Assembly (NCBI GenBank): GCA_029259605.1
Contig: JAJDEV010000135.1
Coordinates: 1-64,000 of the forward strand
Direction: 5' to 3'
Length of the DNA stretch: 64,000 bases
Source: Planctomycetota bacterium
Lineage (GTDB): Bacteria; Planctomycetota; UBA1135; GCA-002686595
In this document: positions 1 to 64,000 of the stretch, piece after piece
How the letters are laid out: each line of letters opens with the position of its first letter
Position numbering within the stretch: position 1 is the first letter of the stretch
Translations under genes and position numbers: made by a program
The notes under the pieces: generated by a model
Seen by the model: only the letters and a program-made list of their open reading frames with translations
Database searches by the model: none
Told to the model about the DNA's origin: nothing

Positions 1-376
1 CGACCGCGCCGACCACCGCCTCAAGCGGCTTGTCGAATTGAAACCCGGCGCCGAACGTCCAGGTCAACGCCACGGCGACGAGGATCGCTTCGACCGCGTC
101 AACGGCGCCGAACGCCAGCTGCACCGGGACCGAGTCGCCGAACAGGACTCCGCGCGCCGCGAAGCCGAGCATGAACACGGCGATCATCGCCGCCGAGCGC
201 GCCCAGGCGCCGGCGCGCCGAATCAAGGCGACAGCGAGAACGGCGTTTGGAATCCATAAGACGGCGACGTTGTCCGGCGGGGCACGGGGGGCGACGCCGT
301 CGAGGTCGCCGAACACGACGGCCGCCGCGATCAGCGCCCACCATGCGATGTCGGCGCGTAAATCGCGCGCGCCCAT
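1..376 (-). CDS. MASE1-domain membrane protein, N-terminal part (cut by window edge)
   Basis: About 125 N-terminal residues are present; the gene runs off the left edge. The start at 376 has a strong ribosome site (GAGGAGGT) a few bases upstream. The protein opens with a hydrophobic helix, then a loop and a helix containing LWIPNAVLAVALIRR, then two more membrane helices. The WxPNAvxxaaLxR pattern is typical of MASE1, the membrane sensor module found before histidine kinase, PAS or GGDEF domains. The output domain lies outside the window, so the signalling type cannot be named. It is co-oriented with the peroxiredoxin gene 110 bp upstream but need not share its promoter. Confidence 0.6.
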   Translation of the reverse strand, partial: MGARDLRADIAWWALIAAAVVFGDLDGVAPRAPPDNVAVLWIPNAVLAVALIRRAGAWARSAAMIAVFMLGFAARGVLFGDSVPVQLAFGAVDAVEAILVAVALTWTFGAGFQFDKPLEAVVGAV

Positions 377-487
377 GCCGACCTCCTCGCGACGGAAGGC
401 CGACCTCCCGAAGCCGCGGCGACGGAGCCGCCGCCGCGCCTCGGACTTTAGCACATTATCGCGGCCGCCGGGCCCCCGCGCCGACGG

Positions 488-1123
488 TCACTTGTTCGGT
501 TGCGGCGTCACGCGCAGGTAGGGCTTGATGGTCTTGAAGCCCTTCGGGAACTTCTTCGTCGCCTCCTCGTCGGAGAGCGACGGAACGATGATGCAGTCGT
601 CGCCGTCGTTCCAGTTGACCGGCGTGGCCACCTGGTGGTTCGCCGTCAGCTGCAGCGAGTCGAGCACGCGCAGGATCTCGTTGAAGTTGCGCCCGGTGCT
701 GGCCGGGTAGGTAAGCGACAGCTTGACCTTCTTGTCCGGACCGATGATGAAGACGCTGCGCACGGTGAGCGTGTTGTCCGCGTTCGGATGGATCATGTCG
801 TACAGCGTCGACACGTTCCGATCCGAGTCGGCGATGAGCGGGAAGTTCACGGCGACGCCCTGGGTCTCTTCGATGTCGCCGACCCAGCCCTTGTGATCGG
901 AGAGCGGGTCCACGCTGAGCCCGATCACCTTCGTGCCGCGCTTCTGAAACTCGTCGTGCAGCTTGGCGACTGCGCCGAGCTCGGTCGTGCAGACCGGCGT
1001 GTAGTCCTTCGGGTGCGAGAACAGGATGCCCCAGCTGTCGCCGAGCCATTCGTGGAACCGAAGCGAGCCATCGGTCGTTTCGGCGGTGAAATCGGGGGCG
1101 GTATCGCCGAGTCGGATAGCCAT
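488..1123 (-). CDS. 1-Cys peroxiredoxin (AhpC/TSA family, Prx6 type)
   Basis: A 211-residue cytosolic thiol peroxidase that reduces hydrogen peroxide and organic hydroperoxides. It shows a start MAIRLGDTAPDFTAET, the catalytic site HPKDYTPVCTTELG with the peroxidatic Cys in PVCT, and SVDPLSDHKGW. It also has the long C-terminal arm of the Prx6 group (VATPVNWNDGDDCIIVPSL, then a region ending PYLRVTP). No resolving Cys is evident in the usual 2-Cys position. The start at 1123 is preferred over an upstream in-frame start at 1192 because AGAAGGAAGGA lies just before it and the family begins here. It is probably a stand-alone stress gene next to the arn block. Confidence 0.93.
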   Translation of the reverse strand: MAIRLGDTAPDFTAETTDGSLRFHEWLGDSWGILFSHPKDYTPVCTTELGAVAKLHDEFQKRGTKVIGLSVDPLSDHKGWVGDIEETQGVAVNFPLIADSDRNVSTLYDMIHPNADNTLTVRSVFIIGPDKKVKLSLTYPASTGRNFNEILRVLDSLQLTANHQVATPVNWNDGDDCIIVPSLSDEEATKKFPKGFKTIKPYLRVTPQPNK

Positions 1124-1207
1124 GACGTCCTTCCTTCTGAGTGTCGGATCTGTGGGAACGGAGGGGTGAGCATCCCCTCGCGGGCCGACCACTCTAACGT
1201 GCTTCCG

Positions 1208-2746
1208 CTACTCCCGCACGAAGACCGCGTACTCTTCGAGCCCCGGCACTTCCACACGTTTCGAGAACTCGGGCAAGCGCTCGAGCAGCTCGCGCCCGAT
1301 CGTCTCGGGCTGCTTGAAGCGGTCCGCCGGGTACACGACGTAGGTCAAGCGCTCGGGCAAGTGGTCGCGGATGTGCTTGTCCGTCGGCACGTACCCCGCG
1401 ATCGCGCGGTCGCGCACCGCCCACTCGAAGTGGTACAGGCGACCGTCGGAGAGCAGCGTCACGAGCGGGTTCCACGGGAAGAACGCCTCGTGCTTGTGGG
1501 CCTCGCAGAAGGCGAGCGCGCGCTCCATGCGGTTCTCGCTGTTCTGTCGCGAGTAGATGTTCAGCGTCCGCGTCCACGGCTCGTACGGCAGCGGCAGCAG
1601 GCAGAGCGCGATGGCAATCAAGCGGTCCGCCTTCGTCGCGCGCGCGGCCGTCACGAGCGCGAACACCGCGAGCCCGGCTCCCGCGATCAGATAGAACTGC
1701 GAGTGCCAACTGTTCTGGAAGCCGCCGAGCTTGGCGCGCGCGAGGAACGACGTCGGAAAGAGCGCCAAGGCACAGAGCAGGAGGAGCGCCCAGTTCTCCG
1801 CCAGTGGGATGCGCGTGCGCTCGCTCCGCCGGAAGAGCACCCAACCGATCACGCCGAGGAACGGCAGCGCCAGGCGCGCGGCCTCGCTCAGAATCGGTCC
1901 GAGCGGGTACCTGCCGTGCTCGCCCGGGACCGTGATCACGTTGAAGAACGTGTCCTCGAAGCCGAACACGCCGACGATCGCGAGCGTGATCGCTGCGCCC
2001 GCTACGGCGCACCACTTGAAGTAGGCGAACGCGACCTTGCGCCCGTGTGCGATCCCGAGCCACGCGAGCTGCGCGAACACGAGCGGCGCGTCGACCTGCT
2101 TCGTCCAGGCGGAGAGCACGACGCAAACCGCGGCGCCCGCGAGCTGTCGCGCGCCGGGCGCGACCCGAGCGCCGCCGAGAAGCAGCGCGCACGACAGGAT
2201 CCCGAGCCCGATCGCCGGCGCGTCGACGTGGATGGTCCCGAAGACCTGGAGCATCGCGACGTCCGAAGTCATCGCGCCCGCCGTCAGCAGGAAGAACGCG
2301 AACGCGAGGCCGCGGCGCCCTTCGCTCGCGCGGTGGAACAGGTAGGCGAGCGGGAGCAGAACGCTCGCGGTGCGCAACGCACCGGCGAACTGCAACGAGC
2401 GCGTGATGTCGTCGATGAACGCCGCCGGCAGGTAGAGCAATACCGACATCGGGCCGTAGATCGTCGAGAGCAGCGGCCCGGACGTCTCCGGGTAGTACAG
2501 GTCGTAGCCGTAGCGCAGCGCGACGCTCGGCGCCAGGCGAATGGCCGCCCAATCGTGCGCCGGGCCGGACAGGACGAGCGCGATGTGCACGAGCCCCACG
2601 ACGCAAGCGAAGACGGCGGCGAGCGCACAGATCGCGCGCAGCTCGAAGTCGAGCCGGTGCGTCCGCCGGTAGACGACGACGCTCGCGGCGAGCGCGAGCA
2701 CGCCCACCGATGCGAGCAGCGCGTAGACGGAAAACGGCACGACCAT
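1208..2746 (-). CDS. GT-C-like polytopic membrane protein, probable glycosyltransferase
   Basis: A 512-residue protein with about ten hydrophobic segments. The first periplasmic loop is large, with GYDLYYPETSGPLLSTIYGP, resembling the acidic/aromatic first loop of GT-C lipid-linked sugar transferases. A soluble C-terminal tail follows (ERLTYVVYPADRFKQPETI). The specific family and substrate are not recognised. It is the last gene of the arn-SGNH-MBOAT row, 38 bp after the MBOAT stop, which supports a role in envelope glycan or lipid modification. A much longer reading frame to 4342 exists but overlaps the MBOAT gene in another frame and is spurious upstream of 2746. Confidence 0.6.
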   Translation of the reverse strand: MVVPFSVYALLASVGVLALAASVVVYRRTHRLDFELRAICALAAVFACVVGLVHIALVLSGPAHDWAAIRLAPSVALRYGYDLYYPETSGPLLSTIYGPMSVLLYLPAAFIDDITRSLQFAGALRTASVLLPLAYLFHRASEGRRGLAFAFFLLTAGAMTSDVAMLQVFGTIHVDAPAIGLGILSCALLLGGARVAPGARQLAGAAVCVVLSAWTKQVDAPLVFAQLAWLGIAHGRKVAFAYFKWCAVAGAAITLAIVGVFGFEDTFFNVITVPGEHGRYPLGPILSEAARLALPFLGVIGWVLFRRSERTRIPLAENWALLLLCALALFPTSFLARAKLGGFQNSWHSQFYLIAGAGLAVFALVTAARATKADRLIAIALCLLPLPYEPWTRTLNIYSRQNSENRMERALAFCEAHKHEAFFPWNPLVTLLSDGRLYHFEWAVRDRAIAGYVPTDKHIRDHLPERLTYVVYPADRFKQPETIGRELLERLPEFSKRVEVPGLEEYAVFVRE

Positions 2747-2784
2747 CGCGTCAGTCTGAGAAACGCCCGCGCAAAGCGACAGGC

Positions 2785-4197
2785 TCAGAACTGGAAGTAG
2801 ATGAACGGCTTCGCCTCGAGCGGAACGAACGGAAGAACGACCGCGACGGCAGCGGCCAGTCCGAGCGCGAACGCCCAGCTCGGTGCGCGACGCCAAAGCG
2901 GCTCGACGATGTGGCGAGCGGAGGCCAGATGCACGACACCGAGCGCCGCGACGACACCCGTCGCGAACCACGGACCGAGCGTTCCGACGCGCGCGCTCCC
3001 GGCGCCGTCGAAGAGGCAGAAGCCGCGCACCGCGATCCAGGCGTCGCCGAGGCTCTCCGCGCGGAAGAAGATCCAGCAGAAGCAGACGAACAGGAACGTC
3101 GCGAGCGGCGAGACCGCGCGCACGAACGGGCGCACGGCCGACGGGAACGAGCGCTCCGAGCGCTGCCAAGCGCGATGCACGCCGAGCGCCGCGCCGTGCA
3201 GCGCTCCCCAAATCACGAAGTTCCACCCGGCGCCGTGCCACAACCCGCCGAGCAGCATGGTGAGCATCAGGTTGCGATAGGTGAACAGGCGCGATCCGCG
3301 GTTGCCGCCGAGCGGGATGTAGAGGTAGTCGCGCAGCCACGACGAGAGGCTGATGTGCCAGCGCCGCCAGAACGCCGTGATGTCGGCCGCGAAGTACGGG
3401 TGCCGGAAGTTCTCGCACAGCTCGTAGCCGAGCAGCGCCGCGCACGCGATCGCCATGTCGGAGTAGCCCGAGAAGTCGCAGTAGATCTGCACCGCGTAGA
3501 ACAGCGTGGCGATCCACGCGGACACGGCGTCGAAGTGCGCCGGGTCGGCAAAGTACGCGTCGGGAATGTGCGCGATCCCGTCCGAGATGCAGGCCTTCTT
3601 GACGAAGCCGACGAGGAACAGCACGAGCGCCGCGCGCACGTCGGTGCGCGCGAACACGGTCTTCGTGCGCAGCTGCGGGAGGAAGTCGACCGCTCGAATG
3701 ATCGGCCCGGCGACGAGCTGCGGGAAGAACGCGACGAACAGCGCGAGGTCGAGGACGCTCCGCGTCGGCGCGAGCTTCTTCCGATACACGTCGATCGAGT
3801 AGCTCAGCGTCTGGAACGTGTAGAAGCTGATCCCGACGGGCAGGACGATCCGCAGCGTGCTCTCGTGCGCGTCGAAGCCCGCCGTGTTCAGCAGCGCGAC
3901 CGCCGAGTCGACGAAGAAGTTGAAGTACTTGAAGGTGCCGAGCAGCCCGAGGTTCGCGCACAGGCTGAGCATCAGCCAGCGCTTGCGCTTCACCGCGTGT
4001 TCGAGCCGACAACCGACGAAGTAGTCGACCGCCGTCGAGAACACGATCAGCGACAGGAAGCGCCAGTCCCACGCTCCGTAGAAGAAGTAGCTCGCCGCGA
4101 GCAGCCACACCTTGCGCGCGCGGTTCGTCCGCAGCGCCCAGTGCACGAGGAAGACCGTCGCGAAGAACGGCAGGAAGACGAAGTCGACGAACAGCAT
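2785..4197 (-). CDS. MBOAT-family O-acyltransferase (AlgI-like)
   Basis: A 470-residue polytopic membrane acyltransferase of the AlgI/DltB type, which moves acyl groups across the inner membrane onto extracytoplasmic glycans. Visible landmarks are the N-terminal FVFLPFFATVFLVHW, the SYFFYGAWDWRFLSLI segment, FKYFNFF, LPVGISFYTFQTLSYSIDVY and FPQLVAGPIIR. FWRRWHISLSSWLRDYLYIP and GGLWHGAGWNFVIWGALHG follow, the latter carrying the conserved His. Length is normal for AlgI. It lies 5 bp after the SGNH-like gene, the usual MBOAT/SGNH pairing in which the second protein takes over the acyl transfer. Position in an arn operon suggests lipid A or another envelope glycan as target; that is inference. 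Confidence 0.93.
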   Translation of the reverse strand: MLFVDFVFLPFFATVFLVHWALRTNRARKVWLLAASYFFYGAWDWRFLSLIVFSTAVDYFVGCRLEHAVKRKRWLMLSLCANLGLLGTFKYFNFFVDSAVALLNTAGFDAHESTLRIVLPVGISFYTFQTLSYSIDVYRKKLAPTRSVLDLALFVAFFPQLVAGPIIRAVDFLPQLRTKTVFARTDVRAALVLFLVGFVKKACISDGIAHIPDAYFADPAHFDAVSAWIATLFYAVQIYCDFSGYSDMAIACAALLGYELCENFRHPYFAADITAFWRRWHISLSSWLRDYLYIPLGGNRGSRLFTYRNLMLTMLLGGLWHGAGWNFVIWGALHGAALGVHRAWQRSERSFPSAVRPFVRAVSPLATFLFVCFCWIFFRAESLGDAWIAVRGFCLFDGAGSARVGTLGPWFATGVVAALGVVHLASARHIVEPLWRRAPSWAFALGLAAAVAVVLPFVPLEAKPFIYFQF

Positions 4198-4202
4198 GCG
4201 TG

Positions 4203-5321
4203 CTACTCGCCGGCGCGAACGTGGGTGACGAAGTCCGCGGCGAGGCGCTTCGAGAACGCCGCCGCGCCGCGCGAGTTGAGGTGGCTCGCGTCGCGATAGA
4301 GCTCGGCGGCCCAGAGCGCGGGAGCAGCCGCGCGCGTGTCATACGCGAGCAGGGTCGGCACCAGTCCGCGCTTGCGAGCCGCGCGCGCCGTGAGGTCCCG
4401 CGGCGTGCGCGGCATCCGCAGGACGATCAACTCGACGCCAGCGGCTTCGACGCGTTCGACGAACGCCGCGAGCACGCGCTCCTGGGCCGGCGGCAGGTCA
4501 TCGGCGCCGGCCACGCTGAACGTGGGCGCCGCGACGTCGGCGGGTTCACGCACCTCGTCGTCGTCCCGCTCGTCCTCCTCCTCCCCTTGCTCGTCGAGCC
4601 CCGCACGCTTGCGCCGACCGCGTTTGCGCTGCGATTCCTCCTCCTCGGACTCGTAGCCGTCGAAGTGCTTGAGCCGCGGACCGACCGGCGCGACGCCGAG
4701 CCAGCGCGAACTCGCCTCGAAGCCGAGCCCGATGTTCCCGAAGCGGTAGCCGAACTCGACCAAGTGCGGCCGCGCTGCCGCGAGCTTCTCGGCCGTCGTG
4801 CGCGTGGACGCACCGATGACGCTCAGGCAATCGAGCGTCGCGCGCGGCGTGTGCCAGGCGATCATCCGCTGTCCGCCGCGGTTGTCCTCGCGAAACGCGG
4901 GGTCGAGCGTCGTCAGCTCGACGATCAGCCAGCGCAGCTTCGCCGGCTTCTGCGCGAGCATCCAATCGACGCGCGCGATGATCTCCGGCATGCGCATGCC
5001 GTTCATCGAGAAGTTGAACGAGCGCATCTCCAGCCCCGCGCGCCCGACCTCCGCATCGAAGACCTCGGGGTCCACGCCGCGATAGAAGCGGCTCGATCCG
5101 ACGAACACCGCGTCGTACTCGTCCTTGTGCGGACCGAAGTGGCGGTAGAGCAGCAGCGAGCGCCGCGTCTGATCGCTCTCGACCTCGGGGTCGCGCAGCA
5201 AGACGCCCCGCACCGCCGCGGTGCAGACGACGAGTCCGACGACGAACACGAGCGTGAGCCCTGCCGCGGACGCGATCGACGTCGGCGCGCCGGGCTGCGG
5301 GCGAATCGGCAGGCTGCGCAT
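4203..5321 (-). CDS. SGNH/AlgX-like partner of the MBOAT acyltransferase
   Basis: A 372-residue protein with one N-terminal membrane helix (about residues 18-40) and an extracytoplasmic domain. YDAVFVGSSRFYRGVDPEVF contains the GxSxxxxG block I of membrane-linked SGNH-like proteins. FNFSMNGMRMPEI follows, and near the C-terminus DASHLNSRGAAAFSKRLA supplies the DxxHLN block with the catalytic Asp/His pair. Between residues about 220 and 265 there is a low-complexity, strongly charged insertion (EEEE, KRGRRKR, EEEDERDDDE), unusual for this fold. It is translated just upstream of the MBOAT gene and probably works with it. The gap to arnT is 98 bp, so a secondary promoter is possible. Confidence 0.72.
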   Translation of the reverse strand: MRSLPIRPQPGAPTSIASAAGLTLVFVVGLVVCTAAVRGVLLRDPEVESDQTRRSLLLYRHFGPHKDEYDAVFVGSSRFYRGVDPEVFDAEVGRAGLEMRSFNFSMNGMRMPEIIARVDWMLAQKPAKLRWLIVELTTLDPAFREDNRGGQRMIAWHTPRATLDCLSVIGASTRTTAEKLAAARPHLVEFGYRFGNIGLGFEASSRWLGVAPVGPRLKHFDGYESEEEESQRKRGRRKRAGLDEQGEEEDERDDDEVREPADVAAPTFSVAGADDLPPAQERVLAAFVERVEAAGVELIVLRMPRTPRDLTARAARKRGLVPTLLAYDTRAAAPALWAAELYRDASHLNSRGAAAFSKRLAADFVTHVRAGE

Positions 5322-5419
5322 GCGGCCCGCAGCTTAGTCGCGTCGTCCCGCCTTGCGTACCCTTCCCCCGCGCGTGTTCGCGAGCTTTCGCGTCGGGCCG
5401 CGCCGCTCGCGAGGACGGA

Positions 5420-7138
5420 TCAGAGTGCCGCGCCGTCCAGCAGCAGGTACGTCCGCCGCGCGGAGAACGTCCAGCGCACGAGGACGGTCGGGGCGTCGCC
5501 GTCGCGCGACATCAGACGGTCCGCCTTGCGATCCAGCACGAGGACACGGCCGCCCGGGTGCGCGTCGAGCCACGCGCGCAGCTCGTCGATCGTCCACGCG
5601 GTGGGCAGCGTCGTTCCAGCGTAGAACCCGACCACGGCAGGCGTCGTCTCGTCGAGGTTGAAGCCCACGATCGGCCGGTCGAAGGCGCCGCTCGTGCGCA
5701 TCTCGTGAACGAGCGGACGCATGTCCTTCAGCGGATCGACGAGCGGGAACGCGAAGACCTGGAGCGCCGTCCACGCCATGCACCACGCGAGCAGGACCAC
5801 CGCGCCCGACGGACCGCTCGCGCGAACGCTGCGGCGGAGCCAGAGGAGCAGCAGCGCCGCGCACACGACGAGCGCGACGGCGAGCCACGGCGTCATCGGA
5901 CCCGCGTGCGCCATGCGCTCGATCGCATCCGCGGCCGGGAGCCCGCCGCGCACGAGCAGCAGCCCGACGCCGGCGAGTCCGAGCCCCGCGACGAGGACGA
6001 CGAACACGACGAGCATGGCGCGGCGCGCGAACAGGTCCAGCGCAGCGCGGCTCTCGCACGTCGCATGCAGCCAGACTCCGAGCGCGACGGCCAGCGACGG
6101 AGCGAGCGGCAGCAAGTACAGGAGCCGCTTCGTTCCCGGCACGGAGAGGAGCAGCACGCCGATCGGGAACACGCTCGCGACGAACACGAGCGCGTCGCCG
6201 CGCGCCGGGTGCGTGCGCGCGCGCTGCAGCGCGTAGCGGACGAGCGCCGGCACCGCGAAGAGCCAGGGCAGCAAGTCGAGCGGCGCGCGCGCGAGGTAGT
6301 AATAGAACGGATGCTTGTGCCCACCGCGCGAGCTCTCCTCGCTGGCGCCGAGCAGACGCAGGAGCACGTTGTCGACGAGGAAGCCGTCCAGCAACTCGGT
6401 GCCACCGCGCTGGTACAGCAGATACGGCCAGACCGCGCAGAGCGAAACGAGCAGGAGCGCGCCGAGCCACTGCGCGCGGTGCAGCAGCAAGCTCCAGCGC
6501 CGCGTCGCGAGCAGATAGATCCCGAGCGGCCCGAAGAGGACGACGACTCCGACGATGCCCTTGCTGAGGAAGGCCAGTCCGCCGGCCACGTGAACGAGGG
6601 GGATCCAAACGGTCGGCGAGCGCGCGCCTCGATCGTCCCGCTCCGTGGGGAACACGCAGCGCAGGAACGACCAGTACCCGAGCGTCACGAAGAACGCGAG
6701 CGCCGGATCGGTCAGCACGCGCAGCATGTTGTGGAAGTTCGCGAGCGTGACGAGCGCGCCGATCGCGAACAGACCGGCGCGCGACCCGCCGATCCGCCTC
6801 GCCATGTCGAAGACGAGCAGGAGCGTGAGCGCCGCGAAGAGAATGCTCGGCGCGCGCGCTGCTCCCTCGGACACGCCGAACAACCGGTAGCTCAGCGCCA
6901 TGGCCCACCAACCGAGCGGCGGCTTCTCGAGGAACGCCTCGTGCGCGAGCTTCGGAACCACGTAGTCGCCGGTCGCGAGCATCGCGCGTCCGATCTCCGC
7001 GACGCGCGGTTCGTCCGGCGTCCAGAGCGAGCGTCCGCCGATCGCCGCCGCGAACCCGAGCACGAGCAAGCCGATCACGAACGCGATCTGCTTCCGCGTC
7101 GCCCGATCCGCTGTCGCGTTGGCTGCGTCGCCCGTCAT
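5420..7138 (-). CDS. arnT: ArnT-like GT39 transferase (Ara4N to lipid A)
   Basis: About 572 residues, close to E. coli ArnT. It transfers 4-amino-4-deoxy-L-arabinose from undecaprenyl phosphate to lipid A on the periplasmic face. The first loop carries LWTPDEPRVAEIGRAMLATG, then FLEKPPLGWW, matching the DE-x-RxAEI...EKPP pattern of ArnT/PMT_2 proteins. About a dozen hydrophobic segments follow, then a C-terminal periplasmic domain. The start at 7138 gives the normal N-terminus; an alternative at 7240 would overlap arnD. It begins 21 bp after the arnD stop. Context with arnB, C, A and D makes ArnT more likely than a general dolichol-type mannosyltransferase. Confidence 0.85.
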   Translation of the reverse strand: MTGDAANATADRATRKQIAFVIGLLVLGFAAAIGGRSLWTPDEPRVAEIGRAMLATGDYVVPKLAHEAFLEKPPLGWWAMALSYRLFGVSEGAARAPSILFAALTLLLVFDMARRIGGSRAGLFAIGALVTLANFHNMLRVLTDPALAFFVTLGYWSFLRCVFPTERDDRGARSPTVWIPLVHVAGGLAFLSKGIVGVVVLFGPLGIYLLATRRWSLLLHRAQWLGALLLVSLCAVWPYLLYQRGGTELLDGFLVDNVLLRLLGASEESSRGGHKHPFYYYLARAPLDLLPWLFAVPALVRYALQRARTHPARGDALVFVASVFPIGVLLLSVPGTKRLLYLLPLAPSLAVALGVWLHATCESRAALDLFARRAMLVVFVVLVAGLGLAGVGLLLVRGGLPAADAIERMAHAGPMTPWLAVALVVCAALLLLWLRRSVRASGPSGAVVLLAWCMAWTALQVFAFPLVDPLKDMRPLVHEMRTSGAFDRPIVGFNLDETTPAVVGFYAGTTLPTAWTIDELRAWLDAHPGGRVLVLDRKADRLMSRDGDAPTVLVRWTFSARRTYLLLDGAAL

Positions 7139-7158
7139 GCCGTGGGTTCCACTGCGGG

Positions 7159-8100
7159 CTATTGGAGCGAACGCGGGCCGCGCACGCGCCCGGGTCGCAT
7201 CGCCGTGTGGAAGCTCGTTTGCCCCTGCTGCGCGACCCAACCCTCACGGCCGGGCAGCTGCTCGGCCACGATGGGCGCGACGGGGAGCTCGACCCCGGAG
7301 GCGAGCAGGTCGCCGAGCGGCACGAAGCGCCAACCGCGCGCGATGGCCTCGTCCAGGAACTCGACGAACAGCTCCGACCGGCTGCCGCCTTCGACCTCGG
7401 CGTGGATCGCGAGGACGTTCAAGCGCTCCGGATTCAGGCGTGCGAGGAGCCCCGCGTTGTAGTTCGTGTCGGTCACGCCGTCGCGCCCGATGACCTCATC
7501 GTAGGTCGGTAGCGTGACGGGAATCTGCGGCCGCGGATGGGCGACGCCGTCGACGAACGGGAGGAAGATCGACTCGCCGCGACAGTCGCTTTGGTACGCG
7601 AACGGGAACGCCTGCTGGGCGCGCAGGACGACGTCGTTGCACCGCCAGCCGGGGGCGGCCGAACACGTCGGCAGGTGCCCGGTCGCTCGCTCCAGCGCGC
7701 GAACGCCCCGCTCGGTGATCTCCGCCACCTGCGGCTCGTCCAAATCGTCGATGTGCATTTGCCAGAGGTGGTGGTCCCAGGCGTGGAACCCGAGCTCGTG
7801 CCCGGCCTCGTGCGCGGCGCGAATCGAATCGGCGGCGCGCTCGGAGATGATCGGGCCGGGCCAAAACGTTCCGCGCAGCAGGATGTCCCAGCCGTAGAGG
7901 CTCGGCCCGTTGCTGCGGAGCATCTTTCGGAGGAACGCCGGTCGAAGGAGGCGCCAGAGGTGGCGCCCCATGTTGTCCGGACCGACCGAGAAGAAGAAGC
8001 TCGCCGACAGGTCGCGCTCGGCGAGCACGCGGCACAGTTCGGGCACGCCCTCGCGCGTACCGCGCATGGTGTCGACGTCGATGCGAAGGCCGACGATCAT
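7159..8100 (-). CDS. arnD: ArnD-like deformylase, NodB/polysaccharide deacetylase family
   Basis: A 313-residue protein that should remove the formyl group from undecaprenyl-phosphate-Ara4FN before transfer to lipid A. It starts [15 protein letters not shown], giving the paired Asp of the NodB domain, and [11 protein letters not shown] supplies the His-box metal ligands. [12 protein letters not shown] and [10 protein letters not shown] are the typical later ArnD motifs. Length matches the family (about 300). Its ATG overlaps the arnA stop in an ATGA tetranucleotide, indicating translational coupling. Confidence 0.9.
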
Positions 8101-10133
8101 GCGCGCGCGACGGTCTCGTGCTTCGGACGGGACGCGGGGACGAGAACGTGCGTTCGGTCTTGTTGGCCGAGGTAGTCGCGCAGGAAGTAGTCCAGCGTCT
8201 CGGCGACGGCCGTCTCGACGCCGATCGTGGCACGCCAACCGAGCACCTTCTCCGCGTTCCGGACGCTCGGACGTCGAAACTGCACGTCCTGGTATCCCGC
8301 GCCGTAGTAGCTGGCGCTCTCGAGCTCGCGGAACCCCGCGAAGGGCGGGAAGTGGTCCCGCAACGGATGCCGTTCGAACAGGCGGACGAGGAGCTCCGCG
8401 AGCTCGCGGATCGACAGGTCGTTGGTCGGGTTGCCGATGTTGAAGATGCGCCCGTCGCAGCGGCCGCCCTCGTTGTCGACGATCTGGTACAGGCACTCGA
8501 TGCCGTCGCGCAGGTCGGTGAAGCAGCGCCGCTGCTCGCCACCATCGACGAGTTGAATCGGCGACCCTTCGACCAGGTTGAGGATGAGCTGCGTGATCGC
8601 GCGCGAGCTTCCGACGCGCGCCGCGTCGAGGCTGTCGAGTCGCGGACCGACCCAGTTGAACGGTCGGAACAGCGTGAAGCGCAGGCCGCGTTCGGCGTGG
8701 TAGGCCCAGATCACGCGGTCGAGCAGCTGCTTGCAAGCCGAGTAGATCCAGCGCTGCTTGTTGATCGGGCCGAGCACGAGGTTCGACCGATCCTCGTCGA
8801 AGACCTCGTCCTCGCACATCCCGTAGACCTCGGAGGTCGACGGGAAGACGACGCGTTTGCCGTACTTGACGCAGTAGCGAATGACCTTGAGGTTCTCCTC
8901 GAAGTCGAGCTCGAACACGCGAATCGGATTGCGCGTGTACTCGATCGGAGTCGCGATCGCGACCAGCGGAACGATGACGTCGCACTTGCGCACGTGGTAC
9001 TCGATCCACTCGCGGTGAATCGAGATGTCGCCCTCGTGGAAGTGCATGTCGGGATGCCCGACGAGTCCGTCGAGGTTGTCGGAGCGAATGTCCATCCCGT
9101 GCACTTCGTGGCGCCCGCTCCGCAGCAGTCGCGCGCTCAGCGCGCGACCGATGAACCCGTTCACGCCGAGGATGAGCACGGACTCCTTGCTCGGACGAGT
9201 GGGGGCCTTCAGTCGGCCGCCGAGAACCATGCCCGGCACGACGTTCAGGTCGGCGCAGAGCTGCGCGCCGGTGGTGAACACGCCGCCTTCGGCCTGACCG
9301 AACTCGATGCGCAGCGCACCGCTGCCGCACGCGACTCGCATCGGGTCGACGCTCAGCACTTCCCCCGGACGGCCGTACGCATCGCCCGCGTCGAGCTCGG
9401 CCTTCCAGATCACGAGCTTGCGCCGTCCCACGTCGCTGAACGCGCCGGGATACGGCTGCGCGACGGCGCGCACCAGGTTGCGGATCTCGTTCGCCGGCCG
9501 CTTCCAATCGATCAGGCCGTCGGCCGGACGGCGTCGCCCGAACGTCGTCGCCTGTGTGGCGTCCTGCGGCGCGCGCGGCGCGGTGCCGTCGCGGAGCTTG
9601 GGCACGAGCTCGTCGAGCAGCGCGTCGGCGGCGCGATCGACCTTGCGCATCAGCGTGAGCGCCGTGTCGTCGTCCGCGATGGCGACGCGCGACTGTCCCA
9701 CGACGTCACCCGCATCGGCTTGCGCGAGCATGTGGTGCAACGTCACCCCGGTCTCCCGCTCGCCGTTCACGAGCACCCAGTTGACCGGCGCGCGACCGCG
9801 ATAGCGCGGAAGCAGCGAGCCATGCAGGTTGAACGCGCCGCGCGACGGAATCGCGAGCAGCTCAGCGCCGAGCAGGTCGCGGTAGTAGAAGGAGAAGAAG
9901 GCGTCGGGCGCGAGCGCGCGAATGCGCTCGACCCACAACGGGTGATTGACGTCCTCGGGCGAATGAACGGGGACGCCGTGGCGCGCCGCGCACTCGGCCA
10001 CGGACGGGAACCACTGGTTTTCGTTCGGGTCGTCGGCGTGGGTGAAGACGGCCAGGACCTGGGCGCCGTTGCGCAGAAGAGCCTCGAGACCGGTGACTCC
10101 GATCTGGCTGTAGGCGAAGACGATGCACTTCAT
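8097..10133 (-). CDS. arnA: Bifunctional ArnA: UDP-Ara4N formyltransferase / UDP-GlcA decarboxylase
   Basis: A 678-residue cytosolic enzyme with two domains, as in E. coli ArnA (660 aa). Residues 1-300 are a Fmt-like formyltransferase: [19 protein letters not shown] holds the catalytic Asn and His, and ADAGDVVGQ the Asp. From about 315 on there is an NAD-dependent SDR decarboxylase: [10 protein letters not shown] nucleotide-binding turn, [13 protein letters not shown], and YSACK as the YxxxK pair. It makes UDP-Ara4O by oxidative decarboxylation of UDP-glucuronate and formylates UDP-Ara4N. It is coupled to arnC upstream and arnD downstream by ATGA overlaps. The start at 10133 is set by [12 protein letters not shown], the normal N-terminus. 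Confidence 0.95.
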
Positions 10134-11131
10134 TGGGCGTACTGCTCGCGGAGGAATGGGCGCGGGACGTCGACTTCGCGGACCGAGTCCAGCGACGATG
10201 CTCCGACGGCGTGATCGATGAAGTAGCGCGGGCGCTCGCGCACATCGATTTGGATTCGACCGAGGTACTCGCCGAGGAGTCCCATGGCGGCGAACTGCGC
10301 GCCGAGGAAGAAGAACAGGACGGAGAACAGCGTGAACACGCCGCCGCCCGCCCACTCGGCGCCGTAGAAGAGGCGCAGACCGAGGAGCAAGACGCCGAGG
10401 CTGGCGCCGCCGGCGAACAGCACGACGCCCGCGATGGTCATGATGCGCAGCGGCGTCGTCGTCGTCGTCGTCATCAGGTCGAACATCAGGTGCACGAGCT
10501 TGCCCAGCCCGTACTTCGACTCACCCGACTTGCGCGGCGCGTGCGCGACCTCGATCTCGGCGGTATGGCGCGCGAATCCGTTCGCGAGCACCGGAACGAA
10601 CGTGCTGCGTTCGCGGCAGGCGAGCATCGCGAGCACCACGCGTCGGCTGTACGCGCGCAGCATGCAACCGTAGTCGCTCATCGATACGCCCGTCGCCTGG
10701 CGGACGAGTCGATTGATCGCGCGCGACGCGACGCGGCGGAGCAGCGAGTCGCGCCGTGGAACGCGAATCGTCCCGACGACGTCGTAGCCCTCGTCCATCT
10801 TCTGCACGAGGCGCGGGATCTCCTCGGGCGGGTTTTGCAGGTCGGCGTCGAGCGTGACGACGACGTCGCCGCCCGCATGCGCGAGCCCGCACAGGACCGC
10901 GTTGTGCTGTCCGTAGTTGCGATTGAGGAAGACGGCGCGCACGTGCCCCGGATATCGCGCGACACCCGCCGTCAGCACGCGCTCCGAATCATCCGTGCTC
11001 CCATCGTCGACGATGACGATCTCGTACGGCCGGCCCGTCGCGGTGCACGCGGCGACACAACGCTCGAGCAACTCCTCGAGGCTGTCGGCCTCGTTGAACG
11101 CGGGAACGACGACCGAGAGTGTGGCGCTCAC
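10130..11131 (-). CDS. arnC: ArnC-like undecaprenyl-phosphate Ara4FN transferase (GT2)
   Basis: A 333-residue GT2 glycosyltransferase that loads Ara4FN onto undecaprenyl phosphate. It begins [20 protein letters not shown] from a GTG at 11131 that overlaps the arnB stop in GTGA. It contains [10 protein letters not shown], the metal-binding [31 protein letters not shown] and [13 protein letters not shown]. Two C-terminal membrane helices (about residues 235-255 and 270-295) are those of DPM1/ArnC proteins. A run of six Thr residues precedes the first helix. The overlap with arnA (ATGA) implies coupled translation. Confidence 0.92.
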
Positions 11132-12315
11132 GCGAGGATCTCCCGCGCGGCGTCGACGACGCGATCGACGTCCTCGAGGCGCATGTCCGGGAAGAGCGGG
11201 AGCGAGAGCATGCGCTCGCTGTTCCACTCGGTCGCCGACAGGTCGCCATGCGGGACGGATGCGTGCTCGCGATAGAAGCGATGCGTGTGCACCGCGCGAA
11301 AGTGGATCCCCGTTCCGATGCCACGCTCCTTGAACGCGGTCATGAACTCGTCGCGCGAGAGGCGCGCGTCGACGAGGCGTACGATGAAGAGGTGCCAGGC
11401 GTGGCGCTGCGGCCACGCGGGCATGCCGAGCGGAACGAGCTCGTCGACGTCCTCGAGGCGCTCGAGGTATCGAGCCGCGAGCTCGGTGCGGCGCTGCACG
11501 AAGTCCTCGAGGCGTGCCAGTTGCACGACGCCGATGGCAGCGTTGATGTCGGGCAGGTTGTATTTGAAGCCGGGTTCGAGCACTTCGCTCTGCGGCGCGC
11601 GGCCCCACGACTCGCGCCCGAACGTGTCCATGCCGAGGCCGTGGAAGCGCAGGCGCCGCACGCGCTCGGCCAGCTCGATATCGTCCGAGCACACGATGCC
11701 GCCTTCGCCCGTGGTGATGTTCTTGATCGGGTGGAGGGAGAAGATCGAGGTCCCGCCGCTGCCGACCGGCTCGTCGCCGTAGCGCGTTCCGATCGCGTGC
11801 GCGGCGTCCTCGATCAGCGCGATTCCACGCTCCTTGGCGAGCGCGCGCAGCGGAGCGAGATCGAGCGCCGCACCCGCGAAGTGCACCGGCACGATGCACT
11901 TCGTGCGCTCGTTGACGAGCGGCTCGACCGTCTCGCGTGAGACCATCAAGGTCTCGCGATCGACGTCGGCGAAGACGGGTGTCGCGCCGAGCAGCACGAT
12001 CATGTTGACCGTCGACACCCACGTCATTGAAGGCGTGATGACTTCGTCGCCTCGCCCGACGCCGAGAGCCAGCAACGTGAGATGCATGCCGGCGGTGGCG
12101 GAGGTCAGCGAGACCGCGCTGAGCGAACGCACCTCGGCGCTCCAGGCGTCCTCGAGTTCCTTGCAGCGCGGTCCGGTCGTGATCCAGCCCGAGCGCAGGA
12201 CGGACTCGACGGCCGCGAACTCGGCCGGTCCCATGGACGGTCGCGAGAACGGTAGGAACGAACGCTCGGTCGGCGCCGAGTCCGGACGCGTGGCGTTCGC
12301 GGTCATGTGATTCAT
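11128..12315 (-). CDS. arnB: ArnB-like UDP-Ara4O aminotransferase (DegT/DnrJ/EryC1)
   Basis: A PLP-dependent aminotransferase of about 395 residues that makes UDP-Ara4[19 protein letters not shown] and [14 protein letters not shown] match the ArnB start closely. [31 protein letters not shown] and [17 protein letters not shown] (PLP Lys) are the DegT landmarks, and [19 protein letters not shown] is at the usual C-terminal place. No clear ribosome site decides the start: 12315 (MNHMTANAT) is used, with 12306 and 12372 as alternatives. It is the first gene of the arn row, so the operon promoter should lie in 12,316-12,526. Confidence 0.93.
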
Positions 12316-12526
12316 CGGGGCCCCGGGAGGAAGGCGCGAGGGAGGAGCCGAGACACTCCCGGACACCATCACGCGCGGACGCTACGTCCCCAGATCCACG
12401 CGATCACGCGGGGATGTTGAACCATCAGGTCACCGTAAGGTTGGCCTGCGCACTGCGCCGTACGGTGCGCGTTCGCTGGTTTCGGCCAGACGACCTCCGA
12501 CCTCGTCTTCTTCGCGGTGAGTCCCC

Positions 12527-13117
12527 ATGCCCATGCTCCGTCTCGGTTCCCTCTCCATCGTCGCGGCGCTCGCCTTCGTCGTACTCCCCTTCGATGAAGA
12601 GGACGAACACATCGACGTTCGCGATGTCGCCGCGCAGGCGAAGATCGGGCTCGTTCAAGCCATCGACTTGGCGTTGAAGGCGCAGCCGGGGTCGGCGGTG
12701 GAGGCCGAACTCGAAGGCGAAGTCGAAGACGGCAAGACCGAGATCTTCTACGAAGTCATGGTCGTCGGAACGGATCGGGGCCTGTTCGAGGTCAAGCTCG
12801 ATTGCGTCACGGGTGCAGTGTTCGAGGCGGCCCGCGCCACGGACCCCGACGAACTCGAAGAGCTGGCCGTCTTCGAGGTCCTGTTGAGCAACAGCAAGAG
12901 GACATTGAAGCAGCTCGTCGAGGCGGCCGACGCGATCGTCAAGGGGCAGGCGGTGTCCGCCCAACTCGAGGACGACCACGGCGCTCCCTCGTGCGAGGTC
13001 ACCTTCGTCCACGCCCGCTATCGGATCGAAGTCGAAGTCGAGGCGCGCGGCGGACTCATCCGCGAACTCGAGCTCTCCAACGGCGACGACGACGAGGATG
13101 CGGACGACGAGGACTGA
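12527..13117 (+). CDS. Exported acidic PepSY-like protein
   Basis: A 196-residue protein with a short signal-like helix (MPMLRLGSLSIVAALAFVVLP) followed by a highly acidic mature part. Two PepSY-like units are visible: residues about 38-105 (AIDLALKAQPGSAVEAELEGE ... YEVMVVGTDRGLFEVKLDCVTG) and about 120-180 (AADAIVKGQAVSAQLEDDHG ... RYRIEVEVEARGG). The tail is almost pure Asp/Glu. PepSY domains are often linked to peptidase inhibition or metal handling, but no partner is adjacent. It diverges from arnB, so a bidirectional promoter region lies in between. Its stop is 10 bp from the stop of the next, convergent gene. Confidence 0.7.
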   Translation: MPMLRLGSLSIVAALAFVVLPFDEEDEHIDVRDVAAQAKIGLVQAIDLALKAQPGSAVEAELEGEVEDGKTEIFYEVMVVGTDRGLFEVKLDCVTGAVFEAARATDPDELEELAVFEVLLSNSKRTLKQLVEAADAIVKGQAVSAQLEDDHGAPSCEVTFVHARYRIEVEVEARGGLIRELELSNGDDDEDADDED

Positions 13118-13127
13118 TCGCGCGTGG

Positions 13128-14243
13128 TTACGACGTCGGCTTGGCGTAGGCCGCGAACACGCGCAGGTGCACGAACGACGCGGCGACCGCGCCGGCGGCG
13201 CCCGAGACGAGCCCCGCGACCTGATCGACTTGGCCGAGCGTCGTCATGAGGAACGAAGCCGCAGAGCCGAGCGCGGCGACGACCGCGACGGCGCGCGCGA
13301 GCCCGGGACGCGAGACGTGGCCGAACGCGAAGTCGACGACGGTGAGCGTGAACGGGACGCTCTCGTCGGTGTTCGTGTCGTGCCGATGGACGCGGAGCAA
13401 GGCCGCGTGCTCGCCGAGTCGGCAGCCCTCATCGGGCGTGGCGAGGAACGCCGCCATCGTCTCGCGACCGATCCGAGTTTCGACCGCGCTCGAGAACGTG
13501 ATGTTCGGGCACTCGAGGGCGACGGTGATGCGCGAGCCGTCTTCGACGTCGAGCGTGCCGCGCGTCTCCTCGATCTCCCAGCCGCTCAGCTTGGTCCTGA
13601 GCCGCACTTCGGCCGCTTGCCCCTGACTCGCCGGGAAGACCTGCACGAACATCGGCGCCGAATGACCCTTCGCGAGCCGACGCGGATGTCCGACGGACAC
13701 TTCGAACGGTTCGACCTCGTCGTCGAAGCCCGCCGGCGCCGATGCATCGGGGCGCACCTCGGATGTGGACACCGCGAGCGTCGACGTTGCTGCGGACGGC
13801 GCGTTCGTGCGCTTCGGCAAGGGCGGAGGCGCTGCCGCCAACGCGGTGGGTGCGCCGGCTGTTTGCGTCGCTTCGGTGCCCGGTGGGGCGAGCGTCGCGA
13901 GCCGCGAACGCAAGGCCGCATATCCGTCGCTCGGGTCGAGCGCGCAGGTCCGACCCCCGAAACGCTCGTCGACCGCGTCGGCATCCCCATTGAGCGTCGC
14001 GGCGACGAGGGGCGCGTCGAAGGACAGCTCGCGCGGAAGCGACACGTCGGGCAGGACGACGATCGAGCTCGCGCGACTCTGCTCGCCGCGCACGATGCGC
14101 GCCAGGTTCACGAGGTCGATCGCCTCGTCGTGGACGATCCACAGCCACGCGTCCACGCCGTTCGCGCGCAGGTCCGCAACGAGCTCGTCCGCACGCGGAC
14201 ACTCGATGGACGATCCGTACTTGTAGACGACGAAGACGATCAC
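13128..14243 (-). CDS. Hypothetical membrane protein with possible TIR-like N-terminus
   Basis: About 371 residues from a GTG at 14243 preceded by GCGGAG. The N-terminal 130 residues form an alternating alpha/beta region: VIVFVVYKYG, then ADELVADLRANGVDAWLWI, then SIVVLP. The order (strand, helix, GVDAWL strand) is reminiscent of TIR domains, but no catalytic Glu can be placed with certainty. A Pro/Ala-rich linker (150-195), a beta-rich domain (about 200-310) and two C-terminal membrane helices follow. Function is unknown. A TIR-like signalling or defence role is only a structural guess. Confidence 0.5.
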   Translation of the reverse strand: MIVFVVYKYGSSIECPRADELVADLRANGVDAWLWIVHDEAIDLVNLARIVRGEQSRASSIVVLPDVSLPRELSFDAPLVAATLNGDADAVDERFGGRTCALDPSDGYAALRSRLATLAPPGTEATQTAGAPTALAAAPPPLPKRTNAPSAATSTLAVSTSEVRPDASAPAGFDDEVEPFEVSVGHPRRLAKGHSAPMFVQVFPASQGQAAEVRLRTKLSGWEIEETRGTLDVEDGSRITVALECPNITFSSAVETRIGRETMAAFLATPDEGCRLGEHAALLRVHRHDTNTDESVPFTLTVVDFAFGHVSRPGLARAVAVVAALGSAASFLMTTLGQVDQVAGLVSGAAGAVAASFVHLRVFAAYAKPTS

Positions 14244-14557
14244 TGGGGAACTCCGCGGGTGGGGACGAGTTGGGGAGGCGACGTCCGCTGGGCGCACCCC
14301 TCATGTTCGAACCCGTCGACGCGGCGTCGAACCCGCCAAGTCTTTCGAGTGGTTGTTGAAGATTGCATGCGATGCCGGAGGAACGGGGACGAGGGGGCAC
14401 GTCGGGGGCAGAGCGCGGCAGCGACGCCAACGCTGGATGCGCACGCAACGGGTGCGCGACACGACACGGGAGCGACGACGACCGGCGCCCTCGCGAATCC
14501 GGAGCGGCGCGCCTCGGGCGCGTAGCTCTCCTGGCGCAACGCTTGCGCCGACGGGCC
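14244..14557. other. Intergenic stretch without a convincing gene
   Basis: No reading frame here has coding character. The only structure seen is a perfect 7-bp stem with a 3-base loop at 14533-14549 (GGCGCAA cgc TTGCGCC). It is not followed by a T run, so a classical terminator is not supported. Confidence 0.4.
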
Positions 14558-14684
14558 CTAGCAGGCGGTGGCGAAACTCACGACGTCCGCGGAGCGCACG
14601 GAATCCGCGCTGTCCGCGTTGCGCCTCGACACCCCGAAATCACGACGCTCCGAAGGCATCGTGAGTCTCGCCACGGCCTGCTAG
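14558..14684. mobile_element. 127-bp MITE-like element with long terminal inverted repeats
   Basis: The two ends, 14558-14581 and 14661-14684, are inverted copies differing at 2 of 24 positions; each begins CTAGCAGGC and ends in ACTCAC inwards. Weaker inverted similarity continues inward to about 39 bp per arm, leaving a short unique centre. The outer bases are C-TA-G, compatible with a TA target duplication as made by IS630/Tc1-type transposases. There is no coding capacity, so it would need a transposase in trans. It lies between a membrane-protein gene and the Cys-rich gene, and its right end supplies that gene's stop codon. Confidence 0.65.
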
Positions 14685-15073
14685 ATGCGGCCGGCGAGCC
14701 GGCGCGGAGGCGGCGTCTCGGGATTCGGTCGCGCGGTCGAGCTCCGACGCGACGGTGCGAGGACGCGGGTCCTCAGCTGGTTGCGTGCTCCCACGCTCGG
14801 TGCGTCAGCCGTCGACTGCGGACCGAGTTCGTCCGGGAGCGATCGCCCGTCGGTTCCGTGGTTGCCGCAGTTGCAGAACGCCGCCATGGAGACGCCCGCA
14901 TCCTCGAACTCACCGGACGCGCAGCAGGGCGTGACCGCCACGCAGCACTCGTCCACGTTCTCCTTCGCTTCGCAACAGGTCCCGCCTTCGAGCCGCAGCC
15001 CGATCGCCGCACGCCAGGGAAGCCCCGGGAGCAGGATCGACGCGATCACGAACGGCAAGAGGGCGAAGCGCAT
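14681..15073 (-). CDS. Small Cys-rich exported protein
   Basis: About 130 residues. The start at 15073 gives a signal peptide (MRFALLPFVIASILLPGLPW). The mature part has eight Cys, mostly as three CC pairs (TCCEAK, ECCVAV, PCCASG) and FCNCG, followed by a Pro/Arg-rich tail of low complexity. A CC-rich pattern suggests disulfide bonding or metal binding, but no family was recognised. The reading frame ends at a TAG formed by the right end of the MITE-like element, so the tail may not be the ancestral C-terminus. It follows the two repeat-protein genes on the same strand. Confidence 0.5.
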   Translation of the reverse strand: MRFALLPFVIASILLPGLPWRAAIGLRLEGGTCCEAKENVDECCVAVTPCCASGEFEDAGVSMAAFCNCGNHGTDGRSLPDELGPQSTADAPSVGARNQLRTRVLAPSRRSSTARPNPETPPPRRLAGRI

Positions 15074-15148
15074 GGAGATGGGATGGAGCAGAGCATACCG
15101 AGCTGCCTCTGCCCGTCGCATGGCCGCCGGCTAGAAAAAGATCAGTCC

Positions 15149-16261
15149 TTACTGCTCCTCCCAGAGCGCTCCCGCGACCCAGTCGTACCCGCCCGTCGCA
15201 TCGCGCCCGGCGCCGCCGCTCACCGTCGTGTGCGAAGAGAGCGCTTCGTTGCCATAGCCGCCCATCACCGCGCCGTACGCGCCGAACGTGCCCCCGGTGT
15301 GGTTGCCGTAGCCGCCGCCGATCCACGTGGTCGACGCTTCGGCGCGGTTGGCGCGACCGCCGGAGCTGGCGGAGTACGCGCCGGACGCGAGGTTGTCGTA
15401 TCCGCCGGTCGCCGACGCGTTGGTGCCGGACGCGGTGGACGAGTAGCCGCCGGTGCGCGACGCCCGGGACCCGCTGGCGCTGCCGTACGAGCCGCCCCAG
15501 GACGTGCTGTTCGGTCCGGAAGCGCTGGAGACGTAGCCGCCGAGCACCGCCGCGTACGTGCCCGTGGCAGCGTTGCGCCTCCCGCCGACGATCACGCCAT
15601 AGGTCGCCGTGTTCGAGTTGTCCGCGCGCCCGCCCGCGGTCGTGCTGTAGGTTCCGGACGGTGCGTTCTCCGCTCCGCCGAAGGCTCCCGTGTTCGCGGA
15701 CTGCGGCGCGTTCGCCTGCCCGCCGGTGGCCGTGCTCTGGTCGCCCACCGCGCGATTGATGTTGCCTCCGGTGACGGTTCCGTTCGCAGCGTCGGCCCAA
15801 CCTTCGGAGCCGAGGGCGACGCCCCCGAAGCGCGTGTAGCTGTTGCCGTAGCCCGCGATCAAGTTGTGCGAACCGGTGTGGTAGTCCGGAGTCGACGGGC
15901 TCGGCTCGTTGTAACCGACGAGCACGTTGCCGACGCCGTTCGTCGGTGTTGCACCGAACGTGGTCGACGTCGGGTCGGAGGGATCGCCGTTCGTCGCGCC
16001 GAGTCCGTTGACGACCTGCACGTTCACTCCGGTGAAGCGCAGCGTGGGCGCGACGCCACCCTGACCATCGTCGAGGTCGACGAGCGACTGGTGCGCGAAG
16101 ATCTCCACTTGCTCGGGCGTGAGCCCGCCGCCGATCGACGGAGGCGGAAGCGGTCCCTGCAAGCCGTCGGTCGCGGCGAGGTAGCCATACCCGACGAGCG
16201 CACCGGCGAACGACGCGACGAGCTGCGCGGCGGAGAAGAAGGGCTGGTTGGTGATCTGCAT
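15149..16261 (-). CDS. YadA/Hep_Hag-like repeat surface protein, copy 1
   Basis: A 370-residue protein. The N-terminal helix (SAAQLVASFAGALVGYGYLAA) is followed by LTPEQVEIFAHQSLVDLDDG, then NVQVVNGLGATNGDPSDP and GVGNVLVGYNE. From about residue 150 there are some 14 repeats of 14-16 residues built on GGxxNxAxGxYSxxxGG, as in the left-handed beta-roll heads of trimeric autotransporters. The C-terminus ends DWVAGALWEEQ, and no membrane-anchor barrel is present. It is 8 bp downstream of copy 2, so co-transcription is expected. Probably a secreted or surface structural protein; export route and partner are unknown. Confidence 0.7.
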   Translation of the reverse strand: MQITNQPFFSAAQLVASFAGALVGYGYLAATDGLQGPLPPPSIGGGLTPEQVEIFAHQSLVDLDDGQGGVAPTLRFTGVNVQVVNGLGATNGDPSDPTSTTFGATPTNGVGNVLVGYNEPSPSTPDYHTGSHNLIAGYGNSYTRFGGVALGSEGWADAANGTVTGGNINRAVGDQSTATGGQANAPQSANTGAFGGAENAPSGTYSTTAGGRADNSNTATYGVIVGGRRNAATGTYAAVLGGYVSSASGPNSTSWGGSYGSASGSRASRTGGYSSTASGTNASATGGYDNLASGAYSASSGGRANRAEASTTWIGGGYGNHTGGTFGAYGAVMGGYGNEALSSHTTVSGGAGRDATGGYDWVAGALWEEQ

Positions 16262-16269
16262 GACGCCCC

Positions 16270-17361
16270 CTACTGGGTTTGGAAGAGCGCGCCGGCTCTC
16301 CAGTCGTACGTGCCCGTGGTCGTGCGCTGGTAGCCGCCGCTGACCGCGGAGTAGGTGCCCTGTGCCTGGTTCTGATAGCCGCCCATCACCGCCTGGTAGG
16401 TGTATATGGCGGTCGAGTTGAGCCGTCCGCCCCCGATCCAACCGCCGGTGCTCGCCGCGAAGTTCTCGCGACCGCCGCTGATCGACGCATACGTTCCGGA
16501 GGCGAAGTTGTCGTAGCCGCCCATGATCGATGTCGAGCTGCCCTGGGCGTCGTTCGAGTAGCCGCCGCCGACGACCGCGTAGGTTCCGTTCGCGACGTTC
16601 GAGCTGCCCCCGGCCACGACGCCGTGCTGTCCGGCGGCGGTGTTGCTGTAGCCGCCGAGCACCGACCCGTAGAGCCCGGTCGAGTCGTTGAAGCTGCCGC
16701 CGCAGACGATCGAGTAGTCGCCGCCCGCGACGTTCGCGTAACCGCCGAGGACCGTGGCCGCGAAGCCGGTCGCACCGTTCGCGCGCCCTGCTCCGATGAA
16801 CGACGCCGGGCCGCTCGCCACGTTCTGCCAACCGCCCGCCACGGTCGACCAGCGCTCGACCGCGGAGTTCGCGAGCCCACCCGTCACGGTCGCGAACGCG
16901 TCCGAGATCGTGTTGTCCGCGCCGAACACGGCGCCGCCGAACGACGTGTAGCTGTTGCGCTGCCCGGCGATCACGTTGTGCGACCCGGTGCGGTCATCGC
17001 CGTTCACGTTGCCCAGCTCGTTGTAGCCGACGATCAGGTTGCCCGTGCCGTTGGTCTGCACCACCGTCGGGTCGTACAGGTCCGGATCCGCCGGGTAGCC
17101 GTTCGTCGCGCCGAGTCCGTTGACGATCTGCAGGTTGACGCCGCGGATGCGAATCGTCTTCGCGAAGCCACCGAGGCCATCCGGCAGGTAGACGATCTTC
17201 TGGTGCGAGAGGATGTCACGTTGCTCCTGCGTCAGCGCTCCGGGGAGCTGCTGTTTGGCTTGGACGTCCTGATCGCTCGGCGTGACTCCCGACAGGACGG
17301 CGACCACGGCCACCATCCCACCCGAGAACGACCCCGCGAGCTGAAGCGCTTTGAAACTCAT
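16270..17361 (-). CDS. YadA/Hep_Hag-like repeat surface protein, copy 2
   Basis: A 363-residue paralogue of its neighbours. The start at 17361 has a good ribosome site (CAGGAG, 6 bases upstream). It opens with a membrane or signal helix (LAGSFSGGMVAVVAVLSGV), then LTQEQRDILSHQKIVYLPDG, LQIVNGLGATNGYPADP and TGNLIVGYNEL. About 14 head-type repeats follow (for example VLGGYANVAGGDYSIVCGG), with the same tail YDWRAGALFQTQ. No stalk or barrel anchor is visible. It is divergent from copy 3, sharing the 173-bp region 17,362-17,534 as probable promoter. Confidence 0.7.
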   Translation of the reverse strand: MSFKALQLAGSFSGGMVAVVAVLSGVTPSDQDVQAKQQLPGALTQEQRDILSHQKIVYLPDGLGGFAKTIRIRGVNLQIVNGLGATNGYPADPDLYDPTVVQTNGTGNLIVGYNELGNVNGDDRTGSHNVIAGQRNSYTSFGGAVFGADNTISDAFATVTGGLANSAVERWSTVAGGWQNVASGPASFIGAGRANGATGFAATVLGGYANVAGGDYSIVCGGSFNDSTGLYGSVLGGYSNTAAGQHGVVAGGSSNVANGTYAVVGGGYSNDAQGSSTSIMGGYDNFASGTYASISGGRENFAASTGGWIGGGRLNSTAIYTYQAVMGGYQNQAQGTYSAVSGGYQRTTTGTYDWRAGALFQTQ

Positions 17362-17534
17362 CTGGTTCTCCTGGTCATTGCGGATTCCGGCACGAGTGCG
17401 GGCCGTGAACTCCAGCCGCGAACGGGGGGGCGGACACGCCATCGGTTTCTCGCTCCGTTCCGGGGTTTTCTTGGCGTGCCGGCAGGGGCTTCGTCGGCCG
17501 AAGGGCATCGCAGCCCTTCTTCCAAGAGGATCAC

Positions 17535-18788
17535 ATGAATCTGAAGAGCACCGCACCGTTCGCCGGCTGGGCCGCGTGTGCCGCACTCGCGCTTCACGGC
17601 GAGGTCACTCCCGAGCAACAGGAGATCCTCGGACACCTGAGCATCGTCTACCTGGACGACGGGGCGGGCGGGCTGCGCAAGACGGTCCGCATCGACGGCG
17701 TGAACCTGCAGCTCGTCGACGGCTCGGGTGCGACGAACGGCAACCCGGCGGACCCGCTCAGCTTCGACCCGGACGCCGCCATGCCGACCGGCCTCGGCAA
17801 CCTGATCCTCGGCTACGAAGAGGTCCAGGCCGGTAGCTTCGCACGCACCGGATCGCACAACCTGGTGGTTGGCATCGAGCACGAGTACACGAGCGTCGCC
17901 GGCGTCGTCTTCGGACGCGACAACTCGAACGACAGCGCGTACGCGAGCGTCACGGGCGGCTACCGCAACCGCGTCGACGGCGAGCGCGGCGCGATCGCCG
18001 GCGGCCAGGACAATCGCGTGTCGGGCTCGCTCGGCTGGATCGGCGGCGGCAGCGGCAACACGGCCAGCGGCGTGCGCGCGTGCATCGTCGGCGGCAAATC
18101 GAACTCAGCCGGCGGTCCCTGGGCGGTCGCGGTCGGTGGCGAATACAACGACGCGTACGGGGACCGCGTCATGGTTGGTGGGGGTGAGGGCAACTTCGCG
18201 TCCGGTCGTGGCTCATGCGTCACCGGAGGCAGTGACAATCGCACCACCGGAGACTACTCGAGCATCACCGGTGGCGACGGCAACCGCGCGAACGGCAGTC
18301 TGTCGACGATCCACGGCGGGACGACGAACACCGCCGACGGCGTGAGCTCGACCGTCAGCGGCGGATCGCAGAACCGCACCTCGAGCACCCACGCGACGGT
18401 CGCCGGCGGTTTCCTGAACACCGCGAGCGACTTCGCAGCTGCGGTCTCCGGCGGGCGCTACAACGTCGCGTCCAATCCGTACGCCAGCATCGCGGGGGGC
18501 TACGGCAACCGAGCGACCGAGGACTACGCGAGCGTCGCCGGCGGCTACGGAAACGTGGCCAGCGCGTACGCGGCGAGCATCGCCGGAGGCCAGAACAACG
18601 CAGCGAGCGGTGTGTACAGCGCCGTGCTCGGCGGTTACAGCAACGCCGCGACCTACACGCGAGCGGTGGTCGCCGGCGGCTACAACAACACGGCCTCGGG
18701 TTACTACAGCGTCGTGAGCGGCGGCTCGAACCGCTCGGTCACCAACACCTACGACTGGCGCGGTGGCAGCTATTTCTCCGACAACTGA
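17535..18788 (+). CDS. YadA/Hep_Hag-like repeat surface protein, copy 3
   Basis: A 417-residue paralogue, the longest of the three. The N-terminal part is shorter (FAGWAACAALALHGEVTPEQ), so a full signal peptide is less obvious. LGHLSIVYLDDGAGGLRKTV and LQLVDGSGATNGNPADP are shared with copies 1 and 2. About 18 repeats follow, such as SIAGGYGNRATEDYASVAGG, and the conserved end is YDWRGGSYFSDN. The TGA lies in a hairpin shared with the convergent sigma-factor gene. Confidence 0.7.
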   Translation: MNLKSTAPFAGWAACAALALHGEVTPEQQEILGHLSIVYLDDGAGGLRKTVRIDGVNLQLVDGSGATNGNPADPLSFDPDAAMPTGLGNLILGYEEVQAGSFARTGSHNLVVGIEHEYTSVAGVVFGRDNSNDSAYASVTGGYRNRVDGERGAIAGGQDNRVSGSLGWIGGGSGNTASGVRACIVGGKSNSAGGPWAVAVGGEYNDAYGDRVMVGGGEGNFASGRGSCVTGGSDNRTTGDYSSITGGDGNRANGSLSTIHGGTTNTADGVSSTVSGGSQNRTSSTHATVAGGFLNTASDFAAAVSGGRYNVASNPYASIAGGYGNRATEDYASVAGGYGNVASAYAASIAGGQNNAASGVYSAVLGGYSNAATYTRAVVAGGYNNTASGYYSVVSGGSNRSVTNTYDWRGGSYFSDN

Positions 18789-18828
18789 GCGCGGGTTCGC
18801 GCGGCGCCTGCCGCGGCGCGCGGCTCAG
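18785..18828. terminator. Probable bidirectional hairpin between convergent stops
   Basis: CTGAGC at 18785 pairs with GCTCAG at 18823, and the interior is dominated by complementary GCGCG/CGCGC runs, giving a very stable stem. It covers both the stop of repeat protein copy 3 and the stop of the convergent sigma gene. There is no T tract, so termination is inferred from position and stability only. Confidence 0.4.
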
Positions 18829-19418
18829 TCCGCGTCGGGCGGGCGCACCAGGAGCGCGAGCCGCGCGCGCGCGATGCCCCACTCGCGGCTGACCGTGCGC
18901 GTCGACACGCCGAGCAGCTCGGCGGTCTCGGCTTCGGACAGTCCGGCGAAGAAGCGCAGGCGCACGACGTCGGCGCGGCGCGGGTCGTCGGCCTCGATGC
19001 TCTTCAGCGCTTCGTCGAGCGCGAGCAAGTCGTCGGCCGGCGTCTCCACTCCGATCTCGCCCTCGAGCCCGGCGAGCGTCACGCGCTTGCGGTCGCCGCC
19101 GCGCCGACGCGCCAACTTCTTGCGCGCCGACTCGACCAGCACGTCGTGCATCGCGCGCGCGGCGGTGAAGAAGAAGTGACGCCGATTCTCGAAGTTCGAT
19201 CCTGCCTTGCCGACGAGACGCAGGTACGCCTCGTTCACGAGCTCGGTCGCCTGCAGCGTCGCGCGCGCGTTCGCGCCGGCGAGCTGTCCGAGCGCGACTC
19301 GATGCAGCTCGTTGTAGAGCAGGTCGAAGAGGCGCTGTTCCGCGCCGTCTTCGCCGGTGCTCATCTCGTGCAGGAGCTGCGTGACGCGAGTGGGAGAGTC
19401 GGTCATCGTCAGGGACAT
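18825..19418 (-). CDS. ECF-type sigma factor (TIGR02999-like)
   Basis: A 197-residue RNA polymerase sigma factor. RVTQLLHEMSTGEDGAEQRL and LYNELHRVALGQL form region 2 start, and LQATELVNEAYLRLVG with FENRRHFFFTAARAM is region 2. LRFFAGLSEAETAELLGVST with VSREWGIARARL is the region 4 helix-turn-helix. The pattern is that of the sigma-70 family often found next to Ser/Thr kinases in Planctomycetota, with no anti-sigma gene. The start may be 19418 or 19406. It is divergent from the kinase gene, with only 72 bp between them. Confidence 0.9.
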   Translation of the reverse strand: MSLTMTDSPTRVTQLLHEMSTGEDGAEQRLFDLLYNELHRVALGQLAGANARATLQATELVNEAYLRLVGKAGSNFENRRHFFFTAARAMHDVLVESARKKLARRRGGDRKRVTLAGLEGEIGVETPADDLLALDEALKSIEADDPRRADVVRLRFFAGLSEAETAELLGVSTRTVSREWGIARARLALLVRPPDAD

Positions 19419-19490
19419 CGTAGCGCGCCCCCCCCGCGCGAGGCGGATCCCTCCGGCTAGAATGGTCCCTTCCATCATGAAGCGAACGTC

Positions 19491-22145
19491 ATGAAGCGAC
19501 CCACGCCGCGCCCCGAGGACGCGCACCGCCTCGAGGGCCTGATCGCCCAGTGCCTCGAGCTCTACGAGGCCGAGGGCCCGCGCGCGGTCGACGAGTTGCT
19601 CGTCCGCACGCCGGACTCCGCGGACTTGGTGCGCGAACGCCTCGACCTGCTCGGCCGCATGGGATTGATCGCGGACGCACCGCCCGCGTCCCAGCCCGAC
19701 ACGATCGGCGCGTATCAAGTCATCGGTGTGCTCGGTCGTGGCGGGATGGGCGTCGTGTACGAGGCCGAGCAAGAACGCCCGCGACGACGCGTCGCGCTCA
19801 AGGTGCTGCGCAACGCCCCGGGCGAGGCGGGGCTCAGTCGCTTTCAGCACGAGGCCGAGCTGCTCGCGCGCCTGCAGCATCCCGGCATCGCGACGATCCA
19901 CGAAGTCGGCACCGCGGTCGTCGGCGGATTGACCGTGCCGTTCTTCGCGATGGAGCTCGTGCGCGGCCGACGCCTCGACCGTTACGTCGCCGAGGTCGAG
20001 CCCGACGTCGCCGCGCGCGCCGAGCTCGTCGCGAAGATCGCCGACGCGGTGCACCACGCGCACCAGAAGGGTGTCGTGCATCGGGACCTGAAGCCGGCCA
20101 ACGTGATCGTCGACGAGCGTGACGAGCCGCGCGTGCTCGACTTCGGCGTCGCGCGCGCGACGGACCCCGAACTCCGGCTCGAAACGCTGCAGACCGAGGC
20201 GGGCCAGCTCGTCGGCACGCTCGCGTACATGAGCCCCGAGCAGGCCGCCGGAGATCCGGACGAGATCGACAGCCAGACCGACGTCTATTCCCTCGGTGTC
20301 GTCGCGTTCGAGCTGTTCGCGGGCTGCCTGCCGATCGACGTCGACGGTCGCCCGGTGCTCGACGTGCTGCAAGCGATCCGCGACGACGAGCCGCGCTTGT
20401 TGGGCCAGCTCGATCGGTCGCTGCGCGGCGACCTCGAGACGATCGTCGCCAAGGCGCTCTCGAAGGAGAAGAACCGCCGCTACGCGTCCGCGCACGAACT
20501 CGCCGCCGACCTGCGCCGCTTCGTTCACAACGAGCCGATCACCGCGCGTCCGGCGACGGCGGCCTATCAACTGCGGAAGTTCGCGCGCCGCAACCGCGCG
20601 CTCGTCGCGGGCGCGGTCGGCATCGTTGTCGCGCTCGTGCTCGGGTTGGTCGGGACGCTCTACGGCCTGCGCGAAGCGACGCTCGCGCGCGACGACGCCG
20701 AGCGCCGCCTCGGGGTCGCGGACGCCGTACGTGTTTTCCAAGCGCGCATGTTCGCGCGCGCCGATCCGCAGGAGCAGGGCCTGCGCGTCGTCGATCTGCT
20801 CGACCGCTCGGCGCTGCTGATCGAGGAGACGAAGGACGACCCGCTCGAGGAGGCCGCGGTGCGACTCGTCCTCGGCGACGCGTACGCGATGACCGGCTCC
20901 TACGAAAAGGCCGAGCCGCTGCTCGTGCGGTCGGCCGAGCTCTTCGAGCGCGAGCTCGGCGCGTCCGACGTGCAAACGCTTGGCGCGCGCACGCGCCTGG
21001 TCGGCTTTCTGATCTCGAAGGGACGCCTGGAGGAGGCGGAGCGGGAGCTCGACGCGATCGTGAAGCGCGCGACGGCCGCGCACGGCGCTGGGCACAGCAC
21101 CGTGCTCGACGCCGAGATCGTGCGCGCGCAGCTCTACCAGCTGCGCGGTTGGTTCGCGAAGGAGGACGCGCTCTGCACGCGCTTGCTCGACGCCGGCGCC
21201 GAACGTCGGTCGTGGTACGGGTTGAAGCTCCGGCGCGCGATGGCGCGCAGCGAGCTGACGGACTTCGAGCGCGCCGCGCAGGACGCGCGCGACGCGCTCG
21301 ACTGGTCGCGCGCGGCGTTCGGCGAGAACCACCCCGACACGCTCGAGGCCATGCACGTCCTGGGCGCCGTGCTCCAGAAGGGCAGCCACGTCGAGGAGGG
21401 CGGCGCGTTGATCGAGGACGTGTACGAGCGCAAGCGCGCGCTGCTCGGCCCCGAGAATCCCGAGACGTTGCTCGCGATGGTGAACGCGGCGTTCCGTTAT
21501 TCGGTGCGCGAGGACTACGCGCACGCCGACGAGCTCCTGAGCGAAGCGTACGCCATCGCGTTGCGCGTGCTGCCCCCCGCGCACGCGACGATGCGGCTCG
21601 CGCGCGGCAACCTGGCGGGCAACCTCCTGTTCCTCGACCGCAACGCCGAAGCAGCGGAGTTGCTCGAGCAACAGCTCGCGGCCGAATCCGAACTCGTCGG
21701 CCCCGACAGCGCGAACGCCCAAGCGATCATGGGCAGCCTCGCGATGGCCTACCAAGCCCTCGGACGCTTCGAAGAGGCCGAAGAGCTCTTCCTCACCGTC
21801 CTCGACGTCACGCAGGAGATGCTCGGCGACCGTCACGTCAACACGCTGATGAGCGCCTACAACCTGGCCGAGTTCTACCGCAAGACGCGCCGCTACGACG
21901 AAGCCGAGCCCTACTTCCGCGACGCCTCCGAGACCGCCGCCGAAGTCCTCGACGAACTCGACTACCGCATCCCGTGGATGATGTCGACCTGGGCGCTCAA
22001 CCTCGCCTACGCCGGCCGCTTCGACGAAGCCGAGCAAGTCTTCACGCGCGCCAAGTCCTTCGCCGACCGCCTGGAAGAGGGGCACTCGGCCCGCGAAAAG
22101 ATCGCGACCATCCGCGCCCAGCTGGACGGGTTCGAGCGGCGCTAG
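19491..22145 (+). CDS. Ser/Thr protein kinase with membrane helix and TPR-like tail
   Basis: An 884-residue Hanks-type kinase. Residues 1-65 are a helical leader. The kinase domain (about 72-345) shows GRGGMGVVYEA, VALKVL, VVHRDLKPANVIVD, DFGVA and GTLAYMSPEQA, so all catalytic residues are present. A membrane helix lies at about 375-395 (ALVAGAVGIVVALVLGLVG). The rest is helical repeats of the TPR type (for example YEKAEPLLVRSAELFERELG, FEEAEELFLTVLD, YDEAEPYFRDASE). The likely job is sensing through the tail and phosphorylating cytosolic targets such as the divergent ECF sigma factor; that pairing is inferred from position. Confidence 0.93.
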   Translation: MKRPTPRPEDAHRLEGLIAQCLELYEAEGPRAVDELLVRTPDSADLVRERLDLLGRMGLIADAPPASQPDTIGAYQVIGVLGRGGMGVVYEAEQERPRRRVALKVLRNAPGEAGLSRFQHEAELLARLQHPGIATIHEVGTAVVGGLTVPFFAMELVRGRRLDRYVAEVEPDVAARAELVAKIADAVHHAHQKGVVHRDLKPANVIVDERDEPRVLDFGVARATDPELRLETLQTEAGQLVGTLAYMSPEQAAGDPDEIDSQTDVYSLGVVAFELFAGCLPIDVDGRPVLDVLQAIRDDEPRLLGQLDRSLRGDLETIVAKALSKEKNRRYASAHELAADLRRFVHNEPITARPATAAYQLRKFARRNRALVAGAVGIVVALVLGLVGTLYGLREATLARDDAERRLGVADAVRVFQARMFARADPQEQGLRVVDLLDRSALLIEETKDDPLEEAAVRLVLGDAYAMTGSYEKAEPLLVRSAELFERELGASDVQTLGARTRLVGFLISKGRLEEAERELDAIVKRATAAHGAGHSTVLDAEIVRAQLYQLRGWFAKEDALCTRLLDAGAERRSWYGLKLRRAMARSELTDFERAAQDARDALDWSRAAFGENHPDTLEAMHVLGAVLQKGSHVEEGGALIEDVYERKRALLGPENPETLLAMVNAAFRYSVREDYAHADELLSEAYAIALRVLPPAHATMRLARGNLAGNLLFLDRNAEAAELLEQQLAAESELVGPDSANAQAIMGSLAMAYQALGRFEEAEELFLTVLDVTQEMLGDRHVNTLMSAYNLAEFYRKTRRYDEAEPYFRDASETAAEVLDELDYRIPWMMSTWALNLAYAGRFDEAEQVFTRAKSFADRLEEGHSAREKIATIRAQLDGFERR

Positions 22146-22231
22146 ACGCCCGGCCGCGCATCCCGTGCCGGGCCGACGTTCAAGATCCGTTGCGTGCGTT
22201 TTGCGTCCGGCGCAGCGCATAGGATGGAGGC

Positions 22232-24640
22232 GTGTCGTGCCCCGTTCCCGAGGATCCGTCGTCGCCCGAGACTCCCGGCGATGAAGCGCTCTTTCGCGAG
22301 CTCGCCAGTGTCGCGCGCGACTCGCCGGTCGCGACCGACGACCTGCTGACGCGCGACGCGATTCCGGGCTACGAGCTGCTCGGCGAGATCCATCGCGGGG
22401 GACAGGGCACGGTGTATGTCGCGCGGCAGACGGCGACGAAGCGGCGCGTCGCGCTCAAGGTGCTCACGCGGCACCGGGGTGAGGCCGAGCGCGAGGAGCG
22501 TCGGCGCTTCGAGCGCGAGGTCGAGCTCGCGTGCAGGCTGCGTCATCCGAACATCGTTTGCGTCTTCGAGAGCGGCGACGCGGGCGGGCGGCTCTGGTAC
22601 GCGATGGAGTTGGTCGACGGCGTGCGACTCGACGAGTTCCTCGCGACCGCGCACCTCGACCTCGCCGGACGGCTGGCGTTGATCGAAGGCATCGCTGCGG
22701 CCGTCGCCGTCGCGCACCGCACGGGGGTGATTCACCGCGATCTGAAGCCGGCGAACATCCTCGTCGATGCGAACGGGACGCCGCGCGTGGTCGACTTCGG
22801 GCTCGCGCTCGCGTCGAGCGGCGACCTCGCGCGTCGCATCACGGCGACGGGCGCGTTCCTCGGGACGCTCGCGTACATGTCGCCGGAGCAGGCGAGTGGG
22901 GGAGAGGTCGACACGCGCACCGACGTACACGCGATCGGGTTGCTCCTCTATGAAGTGCTGACGGGCCGCCTGCCGTGGTCGACGCATGGCGATGTGTCGA
23001 AGGTGCTCGAGCGCGTGAAGCACGAACGGCCCGCGGATCCGTGCGCGCTCTCGAGCGACGTCGACGCCGAGCTGCGCACGATCGTGATGACCGCGCTCGA
23101 GAAGGATCCCGCCCAGCGCTACGACTCGGCCGACGCGTTGCTGCGCGACCTCGTGCGTTACAGGAACGGTGAGCCGCTCGCCGCGCGTCCGCAGAGCATG
23201 GCCTACGTCCTGCGCAAGGCGGTCGCGCGCCACCGCACCGCGCTCGGCATCGCGGCGGCCGTCGCAGTCGTCGTTTGCGTCGCCGCCGCGTTCGCCGTGC
23301 GCGAGCAGTGGCGCGCCGACGATCAGCGCCACGAAGCCGCGCTCGCGCGCCAGCTGATGCGAACGATCGTCGGCGCGGGCAGCGGCGGTTCGATGGAGCA
23401 CGGCGAGGCGCGCATCGCGGCGCTGGCCGAGTCGCTCGAGCGCCTGAACACCGAGCTCGACGTGTCGCCGGACGTGCGCGCGTCGCTCCACCTCAGCCTC
23501 GGCGAGTCGTACTCCGCGCGCTTGCTGTTCGACGAGGCGAAGGAACACCTGCGCGATGCGGTGGCGCGCTTCCGCGAGGCGGGCGATGGCGAGGGCGTCG
23601 CGCGCAGCCTCGAAGCGCTGGCCGCCGTGCAATGCCAGCGAGGCTCGGATGACGCGGTCGAGGCGGCGACGGAAGCCCTCGACCTGCGGCGCGCGGCCCT
23701 TCCGCTCGACGCCGTGCGCGTCGCGTGCGGCGAGCGCTTGCTCGCGCGCACGCTCCTCGCGCGCCTGCCGCGCCAGCCCGACGACGTGCCGCGCGCGCGC
23801 GAGCTCCTCGACCGCGCCGAGGGGACGCTCGTCGCCGAATTGGGAGCGAACGACCCCGACGTCGCGATGATCCACATCCTGAGCGCGAGCATCTCCGCGT
23901 CGGGCGCCGATGCGATCGAGCTGTACGAGCGCGCGTTGCGCGTGCTCGAGCGCCGACCGGGCGAGGCGCGCCGCACGATCGAGTGCCTCGACCGCTACGC
24001 GGGCCGGCTCGCGTCGCTCGCGCGCTACGACGAGGCCGACGCCGTGTTCGAGCGCGCGGCCAACCTCACGCGACAGACGTACGGCGAGCGCCACACCGTC
24101 GACCACCTGCGCCGCCGCTCCGAGCTCGAACGCATCGACGGCAACCTCGCGTCGGCGGAGCGGCTGGAGCGCGCCGCGCTCGCGACCGAACTCGACGGTT
24201 GGATCGAGCTGCGCCCCGACGACGAGCCGCGGTTGGGCCCGCTCGCGGCGAGCGTGCGCGAGGGCGAACCGGTGCCGTACGTCGACGCGTTCAGCGCCCT
24301 GCGCGAGCTGCGCGGCGACAGCGACTTCAACCTGTCGAGCTGGATGAACCAGATCGCGCGCCTGCTCGACGAGCTCGAGCGCCACGGCGAAGCCGAGGCG
24401 CTGCTGCGCGAGTCGCTGTGGATCCACTGCCGCATCTACGGCCTCGATTGCCCGAACCGCCAGGAGACGCTCTACCTCCTCGCCGCACAGCTCGCCGATC
24501 GAGAACTCGATCGCGAGGCCGCCGATTGCTTGGACGAGCTGCTCGAACGCGCGGCGCCGGCGTCGCCGGACGACGCGCTCGTCGCCAAGGCGCTCGAGCT
24601 GCGCAAGCGGCTCTCGGTCGGGACGGTGCAGGCGCCATGA
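22232..24640 (+). CDS. Ser/Thr protein kinase with membrane helix and TPR-like tail
   Basis: An 802-residue Hanks-type kinase starting at a GTG right after GGATGGAGG. The kinase domain (about 48-315) has IHRGGQGTVYVA (Gln replaces the usual Met in GGMG), [25 protein letters not shown] and GTLAYMSPEQAS. A membrane helix sits at about 338-358. The C-terminal half holds degenerate helical repeats rich in Arg, Glu and Ala. It overlaps the next sigma gene in ATGA, so the two products are made together, the strongest sequence evidence here for a kinase-sigma functional pair. Confidence 0.92.
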   Translation: MSCPVPEDPSSPETPGDEALFRELASVARDSPVATDDLLTRDAIPGYELLGEIHRGGQGTVYVARQTATKRRVALKVLTRHRGEAEREERRRFEREVELACRLRHPNIVCVFESGDAGGRLWYAMELVDGVRLDEFLATAHLDLAGRLALIEGIAAAVAVAHRTGVIHRDLKPANILVDANGTPRVVDFGLALASSGDLARRITATGAFLGTLAYMSPEQASGGEVDTRTDVHAIGLLLYEVLTGRLPWSTHGDVSKVLERVKHERPADPCALSSDVDAELRTIVMTALEKDPAQRYDSADALLRDLVRYRNGEPLAARPQSMAYVLRKAVARHRTALGIAAAVAVVVCVAAAFAVREQWRADDQRHEAALARQLMRTIVGAGSGGSMEHGEARIAALAESLERLNTELDVSPDVRASLHLSLGESYSARLLFDEAKEHLRDAVARFREAGDGEGVARSLEALAAVQCQRGSDDAVEAATEALDLRRAALPLDAVRVACGERLLARTLLARLPRQPDDVPRARELLDRAEGTLVAELGANDPDVAMIHILSASISASGADAIELYERALRVLERRPGEARRTIECLDRYAGRLASLARYDEADAVFERAANLTRQTYGERHTVDHLRRRSELERIDGNLASAERLERAALATELDGWIELRPDDEPRLGPLAASVREGEPVPYVDAFSALRELRGDSDFNLSSWMNQIARLLDELERHGEAEALLRESLWIHCRIYGLDCPNRQETLYLLAAQLADRELDREAADCLDELLERAAPASPDDALVAKALELRKRLSVGTVQAP

Positions 24641-25227
24641 CGTCCGGGGAACAGATCACGAGTCGCACGCTGCTCGAGCGCGTGCGCGACCCGGCGGACC
24701 GCGTCGCGTGGGAGCGCTTCTACGGGATCTATGCGCCGCTGATCGAACGCTTCGCCGCGACGCACGGGTTGTCGCACGACGAGATCGAGGACGTGCGCGA
24801 CGAGAGCCTCGCGCGCGTCGCCGCGAAGCTGCCCGAGTTCGAGTACGACCCGCGCCGCGGCGGCTTCCGCGGCTGGCTCTACCGCATCGTGCGCGGCAAG
24901 GTCGTCGACCACCTGCGCCGCGCCGGCGCGCGCAACGCGGACACGCGCGAACTGCAAACCGCGCCCGATCCGTCCCCGACCCCCGACGAAGTCTGGGAGC
25001 GACTGTGGCGCGAGGAGCACCTGCGCTACGCCCTGCGCGAAGTCGCCGAACACGTCTCGGAACGCACGTACCAAACCTTCCGCCTCCTGCTCGTCGACGA
25101 GCTCACCGTCGCCGACGTCTGCGAGCGCATGGGCATGAACGCGAACCAGGTCTACAAGGCCAAGGCGCGCGGCCTCGCCGCGGTGCGCGGGATCCTCGAG
25201 CGCCTCGGTGTGGAGCCGGACGCGTAG
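24637..25227 (+). CDS. ECF-type sigma factor coupled to a Ser/Thr kinase
   Basis: A 196-residue sigma factor. WERFYGIYAPLIERFAATHG and GGFRGWLYRIVRGKVVDHLR form region 2. HVSERTYQTFRLLLVDELTV, VCERMGMNANQVYKAKARGL form region 4. The N-terminus resembles ECF factors of Planctomycetota that start SRTLLERVRDPADRVAWERF. Its ATG overlaps the kinase stop, indicating coupled translation and an operon. No anti-sigma factor is adjacent, so control by phosphorylation is a reasonable inference. Confidence 0.9.
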   Translation: MTSGEQITSRTLLERVRDPADRVAWERFYGIYAPLIERFAATHGLSHDEIEDVRDESLARVAAKLPEFEYDPRRGGFRGWLYRIVRGKVVDHLRRAGARNADTRELQTAPDPSPTPDEVWERLWREEHLRYALREVAEHVSERTYQTFRLLLVDELTVADVCERMGMNANQVYKAKARGLAAVRGILERLGVEPDA

Positions 25228-25233
25228 CGGCGC

Positions 25234-26445
25234 TCAACGATGGTCCAAGCACACGAGCTCGCCCGCGTGGTTGCGTAGGTAGACGAGCCCGCCGGCGAGC
25301 ACCGGGCTCGTCCAGCACGGGCCGCTGTCGAAGACCTGGCGGCGCGAGCGCTCCGTGTAGCCGTCCGGGCTCGCCGCTGCGACGACGAACGCGCCGTCCT
25401 CGCCGATGACGAGCAGGCGGCCATCCGCCGATGCCATCAGCGCGCCCATGCCGAGGCCGCGCTTGCGCCATTGCTCCTTGCCGGAGATGTCGAGGCATTT
25501 GAGCGTGGATTGGTCGAAGCCGAAGAGCGACTCGCCGACGAGCACGCAACCGCTGTGCTGCGTGCGCATCGACTTGCTCTCCCAGAGCGCGGTCGGTGCT
25601 TCGCTCGTCACGTCGACGAGCGTGCAGCCGTGGCCGTAGCCGGACGAGACGAAGATGTTGTCGCCCGCGATGACGGGCGTCGACGCGTTCACGGTCACGT
25701 TGCCCTTGCGGAACGGGTGGAAGCGCAGCTGTTCGCCCGTCTGCTCGTCGAGGAGGAACAAGCCCTCCTTCGTGAAGGTCGCGATCGTGCGCTCGCCGTC
25801 GAGCTCGAACGTCGTCGGCGTCGAGTACATCGCGAGGTGGTGGCGCGTGGCCCAGAGCGTGTCGCCCGTCGTCGAGTCGATGGCGACCGTCTTGCCGACG
25901 TTGCAGATCAGCTTGTCGTCGAGCACGAGCGGCGACCCCCCGAAGCCGTAGGCGTTCGGCTCGGTCTCGTTCTCCGTCGCGATGTGCCGCATCCACAGCA
26001 CCGTGCCGTCGTCCGCGTCGAGGCAGCGCAGCTCGCCTTCGCGGGTCGTGACGTAGACGCGTCCGTTCGCGATCGCGGGTGTGGTCAGCGTTCCGCCGCC
26101 GTGCTCGCGATTCCAGATCTGCGCGGGATACACAGCGCGCCACAACTCCTCGCCGCTCTCCGCGTCGAAGCAGATCACGGAGTCCTCCTCCATCGTCACG
26201 TCGAACCCGGCGATGACCAGACGCCCGCCGGCGATCGACGGACACGAGTAGCCGATCCCGACCTCGGCGCTCCACAGCGGCTCGGTCGCGCCCTCGCTCT
26301 TCCAGTCGGTCTCGAGTGAAACGCCCGAGCGCTGCGGACCGCGCCAATGCGGCCAGTTCGCGCGCGATCCGGTGTCCGACTGCGCGGACGACGCGCCCGC
26401 GACTTGCAGACCGGCGAGCGTGACGAGCAGTGCCGTGCGCAACAT
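25234..26445 (-). CDS. Exported PQQ-like beta-propeller protein
   Basis: A 403-residue protein with a signal peptide (MLRTALLVTLAGLQVAGASSAQ), then ANWPHWRGPQRSGVSLETDW, the usual start of planctomycete outer membrane-associated PQQ-propeller proteins. Repeats such as VICFDAESGEELWRAVYP, RCLDADDGTVLWMRHI, VAIDSTTGDTLWATRH and FLLDEQTGEQLRFHPF are propeller blades. No dehydrogenase motifs are seen, so a binding or scaffold role is more likely than an enzyme. Its ATG overlaps the stop of the DJ-1-like gene (TGATG), indicating coupling. Confidence 0.85.
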   Translation of the reverse strand: MLRTALLVTLAGLQVAGASSAQSDTGSRANWPHWRGPQRSGVSLETDWKSEGATEPLWSAEVGIGYSCPSIAGGRLVIAGFDVTMEEDSVICFDAESGEELWRAVYPAQIWNREHGGGTLTTPAIANGRVYVTTREGELRCLDADDGTVLWMRHIATENETEPNAYGFGGSPLVLDDKLICNVGKTVAIDSTTGDTLWATRHHLAMYSTPTTFELDGERTIATFTKEGLFLLDEQTGEQLRFHPFRKGNVTVNASTPVIAGDNIFVSSGYGHGCTLVDVTSEAPTALWESKSMRTQHSGCVLVGESLFGFDQSTLKCLDISGKEQWRKRGLGMGALMASADGRLLVIGEDGAFVVAAASPDGYTERSRRQVFDSGPCWTSPVLAGGLVYLRNHAGELVCLDHR

Positions 26446-27224
26446 CAGCGCACCTCGATCGGCCAGGTGTATCCGAGCGCCGTCGCCGCGGTCTCCGCCG
26501 CGGGATCGCCGCTCGCCTCGGAGAGGATGTGCAGCGCCGCCTCGATCGACGCGGCGTTGTCGCGCGCGACCACGAACTTGTCGAGCACGGCGACCGCGTC
26601 GTCCGAGCTGAAGGAGACGTTCGGCGCGAAGCGCGCGAAGAACGCGGCCGGCGCGAGCGAGCCGGCGGGGAGCGTCTCGCCGTCGACCATGCCCGTGCGC
26701 GCGAGCGCGATCGATCCCGTCCCGACGGTCAGCACGAAGTCGGCGCCCTCGCTCACCTTCGCGATCCAATCGATGATGTAGTCGTCCTCGATCTCGTCGT
26801 GCCCGATGGGCGGCACGATCAGGATGTCGAACTCCGGCGCGTCGTCGAACGCGTAGGTCGGAACGACGCTGAGGTATCCCTGGCACTGGATCGGATCCGT
26901 CGTGTCCGCGACCGTGAACACGTTCATCGTGTGCGAGCTCGCGAACACGGACGCCGGCCCGGCGAAGCTCGCGACGTCGGTCCCGGGCAAGACGAGCACG
27001 GCCACGTGCGGAACGGAAGCCTGCGCGACGAGCCGCATCCCGCATCCGGGACACGTCTCCGACTTCGCCGCGTCGCCCGTGAACGTGCGCGCGTCGCACG
27101 CTCCGCCGCAGGGCGGACAGACGAGCACCTCTTGCGCACCGTCCTGCACCCCGCGCGGCGCGTCGGCCCCCGCCAACGACGTCCACGCCAACCCCGCCAC
27201 GACCCAGCACTTCCAACCGATCAT
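26445..27224 (-). CDS. Exported DJ-1/PfpI-like protein with N-terminal Cys knuckles, nucleophile lost
   Basis: A 259-residue protein with a signal peptide (MIGWKCWVVAGLAWTSLAGADA; ribosome site GGAGG at about 10 bases). Residues about 32-65 have VCPPCGGACDARTF and ETCPGCGMRL, a small zinc-ribbon-like unit. The rest is a class I glutamine-amidotransferase fold of the DJ-1/PfpI type: VLVLPGTDVASFAGPASVFA and FDILIVPPIG. At the elbow where the family has Cys (xxCTGSxxLAxAGLLDG) this protein reads LTVGTGSIALARTGMVDG. The reactive Cys is thus replaced by Gly, which argues for binding rather than catalysis. Coupled to the PQQ gene. Confidence 0.72.
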   Translation of the reverse strand: MIGWKCWVVAGLAWTSLAGADAPRGVQDGAQEVLVCPPCGGACDARTFTGDAAKSETCPGCGMRLVAQASVPHVAVLVLPGTDVASFAGPASVFASSHTMNVFTVADTTDPIQCQGYLSVVPTYAFDDAPEFDILIVPPIGHDEIEDDYIIDWIAKVSEGADFVLTVGTGSIALARTGMVDGETLPAGSLAPAAFFARFAPNVSFSSDDAVAVLDKFVVARDNAASIEAALHILSEASGDPAAETAATALGYTWPIEVR

Positions 27225-27317
27225 CGACCTGCCTCCGAGAAAGGGACTCCGGAAAGCCCTCCTCCGAACGGGTGCCCCGCTTCCGCCGCGCAAAACGCGA
27301 CTTCTTCGCCGGCGGGC

Positions 27318-28763
27318 TCAGCGGCGCACGAAGCGCCACGTCGCGCGCCCGTCCACCACCTGCTCCTCGTGCTCGAACTCGGGTCCGAACGAGTCCGGTG
27401 CGGGCGCGGGTTCCTTACCGTCGACGATGAAGCGCAGGTAGTCGGCGTACGCGTCGATGCCGTGGCGCTCGAGCAGGTCGAAGAAGCGCGCCTCCGGGAT
27501 CGCGCCACCGCTCGCCACGCCGGCGTCGAGGAACGCGCGCACGACGACGTCGACCGATTCGCGGCCGGCGGCGGTTTGGGCGAGGTCCCAGCGCAGCGCG
27601 AGCAGGGGGCCGCGGTTGTAGTTCAGCCGCTCGTGACGGTTCGTGTAGCGCCGTTCCTCGATCGCGAGCGCCACCTCGTCGAGCGTGGCGGCGCGCATCG
27701 GGTTGCGAGCGAGTTCGCGCAGGTCCGCGTTGAACGCGTCGACGAAGTCGTCGAGCGTTAAGAGCCCCGCCTCGAGCAGCGCCTTGCGCGCGAGGTACTC
27801 GGTGAAGCCCTCGACGAACCAATCGAGGCGGTACTCGTCGACGCTCGCGCCGCGCCACTCCTCGATCGTGGCCTTGCGCGGCAGCCAGTTGTGCAGCGTC
27901 TCGTGCGCGACGAGCAGCAGCACGTCGCGCGGAGTGGCGTCGGGACTCACCAGGCACACGAACGCGTTGTCGATCGCGACGCCCGCGCGCACGTCGCCGC
28001 GGCCGGTGACGCTGACGACGAAGTGGGGGAGCACGCCGCCGCTCCCGAACGAGCGCGTGAGGAGCCGGATCGAGCGCTCGACGTCGTCCGCCACCGCCGC
28101 GACGTCGGCGAACGGCCCGCGCACATGGATCGCGACCGGCGCGCCGTCGAGGACCAGGTCGCGCGTGAGGTAGTCGCCGCCCGCCACGAGCGGCTCGAAC
28201 GCGTCGACGCTGGCGCGCGCTTCGAACGGCCCCGCTCCGGCGCCGAGGTTGCTGAACGCGGACCAGCCCTCCGGAACGCCGTCGAAGGCGAGCGAGAAGC
28301 GTTGCTCGCCGCCGCGCTCCGGCAGCGTGACGATCCACTGTCGACCGAAGAAGTGAAAGTGCGCGGGCCCGACCGACGGCCGGTACGCGCTGCCCGGCTC
28401 CGCGGCGGGGTCCCAGTCGACCGTGTAGCGCAGCACGACCTTCGCGCCCGACGCGTGCACCAGGTCGCGGACGCGTTCGTCGCCCGCGACCGGCGCGAGC
28501 TCGGCGCCCTCGGCGCGCAGCTCGGTCGCGACGCGATGCATGCCGAGAACTCCGTAGCGCCCGCGAGGAAGCGCGATGCGCGTGACGCCGTCGGCGTCGC
28601 CCGCGAAGCCCATCTCGACCTCGAGCGTCGTTCGATCCGCGCGCGGAACGGGCCGAATCGAGTAGCGCACGTCGGCGGGCGGTGCGGTGGCGGGGAGGGA
28701 CGCGCAGGCTTGGGTGAGGAGCGCGAGCGCGAGGAGCGTCGGCAGGAGGTCGTTGCTCGTCAT
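27318..28763 (-). CDS. M61-like metallopeptidase, lipoprotein
   Basis: A 481-residue protein. The start at 28763 gives a lipoprotein-type signal (LLPTLLALALLTQACAS, lipobox-like LTQAC). The N-terminal half is a beta domain; the catalytic domain has LLVAHETLHNWLPRK (HExxH zinc site) and DWFVEGFTEYLARKALLE (third ligand Glu), as in glycyl aminopeptidases of family M61. LNYNRGPLLALRWDL follows, as expected. No C-terminal PDZ domain is seen, unlike many M61 members. Probably anchored to a membrane and acting in the periplasm. Confidence 0.82.
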   Translation of the reverse strand: MTSNDLLPTLLALALLTQACASLPATAPPADVRYSIRPVPRADRTTLEVEMGFAGDADGVTRIALPRGRYGVLGMHRVATELRAEGAELAPVAGDERVRDLVHASGAKVVLRYTVDWDPAAEPGSAYRPSVGPAHFHFFGRQWIVTLPERGGEQRFSLAFDGVPEGWSAFSNLGAGAGPFEARASVDAFEPLVAGGDYLTRDLVLDGAPVAIHVRGPFADVAAVADDVERSIRLLTRSFGSGGVLPHFVVSVTGRGDVRAGVAIDNAFVCLVSPDATPRDVLLLVAHETLHNWLPRKATIEEWRGASVDEYRLDWFVEGFTEYLARKALLEAGLLTLDDFVDAFNADLRELARNPMRAATLDEVALAIEERRYTNRHERLNYNRGPLLALRWDLAQTAAGRESVDVVVRAFLDAGVASGGAIPEARFFDLLERHGIDAYADYLRFIVDGKEPAPAPDSFGPEFEHEEQVVDGRATWRFVRR

Positions 28764-28898
28764 ATCACGTTGGGGAGGGTGTTCGAGGTCGTCGGGCCGG
28801 GCCATTCCTGAGCGCCAAGCGCGTCGCAGCCGTGCTTCGCGCGCACGGACACAGCGTCTTGTCGACGATCGGAGCGCTGCGTGCCATGCTCTCGGTCG

Positions 28899-30788
28899 AT
28901 GTCAGCCGCTCCAAAGAAGTTACGGGGGCGGCGCTTGGTTGTCAGCGCGTTGACCGCGCTCGGCATCGTCTACGGCGACATCGGAACGAGTCCGCTGTAC
29001 GCGTTCCGCGAGTGCTTCCTGGCGGGCGAGGGGGTTCCCGTCACGCCCGAGAACGTGCTCGGCGTCCTGTCGATGATCTTCTGGGCGCTGATTTGCGTCG
29101 TGTCGGTGAAGTACCTCGGCTATGTGATGCGCGCGGACAACAAGGGGGAGGGGGGCATCCTCGCGCTGATGACGCTGGTCCTGTCGTCGGTGGCGCGCTC
29201 GAGCCGGATGCGACCCACGCTCGTCGCGATCGGGCTCTTCGGCGCGTGCCTGCTGTACGGCGACGGGATGATCACGCCGGCGATTTCGGTGTTGAGCGCG
29301 GTCGAGGGGATCGAGGTCGTGACACCCGCGCTCGCGCATTGGGTCCTGCCGATCTCGGTCGCGATCCTGTGCATCCTGTTCGCGTTCCAGCACCGCGGCA
29401 CGCGCGCGGTGGGGAGGATCTTCGGGCCGGTCACGCTCGTTTGGTTCGTCTGCATCGCCGCGATGGGGATCCCGTGGATCGTGCGCGTGCCCGAGGTGCT
29501 CGCCGCGCTCTCGCCGGGGCCGGCCGTGACCTTCTTCGTGCAGCACGGCGACCGCGCGCTGCTCGTGCTCGGCGGCGTGTTCCTGGTCGTGACCGGAGGC
29601 GAGGCGCTCTACGCCGACATGGGGCACTTCGGGCGGCGCCCGATTCGTCTCGGCTGGTTCGCGCTCGTGCTGCCCGCGCTCGTTGTCCACTACTTCGGGC
29701 AGGGAGCGCTGCTCATCGAGCGCCCCGACGCCGTCACGAACCCGTTCTATCGGCTGGCGCCGAGCTGGGCGCTCGTGCCGCTGGTGCTCCTCGCGACGCT
29801 CGCGACCGTGATCGCTTCGCAGGCGGTGATCACCGGCGCCTTTTCGCTCACGCGTCAGGCGGTGCAGCTCGGGTTCCTGCCGCGCGTCGAGATCCGGCAC
29901 ACGTCGAAGTCGCACGCCGGGCAGATCTACGTCCCGATCGTGAACTGGATCTTGCTGCTGGCGACGGTCGGCCTGGTGCTCGGATTCCGATCATCGGAGG
30001 CCTTGGCCGGCGCGTACGGAGTCGCGGTCGTCACGACCATGGTCATCACGACGGTGCTCGGCTTCGTGTGCTCGCGCCTGGTCTGGAAGTGGAAGCTCCT
30101 CCCGGCGGTCGCCGCGTCGCTCGCCTTCCTCACGATCGACCTCGGCTTCCTCTCGGCCAACATCGTCAAGATCCCGGAGGGCGGTTGGTTCCCGCTGCTG
30201 ATCGCGGGCATCACGTACTTCGTCATGGCGACGTGGCGCACGGGGCACCGCAACCTCCGGCGCCGGCTCGACGAGCGCAGCATCGACTTCTCCGCGTTCG
30301 TGAAGGACCTGAAGGGACAGGACGTGCCGCGCGTGTCGGGGCTCGCGGTCTTTCTCGACGGAGACCCGATGGGTGTGCCGCACGCGCTGCTCCACAACCT
30401 CAAACACAACAAGGTCATCCACGAGCACGTCGTCATGCTGACGATGACCGTGAGCGAAGTCCCGAAGGTCGCGGCGAGCGACCGCATCGAGGTCGTGGAG
30501 GTCGAGCCGGGCTTCTTCCGGATGCTGGCCCACTTCGGGTTCCTGGAGGAGCCCAACGTCCCGGCGCTGCTGCGCAAGGCGCGCGACGAGGGTGTGCCGT
30601 ACGAAGGCGTGAACGAAACGACCTTCTTCCTCGGACGCGAAACGCTGGTCAAGGGCTCGCGTCACGCGATGAGCTGGTGGCGCGAAGCCGTCTTCGTATT
30701 CCTGTCCCGCAATCAGCGCACGGCCGACGAGTTCTTCGGCGTACCGGCCAACCGCGTCGTCGAACTTGGCGTACAGGTCCAGGTCTGA
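28899..30788 (+). CDS. kup: Kup-type potassium uptake transporter
   Basis: A 629-residue H+/K+ symporter of the inner membrane. It opens LVVSALTALGIVYGDIGTSPLYAFRE, the KUP family hallmark, then ADNKGEGGILALMTLV and YGDGMITPAISVLSAVEGI. Twelve hydrophobic segments end near residue 440, followed by a cytosolic tail (PRVSGLAVFLDGDPMGVPHA; HFGFLEEPNVPALL). Length matches E. coli Kup (622). The start at 28899 (MSAAPKK) is preferred, with 28881 possible. A SpoIIAA-like gene follows 66 bp downstream on the same strand. Confidence 0.96.
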   Translation: MSAAPKKLRGRRLVVSALTALGIVYGDIGTSPLYAFRECFLAGEGVPVTPENVLGVLSMIFWALICVVSVKYLGYVMRADNKGEGGILALMTLVLSSVARSSRMRPTLVAIGLFGACLLYGDGMITPAISVLSAVEGIEVVTPALAHWVLPISVAILCILFAFQHRGTRAVGRIFGPVTLVWFVCIAAMGIPWIVRVPEVLAALSPGPAVTFFVQHGDRALLVLGGVFLVVTGGEALYADMGHFGRRPIRLGWFALVLPALVVHYFGQGALLIERPDAVTNPFYRLAPSWALVPLVLLATLATVIASQAVITGAFSLTRQAVQLGFLPRVEIRHTSKSHAGQIYVPIVNWILLLATVGLVLGFRSSEALAGAYGVAVVTTMVITTVLGFVCSRLVWKWKLLPAVAASLAFLTIDLGFLSANIVKIPEGGWFPLLIAGITYFVMATWRTGHRNLRRRLDERSIDFSAFVKDLKGQDVPRVSGLAVFLDGDPMGVPHALLHNLKHNKVIHEHVVMLTMTVSEVPKVAASDRIEVVEVEPGFFRMLAHFGFLEEPNVPALLRKARDEGVPYEGVNETTFFLGRETLVKGSRHAMSWWREAVFVFLSRNQRTADEFFGVPANRVVELGVQVQV

Positions 30789-30854
30789 TGGAGCCGCGCA
30801 GCGCCATCCAGAATGCTCGCTCGCACCAAACCCCGGGCAACGAGGTCCCGAACC

Positions 30855-31235
30855 ATGAACAACGCCATCCAAATCGAAGCCTCCGGCAACGTCGTCGAGA
30901 TCCAGGTCACCGGCAAGCTGACCGCCGAGATGTACGACGAGCTCGTTCCCCTCGTTGACCGCCTCGTCAAGGAGAGCGGCAAGCTGCGCATGCTCTTCAC
31001 GATGCACGACTTCCACGGCTGGACCGCCGGGGCCCTCTGGGACGACATCAAGTTCGGCCTCGACCACTTCCGCGACATCTCCCGCCTCGCCATCGTCGGC
31101 GAGACGAAGTGGCAAAAGGGCATGGCCGTCTTCTGCAAACCGTTCACCACCGCGAAGGTGAAGTACTTCGAGTCCACCGACCTCGAAGCCGCGCGCGCGT
31201 GGGTGAGGGAGCCGGCGAAGGAGTCGGCGAAGTAG
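30855..31235 (+). CDS. SpoIIAA/STAS-like protein
   Basis: A 126-residue soluble protein. The pattern VVEIQVTGKLTAEMYDELVP, LRMLFTMHDFHGWTAGALWD, ISRLAIVGETKWQKGM, YFESTDLEAARAWV matches the SpoIIAA-like (STAS fold) family of small bacterial proteins of unknown specific role. The start at 30855 (MNNAIQIEA) removes an Arg-rich extension that would begin at 30813. It is the last chromosomal gene before the island's left attachment site. Confidence 0.8.
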   Translation: MNNAIQIEASGNVVEIQVTGKLTAEMYDELVPLVDRLVKESGKLRMLFTMHDFHGWTAGALWDDIKFGLDHFRDISRLAIVGETKWQKGMAVFCKPFTTAKVKYFESTDLEAARAWVREPAKESAK

Positions 31236-31340
31236 GCGGGTAGGGGCCGACCCCGGCGCGGTCGAAGCGAGCTCGTCGGAAAGCACACACGCCGGCTCTC
31301 GTCGAGCAGCCGCCGCGCCTCGCGAACCAACGCTCTCGGC

Positions 31341-31396
31341 TGGTGCGGGAGAGGGGAATCGAACCCCTACGCCTTGCGGCACAGGAACCTAAATCC
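31341..31396 (-). repeat. attL: duplicated 3' end of tRNA-Leu
   Basis: These 56 bases match 61253-61308 with a single difference (A here, C in the complete tRNA, in the T-arm). They include the encoded CCA, acceptor strand, T-arm, variable arm and the anticodon-stem part up to CCTAAATCC, after which the sequences diverge. It marks the left end of the island inserted in the tRNA-Leu gene. By itself it is not a complete tRNA. Confidence 0.93.
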
Positions 31397-31432
31397 CAAA
31401 GGCCGTAACGTAGGTCTCTGGAGGAGAGGAGC

Positions 31433-32275
31433 TTACGACGTCGCCGCTCGACTGGTACCCCTTCTGGTACCCCGGCCTCTCGTCTCGTGTCGTTCCATGG
31501 CCTCGACCGCTGCTCGTCCGGCTCCGTCCGGAAGGTGACTCGCGTAGCGTTGGGTCGTCAGGATCGTCTTGTGCCCCGCGAGTTCTCGAATCGTCGGCAA
31601 CGGGACGCCGGACTGGGCGAGGCGAGAACAGAACGCGTGTCGGAGGTCGTGCATCCGCATCTCAGGAAACCCCGCGCGTCGAGCGGCGGTCTTGAAGCGC
31701 TTCGACACTCCACCGGGATTGCGGCCTGACCACTCCGGCCAGACGAGATTCGGGCCGTTCATCGGCACGGGAGCGCGGTCCTTCAAGAGGCGGCGAAACG
31801 CGACCAGCGTTCGCTTCGTCAGGTCGACGGTCCTCGGGCGCTTCCCTTTCGATTCGTGGACGACGAGCACCCTTCGGTTGAGGTCGACGTCTTGCCACTT
31901 CAGACGCAGTGCTTCACCTCGTCTGAGCCCCGTATCCGCGAGGATTCTCACAAACGCCCCGAATCTCCAGTCACCGGCGTTCGCGACGAGCAAGTCGACA
32001 TCCGCGTTGGAGACGTACGGAACGGACTTCTCGGGTTCGCGAGCCCGCACCACGTTGCGAACGGGGTTCGCGCGCGCCCATCCCCTTGCCACCGCGAACC
32101 GGAAGGCGCTCGAGAGGATCGCTGCGTAGCGATTCGCAGTTGCCACCGACAGCTTTCGCTTCACGCGAAGCTCAGTGAGGAAGTCCTCGATCATCGCGGG
32201 CGTGATGTCGATGGGCCTTGCGACCACGCGGCGGATCGCAATCGGGCGAACGCGCCGGCTGATCCTGCGTCCCAC
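31433..32275 (-). CDS. Island tyrosine integrase, short N-terminus
   Basis: A 280-residue phage-type integrase read toward attL, 36 bp from it. The core-binding domain (about 24-80: TPAMIEDFLTELRVKRKLS, ANRYAAILSSAFRFAVARGW) is followed by the catalytic domain. That has DTGLRRGEALRLKW (Arg I), KGKRPRTVDLT (Lys), MHDLRHAFCSRLAQ (HxxR) and ELAGHKTILTTQRYASH (His and nucleophile Tyr). All catalytic residues are present. Only about 23 basic residues precede the core-binding domain, so the usual arm-binding domain is missing or reduced. The GTG start is itself uncertain. The tail GTRRGTS is encoded by the 21-bp putative arm site. Confidence 0.88.
   Translation of the reverse strand: MGRRISRRVRPIAIRRVVARPIDITPAMIEDFLTELRVKRKLSVATANRYAAILSSAFRFAVARGWARANPVRNVVRAREPEKSVPYVSNADVDLLVANAGDWRFGAFVRILADTGLRRGEALRLKWQDVDLNRRVLVVHESKGKRPRTVDLTKRTLVAFRRLLKDRAPVPMNGPNLVWPEWSGRNPGGVSKRFKTAARRAGFPEMRMHDLRHAFCSRLAQSGVPLPTIRELAGHKTILTTQRYASHLPDGAGRAAVEAMERHETRGRGTRRGTSRAATS
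31453..31473. promoter_or_regulatory. Putative left arm-type integrase site (two 9-bp direct repeats)
   Basis: TGGTACCCC occurs twice with TTC between, giving a 12-bp period. The identical 21 bases in the same orientation occur at 61123-61143, just inside the other end of the island. Here they lie inside the integrase coding end, 57 bp from attL. Paired short direct repeats flanking both att sites are what arm-type sites of tyrosine integrases look like; the assignment is inference. Confidence 0.5.
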
Positions 32276-32705
32276 CCCCGAGGCACGTCGCCTGCTCGGG
32301 CTCGATCGCGCAGCGAGTCGTGAATCTGTCGAGCATGAGTTCTGGAAGCATCACTACGCGCAGAAGCTGACGGAGGCTGGATACTCAGTCGAAGTCGAAG
32401 CGCCGCGGAAGGGAGGGCGAGTAGACCTACTCGTTCAGACGGATAGGGGGCCGGTCGGTTTCGAAGTAGAGATGGGAAACTCGACCATCGCGCGAAACGT
32501 GAGCAACTGCCTACGCTCTCGCTTCGGCCTGGTCGTGGTCGTAACGACCAGCGACGCCTCCAGGAACCGGGTGGAACGCGAGCTCGCAAAGCACGAGCTC
32601 CTCATCCGCGGCCGCGTCGTCGTCGTGTTGAGAGACGGGTTCGCGGTGGGGGACGTACCCTGGGCTCCAGCCTCGGAAGGAGCGAGGAAGGACCGAACCA
32701 GTTGA
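32175..32705 (+). pseudogene. Fragment of a larger protein: PD-(D/E)XK-like C-terminal domain
   Basis: A 176-residue frame whose first third is antisense to the integrase 5' end and low in coding character. From about residue 50 (VEHEFWKHHYAQKLTEAGYS) it shows GGRVDLLVQTDRGPVGFEVEMG, a D...ExE arrangement of restriction-like nuclease folds. SNCLRSRFGLVVVVTTSDAS follows. As I recall, similar modules sit at the C-terminus of conjugation or HerA-type ATPases in mobile elements, and the ATPase part is absent here. It is probably a remnant, though a stand-alone small protein starting inside cannot be excluded. Confidence 0.45.
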
Positions 32706-32737
32706 GGGTTCAAATAGGCGCTCGGCCTTCCTTCTCC

Positions 32738-32998
32738 ATGAAAAGTGGTGACGGCTGGAAGCGTCCGGGGCGTGCAGAACTCGAGGAGACGGGCAAGAGC
32801 TGCGAATGGTGCACGTCACCCCTCGAGTACGCGGCCTTCGCGTTTGCTCTGCTCGAGGGAGTCATGGGAGGCACGGGCTTCGTCGGCCCGCCCGAGAAGG
32901 CCGAGTGGGCCCTGTTCTGTTCGAGGCAGTGTGTCGTGGAGTACCTCTCGAGCGGCATGGTGGAGACTGCAAACCGGTTTAGGCCAAGGATGCCGTGA
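32738..32998 (+). CDS. Small hypothetical protein with CxxC...CxxxC zinc-binding pattern
   Basis: 86 residues from the ATG at 32738 (an upstream TTG at 32702 is possible). CEWCTSPLEYAAFAF and ALFCSRQCVVEYL give four Cys in a treble-clef-like spacing. No family was recognised. It sits between the nuclease-like fragment and the lysine-rich DNA-binding gene, on the same strand. Confidence 0.45.
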   Translation: MKSGDGWKRPGRAELEETGKSCEWCTSPLEYAAFAFALLEGVMGGTGFVGPPEKAEWALFCSRQCVVEYLSSGMVETANRFRPRMP

Positions 32999-33089
32999 AG
33001 CGGTTTGGGTGATCCCACTGGAACGGCGCGCCGCGAACTTCTACCGTGCAGTGGCTCGTTCAACACCGCTCCCCAACGAGGCATCTGAA

Positions 33090-33581
33090 ATGCAAAGCGC
33101 AATCGACTCACGACTCAACGACCGGATTCAGGCCTTCGTCACCGACATCTCAGAGATCGTCCGCGAGGCCGCGGTCGATGCCGTACAAGAGGCCCTCACG
33201 GGCGAAACGGGGCCGCGGGCTGCGACTAGGGGCCGTCGCCCTGGCCGCAAGAAGAGAAAGGCCGTGAAGCGGGTCTCACGAAAGTCGAAGGGCAAGCGCG
33301 TGCGTCGCAGCGCCGCCGAACTCGAGGCTCTCTCGACCAAGTTCTTGGCTCACGTGAAGGCCAACCCCGGCCAGCGCCTGGAGGAGATTGGGGCCGCCCT
33401 TGGGATTCCGACATCCGAACTCAAACGACCCGTGGCTCTGCTGCTCGAAGCAAAGAAGGTGCGTACGACCGGTCAGCGTCGGGGAACGAAGTACTTTGCA
33501 GGATCGGCCAAGGCGAAGCCCACCCGAACGAAGCCCACTGCGAGGAAGAAGAAGAAGCGCAAGGCGACCAAGCGGGCGTGA
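33090..33581 (+). CDS. Lysine-rich DNA-binding protein with winged-helix-like core
   Basis: 163 residues. The N-terminal helix (RIQAFVTDISEIVREAAVDAVQEAL) is followed by a basic linker (RGRRPGRKKRKAVKRVSRKS). A compact domain comes next: FLAHVKANPGQRLEEIGAALG, SELKRPVALLLEAKKVRTTGQRRGTKYF. The last 25 residues are almost only Lys, Arg, Thr and Ala. The folded part is the winged-helix seen in small bacterial DNA-binding proteins of delta-proteobacteria and Planctomycetota, and the tails resemble histone H1. Likely binds DNA non-specifically or regulates the island; no target site is visible. Confidence 0.75.
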   Translation: MQSAIDSRLNDRIQAFVTDISEIVREAAVDAVQEALTGETGPRAATRGRRPGRKKRKAVKRVSRKSKGKRVRRSAAELEALSTKFLAHVKANPGQRLEEIGAALGIPTSELKRPVALLLEAKKVRTTGQRRGTKYFAGSAKAKPTRTKPTARKKKKRKATKRA

Positions 33582-33757
33582 TCGCGGCACCTGGGCGAAC
33601 GCCCATACAGGGCATTGAACTGCGAGGGAGCTGGGTGGCCGACTGGTATGAGTCGCTGGGGGGGGCGGGTGTTACGGCTCGAGGATTCTCTCCGGCAGCC
33701 CAATGACATCGAGCAGGCAGAGGCGCTCTACCGGGACCTGGTCCCTGGATGCGTAGC

Positions 33758-34135
33758 TCAGCCCCCCGTTGCGAACCGCATCGCCAGCTGCGCCAGGGTC
33801 GAAAGGCTGGCTCCGGCCACCTTGTCGCCCGCCCACGCGAGGAACTTCTTCCAACGAGACGGTTCGCCCACTGCCTCTACGAAGTTGTGACCGTCGTTCG
33901 TAAGCGACGAAACCAAGACGAGGTCCGGAACGCTATCGGCGGTACGGGAAGCGTAGTGCGGCTCGCCGAGAGCCTCGATCCACCCTGCCTCTACAAGGAG
34001 CTTCAGATGGTAGTTCACTGTGCGCTCATCGGCTTCCGTGATCTCCGCCAGCTGCTTGCCGTTAAGCGGCGACCTCCCGTCCGACTTCTCCACTTCGAGC
34101 AGGATGCCGCGGAGAAGTTCAAGGTTACGCTTCAT
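33758..34135 (-). CDS. DUF2513-family protein (phage/island associated)
   Basis: 125 residues with an excellent ribosome site (AAGGAG, 6 bases before ATG). It begins MKRNLELLRGILLEVEKSDG, the DUF2513 hallmark. A helix-turn-helix-like region (LAEITEADERTVNYHLKLLV, EAGWIEALG) and LVSSLTNDGHNFVEAV, then WKKFLAWAGDKV, follow. The family is common in prophages and islands and looks like a winged-helix DNA-binding protein, but its role is not established. It faces the same way as the upstream large ATPase gene, 72 bp apart. Confidence 0.85.
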   Translation of the reverse strand: MKRNLELLRGILLEVEKSDGRSPLNGKQLAEITEADERTVNYHLKLLVEAGWIEALGEPHYASRTADSVPDLVLVSSLTNDGHNFVEAVGEPSRWKKFLAWAGDKVAGASLSTLAQLAMRFATGG

Positions 34136-34207
34136 GAATTCTCCTTGTCCATGTTTGGCTTTTCACCATGCCCTAGGGGCGCGCCGCGCGCGCGGATACC
34201 CTAAAGG

Positions 34208-37003
34208 TCAGAACCCATACTTCTGGTGGCGCAGTGTGAACGCCTCCTTGCCGCCCTCCATGACGTCGGTGATCTCTTGCCTGATTTCTGGCATGTCGAT
34301 AGCGCCTGCCAGTTTGATTCGCCCACCGGATTCTGTGGCGCTAGTTCTGTAGTCACAACAGACGATCAACTCTGCGTCTCCGTTCACAACGAGGTTGGCG
34401 TTGTGACTCGCGAAGATCACTTGCCGATGGCTCTTGGCCGACCAGATCGAACGCACGATATCGTTGATGATCTTCATGTTCAGATCGTCCTCAGGTTGAT
34501 CGATCAGCAACGGAGGCCCATCCTGGGCAAGGAGAATGGAAAGAAGTACGGTAGCTTGCTGCCCCGGTGATGCGTCCTCGAAAGGAAGAAAGTCGTCGGG
34601 CCGTACCTGGTACTCGAACACCGGCATGTCCTGAAGCTCAAACGTCAATAGGTCAATCCACACTCTCGGCGTCCACTGCTTCGCGATCGCGAACTTCGTC
34701 TTCTGAGTGAATCCTGCACCGTCGAGAGTCGGAGCCGCTGGTAGTTTGGTAACCGCTTCATCTTCCGCGTCCATCCACGCTAGCTCGAGCAGCTCGTCCA
34801 GAATCTCGTGCCACACCTCAAGAGGTTGCTCCGCATCCGCCACTTGCGCAGCCAACTTCTCGACACTCTCAGCGCGCGACTTCGTCCCCTTCAGGAGGGT
34901 GCGCAACCTGTCTGCCAGAGGCTCTACGTCGCCCGAACGCCGCAGCGTCGCCTGAAGCTTCCCTCCCGAGAGATCTGTGAGTTCCTGGCTCTGCTTCTCG
35001 AGAAGCTCAGCTCTCTCCACGTGAACTGCGATCCAGTCGGCGCGCAACCCATCGAACTTCCCTTCCGGATCCCCAAGCCGTGCCGTCTTCGCTGTCTTGG
35101 TGTCGGTTGCGTTGTTGATCTCGCCCAACCGAACTTCGAGTTGCTGGATCTGCTTGAGCGTCTCTTCGTGCGACTTCGCCCGAGCCCGGGCATGTTCGTG
35201 CTCCGCTTCGTGCGCCTCCTGCTTCCGTTTCCACTCAGCGATCGCTTCAAAGTACGGCCCCAGCTCGTTCGTCGCGACGGGCTCAGCAAATGCATGGCGG
35301 AGAACTCCTATCGACTTCACTGCGTCGCTGACCCAGCTGTCCAACGCTTCCCGCGCTCGCTGGATGACCTCCGCGTTCTCTGGCGTGTTCTTGTCGTCTA
35401 TCGAACCCGGAAGACGCGCGAGTTCGTCCGCGACGCTCGCGAGGCTCTCCTTGGCGGTCTCTGCATCTCGTTCCAAGGACTGCACAACGCGCCGCTCACT
35501 CTCGTACGATGTCTGCCTCGCGATGACAACTCGGTCCGCGTCAGGCAGACCCTTGAGAGACTTCCGAAGGCTCTCGATCTGCTCAGTCAGTGACCGTTGC
35601 TCCATTTCGTGCGCAGCAATCTCTTCGCGAAGTTCTCGGTGCCTCACGACCTGCTCAAAGGCTGTGCGCAACTCCACGGCGAGCCCATCAGCTCGCTCTT
35701 GCAGCGCCTCGAGTTCTGACTGGATCGGCGCATCGACGAATCGCCGAAGCTCCAGAAGTCGTGCGCCCACCGCACTCAGCTGCTTCTGACTGTACGCCCG
35801 CACCGGAAGTAGCTCTCGGACGTTCTGCTCAGTGCATGGTTCGAAGCCGCCTTCGGCGATGCGCATGGAGATTTCGCCGGACGCTTTCCTCCGAACTACG
35901 TGCGGTACTCCGTTCAGAAGGAACGCCACGTCCACAACAGCATCCAGGGGTAGGAGCGTACCCTCGATCAAACTCTGGCGACGCCGATGGAAGTCGGCCA
36001 GGTCCTCACCGTCAGCATCTGTGCTGGTCGGCGGCTGGTCGCAGAGGGCCCACCGCATGTACTCGAGGATCGACGACTTCCCGGTGCCACGCCCTCCGAT
36101 GACCGCGTTGTACTGCGGATTCACGTCAAGCTCAATCGGCCCCAGGAACTTGCTGTTGGTGACCTCGATCCTCGTGATCCGCAGCGGAGGCAGTCGTGGC
36201 TCCTTATGGGCCACGCGGGAGTGCCGAGCCAAGCAAGCTTGTCTCAGTGCTTCCGCAGTAGGCCTCGCCCACTTCACCCAGGTGACGTCCTCACCCAGAC
36301 GCTGAAAGTCTCGAGAGCGGTTGTCTGACGTTTGAAACACCGCAACGGCCTTGTTGCCCCACTCTTTGGCCTTCCCATCAACAATCGAGGTCTTGTCAGG
36401 GAGGCTTCCGTCTACGTATCCGCCCACGCACGGCATGTCCTTGTAGGCGGCGCTCATCCCCTTCCTCACGATGGAGAAATCCCCGCTGTCGCCGACATGC
36501 GGGAGCGCGATGAACCTGTCTCTTAAGAACTCCTTCTTGTTCAACTCCGTGTAGAGCTCCTTGAGGGTCTTGATGTGTTCTAGCCGCACTGTTGGAGCGT
36601 GCGTGGAGTCTTTTTCCGGTGCGGGCGTGACGCTGAGTGCGTGTACGACTTGCTGGAGCAACTCAACGGGATAATCGGCGTCCAGAATCAGCAACGCCTG
36701 GCAGGGCACTGCCAGAGTCAACTCCATGCCGGGAAAGACAACGAGCTGAGCTTCCGGAGGCAGGGCCTCGCCGTGTTCGTCTGTCTCGCTCAAAACGGCC
36801 GACTTGATGTACTTGAAGAACACCAGATCGTGATGATCGGTGATGGCGACGGCCTGCAAGCCCTTCGCCCTGCACGCCGCGACGAATTCCTCTGAGTACT
36901 GGGCGCGTTCTTCCTCGGTGGTGGCTCGTTGCCCCTGCCAGTTGATGTCACGGGGGGTGTGAACCTGGAAGTCGCAGCAGTGGTAGTGGGCGCCGTTGTC
37001 CAT
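34208..37003 (-). CDS. PHP-domain / SMC-like ABC ATPase, TrlF-like
   Basis: A 931-residue protein. Residues 1-290 are a PHP-type metallo-phosphoesterase: FQVHTPRDINW, AVAITDHHDLVFF, VVFPGMELTL and ALPHVGDSGDF supply His/Asp/Glu metal ligands. From about 315 there is an SMC/RecF-type ATPase: GGRGTGKSSILEYMRW (Walker A), a long charged coiled coil (about 440-700), SPGQQATVLLSILLA (signature), PPLLIDQPEDDLN (Walker B) and VIFASHNANLVV (H-loop). This layout is that of TrlF-like ATPases, usually found in defence islands. A nuclease-coupled antiphage role is inferred. The start is 37003 (MDNGAHYHCCD); an upstream extension to 37186 reads through a decayed HsdR tail and is rejected. Confidence 0.85.
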   Translation of the reverse strand: MDNGAHYHCCDFQVHTPRDINWQGQRATTEEERAQYSEEFVAACRAKGLQAVAITDHHDLVFFKYIKSAVLSETDEHGEALPPEAQLVVFPGMELTLAVPCQALLILDADYPVELLQQVVHALSVTPAPEKDSTHAPTVRLEHIKTLKELYTELNKKEFLRDRFIALPHVGDSGDFSIVRKGMSAAYKDMPCVGGYVDGSLPDKTSIVDGKAKEWGNKAVAVFQTSDNRSRDFQRLGEDVTWVKWARPTAEALRQACLARHSRVAHKEPRLPPLRITRIEVTNSKFLGPIELDVNPQYNAVIGGRGTGKSSILEYMRWALCDQPPTSTDADGEDLADFHRRRQSLIEGTLLPLDAVVDVAFLLNGVPHVVRRKASGEISMRIAEGGFEPCTEQNVRELLPVRAYSQKQLSAVGARLLELRRFVDAPIQSELEALQERADGLAVELRTAFEQVVRHRELREEIAAHEMEQRSLTEQIESLRKSLKGLPDADRVVIARQTSYESERRVVQSLERDAETAKESLASVADELARLPGSIDDKNTPENAEVIQRAREALDSWVSDAVKSIGVLRHAFAEPVATNELGPYFEAIAEWKRKQEAHEAEHEHARARAKSHEETLKQIQQLEVRLGEINNATDTKTAKTARLGDPEGKFDGLRADWIAVHVERAELLEKQSQELTDLSGGKLQATLRRSGDVEPLADRLRTLLKGTKSRAESVEKLAAQVADAEQPLEVWHEILDELLELAWMDAEDEAVTKLPAAPTLDGAGFTQKTKFAIAKQWTPRVWIDLLTFELQDMPVFEYQVRPDDFLPFEDASPGQQATVLLSILLAQDGPPLLIDQPEDDLNMKIINDIVRSIWSAKSHRQVIFASHNANLVVNGDAELIVCCDYRTSATESGGRIKLAGAIDMPEIRQEITDVMEGGKEAFTLRHQKYGF

Positions 37004-37129
37004 CCCGAGAACATAGTCAAAGGTGACGGGAGCGGCCAATGTCAAGGACCGCCTGGCAGGAGCCACTCGTAGTTCGGCTGAGCGGAGCCACCTGAGGCAG
37101 CTGGAGGAGTGGCTCGGACGAGCCCGTGC

Positions 37130-37440
37130 ACGGTCGCGGCAGTGAACGGCTCGAGTTGCTAGGACTCGCTTCATGGCGGCGCGCAAGGCTGCCTTTACCT
37201 ACTCGCGGTGTGGCTGGGTCCAGTCGACGTTCAGGTAGCGCTTGATCGACTGCACGACGTCGTGGACCAGGTCGCGTAGGATCGAGACGTCGTAGACCGT
37301 GTCGAAGTTAGCGGTGACGGCGTCGAGCTCCTTCGCGAGGGTGTCGTCGGCGTCCATCTCCATGCGAATCTCGAGCATCGCCCTGATGACGATCGCGGCG
37401 TCGATCAGCCGGTTGGGTGAGGCGGTCTCGGCGTGGAGAC
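37130..37440 (-). pseudogene. Decayed C-terminus of a type I restriction subunit (HsdR)
   Basis: The minus-strand frame upstream of 37199 encodes ANFDTVYDVSILRDLVHD, then VVQSIKRYLNVDWTQPHRE, followed by an in-frame TAG (37199-37201). After the TAG the same frame continues VKAALRAAMKRVLATRAV before losing coherence. The sequence DWTxPHRExVxAAxRxAxKRVL is the C-terminal signature of HsdR proteins, so the TAG interrupts a former gene. No motor or nuclease domain remains. The intact part from the only ATG is 59 residues. It lies just upstream of the TrlF-like gene. Confidence 0.62.
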
Positions 37441-37641
37441 GTCTCTCTGGAATCGACCTCGTGGACCGCTACTCCCTCATCTTCGGGCATCTCACGGACG
37501 ACGACAAGCTTCGAGACCGGCTCCTCCAGAGAGCGGCTCCGTCTCCTCCGAGATGGCGGGCGAGGGCTCGCCTCGGCCACCGCCCTGCGTATAGGTGTTC
37601 GTTGCCTCGCGGAGCTAGCTTCGGCTGCCTCTCGGGCAAGG

Positions 37642-37682
37642 GCGCCCGTAGCTCGGCAGGATAGAGCACTGGCTTCCTAACC
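37642..37682 (+). pseudogene. 5' half of a tRNA-Arg(CCU) gene
   Basis: The 41 bases from GCGCCCGTAGCTC to TTCCTAACC form the acceptor 5' strand, a complete D-arm (GCTC...GAGC) and the 5' anticodon stem with a TTCCTAA loop, anticodon CCT. The following bases cannot complete the anticodon stem, and no T-arm or acceptor 3' strand follows. It is a truncated tRNA copy, probably a scar of another integration or recombination event. It coincides with a sharp drop in GC content to the right. Confidence 0.7.
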
Positions 37683-37821
37683 TGTATGCCCAGAGACGAA
37701 GGGCGATGCCCAGTCAGGGAAACGGACATCAGGTGTGGGTGGAGTCAAACGCCGATGCGCAGAGCGCCGCAATAAACGCCAATTGCGCAACACATAAAAA
37801 TAGCTATGCATTGCTTATGCG

Positions 37822-38073
37822 ATGGACAAAACAAGCAAAAAATGTCTGAGTGAGATAACGAGCGACGAGGCCGTGAAGATGGGACTGATTCCCTTGGGCG
37901 CTCCGTGCATAGCTGTAGTGCGACGAACCGAGCGAAAGCCGTGGATTCCATATCTGGCGAAGCGGATAGCGACGGGCCTAAGGGTGGGGGCCATCGCCTA
38001 TACGCGAAGCTACGGACCACTACCTCTATCGAGTGACCGTGATGTGTATGCCGTGCAGTACTGGAGCAGGTAG
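37822..38073 (+). CDS. Hypothetical small protein
   Basis: 83 residues, ATG at 37822 after an AT-rich stretch (CACATAAAAATAGC and a nearby GCAAT/ATTGC inverted repeat) that could hold a promoter. No ribosome site is obvious. The protein has a Thr/Ser/Lys-rich start, a middle PWIPYLAKRIATGLRVGAIA and an end SDRDVYAVQYWSR. No family was recognised. It precedes the four-gene operon by 220 bp, and whether it belongs to it is unclear. Confidence 0.4.
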   Translation: MDKTSKKCLSEITSDEAVKMGLIPLGAPCIAVVRRTERKPWIPYLAKRIATGLRVGAIAYTRSYGPLPLSSDRDVYAVQYWSR

Positions 38074-38295
38074 TACGGAACCGACGACGACGCGGACGCC
38101 GTAACTCCCCGTGACGCGGAATCAGGACGATTCGTGGTAGGCGCAACTACTTGACAACAAAGGACTTCTGGCTGCCGTGGAGCGGAGTTCCGAGGGAGGT
38201 GGCGACGAGAGAGGACGCATGATATAAGTCCGCCACTTTCAAGGGGAAGAGGCGTAGTCTCTAGCAACCGACATCTTCATTGGCTGGGCGTCGCA

Positions 38296-39201
38296 GTGCC
38301 GGCTGCGTTGGCCTTCTGTTTAGCCCTGGCCGTTCTCTACGTTGCCATTCGTGGAGATGTCGAAGTCCAGGCGCAGTTGCGTGATGTTCCACATGTTCGG
38401 ATCTACGCTACGTCTCGGCATGATGCCTCGAGGTTGAGGCGCGCACTTGCGGATTTTGCGGACACACTCGGGAGATCGATGCGCGACCGTTTGCCGCCGA
38501 GCTATCGGAGGCCGCGTGTGGACGTGGCCGTTTTTGACACGAAATCGCGTCTCGATCACGTCGTCGACAAGGCCGGTGTTCAACTTCTTGTCGTGCCCAC
38601 GTGCGTTTATCACGGAGAATGGTCTTCACGTGAGGACACTGTTGTAGTCGCCGAAAACTACTGCCGGTGTTCGAACTCCGAGTCAGGGCACGTCGTTGGC
38701 GTGATGGCCCGCGAAGACTCCGTTGTAGTCGACGACGGGACGCCGAGGACTGTGGCGGTTCCGCCGGCTTATTGCCTAGACCAGGCAACTAGTGTATTTA
38801 ACGCAATCCGCGAGAGCGATCATTTCTCCCCGGTAGAATCCAGCGCCGAGGCATTAGCGATGTTGGGCGAAGGGCGGTGTGACCTCGCGATCGTGAAAAG
38901 GAACACGACTGAAGAACCTGGCGCTACCGACTCTCGGGCTGCGGAACTAACGATGATAGAATCGACGAGGTGCTCCGTGGGATCGATGTGGCTGATGCCT
39001 CAAGTCGATGCGATTGTTCCGATTGGCGATGGAACACTGGGAGACATCATGACGGAATCGCTTATAGCTAGCGAAATGTACATGAATGGACTGTCCCAGA
39101 TTCGGGCAATCTGTGGAACCGATGGGTTTAGAGTCGGTGAACGCCAGGGGCCCGTGCTCGGCCAATCGAGCGGCGAGAGCAGTCAATTGACTCGCCAGTG
39201 A
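38296..39201 (+). CDS. PhnD-like periplasmic binding protein, membrane anchored
   Basis: 301 residues from a GTG. An N-terminal helix (AALAFCLALAVLYVAIRG) anchors or exports it. The rest resembles PhnD-type solute-binding proteins: residues about 30-60 with RHDASRLRRALADFADTLG; VDVAVFDTKSRLDHVVDKAG; HVVGVMAREDSVV; SSAEALAMLGEGRCDLAIVK. Six or more Cys (for example YCRCSNSE) are unusual for the family. No ABC permease or ATPase follows, so a sensory role with the next membrane genes is more likely than transport. First gene of a tight four-gene row. Confidence 0.55.
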   Translation: MPAALAFCLALAVLYVAIRGDVEVQAQLRDVPHVRIYATSRHDASRLRRALADFADTLGRSMRDRLPPSYRRPRVDVAVFDTKSRLDHVVDKAGVQLLVVPTCVYHGEWSSREDTVVVAENYCRCSNSESGHVVGVMAREDSVVVDDGTPRTVAVPPAYCLDQATSVFNAIRESDHFSPVESSAEALAMLGEGRCDLAIVKRNTTEEPGATDSRAAELTMIESTRCSVGSMWLMPQVDAIVPIGDGTLGDIMTESLIASEMYMNGLSQIRAICGTDGFRVGERQGPVLGQSSGESSQLTRQ

Positions 39202-39207
39202 TGCAAG

Positions 39208-40458
39208 ATGTCTAGTTGGTCTATTAGTGCCGTGACGGAACGAAAAGGAGCGTTCTTCAATCTGGTATTGGCAATCCTTGCCGCGGTCGCCGGCATCAGG
39301 TCGATACAGGCGGCGTCATCACTCAAAGGGCACTCGGTATCGCCCTCGACGCCCGGTGGATGTGACAAGAGTTGCCCGTTCGAGTGTTTGGCGAACGGGC
39401 ATCCTCTCGACGAACCAACGGAGCAACAGGTGACGGACTTTGTCCGGAAAGTCGCTCATATGCCAACATACCACCTGCACGCGTACTCGCAGCTCATAGA
39501 TCACTGGGCGTGGTTGGCAGCCGGGCCCTGGCGTCGAGATACGCCCCCGAAAACAGCTACGGAAATCCGGCTAGCCTCGGTACGAACACTTGCGAGGGCA
39601 CTCTACCTTCGTTCCCTTCCGCCACCGACCTACGCAGACGCGATCGCCACCGGCGTAATTGAGCCATACGCGGTTCAAGATGAGCTCATCTCCGAGATTC
39701 TCACCGCGCTCGAAGCCACCGAGATCGTGCAGAGAGACGGACTGCCCGGGAACGAACGGTCCGAGTCGGAGGGCACGGGCTCTATCGAGAGCCAGCCGGA
39801 GGAAGGCCGCCACTATGAGGGCAAGTATTTCTTCGGCCAGATTCGACCAGTCGTCGGACGTATCGCGGAACTTGAAGACGGTATTAGGCATAGCCCTCCG
39901 TCGTTCCCCGATCCGGCGGAGCTCGGAGCTCTTCAGAGACAACTCGAGGTCGCACTCGCCGACTACGTTCGGAACTGGCATTCCGGCGCTCGTCTGTCCG
40001 AGGTTGGGTTTCCTCTGCCCCGCGACTCCGGCGACGCAAATGGGACCTTCGAAGCCGCTTCGGACCAGGCGTTTATCGTGTATAGTACGTTCTTTACGAA
40101 CTGGTTGCACATTGAAGGGTGGCGCGCATCTGTGGGCGATCACGCAGGGGTGCTGCGGTTCGCAACCGAATTCAGAGATAGACTTCGGAGTCGAGGCAAC
40201 ATTCCCGACGCCGTGGCTCTGCATTACGAGGTCACGTATATTGAGTATCTCTATTCGGTCAACGGAGCCGATTTCTGGGGCCAGCTGGAGGGCGTGCTGC
40301 TTCGGGTGATAAAGCGAGAGGGTCGATCCCTGGATCCTCAGGTTAGCGCGCAACTTTTTGACTACTTGGAGTCGAAAAGCACTCACCTAAGGGGAGCCTG
40401 GACGAGAGAGCAGTTCCGAAGCATGGTCGGCTCCGCTCGGAGGGAGAACGATGGCTGA
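39208..40458 (+). CDS. Unknown protein with one N-terminal membrane helix
   Basis: 416 residues starting 6 bp after the PhnD-like gene. One hydrophobic segment near the N-terminus (AFFNLVLAILAAVAGIRSI) is followed by a Cys-bearing loop (GGCDKSCPFECLANG), which may be periplasmic. The remaining 350 residues look alpha-helical (HAYSQLIDHWAWLAAGPW; VRTLARALYLRSLP; FIVYSTFFTNWLHIEGWRAS). The C-terminal 8 bases overlap the next gene. No family was recognised, and its position suggests a subunit of the same complex as its neighbours. Confidence 0.6.
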   Translation: MSSWSISAVTERKGAFFNLVLAILAAVAGIRSIQAASSLKGHSVSPSTPGGCDKSCPFECLANGHPLDEPTEQQVTDFVRKVAHMPTYHLHAYSQLIDHWAWLAAGPWRRDTPPKTATEIRLASVRTLARALYLRSLPPPTYADAIATGVIEPYAVQDELISEILTALEATEIVQRDGLPGNERSESEGTGSIESQPEEGRHYEGKYFFGQIRPVVGRIAELEDGIRHSPPSFPDPAELGALQRQLEVALADYVRNWHSGARLSEVGFPLPRDSGDANGTFEAASDQAFIVYSTFFTNWLHIEGWRASVGDHAGVLRFATEFRDRLRSRGNIPDAVALHYEVTYIEYLYSVNGADFWGQLEGVLLRVIKREGRSLDPQVSAQLFDYLESKSTHLRGAWTREQFRSMVGSARRENDG

Positions 40459-41962
40459 AAGGAGCAGAGCCGCCTCGGCCCACTCGCGGGACGCAATCCT
40501 ATTCGGCTTCATGGGGGTGGCTCATGGTGTTGTGGCGTTCGCGATATTTCCCCAGCTGTATCATTCCGTTCGGCAGCTCTACTGGCATCTGAGAAGAGTG
40601 TACGGGCAGCACGTCAGCGTTCTTGATAGTCCCCTTGAACGAAGTCTGCTTGTGCCGGAGTTTGATGTGTTGGCCCTTGCCGTCTTGCTCTTCCTGTTGT
40701 GGGCATCTTATTACTTCTTTATCGCGTGCCTCCACGTCTACTCTGATCAAGCATACGGGCCTTTTTCGCTCCTCTTTGATTTGTGCGTTGCGGTTACCCT
40801 GTTCTTCGCCGCGAATTCGATTGGGCACATCGAGTCAAAGCCATTCCACGATACTGAATCCGCATGGATCGCTTTGTTTGCGGTGAGTATCATGAGTTAT
40901 GTGCGCGTGCTCGTAAGCGCGTCTAGGTTAAGGCCGCCGACCAGCGTGCTGCATGGAGAGTCGATTCAAACGTGGACACGTTTTCTCGTGCCCGCGGGCC
41001 ATTGCGCAGCGGTCGCAGCGTCTCTCTTCTGGTTTGGTGTTGTGTTCGGCGCTTCGGATGTTGATCCTCTTCTGGCGCTTGAGGGAATGCTGTCTGCGTC
41101 GTTGGTTTACATAGGTCTGCTTTCTGTGCTCGGCGCCTGCGTCGCGTTGCTGCGGCGACGGGAAGACGAGCAACTGGGAAGGTACTGGCGCCAGGCGTGG
41201 AAGCGAGAGAAGCTCAGGGCGTGTATTGGGATTCTCTTGGCGCTCGGGGTTGGCGTAACGGTTCCTGCGAGATACGATCAACTTAGCCTGGCCATTCTCT
41301 CGGTGGGGCGGACATGGCCATGTGGCCTAGTTGCGTTGATCGCTATATCTTGTTGGATCAGCCTCACCTTTGGAATGGAGATGTATTCCGAGATGTCAAG
41401 CGCGGTGCGACGAGTCGAAGACATTATCTTCTATATTGCTGATGTCGCGAAGAGCAGTTATGACGAGCGAGTGCTCGTTGCGTATGTCTCGTTCGGTGAG
41501 ATGTCCGGGCCGGACTCTGTCCGGCTGGAGGTGGTCGCAAGTACGGATTCCGATGTTCGTACTCAGGAAAGCCTAGGGCCGATTAGCTCGATCCTCTCGG
41601 CTGTTTCATTAGTCGAGGACGAGTGGCTAAGTGCGGTTCAAAGCCGAGGCGTTCGCGCGTCGAGGGCAGTCTTGGGCTTAGAGTCCGACGATGGTGATGC
41701 AAGCGATGAGGACTCTACGCTTGTCGTCGGAGCGGAGGAGATCGGGGTCGAGGTTGGGGCGGGAACAAACCCGTTCATTGCGGCATTTACTCGTCAACCG
41801 GACCCCCGTAATGTTAACGGTTCAAGGCTCAGCGGTGCAGTTGTTGTCGTGTCCGTTGATGGCGCGACGCAATTCATTGTGGGAAAGGAACGCATCGCAG
41901 TCATTGACGCTGCGTCGGAGATTTCAGAATGGATCTACCGTGGAGAGTTGTGGGCCCTATGA
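40451..41962 (+). CDS. Polytopic membrane protein with cytosolic sensor-like C-terminus
   Basis: 503 residues. About eight hydrophobic segments occupy residues 15-320 (for example DVLALAVLLFLLWASYYFFI, YGPFSLLFDLCVAVTLFFAA, TWPCGLVALIAISCWISL). A short coiled linker (MYSEMSSAVRRVEDIIFYIA) leads to a soluble region of about 150 residues with alternating strands and helices (LEVVASTDSDVRTQ, SGAVVVVSVDGATQFIVG), similar in style to a GAF domain. An acidic loop (LESDDGDASDEDS) interrupts it. Function is unknown. The topology is that of a signalling membrane protein. Confidence 0.6.
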   Translation: MAERSRAASAHSRDAILFGFMGVAHGVVAFAIFPQLYHSVRQLYWHLRRVYGQHVSVLDSPLERSLLVPEFDVLALAVLLFLLWASYYFFIACLHVYSDQAYGPFSLLFDLCVAVTLFFAANSIGHIESKPFHDTESAWIALFAVSIMSYVRVLVSASRLRPPTSVLHGESIQTWTRFLVPAGHCAAVAASLFWFGVVFGASDVDPLLALEGMLSASLVYIGLLSVLGACVALLRRREDEQLGRYWRQAWKREKLRACIGILLALGVGVTVPARYDQLSLAILSVGRTWPCGLVALIAISCWISLTFGMEMYSEMSSAVRRVEDIIFYIADVAKSSYDERVLVAYVSFGEMSGPDSVRLEVVASTDSDVRTQESLGPISSILSAVSLVEDEWLSAVQSRGVRASRAVLGLESDDGDASDEDSTLVVGAEEIGVEVGAGTNPFIAAFTRQPDPRNVNGSRLSGAVVVVSVDGATQFIVGKERIAVIDAASEISEWIYRGELWAL

Positions 41963-41982
41963 TTCTCGCGCGAAGGAGGTGA

Positions 41983-42237
41983 ATGGACTGTATGGAGACT
42001 AAACGAGGTTTGCTTGCCGCAGTGCTACGTCCGTTCCAGTACATCGCTTCCGTATTGCTCGTGATTACTGGAGCTGAGTATCGTCGACGCCGTCTCGACC
42101 AGGAGCGACTTACTCGATTGGCAAATAGTCGGCGTTACCTGCACGAAGCAAGCGAGAGGCGTAAACGAATGGAGGCCCACACGAGGTCGTTTGACGACGA
42201 GCTTGTGCAAGCCGGTAGCCCGGACAAGTCCTCATAG
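41983..42237 (+). CDS. Small basic protein closing the four-gene row
   Basis: 84 residues with a very strong ribosome site (GAAGGAGGTGA) directly before the ATG at 41983; a second ATG at 41992 has more natural spacing. It has one hydrophobic segment (PFQYIASVLLVITGA) and then a highly charged helix (YRRRRLDQERLTRLANSRRY, LHEASERRKRMEAHTRSF). It could be a membrane-tethered coiled coil. No family was recognised. It is 20 bp after the polytopic gene, so it probably belongs to that operon. Confidence 0.55.
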   Translation: MDCMETKRGLLAAVLRPFQYIASVLLVITGAEYRRRRLDQERLTRLANSRRYLHEASERRKRMEAHTRSFDDELVQAGSPDKSS

Positions 42238-42309
42238 CCATCAGCTTTCGGCCTGACACCACTGCCTCACGCGATATGAGGCAGGGCGGAGCGAATAGGT
42301 CGCTCGCTG

Positions 42310-42585
42310 ATGCGCGTGACGTGGGCAGCTTGTGGCGCTTTCAACCCGGACGCGGATTCTCCCCGCGAGATGCTGTGTTTCTGTAACGACTTGATCCAGG
42401 CCACGGCGCGAGACGACGCGGTCGCAGAAACGGCTCGTGGGCTCGCCGAGCGGCTGGGCCCACAAGGTGTGAAAGCTGAGCCGGACGGCGCCCGGCCAGG
42501 GGGGCGAACGACCATCGCCGACATCTTCGCGATCGCACTCCGAGGATCGAGAGAGGTCATGGTCCCGAGCCCACGAGGAGGGTGA
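42310..42585 (+). CDS. Possible hypothetical protein or gene fragment
   Basis: A 91-residue frame with plausible codon use (DLIQATARDDAVAETARGLA, ADIFAIALRGSREV) but no ribosome site or recognised family. The stretch 42,238-42,649 holds nothing else recognisable. It may be the remainder of a larger gene cut when the flanking pieces were joined. Confidence 0.28.
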   Translation: MRVTWAACGAFNPDADSPREMLCFCNDLIQATARDDAVAETARGLAERLGPQGVKAEPDGARPGGRTTIADIFAIALRGSREVMVPSPRGG

Positions 42586-42649
42586 ATTCGTGCCGAGCAA
42601 CAAGTAGGATTCCTCGCGCTCCCCGTCGTGATGACGGCGGAAGCCGTTC

Positions 42650-43570
42650 ATGGCCAAGGTTCACCGAGCTCACCTGCGAGCTGACATCAAGCGGCAGCTT
42701 CGGCGAGAGGTAGGTTACGGATGCCCGTTTCCTGGGTGTCGAAAGCCGTTCCTGACGTACCATCATTTCGATCCGCCTTGGGGAGTCGGTCGGAGGCACG
42801 ACCCGAACGGCATGATCGCGATCTGTCTAGAGCATCACGCTCAGGCTGACCGCGGTGTATACAGCATCCAGGATCTTCGCGCACTAAAGCAGGGCATCCA
42901 CAGTGCCGATGGGGTCAAGGGGCACTTCCCGTGGACCAAGAGGGAGTTCTTGGTTCGAGTAGGTGGTTGCTATGTCGGCCGTTCTGGGGCCCAGGCTACC
43001 ATTGTTCTGAATTCTTCACAGGGCGCAGTCGTTCAGCTGCGCCGGAACCAAGAAGGTCTGCTCGCGCTTTCATTCTGCCTAGCGGCGCCCGATGGAGAGT
43101 CGGAAGTTGTCATGGAAGACAACGTCCTACTTGGGGACCCTGCAGAGATCCACGATCTGGTCGCCGATACGGGAGCAACGCAGTTGCGCATCTGGTGGGC
43201 AAAGAAGTCAGTCGGACTTCAACTGAAGTTTGCGCGTGTTTCGCACCAGGAGCTCGAGTTGATGCTCGAACGGGATCGGGCTCGCGGAATGAAGGCTTGG
43301 ACGAAGTGTCGCAACGCCGGTGGATTCGAGATCGACTGCGATGGCGATGACGTTGTCAGTTCGACCGTCTTGGCCTGGGCGACAAAGAACTGCCTGGACG
43401 ACGAGGGTCGGATTCCCCTTGTCGATATTGACCAGGCGCGCGTCTGCTTGCCGGGGCGCCCTCCCCTGGTGATTCGTGATGGAGTCTCGCCAGTCCTTCG
43501 GTTCAGCGCGGCTATCGAATGTGGAGTGGGATTTGCGCTCGATGGTGGAGTCGGAGGTTTTTCGATCTAG
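42650..43570 (+). CDS. HNH-type endonuclease-like protein with unknown C-terminal domain
   Basis: 306 residues. The N-terminal 75 residues contain YGCPFPGCRKPFLTYHHFDP, NGMIAICLEHHAQADRG: a Cys pair (CxxxxC), the HH of the first beta strand, and N...H...H, matching the HNH/treble-clef nuclease fold. The remaining 230 residues are beta-rich (AQATIVLNSSQGAVVQLRRN; LRIWWAKKSVGLQLKFARV) and unassigned. Such proteins in islands are usually restriction or toxin-type nucleases. No cognate methylase or immunity gene is adjacent. The convergent HEPN-like gene ends 48 bp away. Confidence 0.65.
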   Translation: MAKVHRAHLRADIKRQLRREVGYGCPFPGCRKPFLTYHHFDPPWGVGRRHDPNGMIAICLEHHAQADRGVYSIQDLRALKQGIHSADGVKGHFPWTKREFLVRVGGCYVGRSGAQATIVLNSSQGAVVQLRRNQEGLLALSFCLAAPDGESEVVMEDNVLLGDPAEIHDLVADTGATQLRIWWAKKSVGLQLKFARVSHQELELMLERDRARGMKAWTKCRNAGGFEIDCDGDDVVSSTVLAWATKNCLDDEGRIPLVDIDQARVCLPGRPPLVIRDGVSPVLRFSAAIECGVGFALDGGVGGFSI

Positions 43571-43618
43571 GCGCCGCGTCGTTTTGATGCGTTTGTGGGG
43601 GCGACGACGGCGGCCTCG

Positions 43619-44614
43619 CTACGAATTTTCTTTGGTCGACCCTTCGGCGTTTGCGCTCCGATACCACCAGCCGTCCGGAAGCTCGCTCAGAACGGCGGTC
43701 AGGTTCACGGGGAACACGCCAAATTCGTCCATGAGCCGAGACATCTGATTCAGCGAAATACCCTGAGTAAGCACCATACCGCCATCCTGTCGCAGGTACG
43801 CGCGCGGCTTCCACGCCTGGCGGCGAGACCGTGACGAGGAACCCCAGGACTGCTTGTTGAGTAGGACGTCGTAGGCAGCGTCAATCATCTTCCCAACGTA
43901 CGGCCATACGTCCGACTCGAAGACGAGATCCTCGGGGACCTTCTGGTCAGCATGAATGGCGCCGTGACGCAATGCGACCCATTGTTCGATCTCGTTCCGA
44001 TCGTAGGCTAGATAGCCGCTCTTGAGGAACTGGGCCAGCTTCTTCCCGAGTTGAGAGAACGGCAAGCCGAGCGCCGACTCGAAGAAGCGTGCCAGGCTGC
44101 GGTACTTGCCAAGGACATTCGGCTGAGAGTGCACCTCGGAGAGAAGCTGAACCCCGGCGACCCGGTCCGAGAGCATCGCGATATGAGCGGGCTCGAGGTC
44201 CGGGGGGTAAATATGTCCGAGATAGGACGAAGATGGGGGCCTCAGAATCCCCGCAGTAGAGTCAAGCCATTCCTTCTCTTCGTCTAACTGGGGAATGAGA
44301 GCTATAGATGGAATCGTGGATGCGAGTGATCGAGGCGCACGGTGAACCACGGATAGAGTATCAGCAAAAAGCTCAAGCGCGTGCTCGAGGGCGCGCCGCT
44401 CCGCATCCGGGATTGATAGTTGGTTCTTCTCATCCCGCGCCGGGGGTGATCCAAGCTGTATCTCTGCAGCGAGCAGGAGTTCCTTCGGTTCGGGTTCGCC
44501 ATCCCTGCGGAGCGGGTACGATCGGATTTGGACCGACCCCAAGGCCATGCTCCAGAGGTCAACTTTGGCGGCTGCCCCCTTGACTGCGACGGTTGAAAGT
44601 CGGCCTAGTTTCAT
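43619..44614 (-). CDS. HEPN-like protein (ApeA-like helical region), putative RNase
   Basis: 331 residues, unknown overall. The C-terminal half is alpha-helical and carries EIEQWVALRHGAIHADQKVP. Here R-x4-H (Arg, His-Gly-Ala-Ile, His) matches the catalytic motif of HEPN RNases, preceded by a helix with LARFFESALGL. The N-terminal half is beta-rich (LWSMALGSVQIRSYPL). In defence genes of the ApeA/HEPN type such proteins cut RNA during infection. That function is inferred from the motif and the island setting. Confidence 0.5.
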   Translation of the reverse strand: MKLGRLSTVAVKGAAAKVDLWSMALGSVQIRSYPLRRDGEPEPKELLLAAEIQLGSPPARDEKNQLSIPDAERRALEHALELFADTLSVVHRAPRSLASTIPSIALIPQLDEEKEWLDSTAGILRPPSSSYLGHIYPPDLEPAHIAMLSDRVAGVQLLSEVHSQPNVLGKYRSLARFFESALGLPFSQLGKKLAQFLKSGYLAYDRNEIEQWVALRHGAIHADQKVPEDLVFESDVWPYVGKMIDAAYDVLLNKQSWGSSSRSRRQAWKPRAYLRQDGGMVLTQGISLNQMSRLMDEFGVFPVNLTAVLSELPDGWWYRSANAEGSTKENS

Positions 44615-44862
44615 AGTTGGTCGTCGGTCCTCGGAGATTGGTCCCGCAGGGCCACGCTAGCGAGGTCTGTGAAGCGAGGCAAGAAGCGACGAATGTGGGA
44701 GTGAGTTGAGTTGGCGCGACGCCCGGTCAGGGGGTTGACTGTCGAAGAGCTGGCTGACACCCCGCGACGGACCGAGCTGGCGCGCGCGACTCGTCCGATG
44801 TCGCGAGTCGTTGCGCGGTCCTCAGCGTTCGGTTGGAGTTTCCCCATTTTCCACGGGAGTGC

Positions 44863-45540
44863 ATGATGGGCAGCGAGGTTTCGAGGGTTCTTCGATTTGC
44901 GGTGGGCGATCCAGAGGAGTCTTCCACAATCTGGAGCGCCCGGACATCTCCGACAAAGGGCGACATCTACGTCACGGCAAGAGGAACGCCGTGGGCGAAG
45001 TTGAGCCTTCACGAGACAGGAGAGTCTCAGTTCTCCTTCACGCGAGAACAGCTGGACACTCTCCCCAACCAGATTCAGAGCAAGATCCGCCAGCGAGCAG
45101 ACGGACGGCACGTTCTACGGTTCAAACGTCAGGTTCCCATCCGAAGCGTCGCTCTCGCGTTTCGAATCGTGATACCTGAGACGGTGACGCGGAAACGGCA
45201 TGTTCATCGAGCGCGGAAGGTCATCCGGTGGATCCCGCGTCCGGATAACGGTGGCGCGACCGAGATCGACTTCTTGCTGCTTCCAACAACGGCCGACCAA
45301 CGAGCGCTCTCGCGCGTCGGAGGCCTTGAGATACGCGATCTCGGAATGCTGGACGTAGGCGAAGAAGGAAAGCTACGCGTGTGCTTTCGCCAGGGTCCGT
45401 CCGAGGTGCTACTGCCGCCGGCCGGTAGCATGTCCGCTCCGCGACCACCTCAGGGGATTCCTGAGGACGGCGTGTACGCGTTCCTTTTTGGAGTGGATGA
45501 TCGTGGGGCTGGTTGGCTTGCTGAATACGCTCTTCGTTGA
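44863..45540 (+). CDS. Hypothetical protein
   Basis: About 225 residues; the ATG at 44863 (or 44866) follows CGGGAG. The N-terminal half looks like a small beta domain (GDIYVTARGTPWAKLSLHET; FSFTREQLDTLPNQIQSK; HVLRFKRQVPIRS), the C-terminal half another (EIDFLLLPTTADQ; GLEIRDLGMLDVG; YAFLFGVDDRGAGWLAEYAL). No signal peptide, membrane helix or known motif. It diverges from the HEPN-like gene, 248 bp apart. Confidence 0.5.
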   Translation: MMGSEVSRVLRFAVGDPEESSTIWSARTSPTKGDIYVTARGTPWAKLSLHETGESQFSFTREQLDTLPNQIQSKIRQRADGRHVLRFKRQVPIRSVALAFRIVIPETVTRKRHVHRARKVIRWIPRPDNGGATEIDFLLLPTTADQRALSRVGGLEIRDLGMLDVGEEGKLRVCFRQGPSEVLLPPAGSMSAPRPPQGIPEDGVYAFLFGVDDRGAGWLAEYALR

Positions 45541-45797
45541 CCTGAGTTGGCCGCGAGCACTCCGAGGCCCGGCTAGGGAATCGGAGCCCGAGCACGTGTC
45601 CGGCCGACCATGTCGAGCGACCGCGTGGAAGCAGGGGCTAGCCCAGGGTGAAGGTCCGCCCTGGCGAGCCGGATTGGGGCTGAGCAGGTCGTTCGTCCCC
45701 CGCGGGAATCGAAACTGCGGCGGAACTAAAGTAGATCCTTGGTGATCTCCGATCGACCGTGGTGCCCCTCCCCACCCCTGCTCCACGGACTCCGATC

Positions 45798-46118
45798 ATG
45801 ATTTGTCCTGCAGTCCTCGCTTGTCTTCTGGCCAGCCTCGCACCCGAGCCGGCTTCCTCGTGCGCCTATCGATTCGCGGAGACGGCGCAGTCCAACGATT
45901 CACGCGAGCACGCGCTGCGGGTGATGCACGCGCTTCGAAGCGCAGTTCAAAGCCCCGAGCAGCATACCCTAGAGCGCCTGCGGAGCCTGCTCGAAGCGGC
46001 CATGCAGGTTCTCGAGGACTGCATCCAGTCGGGCGGGTGGTCGCCGGAGGCCGTTCGGGCGCTGGAGCGCGACATCGAGCTCCTCAGCGAGCTGCTTGAG
46101 CGACTCGGCTCGCTCTAG
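45798..46118 (+). CDS. Small exported helical protein
   Basis: 106 residues. A short signal-like segment (MICPAVLACLLASLAPEPAS) precedes a helical body (EHALRVMHALRSAVQSPEQH, LERLRSLLEAAMQVLEDC, LERDIELLSELLERLGSL) with hydrophobic heptads. No family was recognised. Its TAG directly abuts the stop of the convergent pentapeptide-type gene (46119). The stretch 45,541-45,797 upstream has no gene. Confidence 0.45.
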   Translation: MICPAVLACLLASLAPEPASSCAYRFAETAQSNDSREHALRVMHALRSAVQSPEQHTLERLRSLLEAAMQVLEDCIQSGGWSPEAVRALERDIELLSELLERLGSL

Positions 46119-47051
46119 TCAGTCTCGATCTGATAGCGGGCGCGACTGATCGTCGGGCCGGCCCTCGCACTCGGTGAAGCGGACCGCCTGCATCACCAGC
46201 ACTAGCGTTGATGAACCACCTCGGAAGCGCGATCGGACAAAGTGAGTGTCGCCGAGAAAGCAGGCGCCGTCCCACGTCGTTCCGAGCGCTTCGATACGAC
46301 CTTCGAAGTTGATGAAGCGGGTAGCGGACATGTCTGCACCAGAGAAGTTGGTTGCTGCGGCTAGACTTTTGTCCGACCCCGACGCAGACCTTTGTCGTCC
46401 TCCAAACTCCGACTCAACGAGCCGCGAATCGACGAAGTGAGTGCCGGTAAGATCTTTGTCCTTGAAGTCGCAACCTTCGAGCCATTTGCCGCTTAGATCC
46501 CGTCCGGCGAGATCGCCGACTATCAAGAGCGCTGCCCGGACGTTTGCGACCGCAGCTGCGTGGTTCGTCGGCACCCATGAGGACTCGGGGATCGAGTTCA
46601 GAGCCGCGTCAGATATCTCGTCTGCGAGCTCAGGGAAATCGATCGAGATGTGGTGGAGGTACTGTAGAGCGCTTCGAACGGTTAGTTCATCCCACGCGTC
46701 TGCATCAGAGATCCGGTCTTTGAGCGAGGGCAAAGACTCGATTGCCACGTCGATACGTTCCACGTGCATCTTGTAGAGTGAGATTAGGCCCGTTCCCGCG
46801 CCGTTGAGAAGCAAGGCGGCTCCGGTAATCAGCGCCGCGTACACGAGGCCTCGAGCGTTCAACCATCCTGCGATCAGCGTGGCCCGGGAGGGTGAATCTC
46901 CTTCGTGGTCAACGCGAAGCGCTGGAGTCTCCGGCTCTTCGATTTCGTCGCCGAGATCGCGAGCGTCGTCGTCGGTAACGGAGGTCCGCCCGATCAAGGA
47001 CCTGGGCAAAAACAGCCCCGAACGAGGGCTCTGACGGAAGTCGGGGGGCAT
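46119..47051 (-). CDS. Pentapeptide-repeat-like protein with one membrane helix
   Basis: About 310 residues from the ATG at 47051. An acidic N-terminal region is followed by one membrane helix (AGWLNARGLVYAALITGAALLL). A helical part (DAWDELTVRSALQYLHHISI; FPELADEISDAALNSI) leads to irregular pentapeptide-type repeats (GRDLSGKWLEGCDFKDKDLT; NFSGADMSATRFINFEG). The helix plus pentapeptide layout occurs in bacterial membrane proteins of unknown role and in some islands. No enzymatic motif is seen. Confidence 0.65.
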   Translation of the reverse strand: MPPDFRQSPRSGLFLPRSLIGRTSVTDDDARDLGDEIEEPETPALRVDHEGDSPSRATLIAGWLNARGLVYAALITGAALLLNGAGTGLISLYKMHVERIDVAIESLPSLKDRISDADAWDELTVRSALQYLHHISIDFPELADEISDAALNSIPESSWVPTNHAAAVANVRAALLIVGDLAGRDLSGKWLEGCDFKDKDLTGTHFVDSRLVESEFGGRQRSASGSDKSLAAATNFSGADMSATRFINFEGRIEALGTTWDGACFLGDTHFVRSRFRGGSSTLVLVMQAVRFTECEGRPDDQSRPLSDRD

Positions 47052-47197
47052 GCCAAGAACGCTACCTCGTGAGGACGATCTAGCAAGTTGCAAAGTCTTC
47101 CGGGTCATCCGCGCCGGCTGCACGTGCGACCGGCGGGGAACTCGCTCCGGAGCGGTTCAGCGGAAGGTTTATAAGGTCCGCACGCTCGAGCCAGGGC

Positions 47198-47509
47198 ATG
47201 TGGAACGAGCCAACCGGCACCGAGCTTCGGCGTCTCCCGCGCCTCTACGAAACCGACGGAACCTCGCTCGAGGACAAAGTCATCGGGATGCACTTCTTCC
47301 TTGGGGCGTGCGACTGGTACGCCGTCGAGTACAGCCCTGCCGATCGAGTCTTCTTCGGCTACGCGAACCTGGGCAACGATCGGTGCGCAGAGTGGGGCTA
47401 CTTCAGCCTCGACGAGCTCGTGTCGCTTCGCACTCGACAGGGATTCGAAGTAGACCGAGACCTGCACTGGACTCCGACGAAAGCCCGATACGTCGATCGG
47501 ATGCGCTGA
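47198..47509 (+). CDS. DUF2958-family protein
   Basis: 103 residues. MWNEPTGTELRRLPRLYETD, VIGMHFFLGACDWYAVEYSP, FFGYANLGNDRCAEWGYFSL and FEVDRDLHWTPTKARYV match DUF2958 almost motif by motif. The family is typical of conjugative plasmids and integrative elements, with no known activity. A TTTATAAG motif about 30 bp upstream could be a promoter element. It supports the view that this part of the island came from a conjugative element. Confidence 0.88.
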   Translation: MWNEPTGTELRRLPRLYETDGTSLEDKVIGMHFFLGACDWYAVEYSPADRVFFGYANLGNDRCAEWGYFSLDELVSLRTRQGFEVDRDLHWTPTKARYVDRMR

Positions 47510-47663
47510 GCGTCGGAACCGAAAAGTATAAATAGGGGGGTGCCTTCTACGGGCCATCAAGACACACGCTTGAACTGAATCGGTCCGCGAACAGCGTCGG
47601 TGATTTGAGCGCGAGCTATTCTGCTCGGCGGGAGCATTGACGCCGACAGTCAAAGCCCCCGAC

Positions 47664-47682
47664 GTATTCCGGGGTATTCCGG
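47664..47682. promoter_or_regulatory. Direct repeat upstream of the second recombinase
   Basis: GTATTCCGG occurs twice, at 47664 and 47674, ten bases apart (one helical turn) and about 50 bp upstream of the recombinase start. Further up, at 47524-47534, there is an AT-rich GTATAAATAG. The repeat may be an operator or a recombinase-binding site; nothing else in the window confirms this. Confidence 0.35.
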
Positions 47683-47730
47683 CTCCGATCAGTTCAACGT
47701 TTATGTAGCAGCGTGTCTTGGATCGTGGCC

Positions 47731-48969
47731 ATGGCAGAAGAAGATATATACAAGAACAAGAGAGCGTATCTCAGGACGATCGACACGCTCGACGAGCTCC
47801 TTCTGGAGCCCTCGGCGCCGCCGCAGTCGGCCCGAGGTCGTCGGAAGTACTTCTGCCGCAATCGGTCGAACCTCGCGTACTTCAGGGCACTTCACCAGCG
47901 CTTCGAGAGCCGCGACACGAGCTACGTCCGGCGAAACAAGGTTCTGCAGACGCTTCTGTTCATCACTCACTGTACGGACAAGGGCTTGGCGGATTGCTCC
48001 CGCGACGACGTCGACGCGTTCGTAGGCAGGGCGCATGCAGCTCTTCGAAGCCCGAACTCGAAGCGCGACTTCCTGAAGACGACGAAGTGGATCTGGCGAG
48101 CCCTCTTTCCAGAAGCAGACGAGCATGGGCGTCCGGACGAGCGTCTCACTCCCTACGCGGTTCGCCACCTGACTTCATCGGTCGACAAGAGCCAGAACAC
48201 GCTCCGCAACGACCGACTCACAGCAGACGAGTTCCTCCGGATCGTCGGGTACTTCAGCTCGGACCCCCAGACGCAGGCATTCCTCGCGATCGCGTTCGAG
48301 TCGCTCGCGCGTCCTCAGGAGCTCTGCTTCAGGCGCCTTCGAGACGTCGAGCTCTCCGAGCACCACGGCCGCATCTGGGTCAGCTCGCACGGGAAGGAGG
48401 GCACCAAGTTTCTCCAATGCATCGACTCGTACCCCTACCTCGTGCGATGGCTCGAGCATCATCCCCATCAGGCCGACCCGGACGCGTTTCTTTTTTCCCC
48501 GACCCAAGCGCCGGATCGCCCACTTTCGCCCTTGAGCATCAACAGGCGGCTTCGGCGTGCGTGCCGTGACCTTGGGATCGACAAGCGAATCACTGCCTAC
48601 AGCCTGAAGCGCAACGGGGTGACGTTTCGGCGTCTTCGGGGCGACTCAGATCTCGAGATTCAGCATGTCGCGGGCTGGACGTCGACGAAGCAACTGCAGA
48701 CCTACGACCTGTCCAATGCGGAGGACTCATTCCGCGAGCAGCTGGTCCGGCGCGGACTGATCGACGCCGGGAGGCAACGCGACGCAGAGCGGATCGTGGC
48801 CAGTGTCTGCGTGTGCGGGAATCGTGTCGGCTTCGCGGACGCGATCTGTCGCCGCTGCAAGAGACCTCTCGAAGCGAGTCGATCATCCGCGTCGCCCGTT
48901 GGCGATCGGGGACAGGAGGCACAGCTTCAGCGATTGGCGGGGCGCACGGTTGGAACAGACGCTCAGTAA
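47731..48969 (+). CDS. Divergent tyrosine recombinase with C-terminal zinc ribbon
   Basis: 412 residues. The N-terminal core-binding part (KVLQTLLFITHCTDKGLADC; DDVDAFVGRAHAALRSPNSK) is followed by a catalytic domain. It has AFESLARPQELCFRRLRDVE (Arg I), SSHGKEGTKFLQC (Lys), AYSLKRNGVTFRRLR (box II, where the usual HxxR is degenerate) and HVAGWTSTKQLQTYDLS (His and nucleophile Tyr). The C-terminus adds VCVCGNRVGFADAICRRCKR, a four-Cys zinc ribbon. This pattern is closer to archaeal-virus and haloarchaeal integrases than to the left-end integrase. It may belong to a second element inside the island. Confidence 0.75.
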   Translation: MAEEDIYKNKRAYLRTIDTLDELLLEPSAPPQSARGRRKYFCRNRSNLAYFRALHQRFESRDTSYVRRNKVLQTLLFITHCTDKGLADCSRDDVDAFVGRAHAALRSPNSKRDFLKTTKWIWRALFPEADEHGRPDERLTPYAVRHLTSSVDKSQNTLRNDRLTADEFLRIVGYFSSDPQTQAFLAIAFESLARPQELCFRRLRDVELSEHHGRIWVSSHGKEGTKFLQCIDSYPYLVRWLEHHPHQADPDAFLFSPTQAPDRPLSPLSINRRLRRACRDLGIDKRITAYSLKRNGVTFRRLRGDSDLEIQHVAGWTSTKQLQTYDLSNAEDSFREQLVRRGLIDAGRQRDAERIVASVCVCGNRVGFADAICRRCKRPLEASRSSASPVGDRGQEAQLQRLAGRTVGTDAQ

Positions 48970-49031
48970 CCACTCCTCTTGTCCGGCGTCTCAAGGGAAG
49001 GACCCCTCGCATTCCTTCTTCACGAGATGTC

Positions 49032-50297
49032 ATGGCAGCACGGCGGCCATTCCACCCCGGATGGCAATTCAAGGACGGGAAGCTCCTAAGGTTCGGAGCG
49101 AATCAGGTGGAGGTACTGCGCGCGTGGCCATCGCCGCTGGCTTGGCGCCGTATCGGTGGGGGGCCGTGGCGGCACGTGCGTCCTGCGTTCTCCCTTCGCG
49201 AGATCGAGCAAGAGGCAAGCTGTCGGCGCCGCTCTGAGCTCCGCGCCGCGTGCTCGCCGTTCTCGAACCTGCTGGACCCCGCCGACATCGAACGACTCGA
49301 TGCGGGACTTCGAACCCGGGCCGCCGCCGCCCGGAGCTTCCTGGAGACGATCCCTGAGGAGGCTCGAGAGCGGATTCGCCGCTTCCCCCGTCGGCAATGG
49401 CACGTTCTCTCCGTTCTCGCGCGATGCCCCGGGGCTGACGATCTCGTCGACTCGAACCCCGCGCTCGCATGGGCCGTGGCATCCAACTGGATCCTTCGCG
49501 ACCCCTCGGTCAAGCAACCCATGCGCGCTGCACGGCGACTCGTCCGATTGCGCCGACGCGAGATCGTTGGGTGGCTCGGCTTTCCACCGACTGCTTCCGC
49601 GGCCAGGTGCTTCGCCCGGATCCACCCGAAGCGCGTCTCTGTTCCCCTTCTGCTGGACCTCCGGCGTTCCTTGCTCGACGCGGAGTCCTCAAGACTCCTT
49701 GCGCACGTACCGGCCTTGACCCGAGGGGTTCTCGTGCTGACGCAAAGCTCCGCGGTACGTGGGATGGTCACCCCAGTGTTGTTGAACGAGATCGCCCGAG
49801 ATCGGCAGTGGCGGGACAACGTGCGTGGCTTCGTCGTTCTCAACCAGGTCGCCTCGATGCTCGACGTCCTCGGATTCAGACCGAGGGAGCTCTTCCGAAG
49901 CCTCGAGGCGCTCCAGCGAACCCACCGAGAGCTGATGCGCGAAGTACGGTCCAAAGTCAGCCGTCATCGTCCCGTCCGGTTTCCGAAGCCACCCATAGCG
50001 GGTGATTCCCAGATCGTCCCCATCGAGGACTCGAGGTCCCTGGCAGAGGAGGGACGCTCGATGCACCACTGCGTCGAGAGGTACGCGGACCGGGTCCTGA
50101 CTGGGGTCTCCTACGCTTACCGCGTGATGGCGCCGGAACGAGCAACGCTTGTGTTGAACCGCTACGGCGAGGGTTGCGGCGTCGCGGAGCTCCGCGGGCA
50201 TGCGAACGCGCGACCTGCCGCGGCGACGAAGAACGCCGTTAAGCGGTGGCTCGCGGCGAGCGGCAAGACCGCAAGGGGCATCCCAGGAGCTGAGTAG
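49032..50297 (+). CDS. PcfJ-like protein
   Basis: 421 residues from the ATG at 49032; an upstream start at 48813 overlaps the recombinase gene. The N-terminal part is long, Arg-rich and helical. The C-terminal 130 residues have SQIVPIEDSRSLAEEGRSMH, HHCVERYADRVLTGVSYAYR and GCGVAELRGHANARPAA. The mhHCVxxY...G...AxLxGxxN pattern is that of PcfJ-like proteins from conjugative plasmids, of unknown biochemical role. It follows the recombinase by 62 bp, as recombinase-cargo pairs often do. Confidence 0.72.
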   Translation: MAARRPFHPGWQFKDGKLLRFGANQVEVLRAWPSPLAWRRIGGGPWRHVRPAFSLREIEQEASCRRRSELRAACSPFSNLLDPADIERLDAGLRTRAAAARSFLETIPEEARERIRRFPRRQWHVLSVLARCPGADDLVDSNPALAWAVASNWILRDPSVKQPMRAARRLVRLRRREIVGWLGFPPTASAARCFARIHPKRVSVPLLLDLRRSLLDAESSRLLAHVPALTRGVLVLTQSSAVRGMVTPVLLNEIARDRQWRDNVRGFVVLNQVASMLDVLGFRPRELFRSLEALQRTHRELMREVRSKVSRHRPVRFPKPPIAGDSQIVPIEDSRSLAEEGRSMHHCVERYADRVLTGVSYAYRVMAPERATLVLNRYGEGCGVAELRGHANARPAAATKNAVKRWLAASGKTARGIPGAE

Positions 50298-51058
50298 GCC
50301 CCTGAACCCAGGACACACTGTGCAGGAGTCGTCTAGTTCGCGCCGGGCTAGTAGCCGAGGACGAAGTCTTGAGCGTTCGAGAGCGCGAGCGGTCGCACGC
50401 CAGCCACCTCGTGAGCATCGTCGACAAGAACAAGACACGCTCCGCGGAGATCGGATGGCGGCTGAAGAGTTCGTCCGGATCGTGCGCTACTCTCGGCTGC
50501 GCCGACCTTCGATCAGTCCACCGCGAACGAGTTGGTCTTTGAACGAGTCCTCCGCGTTCGAGAGATCTGAGGTCTGCAGCTGCTTCGTCGAGGTGCACCC
50601 CGCCACAGGGCGCTCACGCCGCGAAACTCCTGACTCCGTCCGGGTGTGAGGAGGTCGTCAGAATCTGCACTCGAGCCGCAGAGTCCCTCTGCGAAGCCTC
50701 GCTGGCGTCAAAGCCGATCGTCGATCTGGCTGTGGCCGACGCAGGATTCTCCCCTGAGGAGCGAGCAGCCGTGGAGAACGGTAGACGTGAACCGTCGGCT
50801 GCATCGGCGGTGCGAACCCGACTACACCCCCGTTGGGGTTGTCCTGCTCCTCGACCGTCGGCCTTCGGGCGTGCCAGAAAGGGGGGACCCAGCCACTCCG
50901 GAGCCAGGTATCGCGTGCGTAAGAAACGTGGGAGTAGTTGACCGCTCGTTCGAACGCACGTTGAATTGAATTGACGGAAAGACCGCTCGGGCCGAGCGCA
51001 GATTCATTCGATTCGAATTGAGCTCCGGAAGCAACCGGACGCGAAGAGGACGACCAGC
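50298..51058. other. Long stretch without a convincing gene; possible gene relic
   Basis: No complete gene is supported. Between about 50,570 and 50,770 one plus-strand frame reads like protein (AHAAKLLTPSGCEEVVRICT; PIVDLAVADAGFSPEERAAV) but has no start, ribosome site or recognisable family and soon turns into low-complexity Arg/Pro. It may be a decayed gene. The last 120 bp should contain the promoter of the Cys-repeat protein. Confidence 0.4.
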
Positions 51059-51778
51059 ATGAGCAATTTCGCAATCGTGGCCGGTGTTAGCTTCGGGCTT
51101 GTTGCGGTGTTCACCCCCAATGCGACGAACGAACTCTCGGACCGCGCATCGGTGCCCATCCACCAGCTGAAGGCGAGTGAGACCCGCTTCGAAGAAAGCC
51201 CGACGCTTCCCGAGGTCGCGTCATACCGCTCAGCTTTGCGCGCGCTTCCTGGGCCCACCAAGCTGAGCGCACCTCTCCCGGTTAGCGGCGGCCTCACTTG
51301 CAGTACGGGAGGGCAAACCGGGAACACGACGTGCTCGACACCCCCGGGCTCGCAGTGTTCGGCGCAAGGTAACAGCTACGGCTGTTCGGCTCTGAACATC
51401 GATGGGGGGCTCTGCAGCACCTCTGGGAGTGGCCAGTGTTCCGTCATTGGGGGCAACGACTCCCATTGCTCTTCCGCCAACGGATCGGGAATGAACTGTT
51501 CTTCCCAAGGAGGAGGGACGTGCTCGGTCTTTGGCGGAGGAAGCAGCGATGACAACTCGTGCTCCACTTTCAGCGCAGATGCAACCTGCTCGGCGATCGA
51601 CGGTGGTAGCTGTTCGGTGAATGCAGGATCAACAGGCAATAATTGCACCGCGATCTGGGAGGGCGACTGCTCCGTCCAAGTTGGCGCAGGAGGAGGGGAG
51701 TGCAGTACCCTGAATCCGAGCGGGCCGCCGTGTCCCCCAAACTCCAGCGGAATCTGTTATGCAACCGCGGACTGTTGA
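51059..51778 (+). CDS. Secreted Cys-repeat protein
   Basis: 239 residues. An N-terminal helix (FAIVAGVSFGLVAVFTPNAT) could be a signal peptide. From residue 80 to the end there are about sixteen units of 9-13 residues, each built around C-S/T (TCSTGG, QCSAQG, LCSTSG, QCSVIG, HCSSAN, TCSVFG, SCSTFS, TCSAID, SCSVNA, ECSTLN). The region is rich in Gly, Ser, Asn and Thr. A regular Cys-Ser ladder suggests a disulfide-braced beta-helix. There is no C-terminal hydrophobic sorting helix. It precedes the exosortase-like genes by 122 bp and may be their exported partner. Confidence 0.6.
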   Translation: MSNFAIVAGVSFGLVAVFTPNATNELSDRASVPIHQLKASETRFEESPTLPEVASYRSALRALPGPTKLSAPLPVSGGLTCSTGGQTGNTTCSTPPGSQCSAQGNSYGCSALNIDGGLCSTSGSGQCSVIGGNDSHCSSANGSGMNCSSQGGGTCSVFGGGSSDDNSCSTFSADATCSAIDGGSCSVNAGSTGNNCTAIWEGDCSVQVGAGGGECSTLNPSGPPCPPNSSGICYATADC

Positions 51779-51900
51779 GCCATTCTTGGGGTGAACGACT
51801 CGGCACAAGCGAATGACGGCGGGGGCTGAGCGGACACGTTCAACCGCGCCTTGAGAGGGGAGCAAGGTCCAATCAAGAGTCTCGCGCATGCTGCGGTCGT

Positions 51901-54354
51901 GTGTCTCCGCTGAGCGTGGGTATGCTAGGCGACGCTCCTCTGAGGGCAGCCTACGCGGCGGCGTGGTCCGCAGCTTCCATTGCTTGGTGGTTGCTGGAGC
52001 GCGGCAGCGGCCGAACGAGTGCCGTCCCAGCGATCGCGTTGTTCCTCGCGGTCGGCATGATTCGGTTGGCGGTCCAGAAGGAGCGGCAGGAAGCCCCGCG
52101 CGTGCTCGCGCTAGCGGCATGCCTTGCGACGTTCGTCGTCGCCCCCGGAGCGCGACCGACGATGTTCGCTTGCGCGCTGGTCATCTTCGGTGGGGGCCAC
52201 GTCGAACGACCTGAGGCTCGATCGCGCGTACTATACCCCGTCGGACTCGGTCTCTTTGCGTGCTCAATCGGCTTCGGCGCGATCAAGCTCCTAGGCTCGT
52301 TCACGGCTCTTTCCGAATGGTTGTCGTTTCACATCGACGTCGCTCTTGCGACGAGCATGGAGAGCTCGCGGGGCCCCGAGTATGTCGGGATCCCGATCCT
52401 ATGCTTCGCTCTCGTGCTCTCATGGGTCGTTGGAGCGATGCACGCCGAGAAGCCCCTAAGAGTTCGGACGCGAGTTGTGCTCGTGGCGGTCGCGATTGCG
52501 CTCTTCGGCGCGCGCTACGCCGCGAGCAAAGAGAATCCTGCCACGATTGTCGATGCGCTCAGTGCGGCGACGAAATGGGATTACGGATCGATCCTTGCTA
52601 GCTGCGTAATTGGCGCCTGGCTCGCGCCAAACGCTGTTCACTTGCGGAATGCCTCCGGATTGCAAGAGCGTTTGCGCGGTGGGCGGATCGTGAATGCGCT
52701 AGCCGTCGTAGTTGTGACCGCGACGGTCTTCCCCCCGATGCGCGTTCCGAGTCGAGTTGAGTCGACGCCGAGGGTCCTGGTGCTTGACGAGGGTGGGATC
52801 GATTGGAAGGCCCCGACGCACAAGACATATGAGCAATTCGGCGGGGGAATGTTCGGACTACTACCCGAATACGCAAGAACGAGTGGGATCACCATTGCGC
52901 GGATATCACGAGACCAGATCCTCAGAGCTGACCTCGCCGGCGGAAACGTACTCGTGCTGGCAAATACAGAGGCCGCGCTTGACTCGGAGCTCGAGAACAA
53001 GATAGAGGCGTTCGTGAGGGCGGGGGGCTGCTTGTTGGTGCTGGGAGATCATACGAACGTATTTGGCCTGATGGAGGCGTTGAACCCGACGCTCGCGAGA
53101 TTCGGTGTCACGTTTCGATACGATTCTGCTTATCCAGCAGGAGGAGAGTGGAAGCGGATACTCGAGGCCTCGGTGGACTGGCCGCGACCAAGTCAAGGCA
53201 TGACCTATGTGCCAGTCCACGGGATTGGGGCAAGCCTTGACATTCGGTGGCCCGTGATGCCTCTGCTTGTCGGAAACGCGGGGTTCTCCGATCGTGGAAA
53301 CCCAGGCAACCTAGCGGGTGCGCAACTCGGGAACTATGGACTCGACGAGGGGGAGAGCATCGGAGGAATGGTGCTGGCGTGCTGGCGAAAGGTCGGTAGG
53401 GGACGTCTGGTCGTGTACGGGGATACATCTGCGTTCCAGAACAGCTCTCTTCCGACGACGTGGAGGGGGCATGTTGAGCCCCTACTGCGTTGGGCCTGTG
53501 AGGAGACCGGAGTTTGGGATCGGACGGGAGCAAGAGCCGTAGTCGCATTCGTCGGGGTCGCCTTCGCGCTGCTCGTGGCGGCAAATAGACTCCGAGGCTC
53601 GGTCCTAGCAAAGAGAGTAGCGGTACTGGGGCTGGCGATGACGCTGATGCAACAGTACACCTCTTCGAGTCAATTGGCCGCGGACATCGGCGAAGACAAG
53701 CCCAGGCAACGGACTGTCGTCGCGTTCCCGGGCAATATCAGTCCACGCATTGGCCATTACAAGGCGCGATGGAATGACATAAGCGCCTTCTATACGAACC
53801 TTCATCGAGCAAACCTCGTCGTTGACGTCGGGTGTTCCCTGACGCAAGCAATCACACAACGATCGAAAGCAATAGTGCTCGTCGCGCCGGCCGCTGTGCT
53901 TTCGCCAGACGAAGTGTCGGCATTGACCGACTATATGAGCGATGGTGGGACTGTCCTCGTGTGCGCTTCATACTCGGACCGCAAAGGTGTACTTCCGCTA
54001 CTGCGGTCTGCTGGCTTGGAGGTGACGTCTGTGTCGCTGGGACCATTCGGTCAGGATCTACCCGAATGGGAGTACGATGGCCCCAAGTTTCGAGATGCCT
54101 GGGCAATCGATGCGAAGGAGAGCATCGAACTCACCGAGCTGTGCGCGCATGGCGATCTAACGCTGGCCGGGCATGTCGGCGTGGGCCGAGGCGGACTCAT
54201 ACTAATTGGAGACACCCGGTTCTTGAGCGGATCAAACTACGAGCGGGGTAATTGGTATCACGCCGGCACGATCAAGTTCCTCTATGCGTTATGTGAGGCG
54301 TACTTCGGTGGTAGCTTGCGCCCGCCTGCAGAGGGCGAGTTGGGGGGCGGATAA
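51901..54354 (+). CDS. Membrane/GATase-like fusion protein, exosortase-like N-terminus without Cys
   Basis: 817 residues from a GTG (ATG at 51922 possible). Residues 1-275 hold about eight membrane helices; ATSMESSRGPEYVGIPILCF and FGARYAASKENPATIVDALS align with the exosortase-like segment of the next gene, but the catalytic Cys is absent. A DUF4350/GldG-like soluble domain follows (about 285-515: NVLVLANTEAALDSELENKI, GGCLLVLGDHTNVFG, LVVYGDTSAFQNSS). Another membrane pair comes next, then a second such domain (AIVLVAPAAVLSPDEVSALT; GLILIGDTRFLSGSN). Paralogue of the next gene. Function unknown. Confidence 0.6.
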   Translation: MSPLSVGMLGDAPLRAAYAAAWSAASIAWWLLERGSGRTSAVPAIALFLAVGMIRLAVQKERQEAPRVLALAACLATFVVAPGARPTMFACALVIFGGGHVERPEARSRVLYPVGLGLFACSIGFGAIKLLGSFTALSEWLSFHIDVALATSMESSRGPEYVGIPILCFALVLSWVVGAMHAEKPLRVRTRVVLVAVAIALFGARYAASKENPATIVDALSAATKWDYGSILASCVIGAWLAPNAVHLRNASGLQERLRGGRIVNALAVVVVTATVFPPMRVPSRVESTPRVLVLDEGGIDWKAPTHKTYEQFGGGMFGLLPEYARTSGITIARISRDQILRADLAGGNVLVLANTEAALDSELENKIEAFVRAGGCLLVLGDHTNVFGLMEALNPTLARFGVTFRYDSAYPAGGEWKRILEASVDWPRPSQGMTYVPVHGIGASLDIRWPVMPLLVGNAGFSDRGNPGNLAGAQLGNYGLDEGESIGGMVLACWRKVGRGRLVVYGDTSAFQNSSLPTTWRGHVEPLLRWACEETGVWDRTGARAVVAFVGVAFALLVAANRLRGSVLAKRVAVLGLAMTLMQQYTSSSQLAADIGEDKPRQRTVVAFPGNISPRIGHYKARWNDISAFYTNLHRANLVVDVGCSLTQAITQRSKAIVLVAPAAVLSPDEVSALTDYMSDGGTVLVCASYSDRKGVLPLLRSAGLEVTSVSLGPFGQDLPEWEYDGPKFRDAWAIDAKESIELTELCAHGDLTLAGHVGVGRGGLILIGDTRFLSGSNYERGNWYHAGTIKFLYALCEAYFGGSLRPPAEGELGGG

Positions 54355-54359
54355 GAGTT

Positions 54360-56723
54360 TTGGAAGCACTGGCTTGGGCGCTCTTCGTCGGAGGACTTGG
54401 CTGTCTCACTGGCTGGTCGAATCCCGCACGCCCGCTAGTCGGGCTGGCCGCTCTCGGAGTATCGTTTATTTGCGTCTGGCTGACGCACGGGATTGGGCTA
54501 TCGTCGGCGAAGCTCCGGTTTCGTAGCGCGCACCTTCGTCGCGTCGCACTAGCCTACGCAGCGATCGGAGGCGTGACGTTGCTTGTGTCCGCGCTGCTGT
54601 GGCCTGTGATAGTGCGGCAGCCCAGTTTTGCAGTGTTCGCTAAGCTTAGTGCGGCAGCGTTGCGAGCGATCGGCATCGAAGCAGTGGATACAGGGGCTGG
54701 CGTCGCCGTTACTGGTGTCGACGGGTGGACGCATTACAGTGCGAGCTGCGAGAAGGTTGGTTTCGCTGGATTCGTAACGCTGTGCGCGCTCGCGCTCGCT
54801 CTTGGCCGAGGTGGTGCCTCCCGGCGAAGGTACGGTGTCGGATTCGTGCTTTGGATCGGATGTGTCGCAGTATGTCGCTTCGGTACGAATGTGATCCGCT
54901 ACGAAAGCATCGAGAACGTGCTCGCGTCCTCCGGCCGATGGCGATCCCTGCTCATGTCCGACCCCGTCGTCGATCTTGTGTGGTTGGCCGTGGCCACGAC
55001 GCCGTTCATACTTGATGACATCGTACGGCGATCCCGCGAATTGCCTCGAGCCAGCAGCGAGGACGTCGTCCCGGCGCCCGGTGTGCTGCTCCTCTCCAGT
55101 TCCGCAGGTTTCGCCTGCGCATTCTTCGCATTCTGGGACAGTCCCGGAGTCACCAAAGCCGGCCGCGTTCTAATCGACGACTCACTCTCTGGCCTGTGGG
55201 AGCAATCTGCCCGAAGACTCGATCGTGACTGGTACGGAGACATGTCAACGTACAGCTTCTCGCTCGCAGCCGAGTTGCTCGGCTACTTCTACTCAGTGGA
55301 GGTGAACGTCCAGGAGAGTCTGTCTTCCGACTTGCTCCGCAATGCGGACGTCCTGGTCATCAAGACACCAGAGCGGGAGCTGCTTCCAGCGGAGGTGTCA
55401 TCGATTCTCGACTGGGTTCGATCTGGCGGAGGGCTCTTCTTGATCGGAGATCACACCAATCTGTTTGGCAATAGCGCACAGTTGAACCGGCTTGGTGAGC
55501 CGAGTGGCATTCGATTCAAGTTCGATTCGGTCTCCGACGCGAGGACGTCGGCGTTCTCTGTCTACGATCGTCCCCTACTGGGTGCTCACGCGGTCGCGAG
55601 CCGCGTCGCCAAGATGGAGTTCATGTCTTCTTGTTCGCTCGAGCTCGACGGCTTTGCGCAACCAATCATGGTCGTTGGGAATTCGGTAAGCCAACCGGGT
55701 GACTACGCGAATCCGAGCTTCTTCGGGACATTACATTCGAATCCAAGCGCGGAGATAGGTCCCATGGTACTGGCCGCGTCATCGCGTCTTGGTAGTGGAC
55801 GCGTCGTCGCATTCTCTGACAGCACCGTCCTTTCATCCTTCGCTGTGACGCGCGAGGGTCGATCGGAGTTCCTCCTGGGGGCCATCGACTACCTAAACCG
55901 CAAGGATAGCTACGTTTTCATCCGGTACATTCCCATCGTTGCGATTGCCGGGATGATAGCGCTTATTGTATTTGTCGGATACACGAATCGACAAGGGGCA
56001 CACTGTGCGGCGGATTCCTGTGCGATCGTGGCAGCTGGGGGCGCGCTTCTGGGCGTGTCATTGGCTTCATGTGCGAACTGGTTCGCATACGCTGGCAGCT
56101 CGGCCATACGCGAGGTGCCTGGAGTGTCGGTCTTCGTCGATGAAGGCGCTCTTCCGCCAGTTCTGGGGGGCATCGGGCATCTTGATCCGGACTACTGCTA
56201 CGACACCATGTTCACAGCGATTTCGAGAGGCGGGATATTCCCAACTGTCGCCTCATCACTCGAGGAGCTCACGCACAGTCGTGCCGCGATTTGGGTGTCA
56301 CCTGGGTCGAGCGTCGACACTGATGACGTCACGCGTCTGGCTTCATTCGTCCGCGGAGGCGGAAGCCTGGTCGTCATGATCCGGGACGATCACAGGCACT
56401 TGGACGCCCTTCATAACCTTTTCTCTCTCTGCGGGCTCAATCTAGACGAGGTGCTCGACGAGACGAAGGCGGAGACCCGGCTCAGCGACGTTTCTGATAC
56501 CAACGTAGTGAAAGGTGTGCGATCGTCCGCGAGCGTCGTGGGAACAGGGCGACTCGTCGTGCTGTGCGGGCTCGAGTGGTTGTCGAGGGATCGGCTGGGA
56601 CACTGCTTCGATATGCCGGGACATGAGCAGCGAGAGTCCGCCGAAGGACTCTACGCGGCGATAGAGCAGATCGTTCCCTCATTCTCGATTGATCGGAAGA
56701 CCTTTGTGGTGCCCTCCAACTAG
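54360..56723 (+). CDS. Exosortase-like membrane protein fused to GATase-like domains
   Basis: 787 residues from a TTG, 5 bp after the previous gene. Residues 1-225 have about seven membrane helices with WTHYSASCEKVGFAGFVTLC (putative catalytic Cys at the membrane face) and CRFGTNVIRYESIENVL (NxxR). These are two of the three exosortase/archaeosortase landmarks; the third (His) is not evident. Two DUF4350/GATase-like domains follow: VLVIKTPERELLPAEVSSIL, GGGLFLIGDHTNLFG, RVVAFSDSTVLSSFA; and AAIWVSPGSSVDTDDVTRLA, GGGSLVVMIRDDHRH. A membrane pair separates them. An export or sorting role is inferred. Confidence 0.55.
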   Translation: MEALAWALFVGGLGCLTGWSNPARPLVGLAALGVSFICVWLTHGIGLSSAKLRFRSAHLRRVALAYAAIGGVTLLVSALLWPVIVRQPSFAVFAKLSAAALRAIGIEAVDTGAGVAVTGVDGWTHYSASCEKVGFAGFVTLCALALALGRGGASRRRYGVGFVLWIGCVAVCRFGTNVIRYESIENVLASSGRWRSLLMSDPVVDLVWLAVATTPFILDDIVRRSRELPRASSEDVVPAPGVLLLSSSAGFACAFFAFWDSPGVTKAGRVLIDDSLSGLWEQSARRLDRDWYGDMSTYSFSLAAELLGYFYSVEVNVQESLSSDLLRNADVLVIKTPERELLPAEVSSILDWVRSGGGLFLIGDHTNLFGNSAQLNRLGEPSGIRFKFDSVSDARTSAFSVYDRPLLGAHAVASRVAKMEFMSSCSLELDGFAQPIMVVGNSVSQPGDYANPSFFGTLHSNPSAEIGPMVLAASSRLGSGRVVAFSDSTVLSSFAVTREGRSEFLLGAIDYLNRKDSYVFIRYIPIVAIAGMIALIVFVGYTNRQGAHCAADSCAIVAAGGALLGVSLASCANWFAYAGSSAIREVPGVSVFVDEGALPPVLGGIGHLDPDYCYDTMFTAISRGGIFPTVASSLEELTHSRAAIWVSPGSSVDTDDVTRLASFVRGGGSLVVMIRDDHRHLDALHNLFSLCGLNLDEVLDETKAETRLSDVSDTNVVKGVRSSASVVGTGRLVVLCGLEWLSRDRLGHCFDMPGHEQRESAEGLYAAIEQIVPSFSIDRKTFVVPSN

Positions 56724-56728
56724 TTGCA

Positions 56729-59065
56729 ATGAAGGTGACCAAAGAGCTGACCGTCTGGGCAGTACTTGCAGCGCTATGCGTGACCGGTCTCGCCCTCTAT
56801 GTGGCGCGGCGCGAAGAGTCAGGGTATGGGTTTCGGCGCCCGTATCCGCCCACCGTCCCGAAGGAGGCTCTGCCGGAAGCAAGCGCAAGCGTGTCGCCGG
56901 CTCGGGAGTCCATGACAGAGAGTCACACGGACTCCGGCCGAGGTGACCGATCGCGTGAGGTAGTGATGTCGGTGCGCGATTCCCGGGGGGCGCCGATTGA
57001 AGCAGCTGAGATCGCAATTGGCGACACACGACTAGTCTCCGACGTGGATGGATCGGCACGCCTTCCAGCCGGGGCCGCCGAGCGCGCAATCGAGATGGGC
57101 GCTCTCGAGGCTGTCGTTGCTCATCGCCGATTCGTGACGCGGCGTCTTGACATGGCTACGTTATTGGCTATCCGCTCAGTTGTTCTAGAAGAGCGCTGGA
57201 CGCTGCACGTCGACGTTCGCGATGGAAATGGGGTGCCGGTCACGGAATCCAAGTGTGTGATTTCGTTCGATGGTGAGGAAGCGAACTCTGTCCGCGTCGC
57301 ACGTTCTTCATCGAATGGCCTCGTGGAGTTCGCCGCTATCGATGCTGATCTTGTACGCCTGCAGGTTAGTGCGCATGGATTCCGTACGGAAGTGCGCGAT
57401 CTTACGAGATCGTTGGAGTCTCCCACGGTAGTCGTTGTCTCTCTCGCCCCGGAGGCGGTACTCGACGTTTCTGTCGTAGATGAGAACGGGATTGGGGCCG
57501 AGCACGCGCGAGTGGTCGTGAGCCCTGTTCTCTCCCAAGTTGGCGCATCGGGGCCTGCCGTGAAGGAGGGGGCAACGGATGCGCTCGGTCTCGTGCGATT
57601 CGACGGGTTGGAGCGCGGTCGCGCGTACACCGTTACCGCGACCTTCTTGGAGAGGGAGTCCGTCGCAACAGTTCGTCTCGGCGATCGAGGGCGGGACTCA
57701 CTCCTCATAGAGCTCGAGGGTCGTTGCCGCGTCTATGTCTCAATTGTAGACTCGGAAGGAGATGCAGTTGACGGAGAGGTCAGAGTGTCTCGAATCGGAA
57801 CCGGGGATTCCGGGATGTGGCCGGGCTCGGTTCGAGTGCATGACGTGAGCTGGACGAGCGCGGTTGGACCAGACGGTAGCCAAGTTCATTTGGGCGAGGG
57901 CGTCCCGTCGGGTCGGGTGCTCGAGTTCACCGCTTTCGTGGGAGGTGCGTCTGTCTCCTCGGTCTCGAGGGCTGTCGAGGAAGGCGCGATTTTCTCGATC
58001 GTTGTTCCGCGGCACTACCCTGTCGCAGTCGATGTGCTGAACGCAGGCGGTCTTCGCGAGACCGGGTCTGTTCAGTGCTTTCTAACTTCGGGGTTCGACG
58101 ATGACGGGAAGCCGCTGCGGAGCCGTCCTAGGTACGTGGCTGATATTGACGCGCTCGGGGGGGGCCAGCTTACGCTTCAGGCCGGCAGCTACGAACTCAT
58201 GGTACTTGATCACATTGGTCAGGCCGTCTACCGTACAGACGTCGAGATCGCCGGCGCGACAACCTTGGTTTGCCCCCTGGGCACAACTGGATCCATGTCG
58301 GGGGTGCTCGTTACTCAAGGTGGTAGTCCAGTGGCGGCCTGGGAGGTTCTCCTTAGGGACCGGGACGGAGGGGCGTTACTTAGGTCGTTGACTGATGAGG
58401 GGGGGCGATTCGCTTTTGTCGATGTGCGGTCGCACTCCGTCGACGTTGGCGTGGTTGCGCCTCGTACAAATGCCACGCGGTACCTTCGCCTGCGGCAAGA
58501 GCTTCCGACGGAGGGGCTAGTTCTCGAAATCGATGTTGTTGAGGCGAGAGTGTCACTTCTTGACTGGGAGACCGGGGCTGACATCGGGGGGCAAGTGAGG
58601 GTATCGGGTGTAGGCGAGGGCGCGCCTGATCGCTTTGAGTTACCGCCGGCTGTTCGGTGCCATCCGGGGCGCAGAGAGTCGATTCTCTTGCCGGCCGGGG
58701 ATTGGGTCTTCGACTACGAGAGCGAGTCGCCAGTCGGGTTTCACTGGGGTGGTTCCACTCGCGTCAATGTTCGAGAAGCGGGGGATGTTGATCTACTATT
58801 GGTTCCCTACCGGAAGATCAGGTTCGCGGCGGACGACAGGAGGCTCAGCTTGGACGCAAAACTCTATTGGGAGGCAACTCGGTCCGGGCGAACCGTTAGC
58901 GGTCTTCTGTTTCGTCCGTCTGGCGGATGGGCGCAAGAGTCCTGGCACCTCTTGCCTAGTGGGGACGTTTCCTTTGCGCGGTGGGGCGACGGCGGTCCTT
59001 CCGCGACGCTCGGCACTGCGACTATCGGCGCATCGTCTCTAATCGCAATTGGGCAGGACCGTTAG
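56729..59065 (+). CDS. Membrane-anchored multi-domain beta protein (carboxypeptidase-regulatory-like)
   Basis: 778 residues. An N-terminal anchor (ELTVWAVLAALCVTGLALYV) and a Pro/Ser-rich stalk are followed by about six beta-sandwich units of the carboxypeptidase-regulatory type: EVVMSVRDSRGAPIEAAEIA, TLHVDVRDGNGVPVTESKCV, LDVSVVDENGIGAEHARVVV, CRVYVSIVDSEGDAVDGEVR. Later units are degenerate. No catalytic residues were recognised, so a periplasmic structural or binding role is likely. It starts 5 bp after the exosortase-like gene and overlaps the next by one base. Confidence 0.65.
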   Translation: MKVTKELTVWAVLAALCVTGLALYVARREESGYGFRRPYPPTVPKEALPEASASVSPARESMTESHTDSGRGDRSREVVMSVRDSRGAPIEAAEIAIGDTRLVSDVDGSARLPAGAAERAIEMGALEAVVAHRRFVTRRLDMATLLAIRSVVLEERWTLHVDVRDGNGVPVTESKCVISFDGEEANSVRVARSSSNGLVEFAAIDADLVRLQVSAHGFRTEVRDLTRSLESPTVVVVSLAPEAVLDVSVVDENGIGAEHARVVVSPVLSQVGASGPAVKEGATDALGLVRFDGLERGRAYTVTATFLERESVATVRLGDRGRDSLLIELEGRCRVYVSIVDSEGDAVDGEVRVSRIGTGDSGMWPGSVRVHDVSWTSAVGPDGSQVHLGEGVPSGRVLEFTAFVGGASVSSVSRAVEEGAIFSIVVPRHYPVAVDVLNAGGLRETGSVQCFLTSGFDDDGKPLRSRPRYVADIDALGGGQLTLQAGSYELMVLDHIGQAVYRTDVEIAGATTLVCPLGTTGSMSGVLVTQGGSPVAAWEVLLRDRDGGALLRSLTDEGGRFAFVDVRSHSVDVGVVAPRTNATRYLRLRQELPTEGLVLEIDVVEARVSLLDWETGADIGGQVRVSGVGEGAPDRFELPPAVRCHPGRRESILLPAGDWVFDYESESPVGFHWGGSTRVNVREAGDVDLLLVPYRKIRFAADDRRLSLDAKLYWEATRSGRTVSGLLFRPSGGWAQESWHLLPSGDVSFARWGDGGPSATLGTATIGASSLIAIGQDR

Positions 59066-60630
59066 TGTCGCCTTCTGCTCCTCGTGTTCTCGCGTGCGTC
59101 GCGATGGTTCCAGTCGCAACTGCAATCGTGCTTTCAGCGCTCGCGTCCAGCGGTTCAGTCGATGTGCTCGAGTATCGCGGCCGATGGGAGGAGTCTATTA
59201 GAGCTACTCCAGCACATGTCTATACAGCGGATCGGTTCAACTGGGTCGCTGGCACCGTTTGCTCGGAGAACGGCGCACCTCTCTCGGGCGTGGTTGTCAA
59301 GCTCTGCGACAGCCGCGATGGTGTCCGAGGTGAGTTCGAGAGAGTGCGGTCTACCACGACTCGGCACGACGGGGAGTTTCGCTTTGACGATATAGGTTAT
59401 GGTCCTCGCGAGTTGTACTTTTTCTCCGCAGGCAAGGCGCCTCACAGGCTGTCCAATGTTTGCGCGTCAGACGGAGTTCCCCTGGAGTTCTCCAATGCGA
59501 TTAGGCTCCAGAGTGCAGAGGCTATCACGTTGCCTCTCGACGCGGTTATTCCGGGCGTCGATCTCAGTGGGGGGGGCTATGCGCCTTACTCCGGGTCCTG
59601 GCCCGACGCACCTCGCTTCGTTGAGGGCGGCAAGGATCAGATCGTGTTGGAGAAGCGTGTGCCCGACGGGTGGCCACTCGCGGTCTTCTGGCGCACGACC
59701 GATCAGCAGTGGCTTGGACGAGCGATCTGGCTTGAGCCTATTCCTGTCATGCGTGCACCAGCTTGGGTTCGTCCCCATCTGCCGCTCGTGTGGCCTCCGC
59801 AACATCCATCTGTGAATGGAGTTGCTCACCTCGGCAGGCGCGACGGTTCCGATGTGTCTCCTCGGGGCGATGGGCCCACGGGTGAGCTGCGCATACGTGG
59901 CTCCAGTCCGTTCGGCCGTGTGCGCGTGCAGTCATTGGATGGTTCTATACTCTCCGAGGGCTGGTGTGATGCCTGGAGTGAGTTTTCTGTTCTCGATGCT
60001 GAGCCTGGGCCTGTTTTGGTGACAGCGTGGGATCGGTATGGGCGGAGTGTGGGAGTAAAAGGAGCGTGGTGTTTCTCGGGCCAGTCGCGAGACGTCGAGA
60101 TGCCTATCCGCTCTCCAGCGTTCATTGGCGAGCGTCATAGAGTTATGGGTTTTGTCGGGACTAGTGACGGCCTTCCCGTGGTAGGTGCGCGCGTGCGGGT
60201 ATCGGGATCGCTCGAGCGAGGCGAGGTTGAATCCGACGAGCATGGATTCTTTGATGTTGTTGTCGGTGGTCCGTCGAGAGGAGCTCTTGTTCGGGTGCGA
60301 TTGGGCGATCGGGCCAGCGACGTTCAAAGCGTTTCCGTCCTCACGCCACGCGCGATACGGCAGGGAGTCCTGACCAAGATTGTCGAGGTCTCAAGAGGCT
60401 GCATTCGCGTCCATTCGGATCCGCGCTTTGAAGTGTTGCGGCTGGTTTCGACGGACCGTTCTTTCTCATGGAGCACTCGTGCTGCGGGCGAAGCGCACAC
60501 GCTGCATTTCACTAACATTGCCGCGGGGAGCTACCGGCTTGAAGGCGTAACCGATGGTAAGGCTCCCACGGATCTGGGGCTTGTTAGCTCTTCGCAGTGT
60601 AAACGATTCTCGCCTGCGGATTCCGAATGA
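59065..60630 (+). CDS. Membrane-anchored beta-domain protein, possibly frameshifted near its end
   Basis: 521 residues from a GTG that shares a base with the previous TAG (TAGTG), preceded by GGGCAGGA. An N-terminal anchor (VLACVAMVPVATAIVLSALA) is followed by carboxypeptidase-regulatory-like units (VAGTVCSENGAPLSGVVVKL; VMGFVGTSDGLPVVGARVRV). The annotated stop at 60630 is followed, in the +1 frame, by a 45-residue segment that reads like a natural end (SLSVGRCRFVDLEWERQTRY, SVAGLGWGEIDTYDLECR, stop at 60769). The gene may therefore be frameshifted at about 60,560-60,630. Last member of the cluster. Confidence 0.6.
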   Translation: MSPSAPRVLACVAMVPVATAIVLSALASSGSVDVLEYRGRWEESIRATPAHVYTADRFNWVAGTVCSENGAPLSGVVVKLCDSRDGVRGEFERVRSTTTRHDGEFRFDDIGYGPRELYFFSAGKAPHRLSNVCASDGVPLEFSNAIRLQSAEAITLPLDAVIPGVDLSGGGYAPYSGSWPDAPRFVEGGKDQIVLEKRVPDGWPLAVFWRTTDQQWLGRAIWLEPIPVMRAPAWVRPHLPLVWPPQHPSVNGVAHLGRRDGSDVSPRGDGPTGELRIRGSSPFGRVRVQSLDGSILSEGWCDAWSEFSVLDAEPGPVLVTAWDRYGRSVGVKGAWCFSGQSRDVEMPIRSPAFIGERHRVMGFVGTSDGLPVVGARVRVSGSLERGEVESDEHGFFDVVVGGPSRGALVRVRLGDRASDVQSVSVLTPRAIRQGVLTKIVEVSRGCIRVHSDPRFEVLRLVSTDRSFSWSTRAAGEAHTLHFTNIAAGSYRLEGVTDGKAPTDLGLVSSSQCKRFSPADSE

Positions 60631-61252
60631 GGGCAGCTGTATTGTTCCTCAGAGTCTGTCGGTTGGACGTTGTCGATTCGTTGATTTGGAGTGGGAGCGA
60701 CAGACTCGCTATTCCGTAGCCGGGCTTGGATGGGGGGAAATCGATACGTACGATCTCGAATGCAGATAGGGAAGCCCGTCACCAGGGCCAGCCTTCGGAG
60801 GCGTCGTGATCGTATCCCTCTTCGGGCACGCAACTTGAGTGCGACTGTCTTCTGTCGCCCTCGTGCGTCTGTTCGAGAGGATCCCGACTCATAACCCGGG
60901 GGTCATGGGTTCGACGACGGCCCGAGTGAGGTGCCGTGGGGATTCGCGTGGATCTGCCGGAGCGGTTCCGCCCTCCTCTCGCGCGAACCCGGACTCGCGC
61001 TGGCGCCTGTCGACCCCAATCCACTCTAGGAATCCGGAATCGCCTATCTTCTTCCGTGGATTCCGGGGCCGGATTCTCCGGGGGCACGGCGAGTAAGAAG
61101 CAGACTCCTAGCCAGTCGAGATTGGTACCCCTTCTGGTACCCCTCACCTCGCTCAGTGGGTGACGCGACGTGATCCGCCGTGACGCTCGCTCCGACGTCG
61201 GCCCAAGGTCGCATCTCGCCTGGATACCAGCACTTACGGCCTCTGGTGAGTG
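60631..61252. other. Right end of the island, no independent gene
   Basis: 60,631-60,769 probably held the C-terminus of the preceding gene in another frame. The rest shows no coding character. Frames that run through the tRNA are spurious. The region contains the right copy of the 21-bp putative arm site at 61123-61143. Confidence 0.45.
61123..61143. promoter_or_regulatory. Putative right arm-type integrase site (two 9-bp direct repeats)
   Basis: TGGTACCCC, TTC, TGGTACCCC: identical to 31453-31473 over all 21 bases and in the same orientation, 109 bp inside attR. The bases on either side differ between the two copies, so the identity is confined to the repeat pair, as expected for a protein-binding site. 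Confidence 0.5.
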
Positions 61253-61308
61253 TGGTGCGGGAGAGGGGACTCGAACCCCTACGCCTTGCGGCACAGGAAC
61301 CTAAATCC
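61253..61308 (-). repeat. attR: island copy of the tRNA-Leu 3' part
   Basis: 56 bases identical to 31341-31396 except one. After insertion the island side supplies the 3' part of the working tRNA-Leu, while the original 3' part lies at attL. The core ends within the anticodon stem-loop, a common crossover region for tRNA-targeting integrases. Confidence 0.92.
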
Positions 61309-61337
61309 TGCGCGTCTACCAATTCCGCCACTCCCGC
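61253..61337 (-). tRNA. tRNA-Leu(UAG)
   Basis: 85 nucleotides including an encoded CCA. The acceptor stem GCGGGAG pairs with CTCCCGC, and the A discriminator is typical of tRNA-Leu. The anticodon stem CAGGA/TCCTG encloses TTTAGGT with anticodon TAG (reads CUA). A long variable arm (TGCCGCAAGGCG) marks a class II tRNA. The T-arm GGGGTTCGAGTCCCC is perfect. It is the integration target of the island. Confidence 0.96.
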
Positions 61338-61415
61338 GTGCGTGACGGGCCGAGCTTAGCTCGACGCGTTCGATCCGTCTCGTTCCGAGCGCGTGTCCGT
61401 GGCGCGGGCCGGTGC

Positions 61416-64000
61416 TCACTCGCCCTCGATCAACGCGTGCGCCTCCGCTTGCAGCTGGTCGACTAGGCGTGCCCAGAGCTCGTCCTGGCTCGAGTTGCCG
61501 AACTGCACCTGGATGCGGTCCGCGCGGGTGAGCGCTTGGGCGGCTGCTGTTGCGTCGCCGAGGCTGTGGAGCGCCATCGCGTGGAAGTATGCGGCGGGGC
61601 GGCGCAGACCTCCGAGGGCGAGCTGGGCGGTCAGTTCGAGCACGTCGCGCGCCTCGTCGAAGCGGCCCGCGCGATAGAGAGCGGCGCCGAGCGGTTCCAT
61701 GCAGGCCGGTACGTCCGGCGCGAGGGCGCAGGCGCGTTCGGCAGCCGCCACCGCTTCCTCGGGGTTGCGTAGGGTCGTGTCGGGGCAGGTCGACAGGGCC
61801 CACGAGAAGTCGGCCAGCGCGAACGCGTTACCGTCCGCGCGGCGCGCGCCCTCGCGCATGGAGTCGATGGCTTCGGCGTGCTCGCCGATCATCGACAGGC
61901 TCATGCCGAGTTCCCACCAAAGCTCGGGTGGAGCGTCGGTTCGGGAGCGCGTGAACTCGCGCGCGATCTCGACCGCGCCACGGTAGTTTTGGCGTTCGCG
62001 CAGGAGCGGTACGAGCGCAACGCGTGCGGCGGGCTCGTGGATGCGCGCGCGCAGGAGCATCTCCAAACGGTCCAGCGCGCCCGCGTGCCGCCCGATGCGA
62101 AAGCCGCGCGCGAGGGTGGCAATGGGATCGCCGAGTCGCTCTTCACCGTCGGACGCGTTGGCCACGTCGAGCGCGGCGTCGAGCGCCTGAAGCGCTTGCT
62201 CTTCTCGATCGAGCGCGGCCAGAACGCCGGCGCGGAAGATCCTCGTCGCCACCGAATCGGGCCGGATCGACTCGCACGCCGTCATGTACGGCAGCGCTTC
62301 CCACAGGTCGCCGCCGGAGAACACGTGGAAGATGCCGAAGAGCAGGTTCACGCGCAGGTCGTCCGGATAGTTGGCGCGCGTGGCGGAGAGGATCGTCTCC
62401 ATGTTGAAAATCTGGTTCCGACTGAAGATCCGGAACAAGAGCAACGTGGAGTCGGGCGTCGCGTGAAGTGCCTGCGGCGACGCGAGCACGCTCCGGATCG
62501 CCTCGCGATCGTTCGAGACGAGCAGCGCGCGCATCTGCGATCGGAACGGATCGGGATCGATGCGATCGGCGACCGGGATCAAGCGTTCGAACGTGTCGAG
62601 GTTCGAGACCATGCTCCACCCGTCGAGGTATCCGCCGATGGTCACGCCGGTGCCGGACGCGGCGCCGAAGCCGAGCGCCTCGAGGCGTTCGACGGCCTCC
62701 GAGGGAGGCAGCGCGAGGACATCGACGCCGAGCGCGTCGAACGCGGCCTCGTAGGTGTGCGCGAGTTCGAGCGTGGCGGCCGTTCCGCTCATGAGCGCGC
62801 TCGGCGAACTCGCGATCGCGTCCATCGCCGTCGTGAACGCGGCGACGCGCTCCCGCTTGTCGAGATCCGCGACGAACGCGTCGCGCTCCTCTTCGATCTC
62901 GCGCGCGAGCGCGTCGATCTCGTCCTTCTTCTCGAGTTCGTTCGTTGTCGCGATCGCTTGCGCGCGAACGGCTGACGCGTAGGCGAGGTTCCACGACGCG
63001 AGGTCCTGCGTCTTGCGCGCTTGGTCGCGCAACGAGGTCGCCGCGAAACGCGCGTCGCGTGCGTCGGCCGCGATCCCGAACGTGCGCTGCAGCTCCTGCG
63101 CCTTGTTCCACTCGTTGTAGGCGACGCCGCCGCCGCCGAAGAGCAGGACGATCGCGACGATCAAGCTCCACAACCACTTGGCACGGCGCTGCACGGCGGC
63201 GCTCACTTCGGCGCGCCGCGCGCGGTCCTCGGTCGAGTCGATGTACTTGCGAACGCGCTCGGCCAGGATCTCGGCGTTGCGCGGCCGCGCGAGCTGGCTG
63301 GGCATCAGGCACTGCTTGGCGAGGTCGATGAGCTCGGGCGCGGCGCCGCTCGCTTCCAGACGCGACGTCGCGTCGTCCACGTTCGCGTTGGCCGCGCTCG
63401 TGATCGCGTCGTCGAAGTCGCCGGGGTACGGCGGCAGACCGGTCAGGATCTCGCACAGGATCGCGCCGAGCGAGAAGACGTCGGAGCGTTCGTCGAGCTT
63501 GTCGACGCGACCGGAAGCCTGCTCGGGAGGCATGTACGCCGGCGTGCCCATGACCGATCCGGCGACCGAGTGCGAACTGCCGGAGCGCGGCTCACCGCTG
63601 CGCACCGTGTCGAGCACCGTGCGTTCGGCGTGGTCGCGCCGCGCGCGCTTCTCGTCGGCGTTGCCGCCGCGCGTCAGCACCTTGGCCAAACCCCAATCGA
63701 CCACCTGCACCTCGCCGAAGGCGCCGACCATCACGTTCGACGGCTTCAGGTCGCGGTGGATCACGCCGCGCGAGTGCGCGTACGCCATCGTCTGGCACAT
63801 GGACTCGAAGATGTCGACGAGCCGCGCGCGATCCTCGTCCGGATTCGCGCGCGCGCTGAACAGCGCGGCGAGCGTCTTGCCCTTCACGAGCTTCATCGTG
63901 AAGTACGGCCGCTCGTCCGCCATCAGCCCCAGCTCGTACACGGGCACGATGCCCGGATGCTGGAGCTGCCCGCCGATCTGCGCCTCCTCGACGAAACGCT
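61416..64000 (-). CDS. Ser/Thr protein kinase with TPR-like tail (N-terminus beyond window)
   Basis: About 861 C-terminal residues; the frame continues past 64,000 ([20 protein letters not shown] at the edge), so the P-loop and VAIK Lys are not visible. Present are [23 protein letters not shown] (DWG instead of DFG, common in this type), [13 protein letters not shown] and [19 protein letters not shown] membrane helix ([19 protein letters not shown]) and a long tail with TPR-like units ([35 protein letters not shown]) follow. A stand-alone methionine at 63947 is internal and not the start. It is the first chromosomal gene after the tRNA-Leu. Confidence 0.93.

Follow-up and report, generated by a model that had tools for sequence, protein, structure and literature searches.

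The substrates of exosortases and archaeosortases (PF09721) carry a C-terminal motif, a transmembrane segment and a basic tail, and the enzymes themselves are marked by a catalytic Cys, a Gly-containing box and an Arg in the following transmembrane helix. The GIFT fold is found in IFT52, GldG, OST48 and the C-terminal part of site-one protease (S1P), and is covered by the families DUF4350 and ABC_transp_aux. For the archaeal DUF4350 family arCOG01314, which has MoxR and vWA genes in its neighbourhoods, a role in a secretion complex at the cell envelope has been predicted (PMC5898192). The RiPP CefA (NF038108) is a 'Cys-every-fifth' peptide. In the open-licence literature on Cys ladders and on exosortase, GldG and DUF4350, we found no description of a system such as the one reported here.

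The locus lies in a stretch of 64,000 nucleotides of a Planctomycetota bacterium (hereafter the window) and comprises five co-directional genes, g1 to g5, in the region 51059-60769 (Table 1). The start of g3, a TTG, is separated by 5 bp from the stop of g2 (54354 to 54360), g4 follows g3 with the same spacing (56723 to 56729), and the GTG start of g5 at 59065 overlaps the TAG stop of g4. The start and stop positions thus bear out the spacings of 5, 5 and -1 bp given in the initial annotation. The same annotation described an exported Cys-repeat protein and two anchored beta-domain proteins, and both descriptions hold, as g1 is an exported Cys ladder with 18 Cys and both g4 and g5 contain CarboxypepD_reg domains (Pfam). 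Proteins of the CarboxypepD_reg type also occur near the g2/g3 pair at other Planctomycetota loci. As for the two fusion paralogues, g2 and g3, Pfam finds two DUF4350 regions in each (E 1e-18 and 9e-13), while the exosortase-like nature claimed for their membrane part rests on remote homology.

Table 1. Positions of the features of the cluster and of the surrounding element in the window.
Feature	Position	Strand	Basis or remark
Attachment-site copy, left end	31359..31396	.	38-bp exact repeat of part of tRNA-Leu
Tyrosine-recombinase-like (integrase) ORF	31433-32275	-	just inside left end
g1, exported Cys-ladder protein, 239 aa	51059..51778	+	sequence, Cys spacing
g1 segment SPTLPEVASYRSALRAL	51197..51247	+	by eye; at best a degenerate SPLF form
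g1 ladder	51299-51775	+	mostly C-S-x-x-G
g2, membrane domain + GIFT1 + TM hairpin + GIFT2	51901..54354	+	Pfam DUF4350, AF2, Foldseek
g2 membrane domain	51901-52728
g2 RGPEYVG	52369..52389	+	family motif L-G-P-T-x-S-G-L; aligns with exosortase A-C-S-G-L box without the Cys
g2 GIFT1	52771-53499
g2 GDHT (residues 382-385), GIFT1	53044..53055	+	with GDTS (53419-53430), conserved polar site
g2 TM hairpin	53521-53685
g2 GIFT2	53716-54303
g3, membrane domain + GIFT1 + TM hairpin + GIFT2	54360..56723	+	Pfam DUF4350, AF2, Foldseek
g3 membrane domain	54360-55133
g3 SCEKVGF	54744..54764	+	family consensus T-[WLF]-E-K-L-G-[LF], close to where exosortases have the CSG box
g3 CRFGTN	54873..54890	+	R173, 73/75; aligned with exosortase N-x-x-R arginine
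g3 GIFT1	55164-55895
g3 GDHT (residues 363-366), GIFT1	55446..55457	+	with Cys425 (SSCSL, 55626-55640) and SDST (55815-55826)
g3 TM hairpin	55914-56087
g3 GIFT2	56121-56666
g4, N-terminally anchored, CarboxypepD_reg repeats	56729..59065	+	Pfam E 9e-17
g5, N-terminally anchored, CarboxypepD_reg / TTR-like domains	59065..60630	+	Pfam E 2e-12; GTG start from sequence
tRNA-Leu, right end	61253..61337	-	other 38-bp copy at 61271-61308

The cluster is located inside a putative integrated element of about 29.9 kb (31359-61308) at a tRNA-Leu gene, with a GC content of 60.7% within the island and 69.4% outside. Location in an island agrees with the pair being patchily distributed, as described below. 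The same island contains a large ATPase that matches the anti-phage protein Ppl (34208-37186, minus strand; PADLOC, E 8e-43) and is likely, from this match, a defence gene. Two further genes lie just upstream of the cluster, one for a second phage-type integrase (47713-48969, plus strand; Pfam E 3e-11), the other for a PcfJ-like protein (48813-50297, plus strand; E 1e-8). Just outside the island, a Ser/Thr protein kinase with TPR repeats is encoded at 61416-63998 on the minus strand.

In a protein search, the g2/g3 pair was found in 12 of the 154 genomes of the order, and the two genes were adjacent wherever contig ends permit. A profile search of named genomes returned 240 relatives, and we retained 80 loci. 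The presence of a g2-type partner could be tested for 77 g3-type genes; in 70 cases it lies immediately upstream in the same orientation, in one it is 6.8 kb off, and in six none was visible. The records with the pair are labelled Planctomycetota, Verrucomicrobia, Desulfobacterota, Bacteroidota, Latescibacterota, Polyangium, Methylobacterium, Clostridiales and Thermoplasmata, these labels being record names, mostly of metagenome bins, so that single odd labels are untrustworthy. The pair with the conserved order g2-then-g3 occurs in bacteria and archaea. Cultured hosts include Methylobacterium nonmethylotrophicum, Sagittula salina, Exilibacterium tricleocarpae and Polyangium sp. y55x31. A search of a viral collection gave no match.

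The membrane domains of g2 and g3 were compared by hhalign with a profile of exosortases collected from the same phylum, and 60 block shuffles served as the null. The g3 domain gave a score of 33 (Prob 40%; null 16.7 +/- 3.0, maximum 27.1) and the g2 domain a score of 22.5 (null 13.4 +/- 2.3, maximum 19.2), and none of the 60 shuffles reached the real score for either protein. In the alignment, Arg173 of g3 is placed on the Arg of the exosortase N-x-x-R motif and the Gly of its EKxG motif on the Gly of the CSG box, with a 4-residue gap just before. The AF2 model of g3 has a short strand hairpin before the helix that bears the EKxG motif. When the 75 membrane domains of g3 orthologues were examined, the column of Cys130 was mostly occupied by Trp (34), Leu (18) or Phe (10), and by Cys in a single case, which is the window itself. 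At the SCEKVGF site, Lys was kept in 45 of the 75 and Gly in 52, and the N..R copy seen in the window was not conserved among the orthologues.

In the initial annotation, just one paralogue, g3, was said to keep both Cys and Arg, and the two were read as an active and an inactive exosortase. The profile signal above the null and the conserved Arg173, aligned with the exosortase Arg, speak for this view, and the Arg is indeed kept in nearly all orthologues. The annotation had named the absence of a conserved Cys/Arg from the orthologues as a refutation, and this holds for the Cys but not for the Arg (73 of 75). The Cys, in contrast, is present in 1 of 75, and on these orthologue counts we rejected an active/inactive exosortase pair, which now appears very improbable. 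The 25 families listed by HMMER for 41 g3-type proteins at a threshold as loose as E<=1 likewise include no exosortase, and g1 has no C-terminal sorting tail, as its ladder reaches the last residue. No match to PF09721 was found in the window's own genome, none of the NCBIfam exosortase models matched g2 or g3, and no exosortase was among the 50 PDB matches listed by Foldseek for the models of the two proteins. Judged by these sequence comparisons, the membrane domain in both paralogues probably has a remote exosortase-like fold without the catalytic Cys; it is probably derived from exosortases, yet is no exosortase by its defining residue. Unlike exosortases, the two proteins also have added tandem GIFT domains.

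The AF2 models were good for g3 (pLDDT 88, pTM 0.92) and moderate for g2 (pLDDT 76, pTM 0.81). Foldseek matched the soluble domains alone, with the GIFT domain of IFT52 as the best match (E 1e-6 to 1e-8) and with S1P, GH42 enzymes and, for g2, OST48 as further matches. A DUF4350/GIFT-type Pfam match was present in all 41 g3-type members; apart from DUF4350 and models of related GIFT type, neither Pfam nor NCBIfam covers g2 or g3. The four soluble domains share the fold of known GIFT proteins. The pair differs from these in that each protein carries two such domains, separated by a TM hairpin and joined to a polytopic membrane domain, and in that the first of the two has the invariant GDHT / D-(S/T)-T site. 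In g2, D383, H384, D508 and T509 were invariant among 59 sequences. In g3, H365, T366, S488 and T489 were invariant and D364, C425 and D487 were conserved to at least 90% among 65 sequences. The invariant or nearly invariant residues of both proteins thus cluster in GIFT1, as GDHT, D-S-T and Cys425 in g3 and as GDHT and D-T in g2. Because both GIFT1 sites look functional, there is no sign of one dead paralogue, and the active plus inactive pair gives way to two proteins alike in lacking the exosortase nucleophile and in retaining the GIFT1 polar site. Since two TM helices lie between them, GIFT1 and GIFT2 are expected on one side of the membrane. From the Arg-rich loops of g3 (residues ~148-156 and ~225-240) and the positive-inside rule, this side is predicted to be external.

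The GIFT domains also raise the possibility that the pair, like GldG, is an accessory to an ABC transporter, here one that exports adhesins or other proteins of the surface, in line with the Pfam ABC_transp_aux match of 41/41 g3-type proteins and with the secretion complex predicted for arCOG01314. This is quite unlikely, as the neighbour families found around the pair include neither a recurrent ABC ATPase nor a recurrent permease, the cargo proteins have ordinary signal peptides, and the MoxR/vWA genes of the arCOG01314 neighbourhoods do not recur.

The neighbours that do recur are exported proteins with regularly spaced Cys, which adjoin the pair in lineage after lineage with strongly different repeats. 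In g1, an N-terminal hydrophobic segment is followed by the ladder, in which 14 of the Cys are in Cys-Ser and the spacing is 6-13. CS-type ladders like that of g1 lie beside the pair at other Planctomycetota loci (L059, L060, L062, L064, L066, L082), and the repeat types across lineages include CxGSxC, TMNPMDxxC, CSxxGG and TCPxxxTxC. By a fixed rule, a ladder-type ORF was found within 6 kb of the pair at 31 of the 50 loci flanked by 3 kb or more on either side, or at 30 without L079, where the match is a papain-like protease and a false positive. The rule also overlooks clear ladders (L130 with 119 Cys, L112, L114 and L060). Among 20 control stretches of 20 kb, taken from seven pair-bearing genomes only so that the comparison is indicative, two matched the rule, one through an ORF of ferredoxin type and one through an ORF that is Cys-rich but irregular, neither of them a tandem ladder. 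With a stricter first filter, ladders were found at 22 of the 80 loci, at a frequency of 5.9% at 1-3 genes from the pair vs about 1% at 4 or more genes. No ladder gene was nearby at some loci, for example L071, L091, L122 and L134, and many of the loci without one are Thermoplasmata. A sequence search with g1 in the 154 genomes returned g1 itself alone; therefore, conservation of the ladder cannot be traced by plain similarity. The ladder part of the first ten cargo proteins tested matched no Pfam or NCBIfam family, save sub-threshold matches to CefA. These arise from the CxGSxC ladders of the L100 and L102 cargo (21-23 bits) and reach 23.3 bits at best, below the NF038108 cut-off of 30, and the cargo proteins differ from CefA in being larger, exported by a signal peptide and encoded beside a membrane pair, with most ladder types unlike CefA. 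A radical-SAM partner, as for RiPPs, was sought by a strict CxxxCxxC pattern, a search that is not exhaustive, and no ORF was found.

Several large proteins were also observed next to the pair. In two cases its neighbour is an RHS-repeat protein with a Cys ladder as the variable C-terminal end (L135 2115-6149 and L092 920-5791), and giant RHS/YD-repeat proteins lie directly before it in several Planctomycetota without clear ladders (L071 117-6662, L109 235-6573 and L138 2727-9146). By eye, the L080 cargo protein ends in a TM segment and an RRRR tail.

It is conceivable that, outside the cytoplasm, the pair modifies the ladder Cys or links them to a glycan, lipid or polymer. In its logic this would resemble the maturation of cytochrome c or an oligosaccharyltransferase with a GIFT subunit. 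Cys is the sole residue kept across lineages in which the ladders have entirely different spacing and sequence, OST48 contains a GIFT domain, and the invariant GDHT/D-S-T/Cys425 site resembles an active site. However, we know of no enzyme of the GIFT-type fold with such Cys chemistry, plain disulfides would explain the ladder too, and the archaeal cargo with the segment described below has few Cys, so that we regard Cys modification as unlikely.

In most bacterial cargo proteins outside Planctomycetota, the signal peptide is followed immediately by the motif [S/T]-P-[L/I]-[F/Y] and an amphipathic stretch. The Thermoplasmata neighbours have the segment SPLFAVRTQRS but just 2-9 Cys, indicating that the ladder is not universal. 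We built a motif model of 27 residues without any Cys and ran it on 30 pair-bearing genomes (E<=1e-3). Besides its own training proteins, which it necessarily recovers, the model found four others elsewhere in those genomes (L207, L208, L209 and L210), and all four are Cys-ladder proteins, with 88, 37, 31 and 15 Cys, respectively. One of them, a Clostridiales protein with a signal peptide, an SPLY motif, a Cys ladder and SLH domains (L209 3000-4457, minus strand), is by its domains a surface-layer-anchored ladder and supports a surface location. In one class of 192 genomes, 3 have the pair, and the motif was found in 2, namely the pair-bearing query genome and a genome whose match has neither ladder nor signal peptide. 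Another of the three pair-bearing genomes (G428) has a ladder gene with STPLFNASL beside the pair which the model overlooked at the cut-off, so its sensitivity is limited. In the window's own genome the best match had an E of about 3 and was treated as absent, and the SPLF motif is generally missing from CS-type ladders in Planctomycetota. The motif is also not tied to the ladder alone, since one neighbour with a clear SPLY motif has TPR-like repeats and only 4 Cys (L119 4939-5883).

The pair could have another envelope role, for example in polysaccharide or the S-layer, with the ladder proteins as merely frequent neighbours. GIFT-like domains are common in glycan enzymes such as GH42, and CarboxypepD_reg proteins accompany the pair in Planctomycetota. 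On the other hand, the motif is predictive of the ladder and the ladder of the motif even at loci distant from the pair, and this alternative is in our view unlikely.

We propose instead, at about even confidence, that g2 and g3 form a heterodimeric envelope machine dedicated to exported Cys-ladder proteins such as g1, in agreement with the heterodimer hinted at in the initial annotation. The proposal is supported by the conserved pairing and common architecture of the two proteins, by the ladder genes beside them, by the motif that led to further ladder proteins, by the SLH domains of one cargo protein and by the GIFT fold. The cargo would be exported through its signal peptide, and in most bacterial lineages sampled outside Planctomycetota the amphipathic segment [S/T]-P-[L/I]-[F/Y]-x3-L... 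behind the signal peptide may mark it for the pair. The membrane domains would serve as exosortase-like scaffolds without the catalytic Cys, of which g3 would keep one Arg at the outer face, and the four GIFT domains, outside the cytoplasm, would be the working face. In the first GIFT domains, the GDHT / D-(S/T)-T / Cys425 site is a putative binding or catalytic centre that may process, anchor or assemble the cargo at the surface. The lack of a clear SPLF motif in g1 and in the Planctomycetota CS-type ladders, the few Cys of the archaeal cargo, the loci without a ladder and the six g3-type genes without a visible g2 count against such a machine. More tentatively still, the pair may belong to an undescribed bacterial and archaeal system of maturation or surface assembly, in which an obligate Cys-less exosortase-like/GIFT pair reads SPLF-marked cargo and the GIFT site does new chemistry on the spaced Cys or on the cargo N-terminus; this is possible but doubtful.

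The system resembles exosortase/PEP-CTERM in its logic of tag and processing, yet is set apart from it by the failed exosortase test, by a cargo mark that is N-terminal rather than C-terminal, and by the GIFT domains. If the proposal is true, bacteria and archaea would share an unnamed two-gene envelope machine with its own cargo mark and with odd Cys-ladder surface proteins, the exosortase fold would have been reused without its nucleophile, and GIFT domains would gain a testable role. Since cultured hosts of the pair exist, direct testing is possible.
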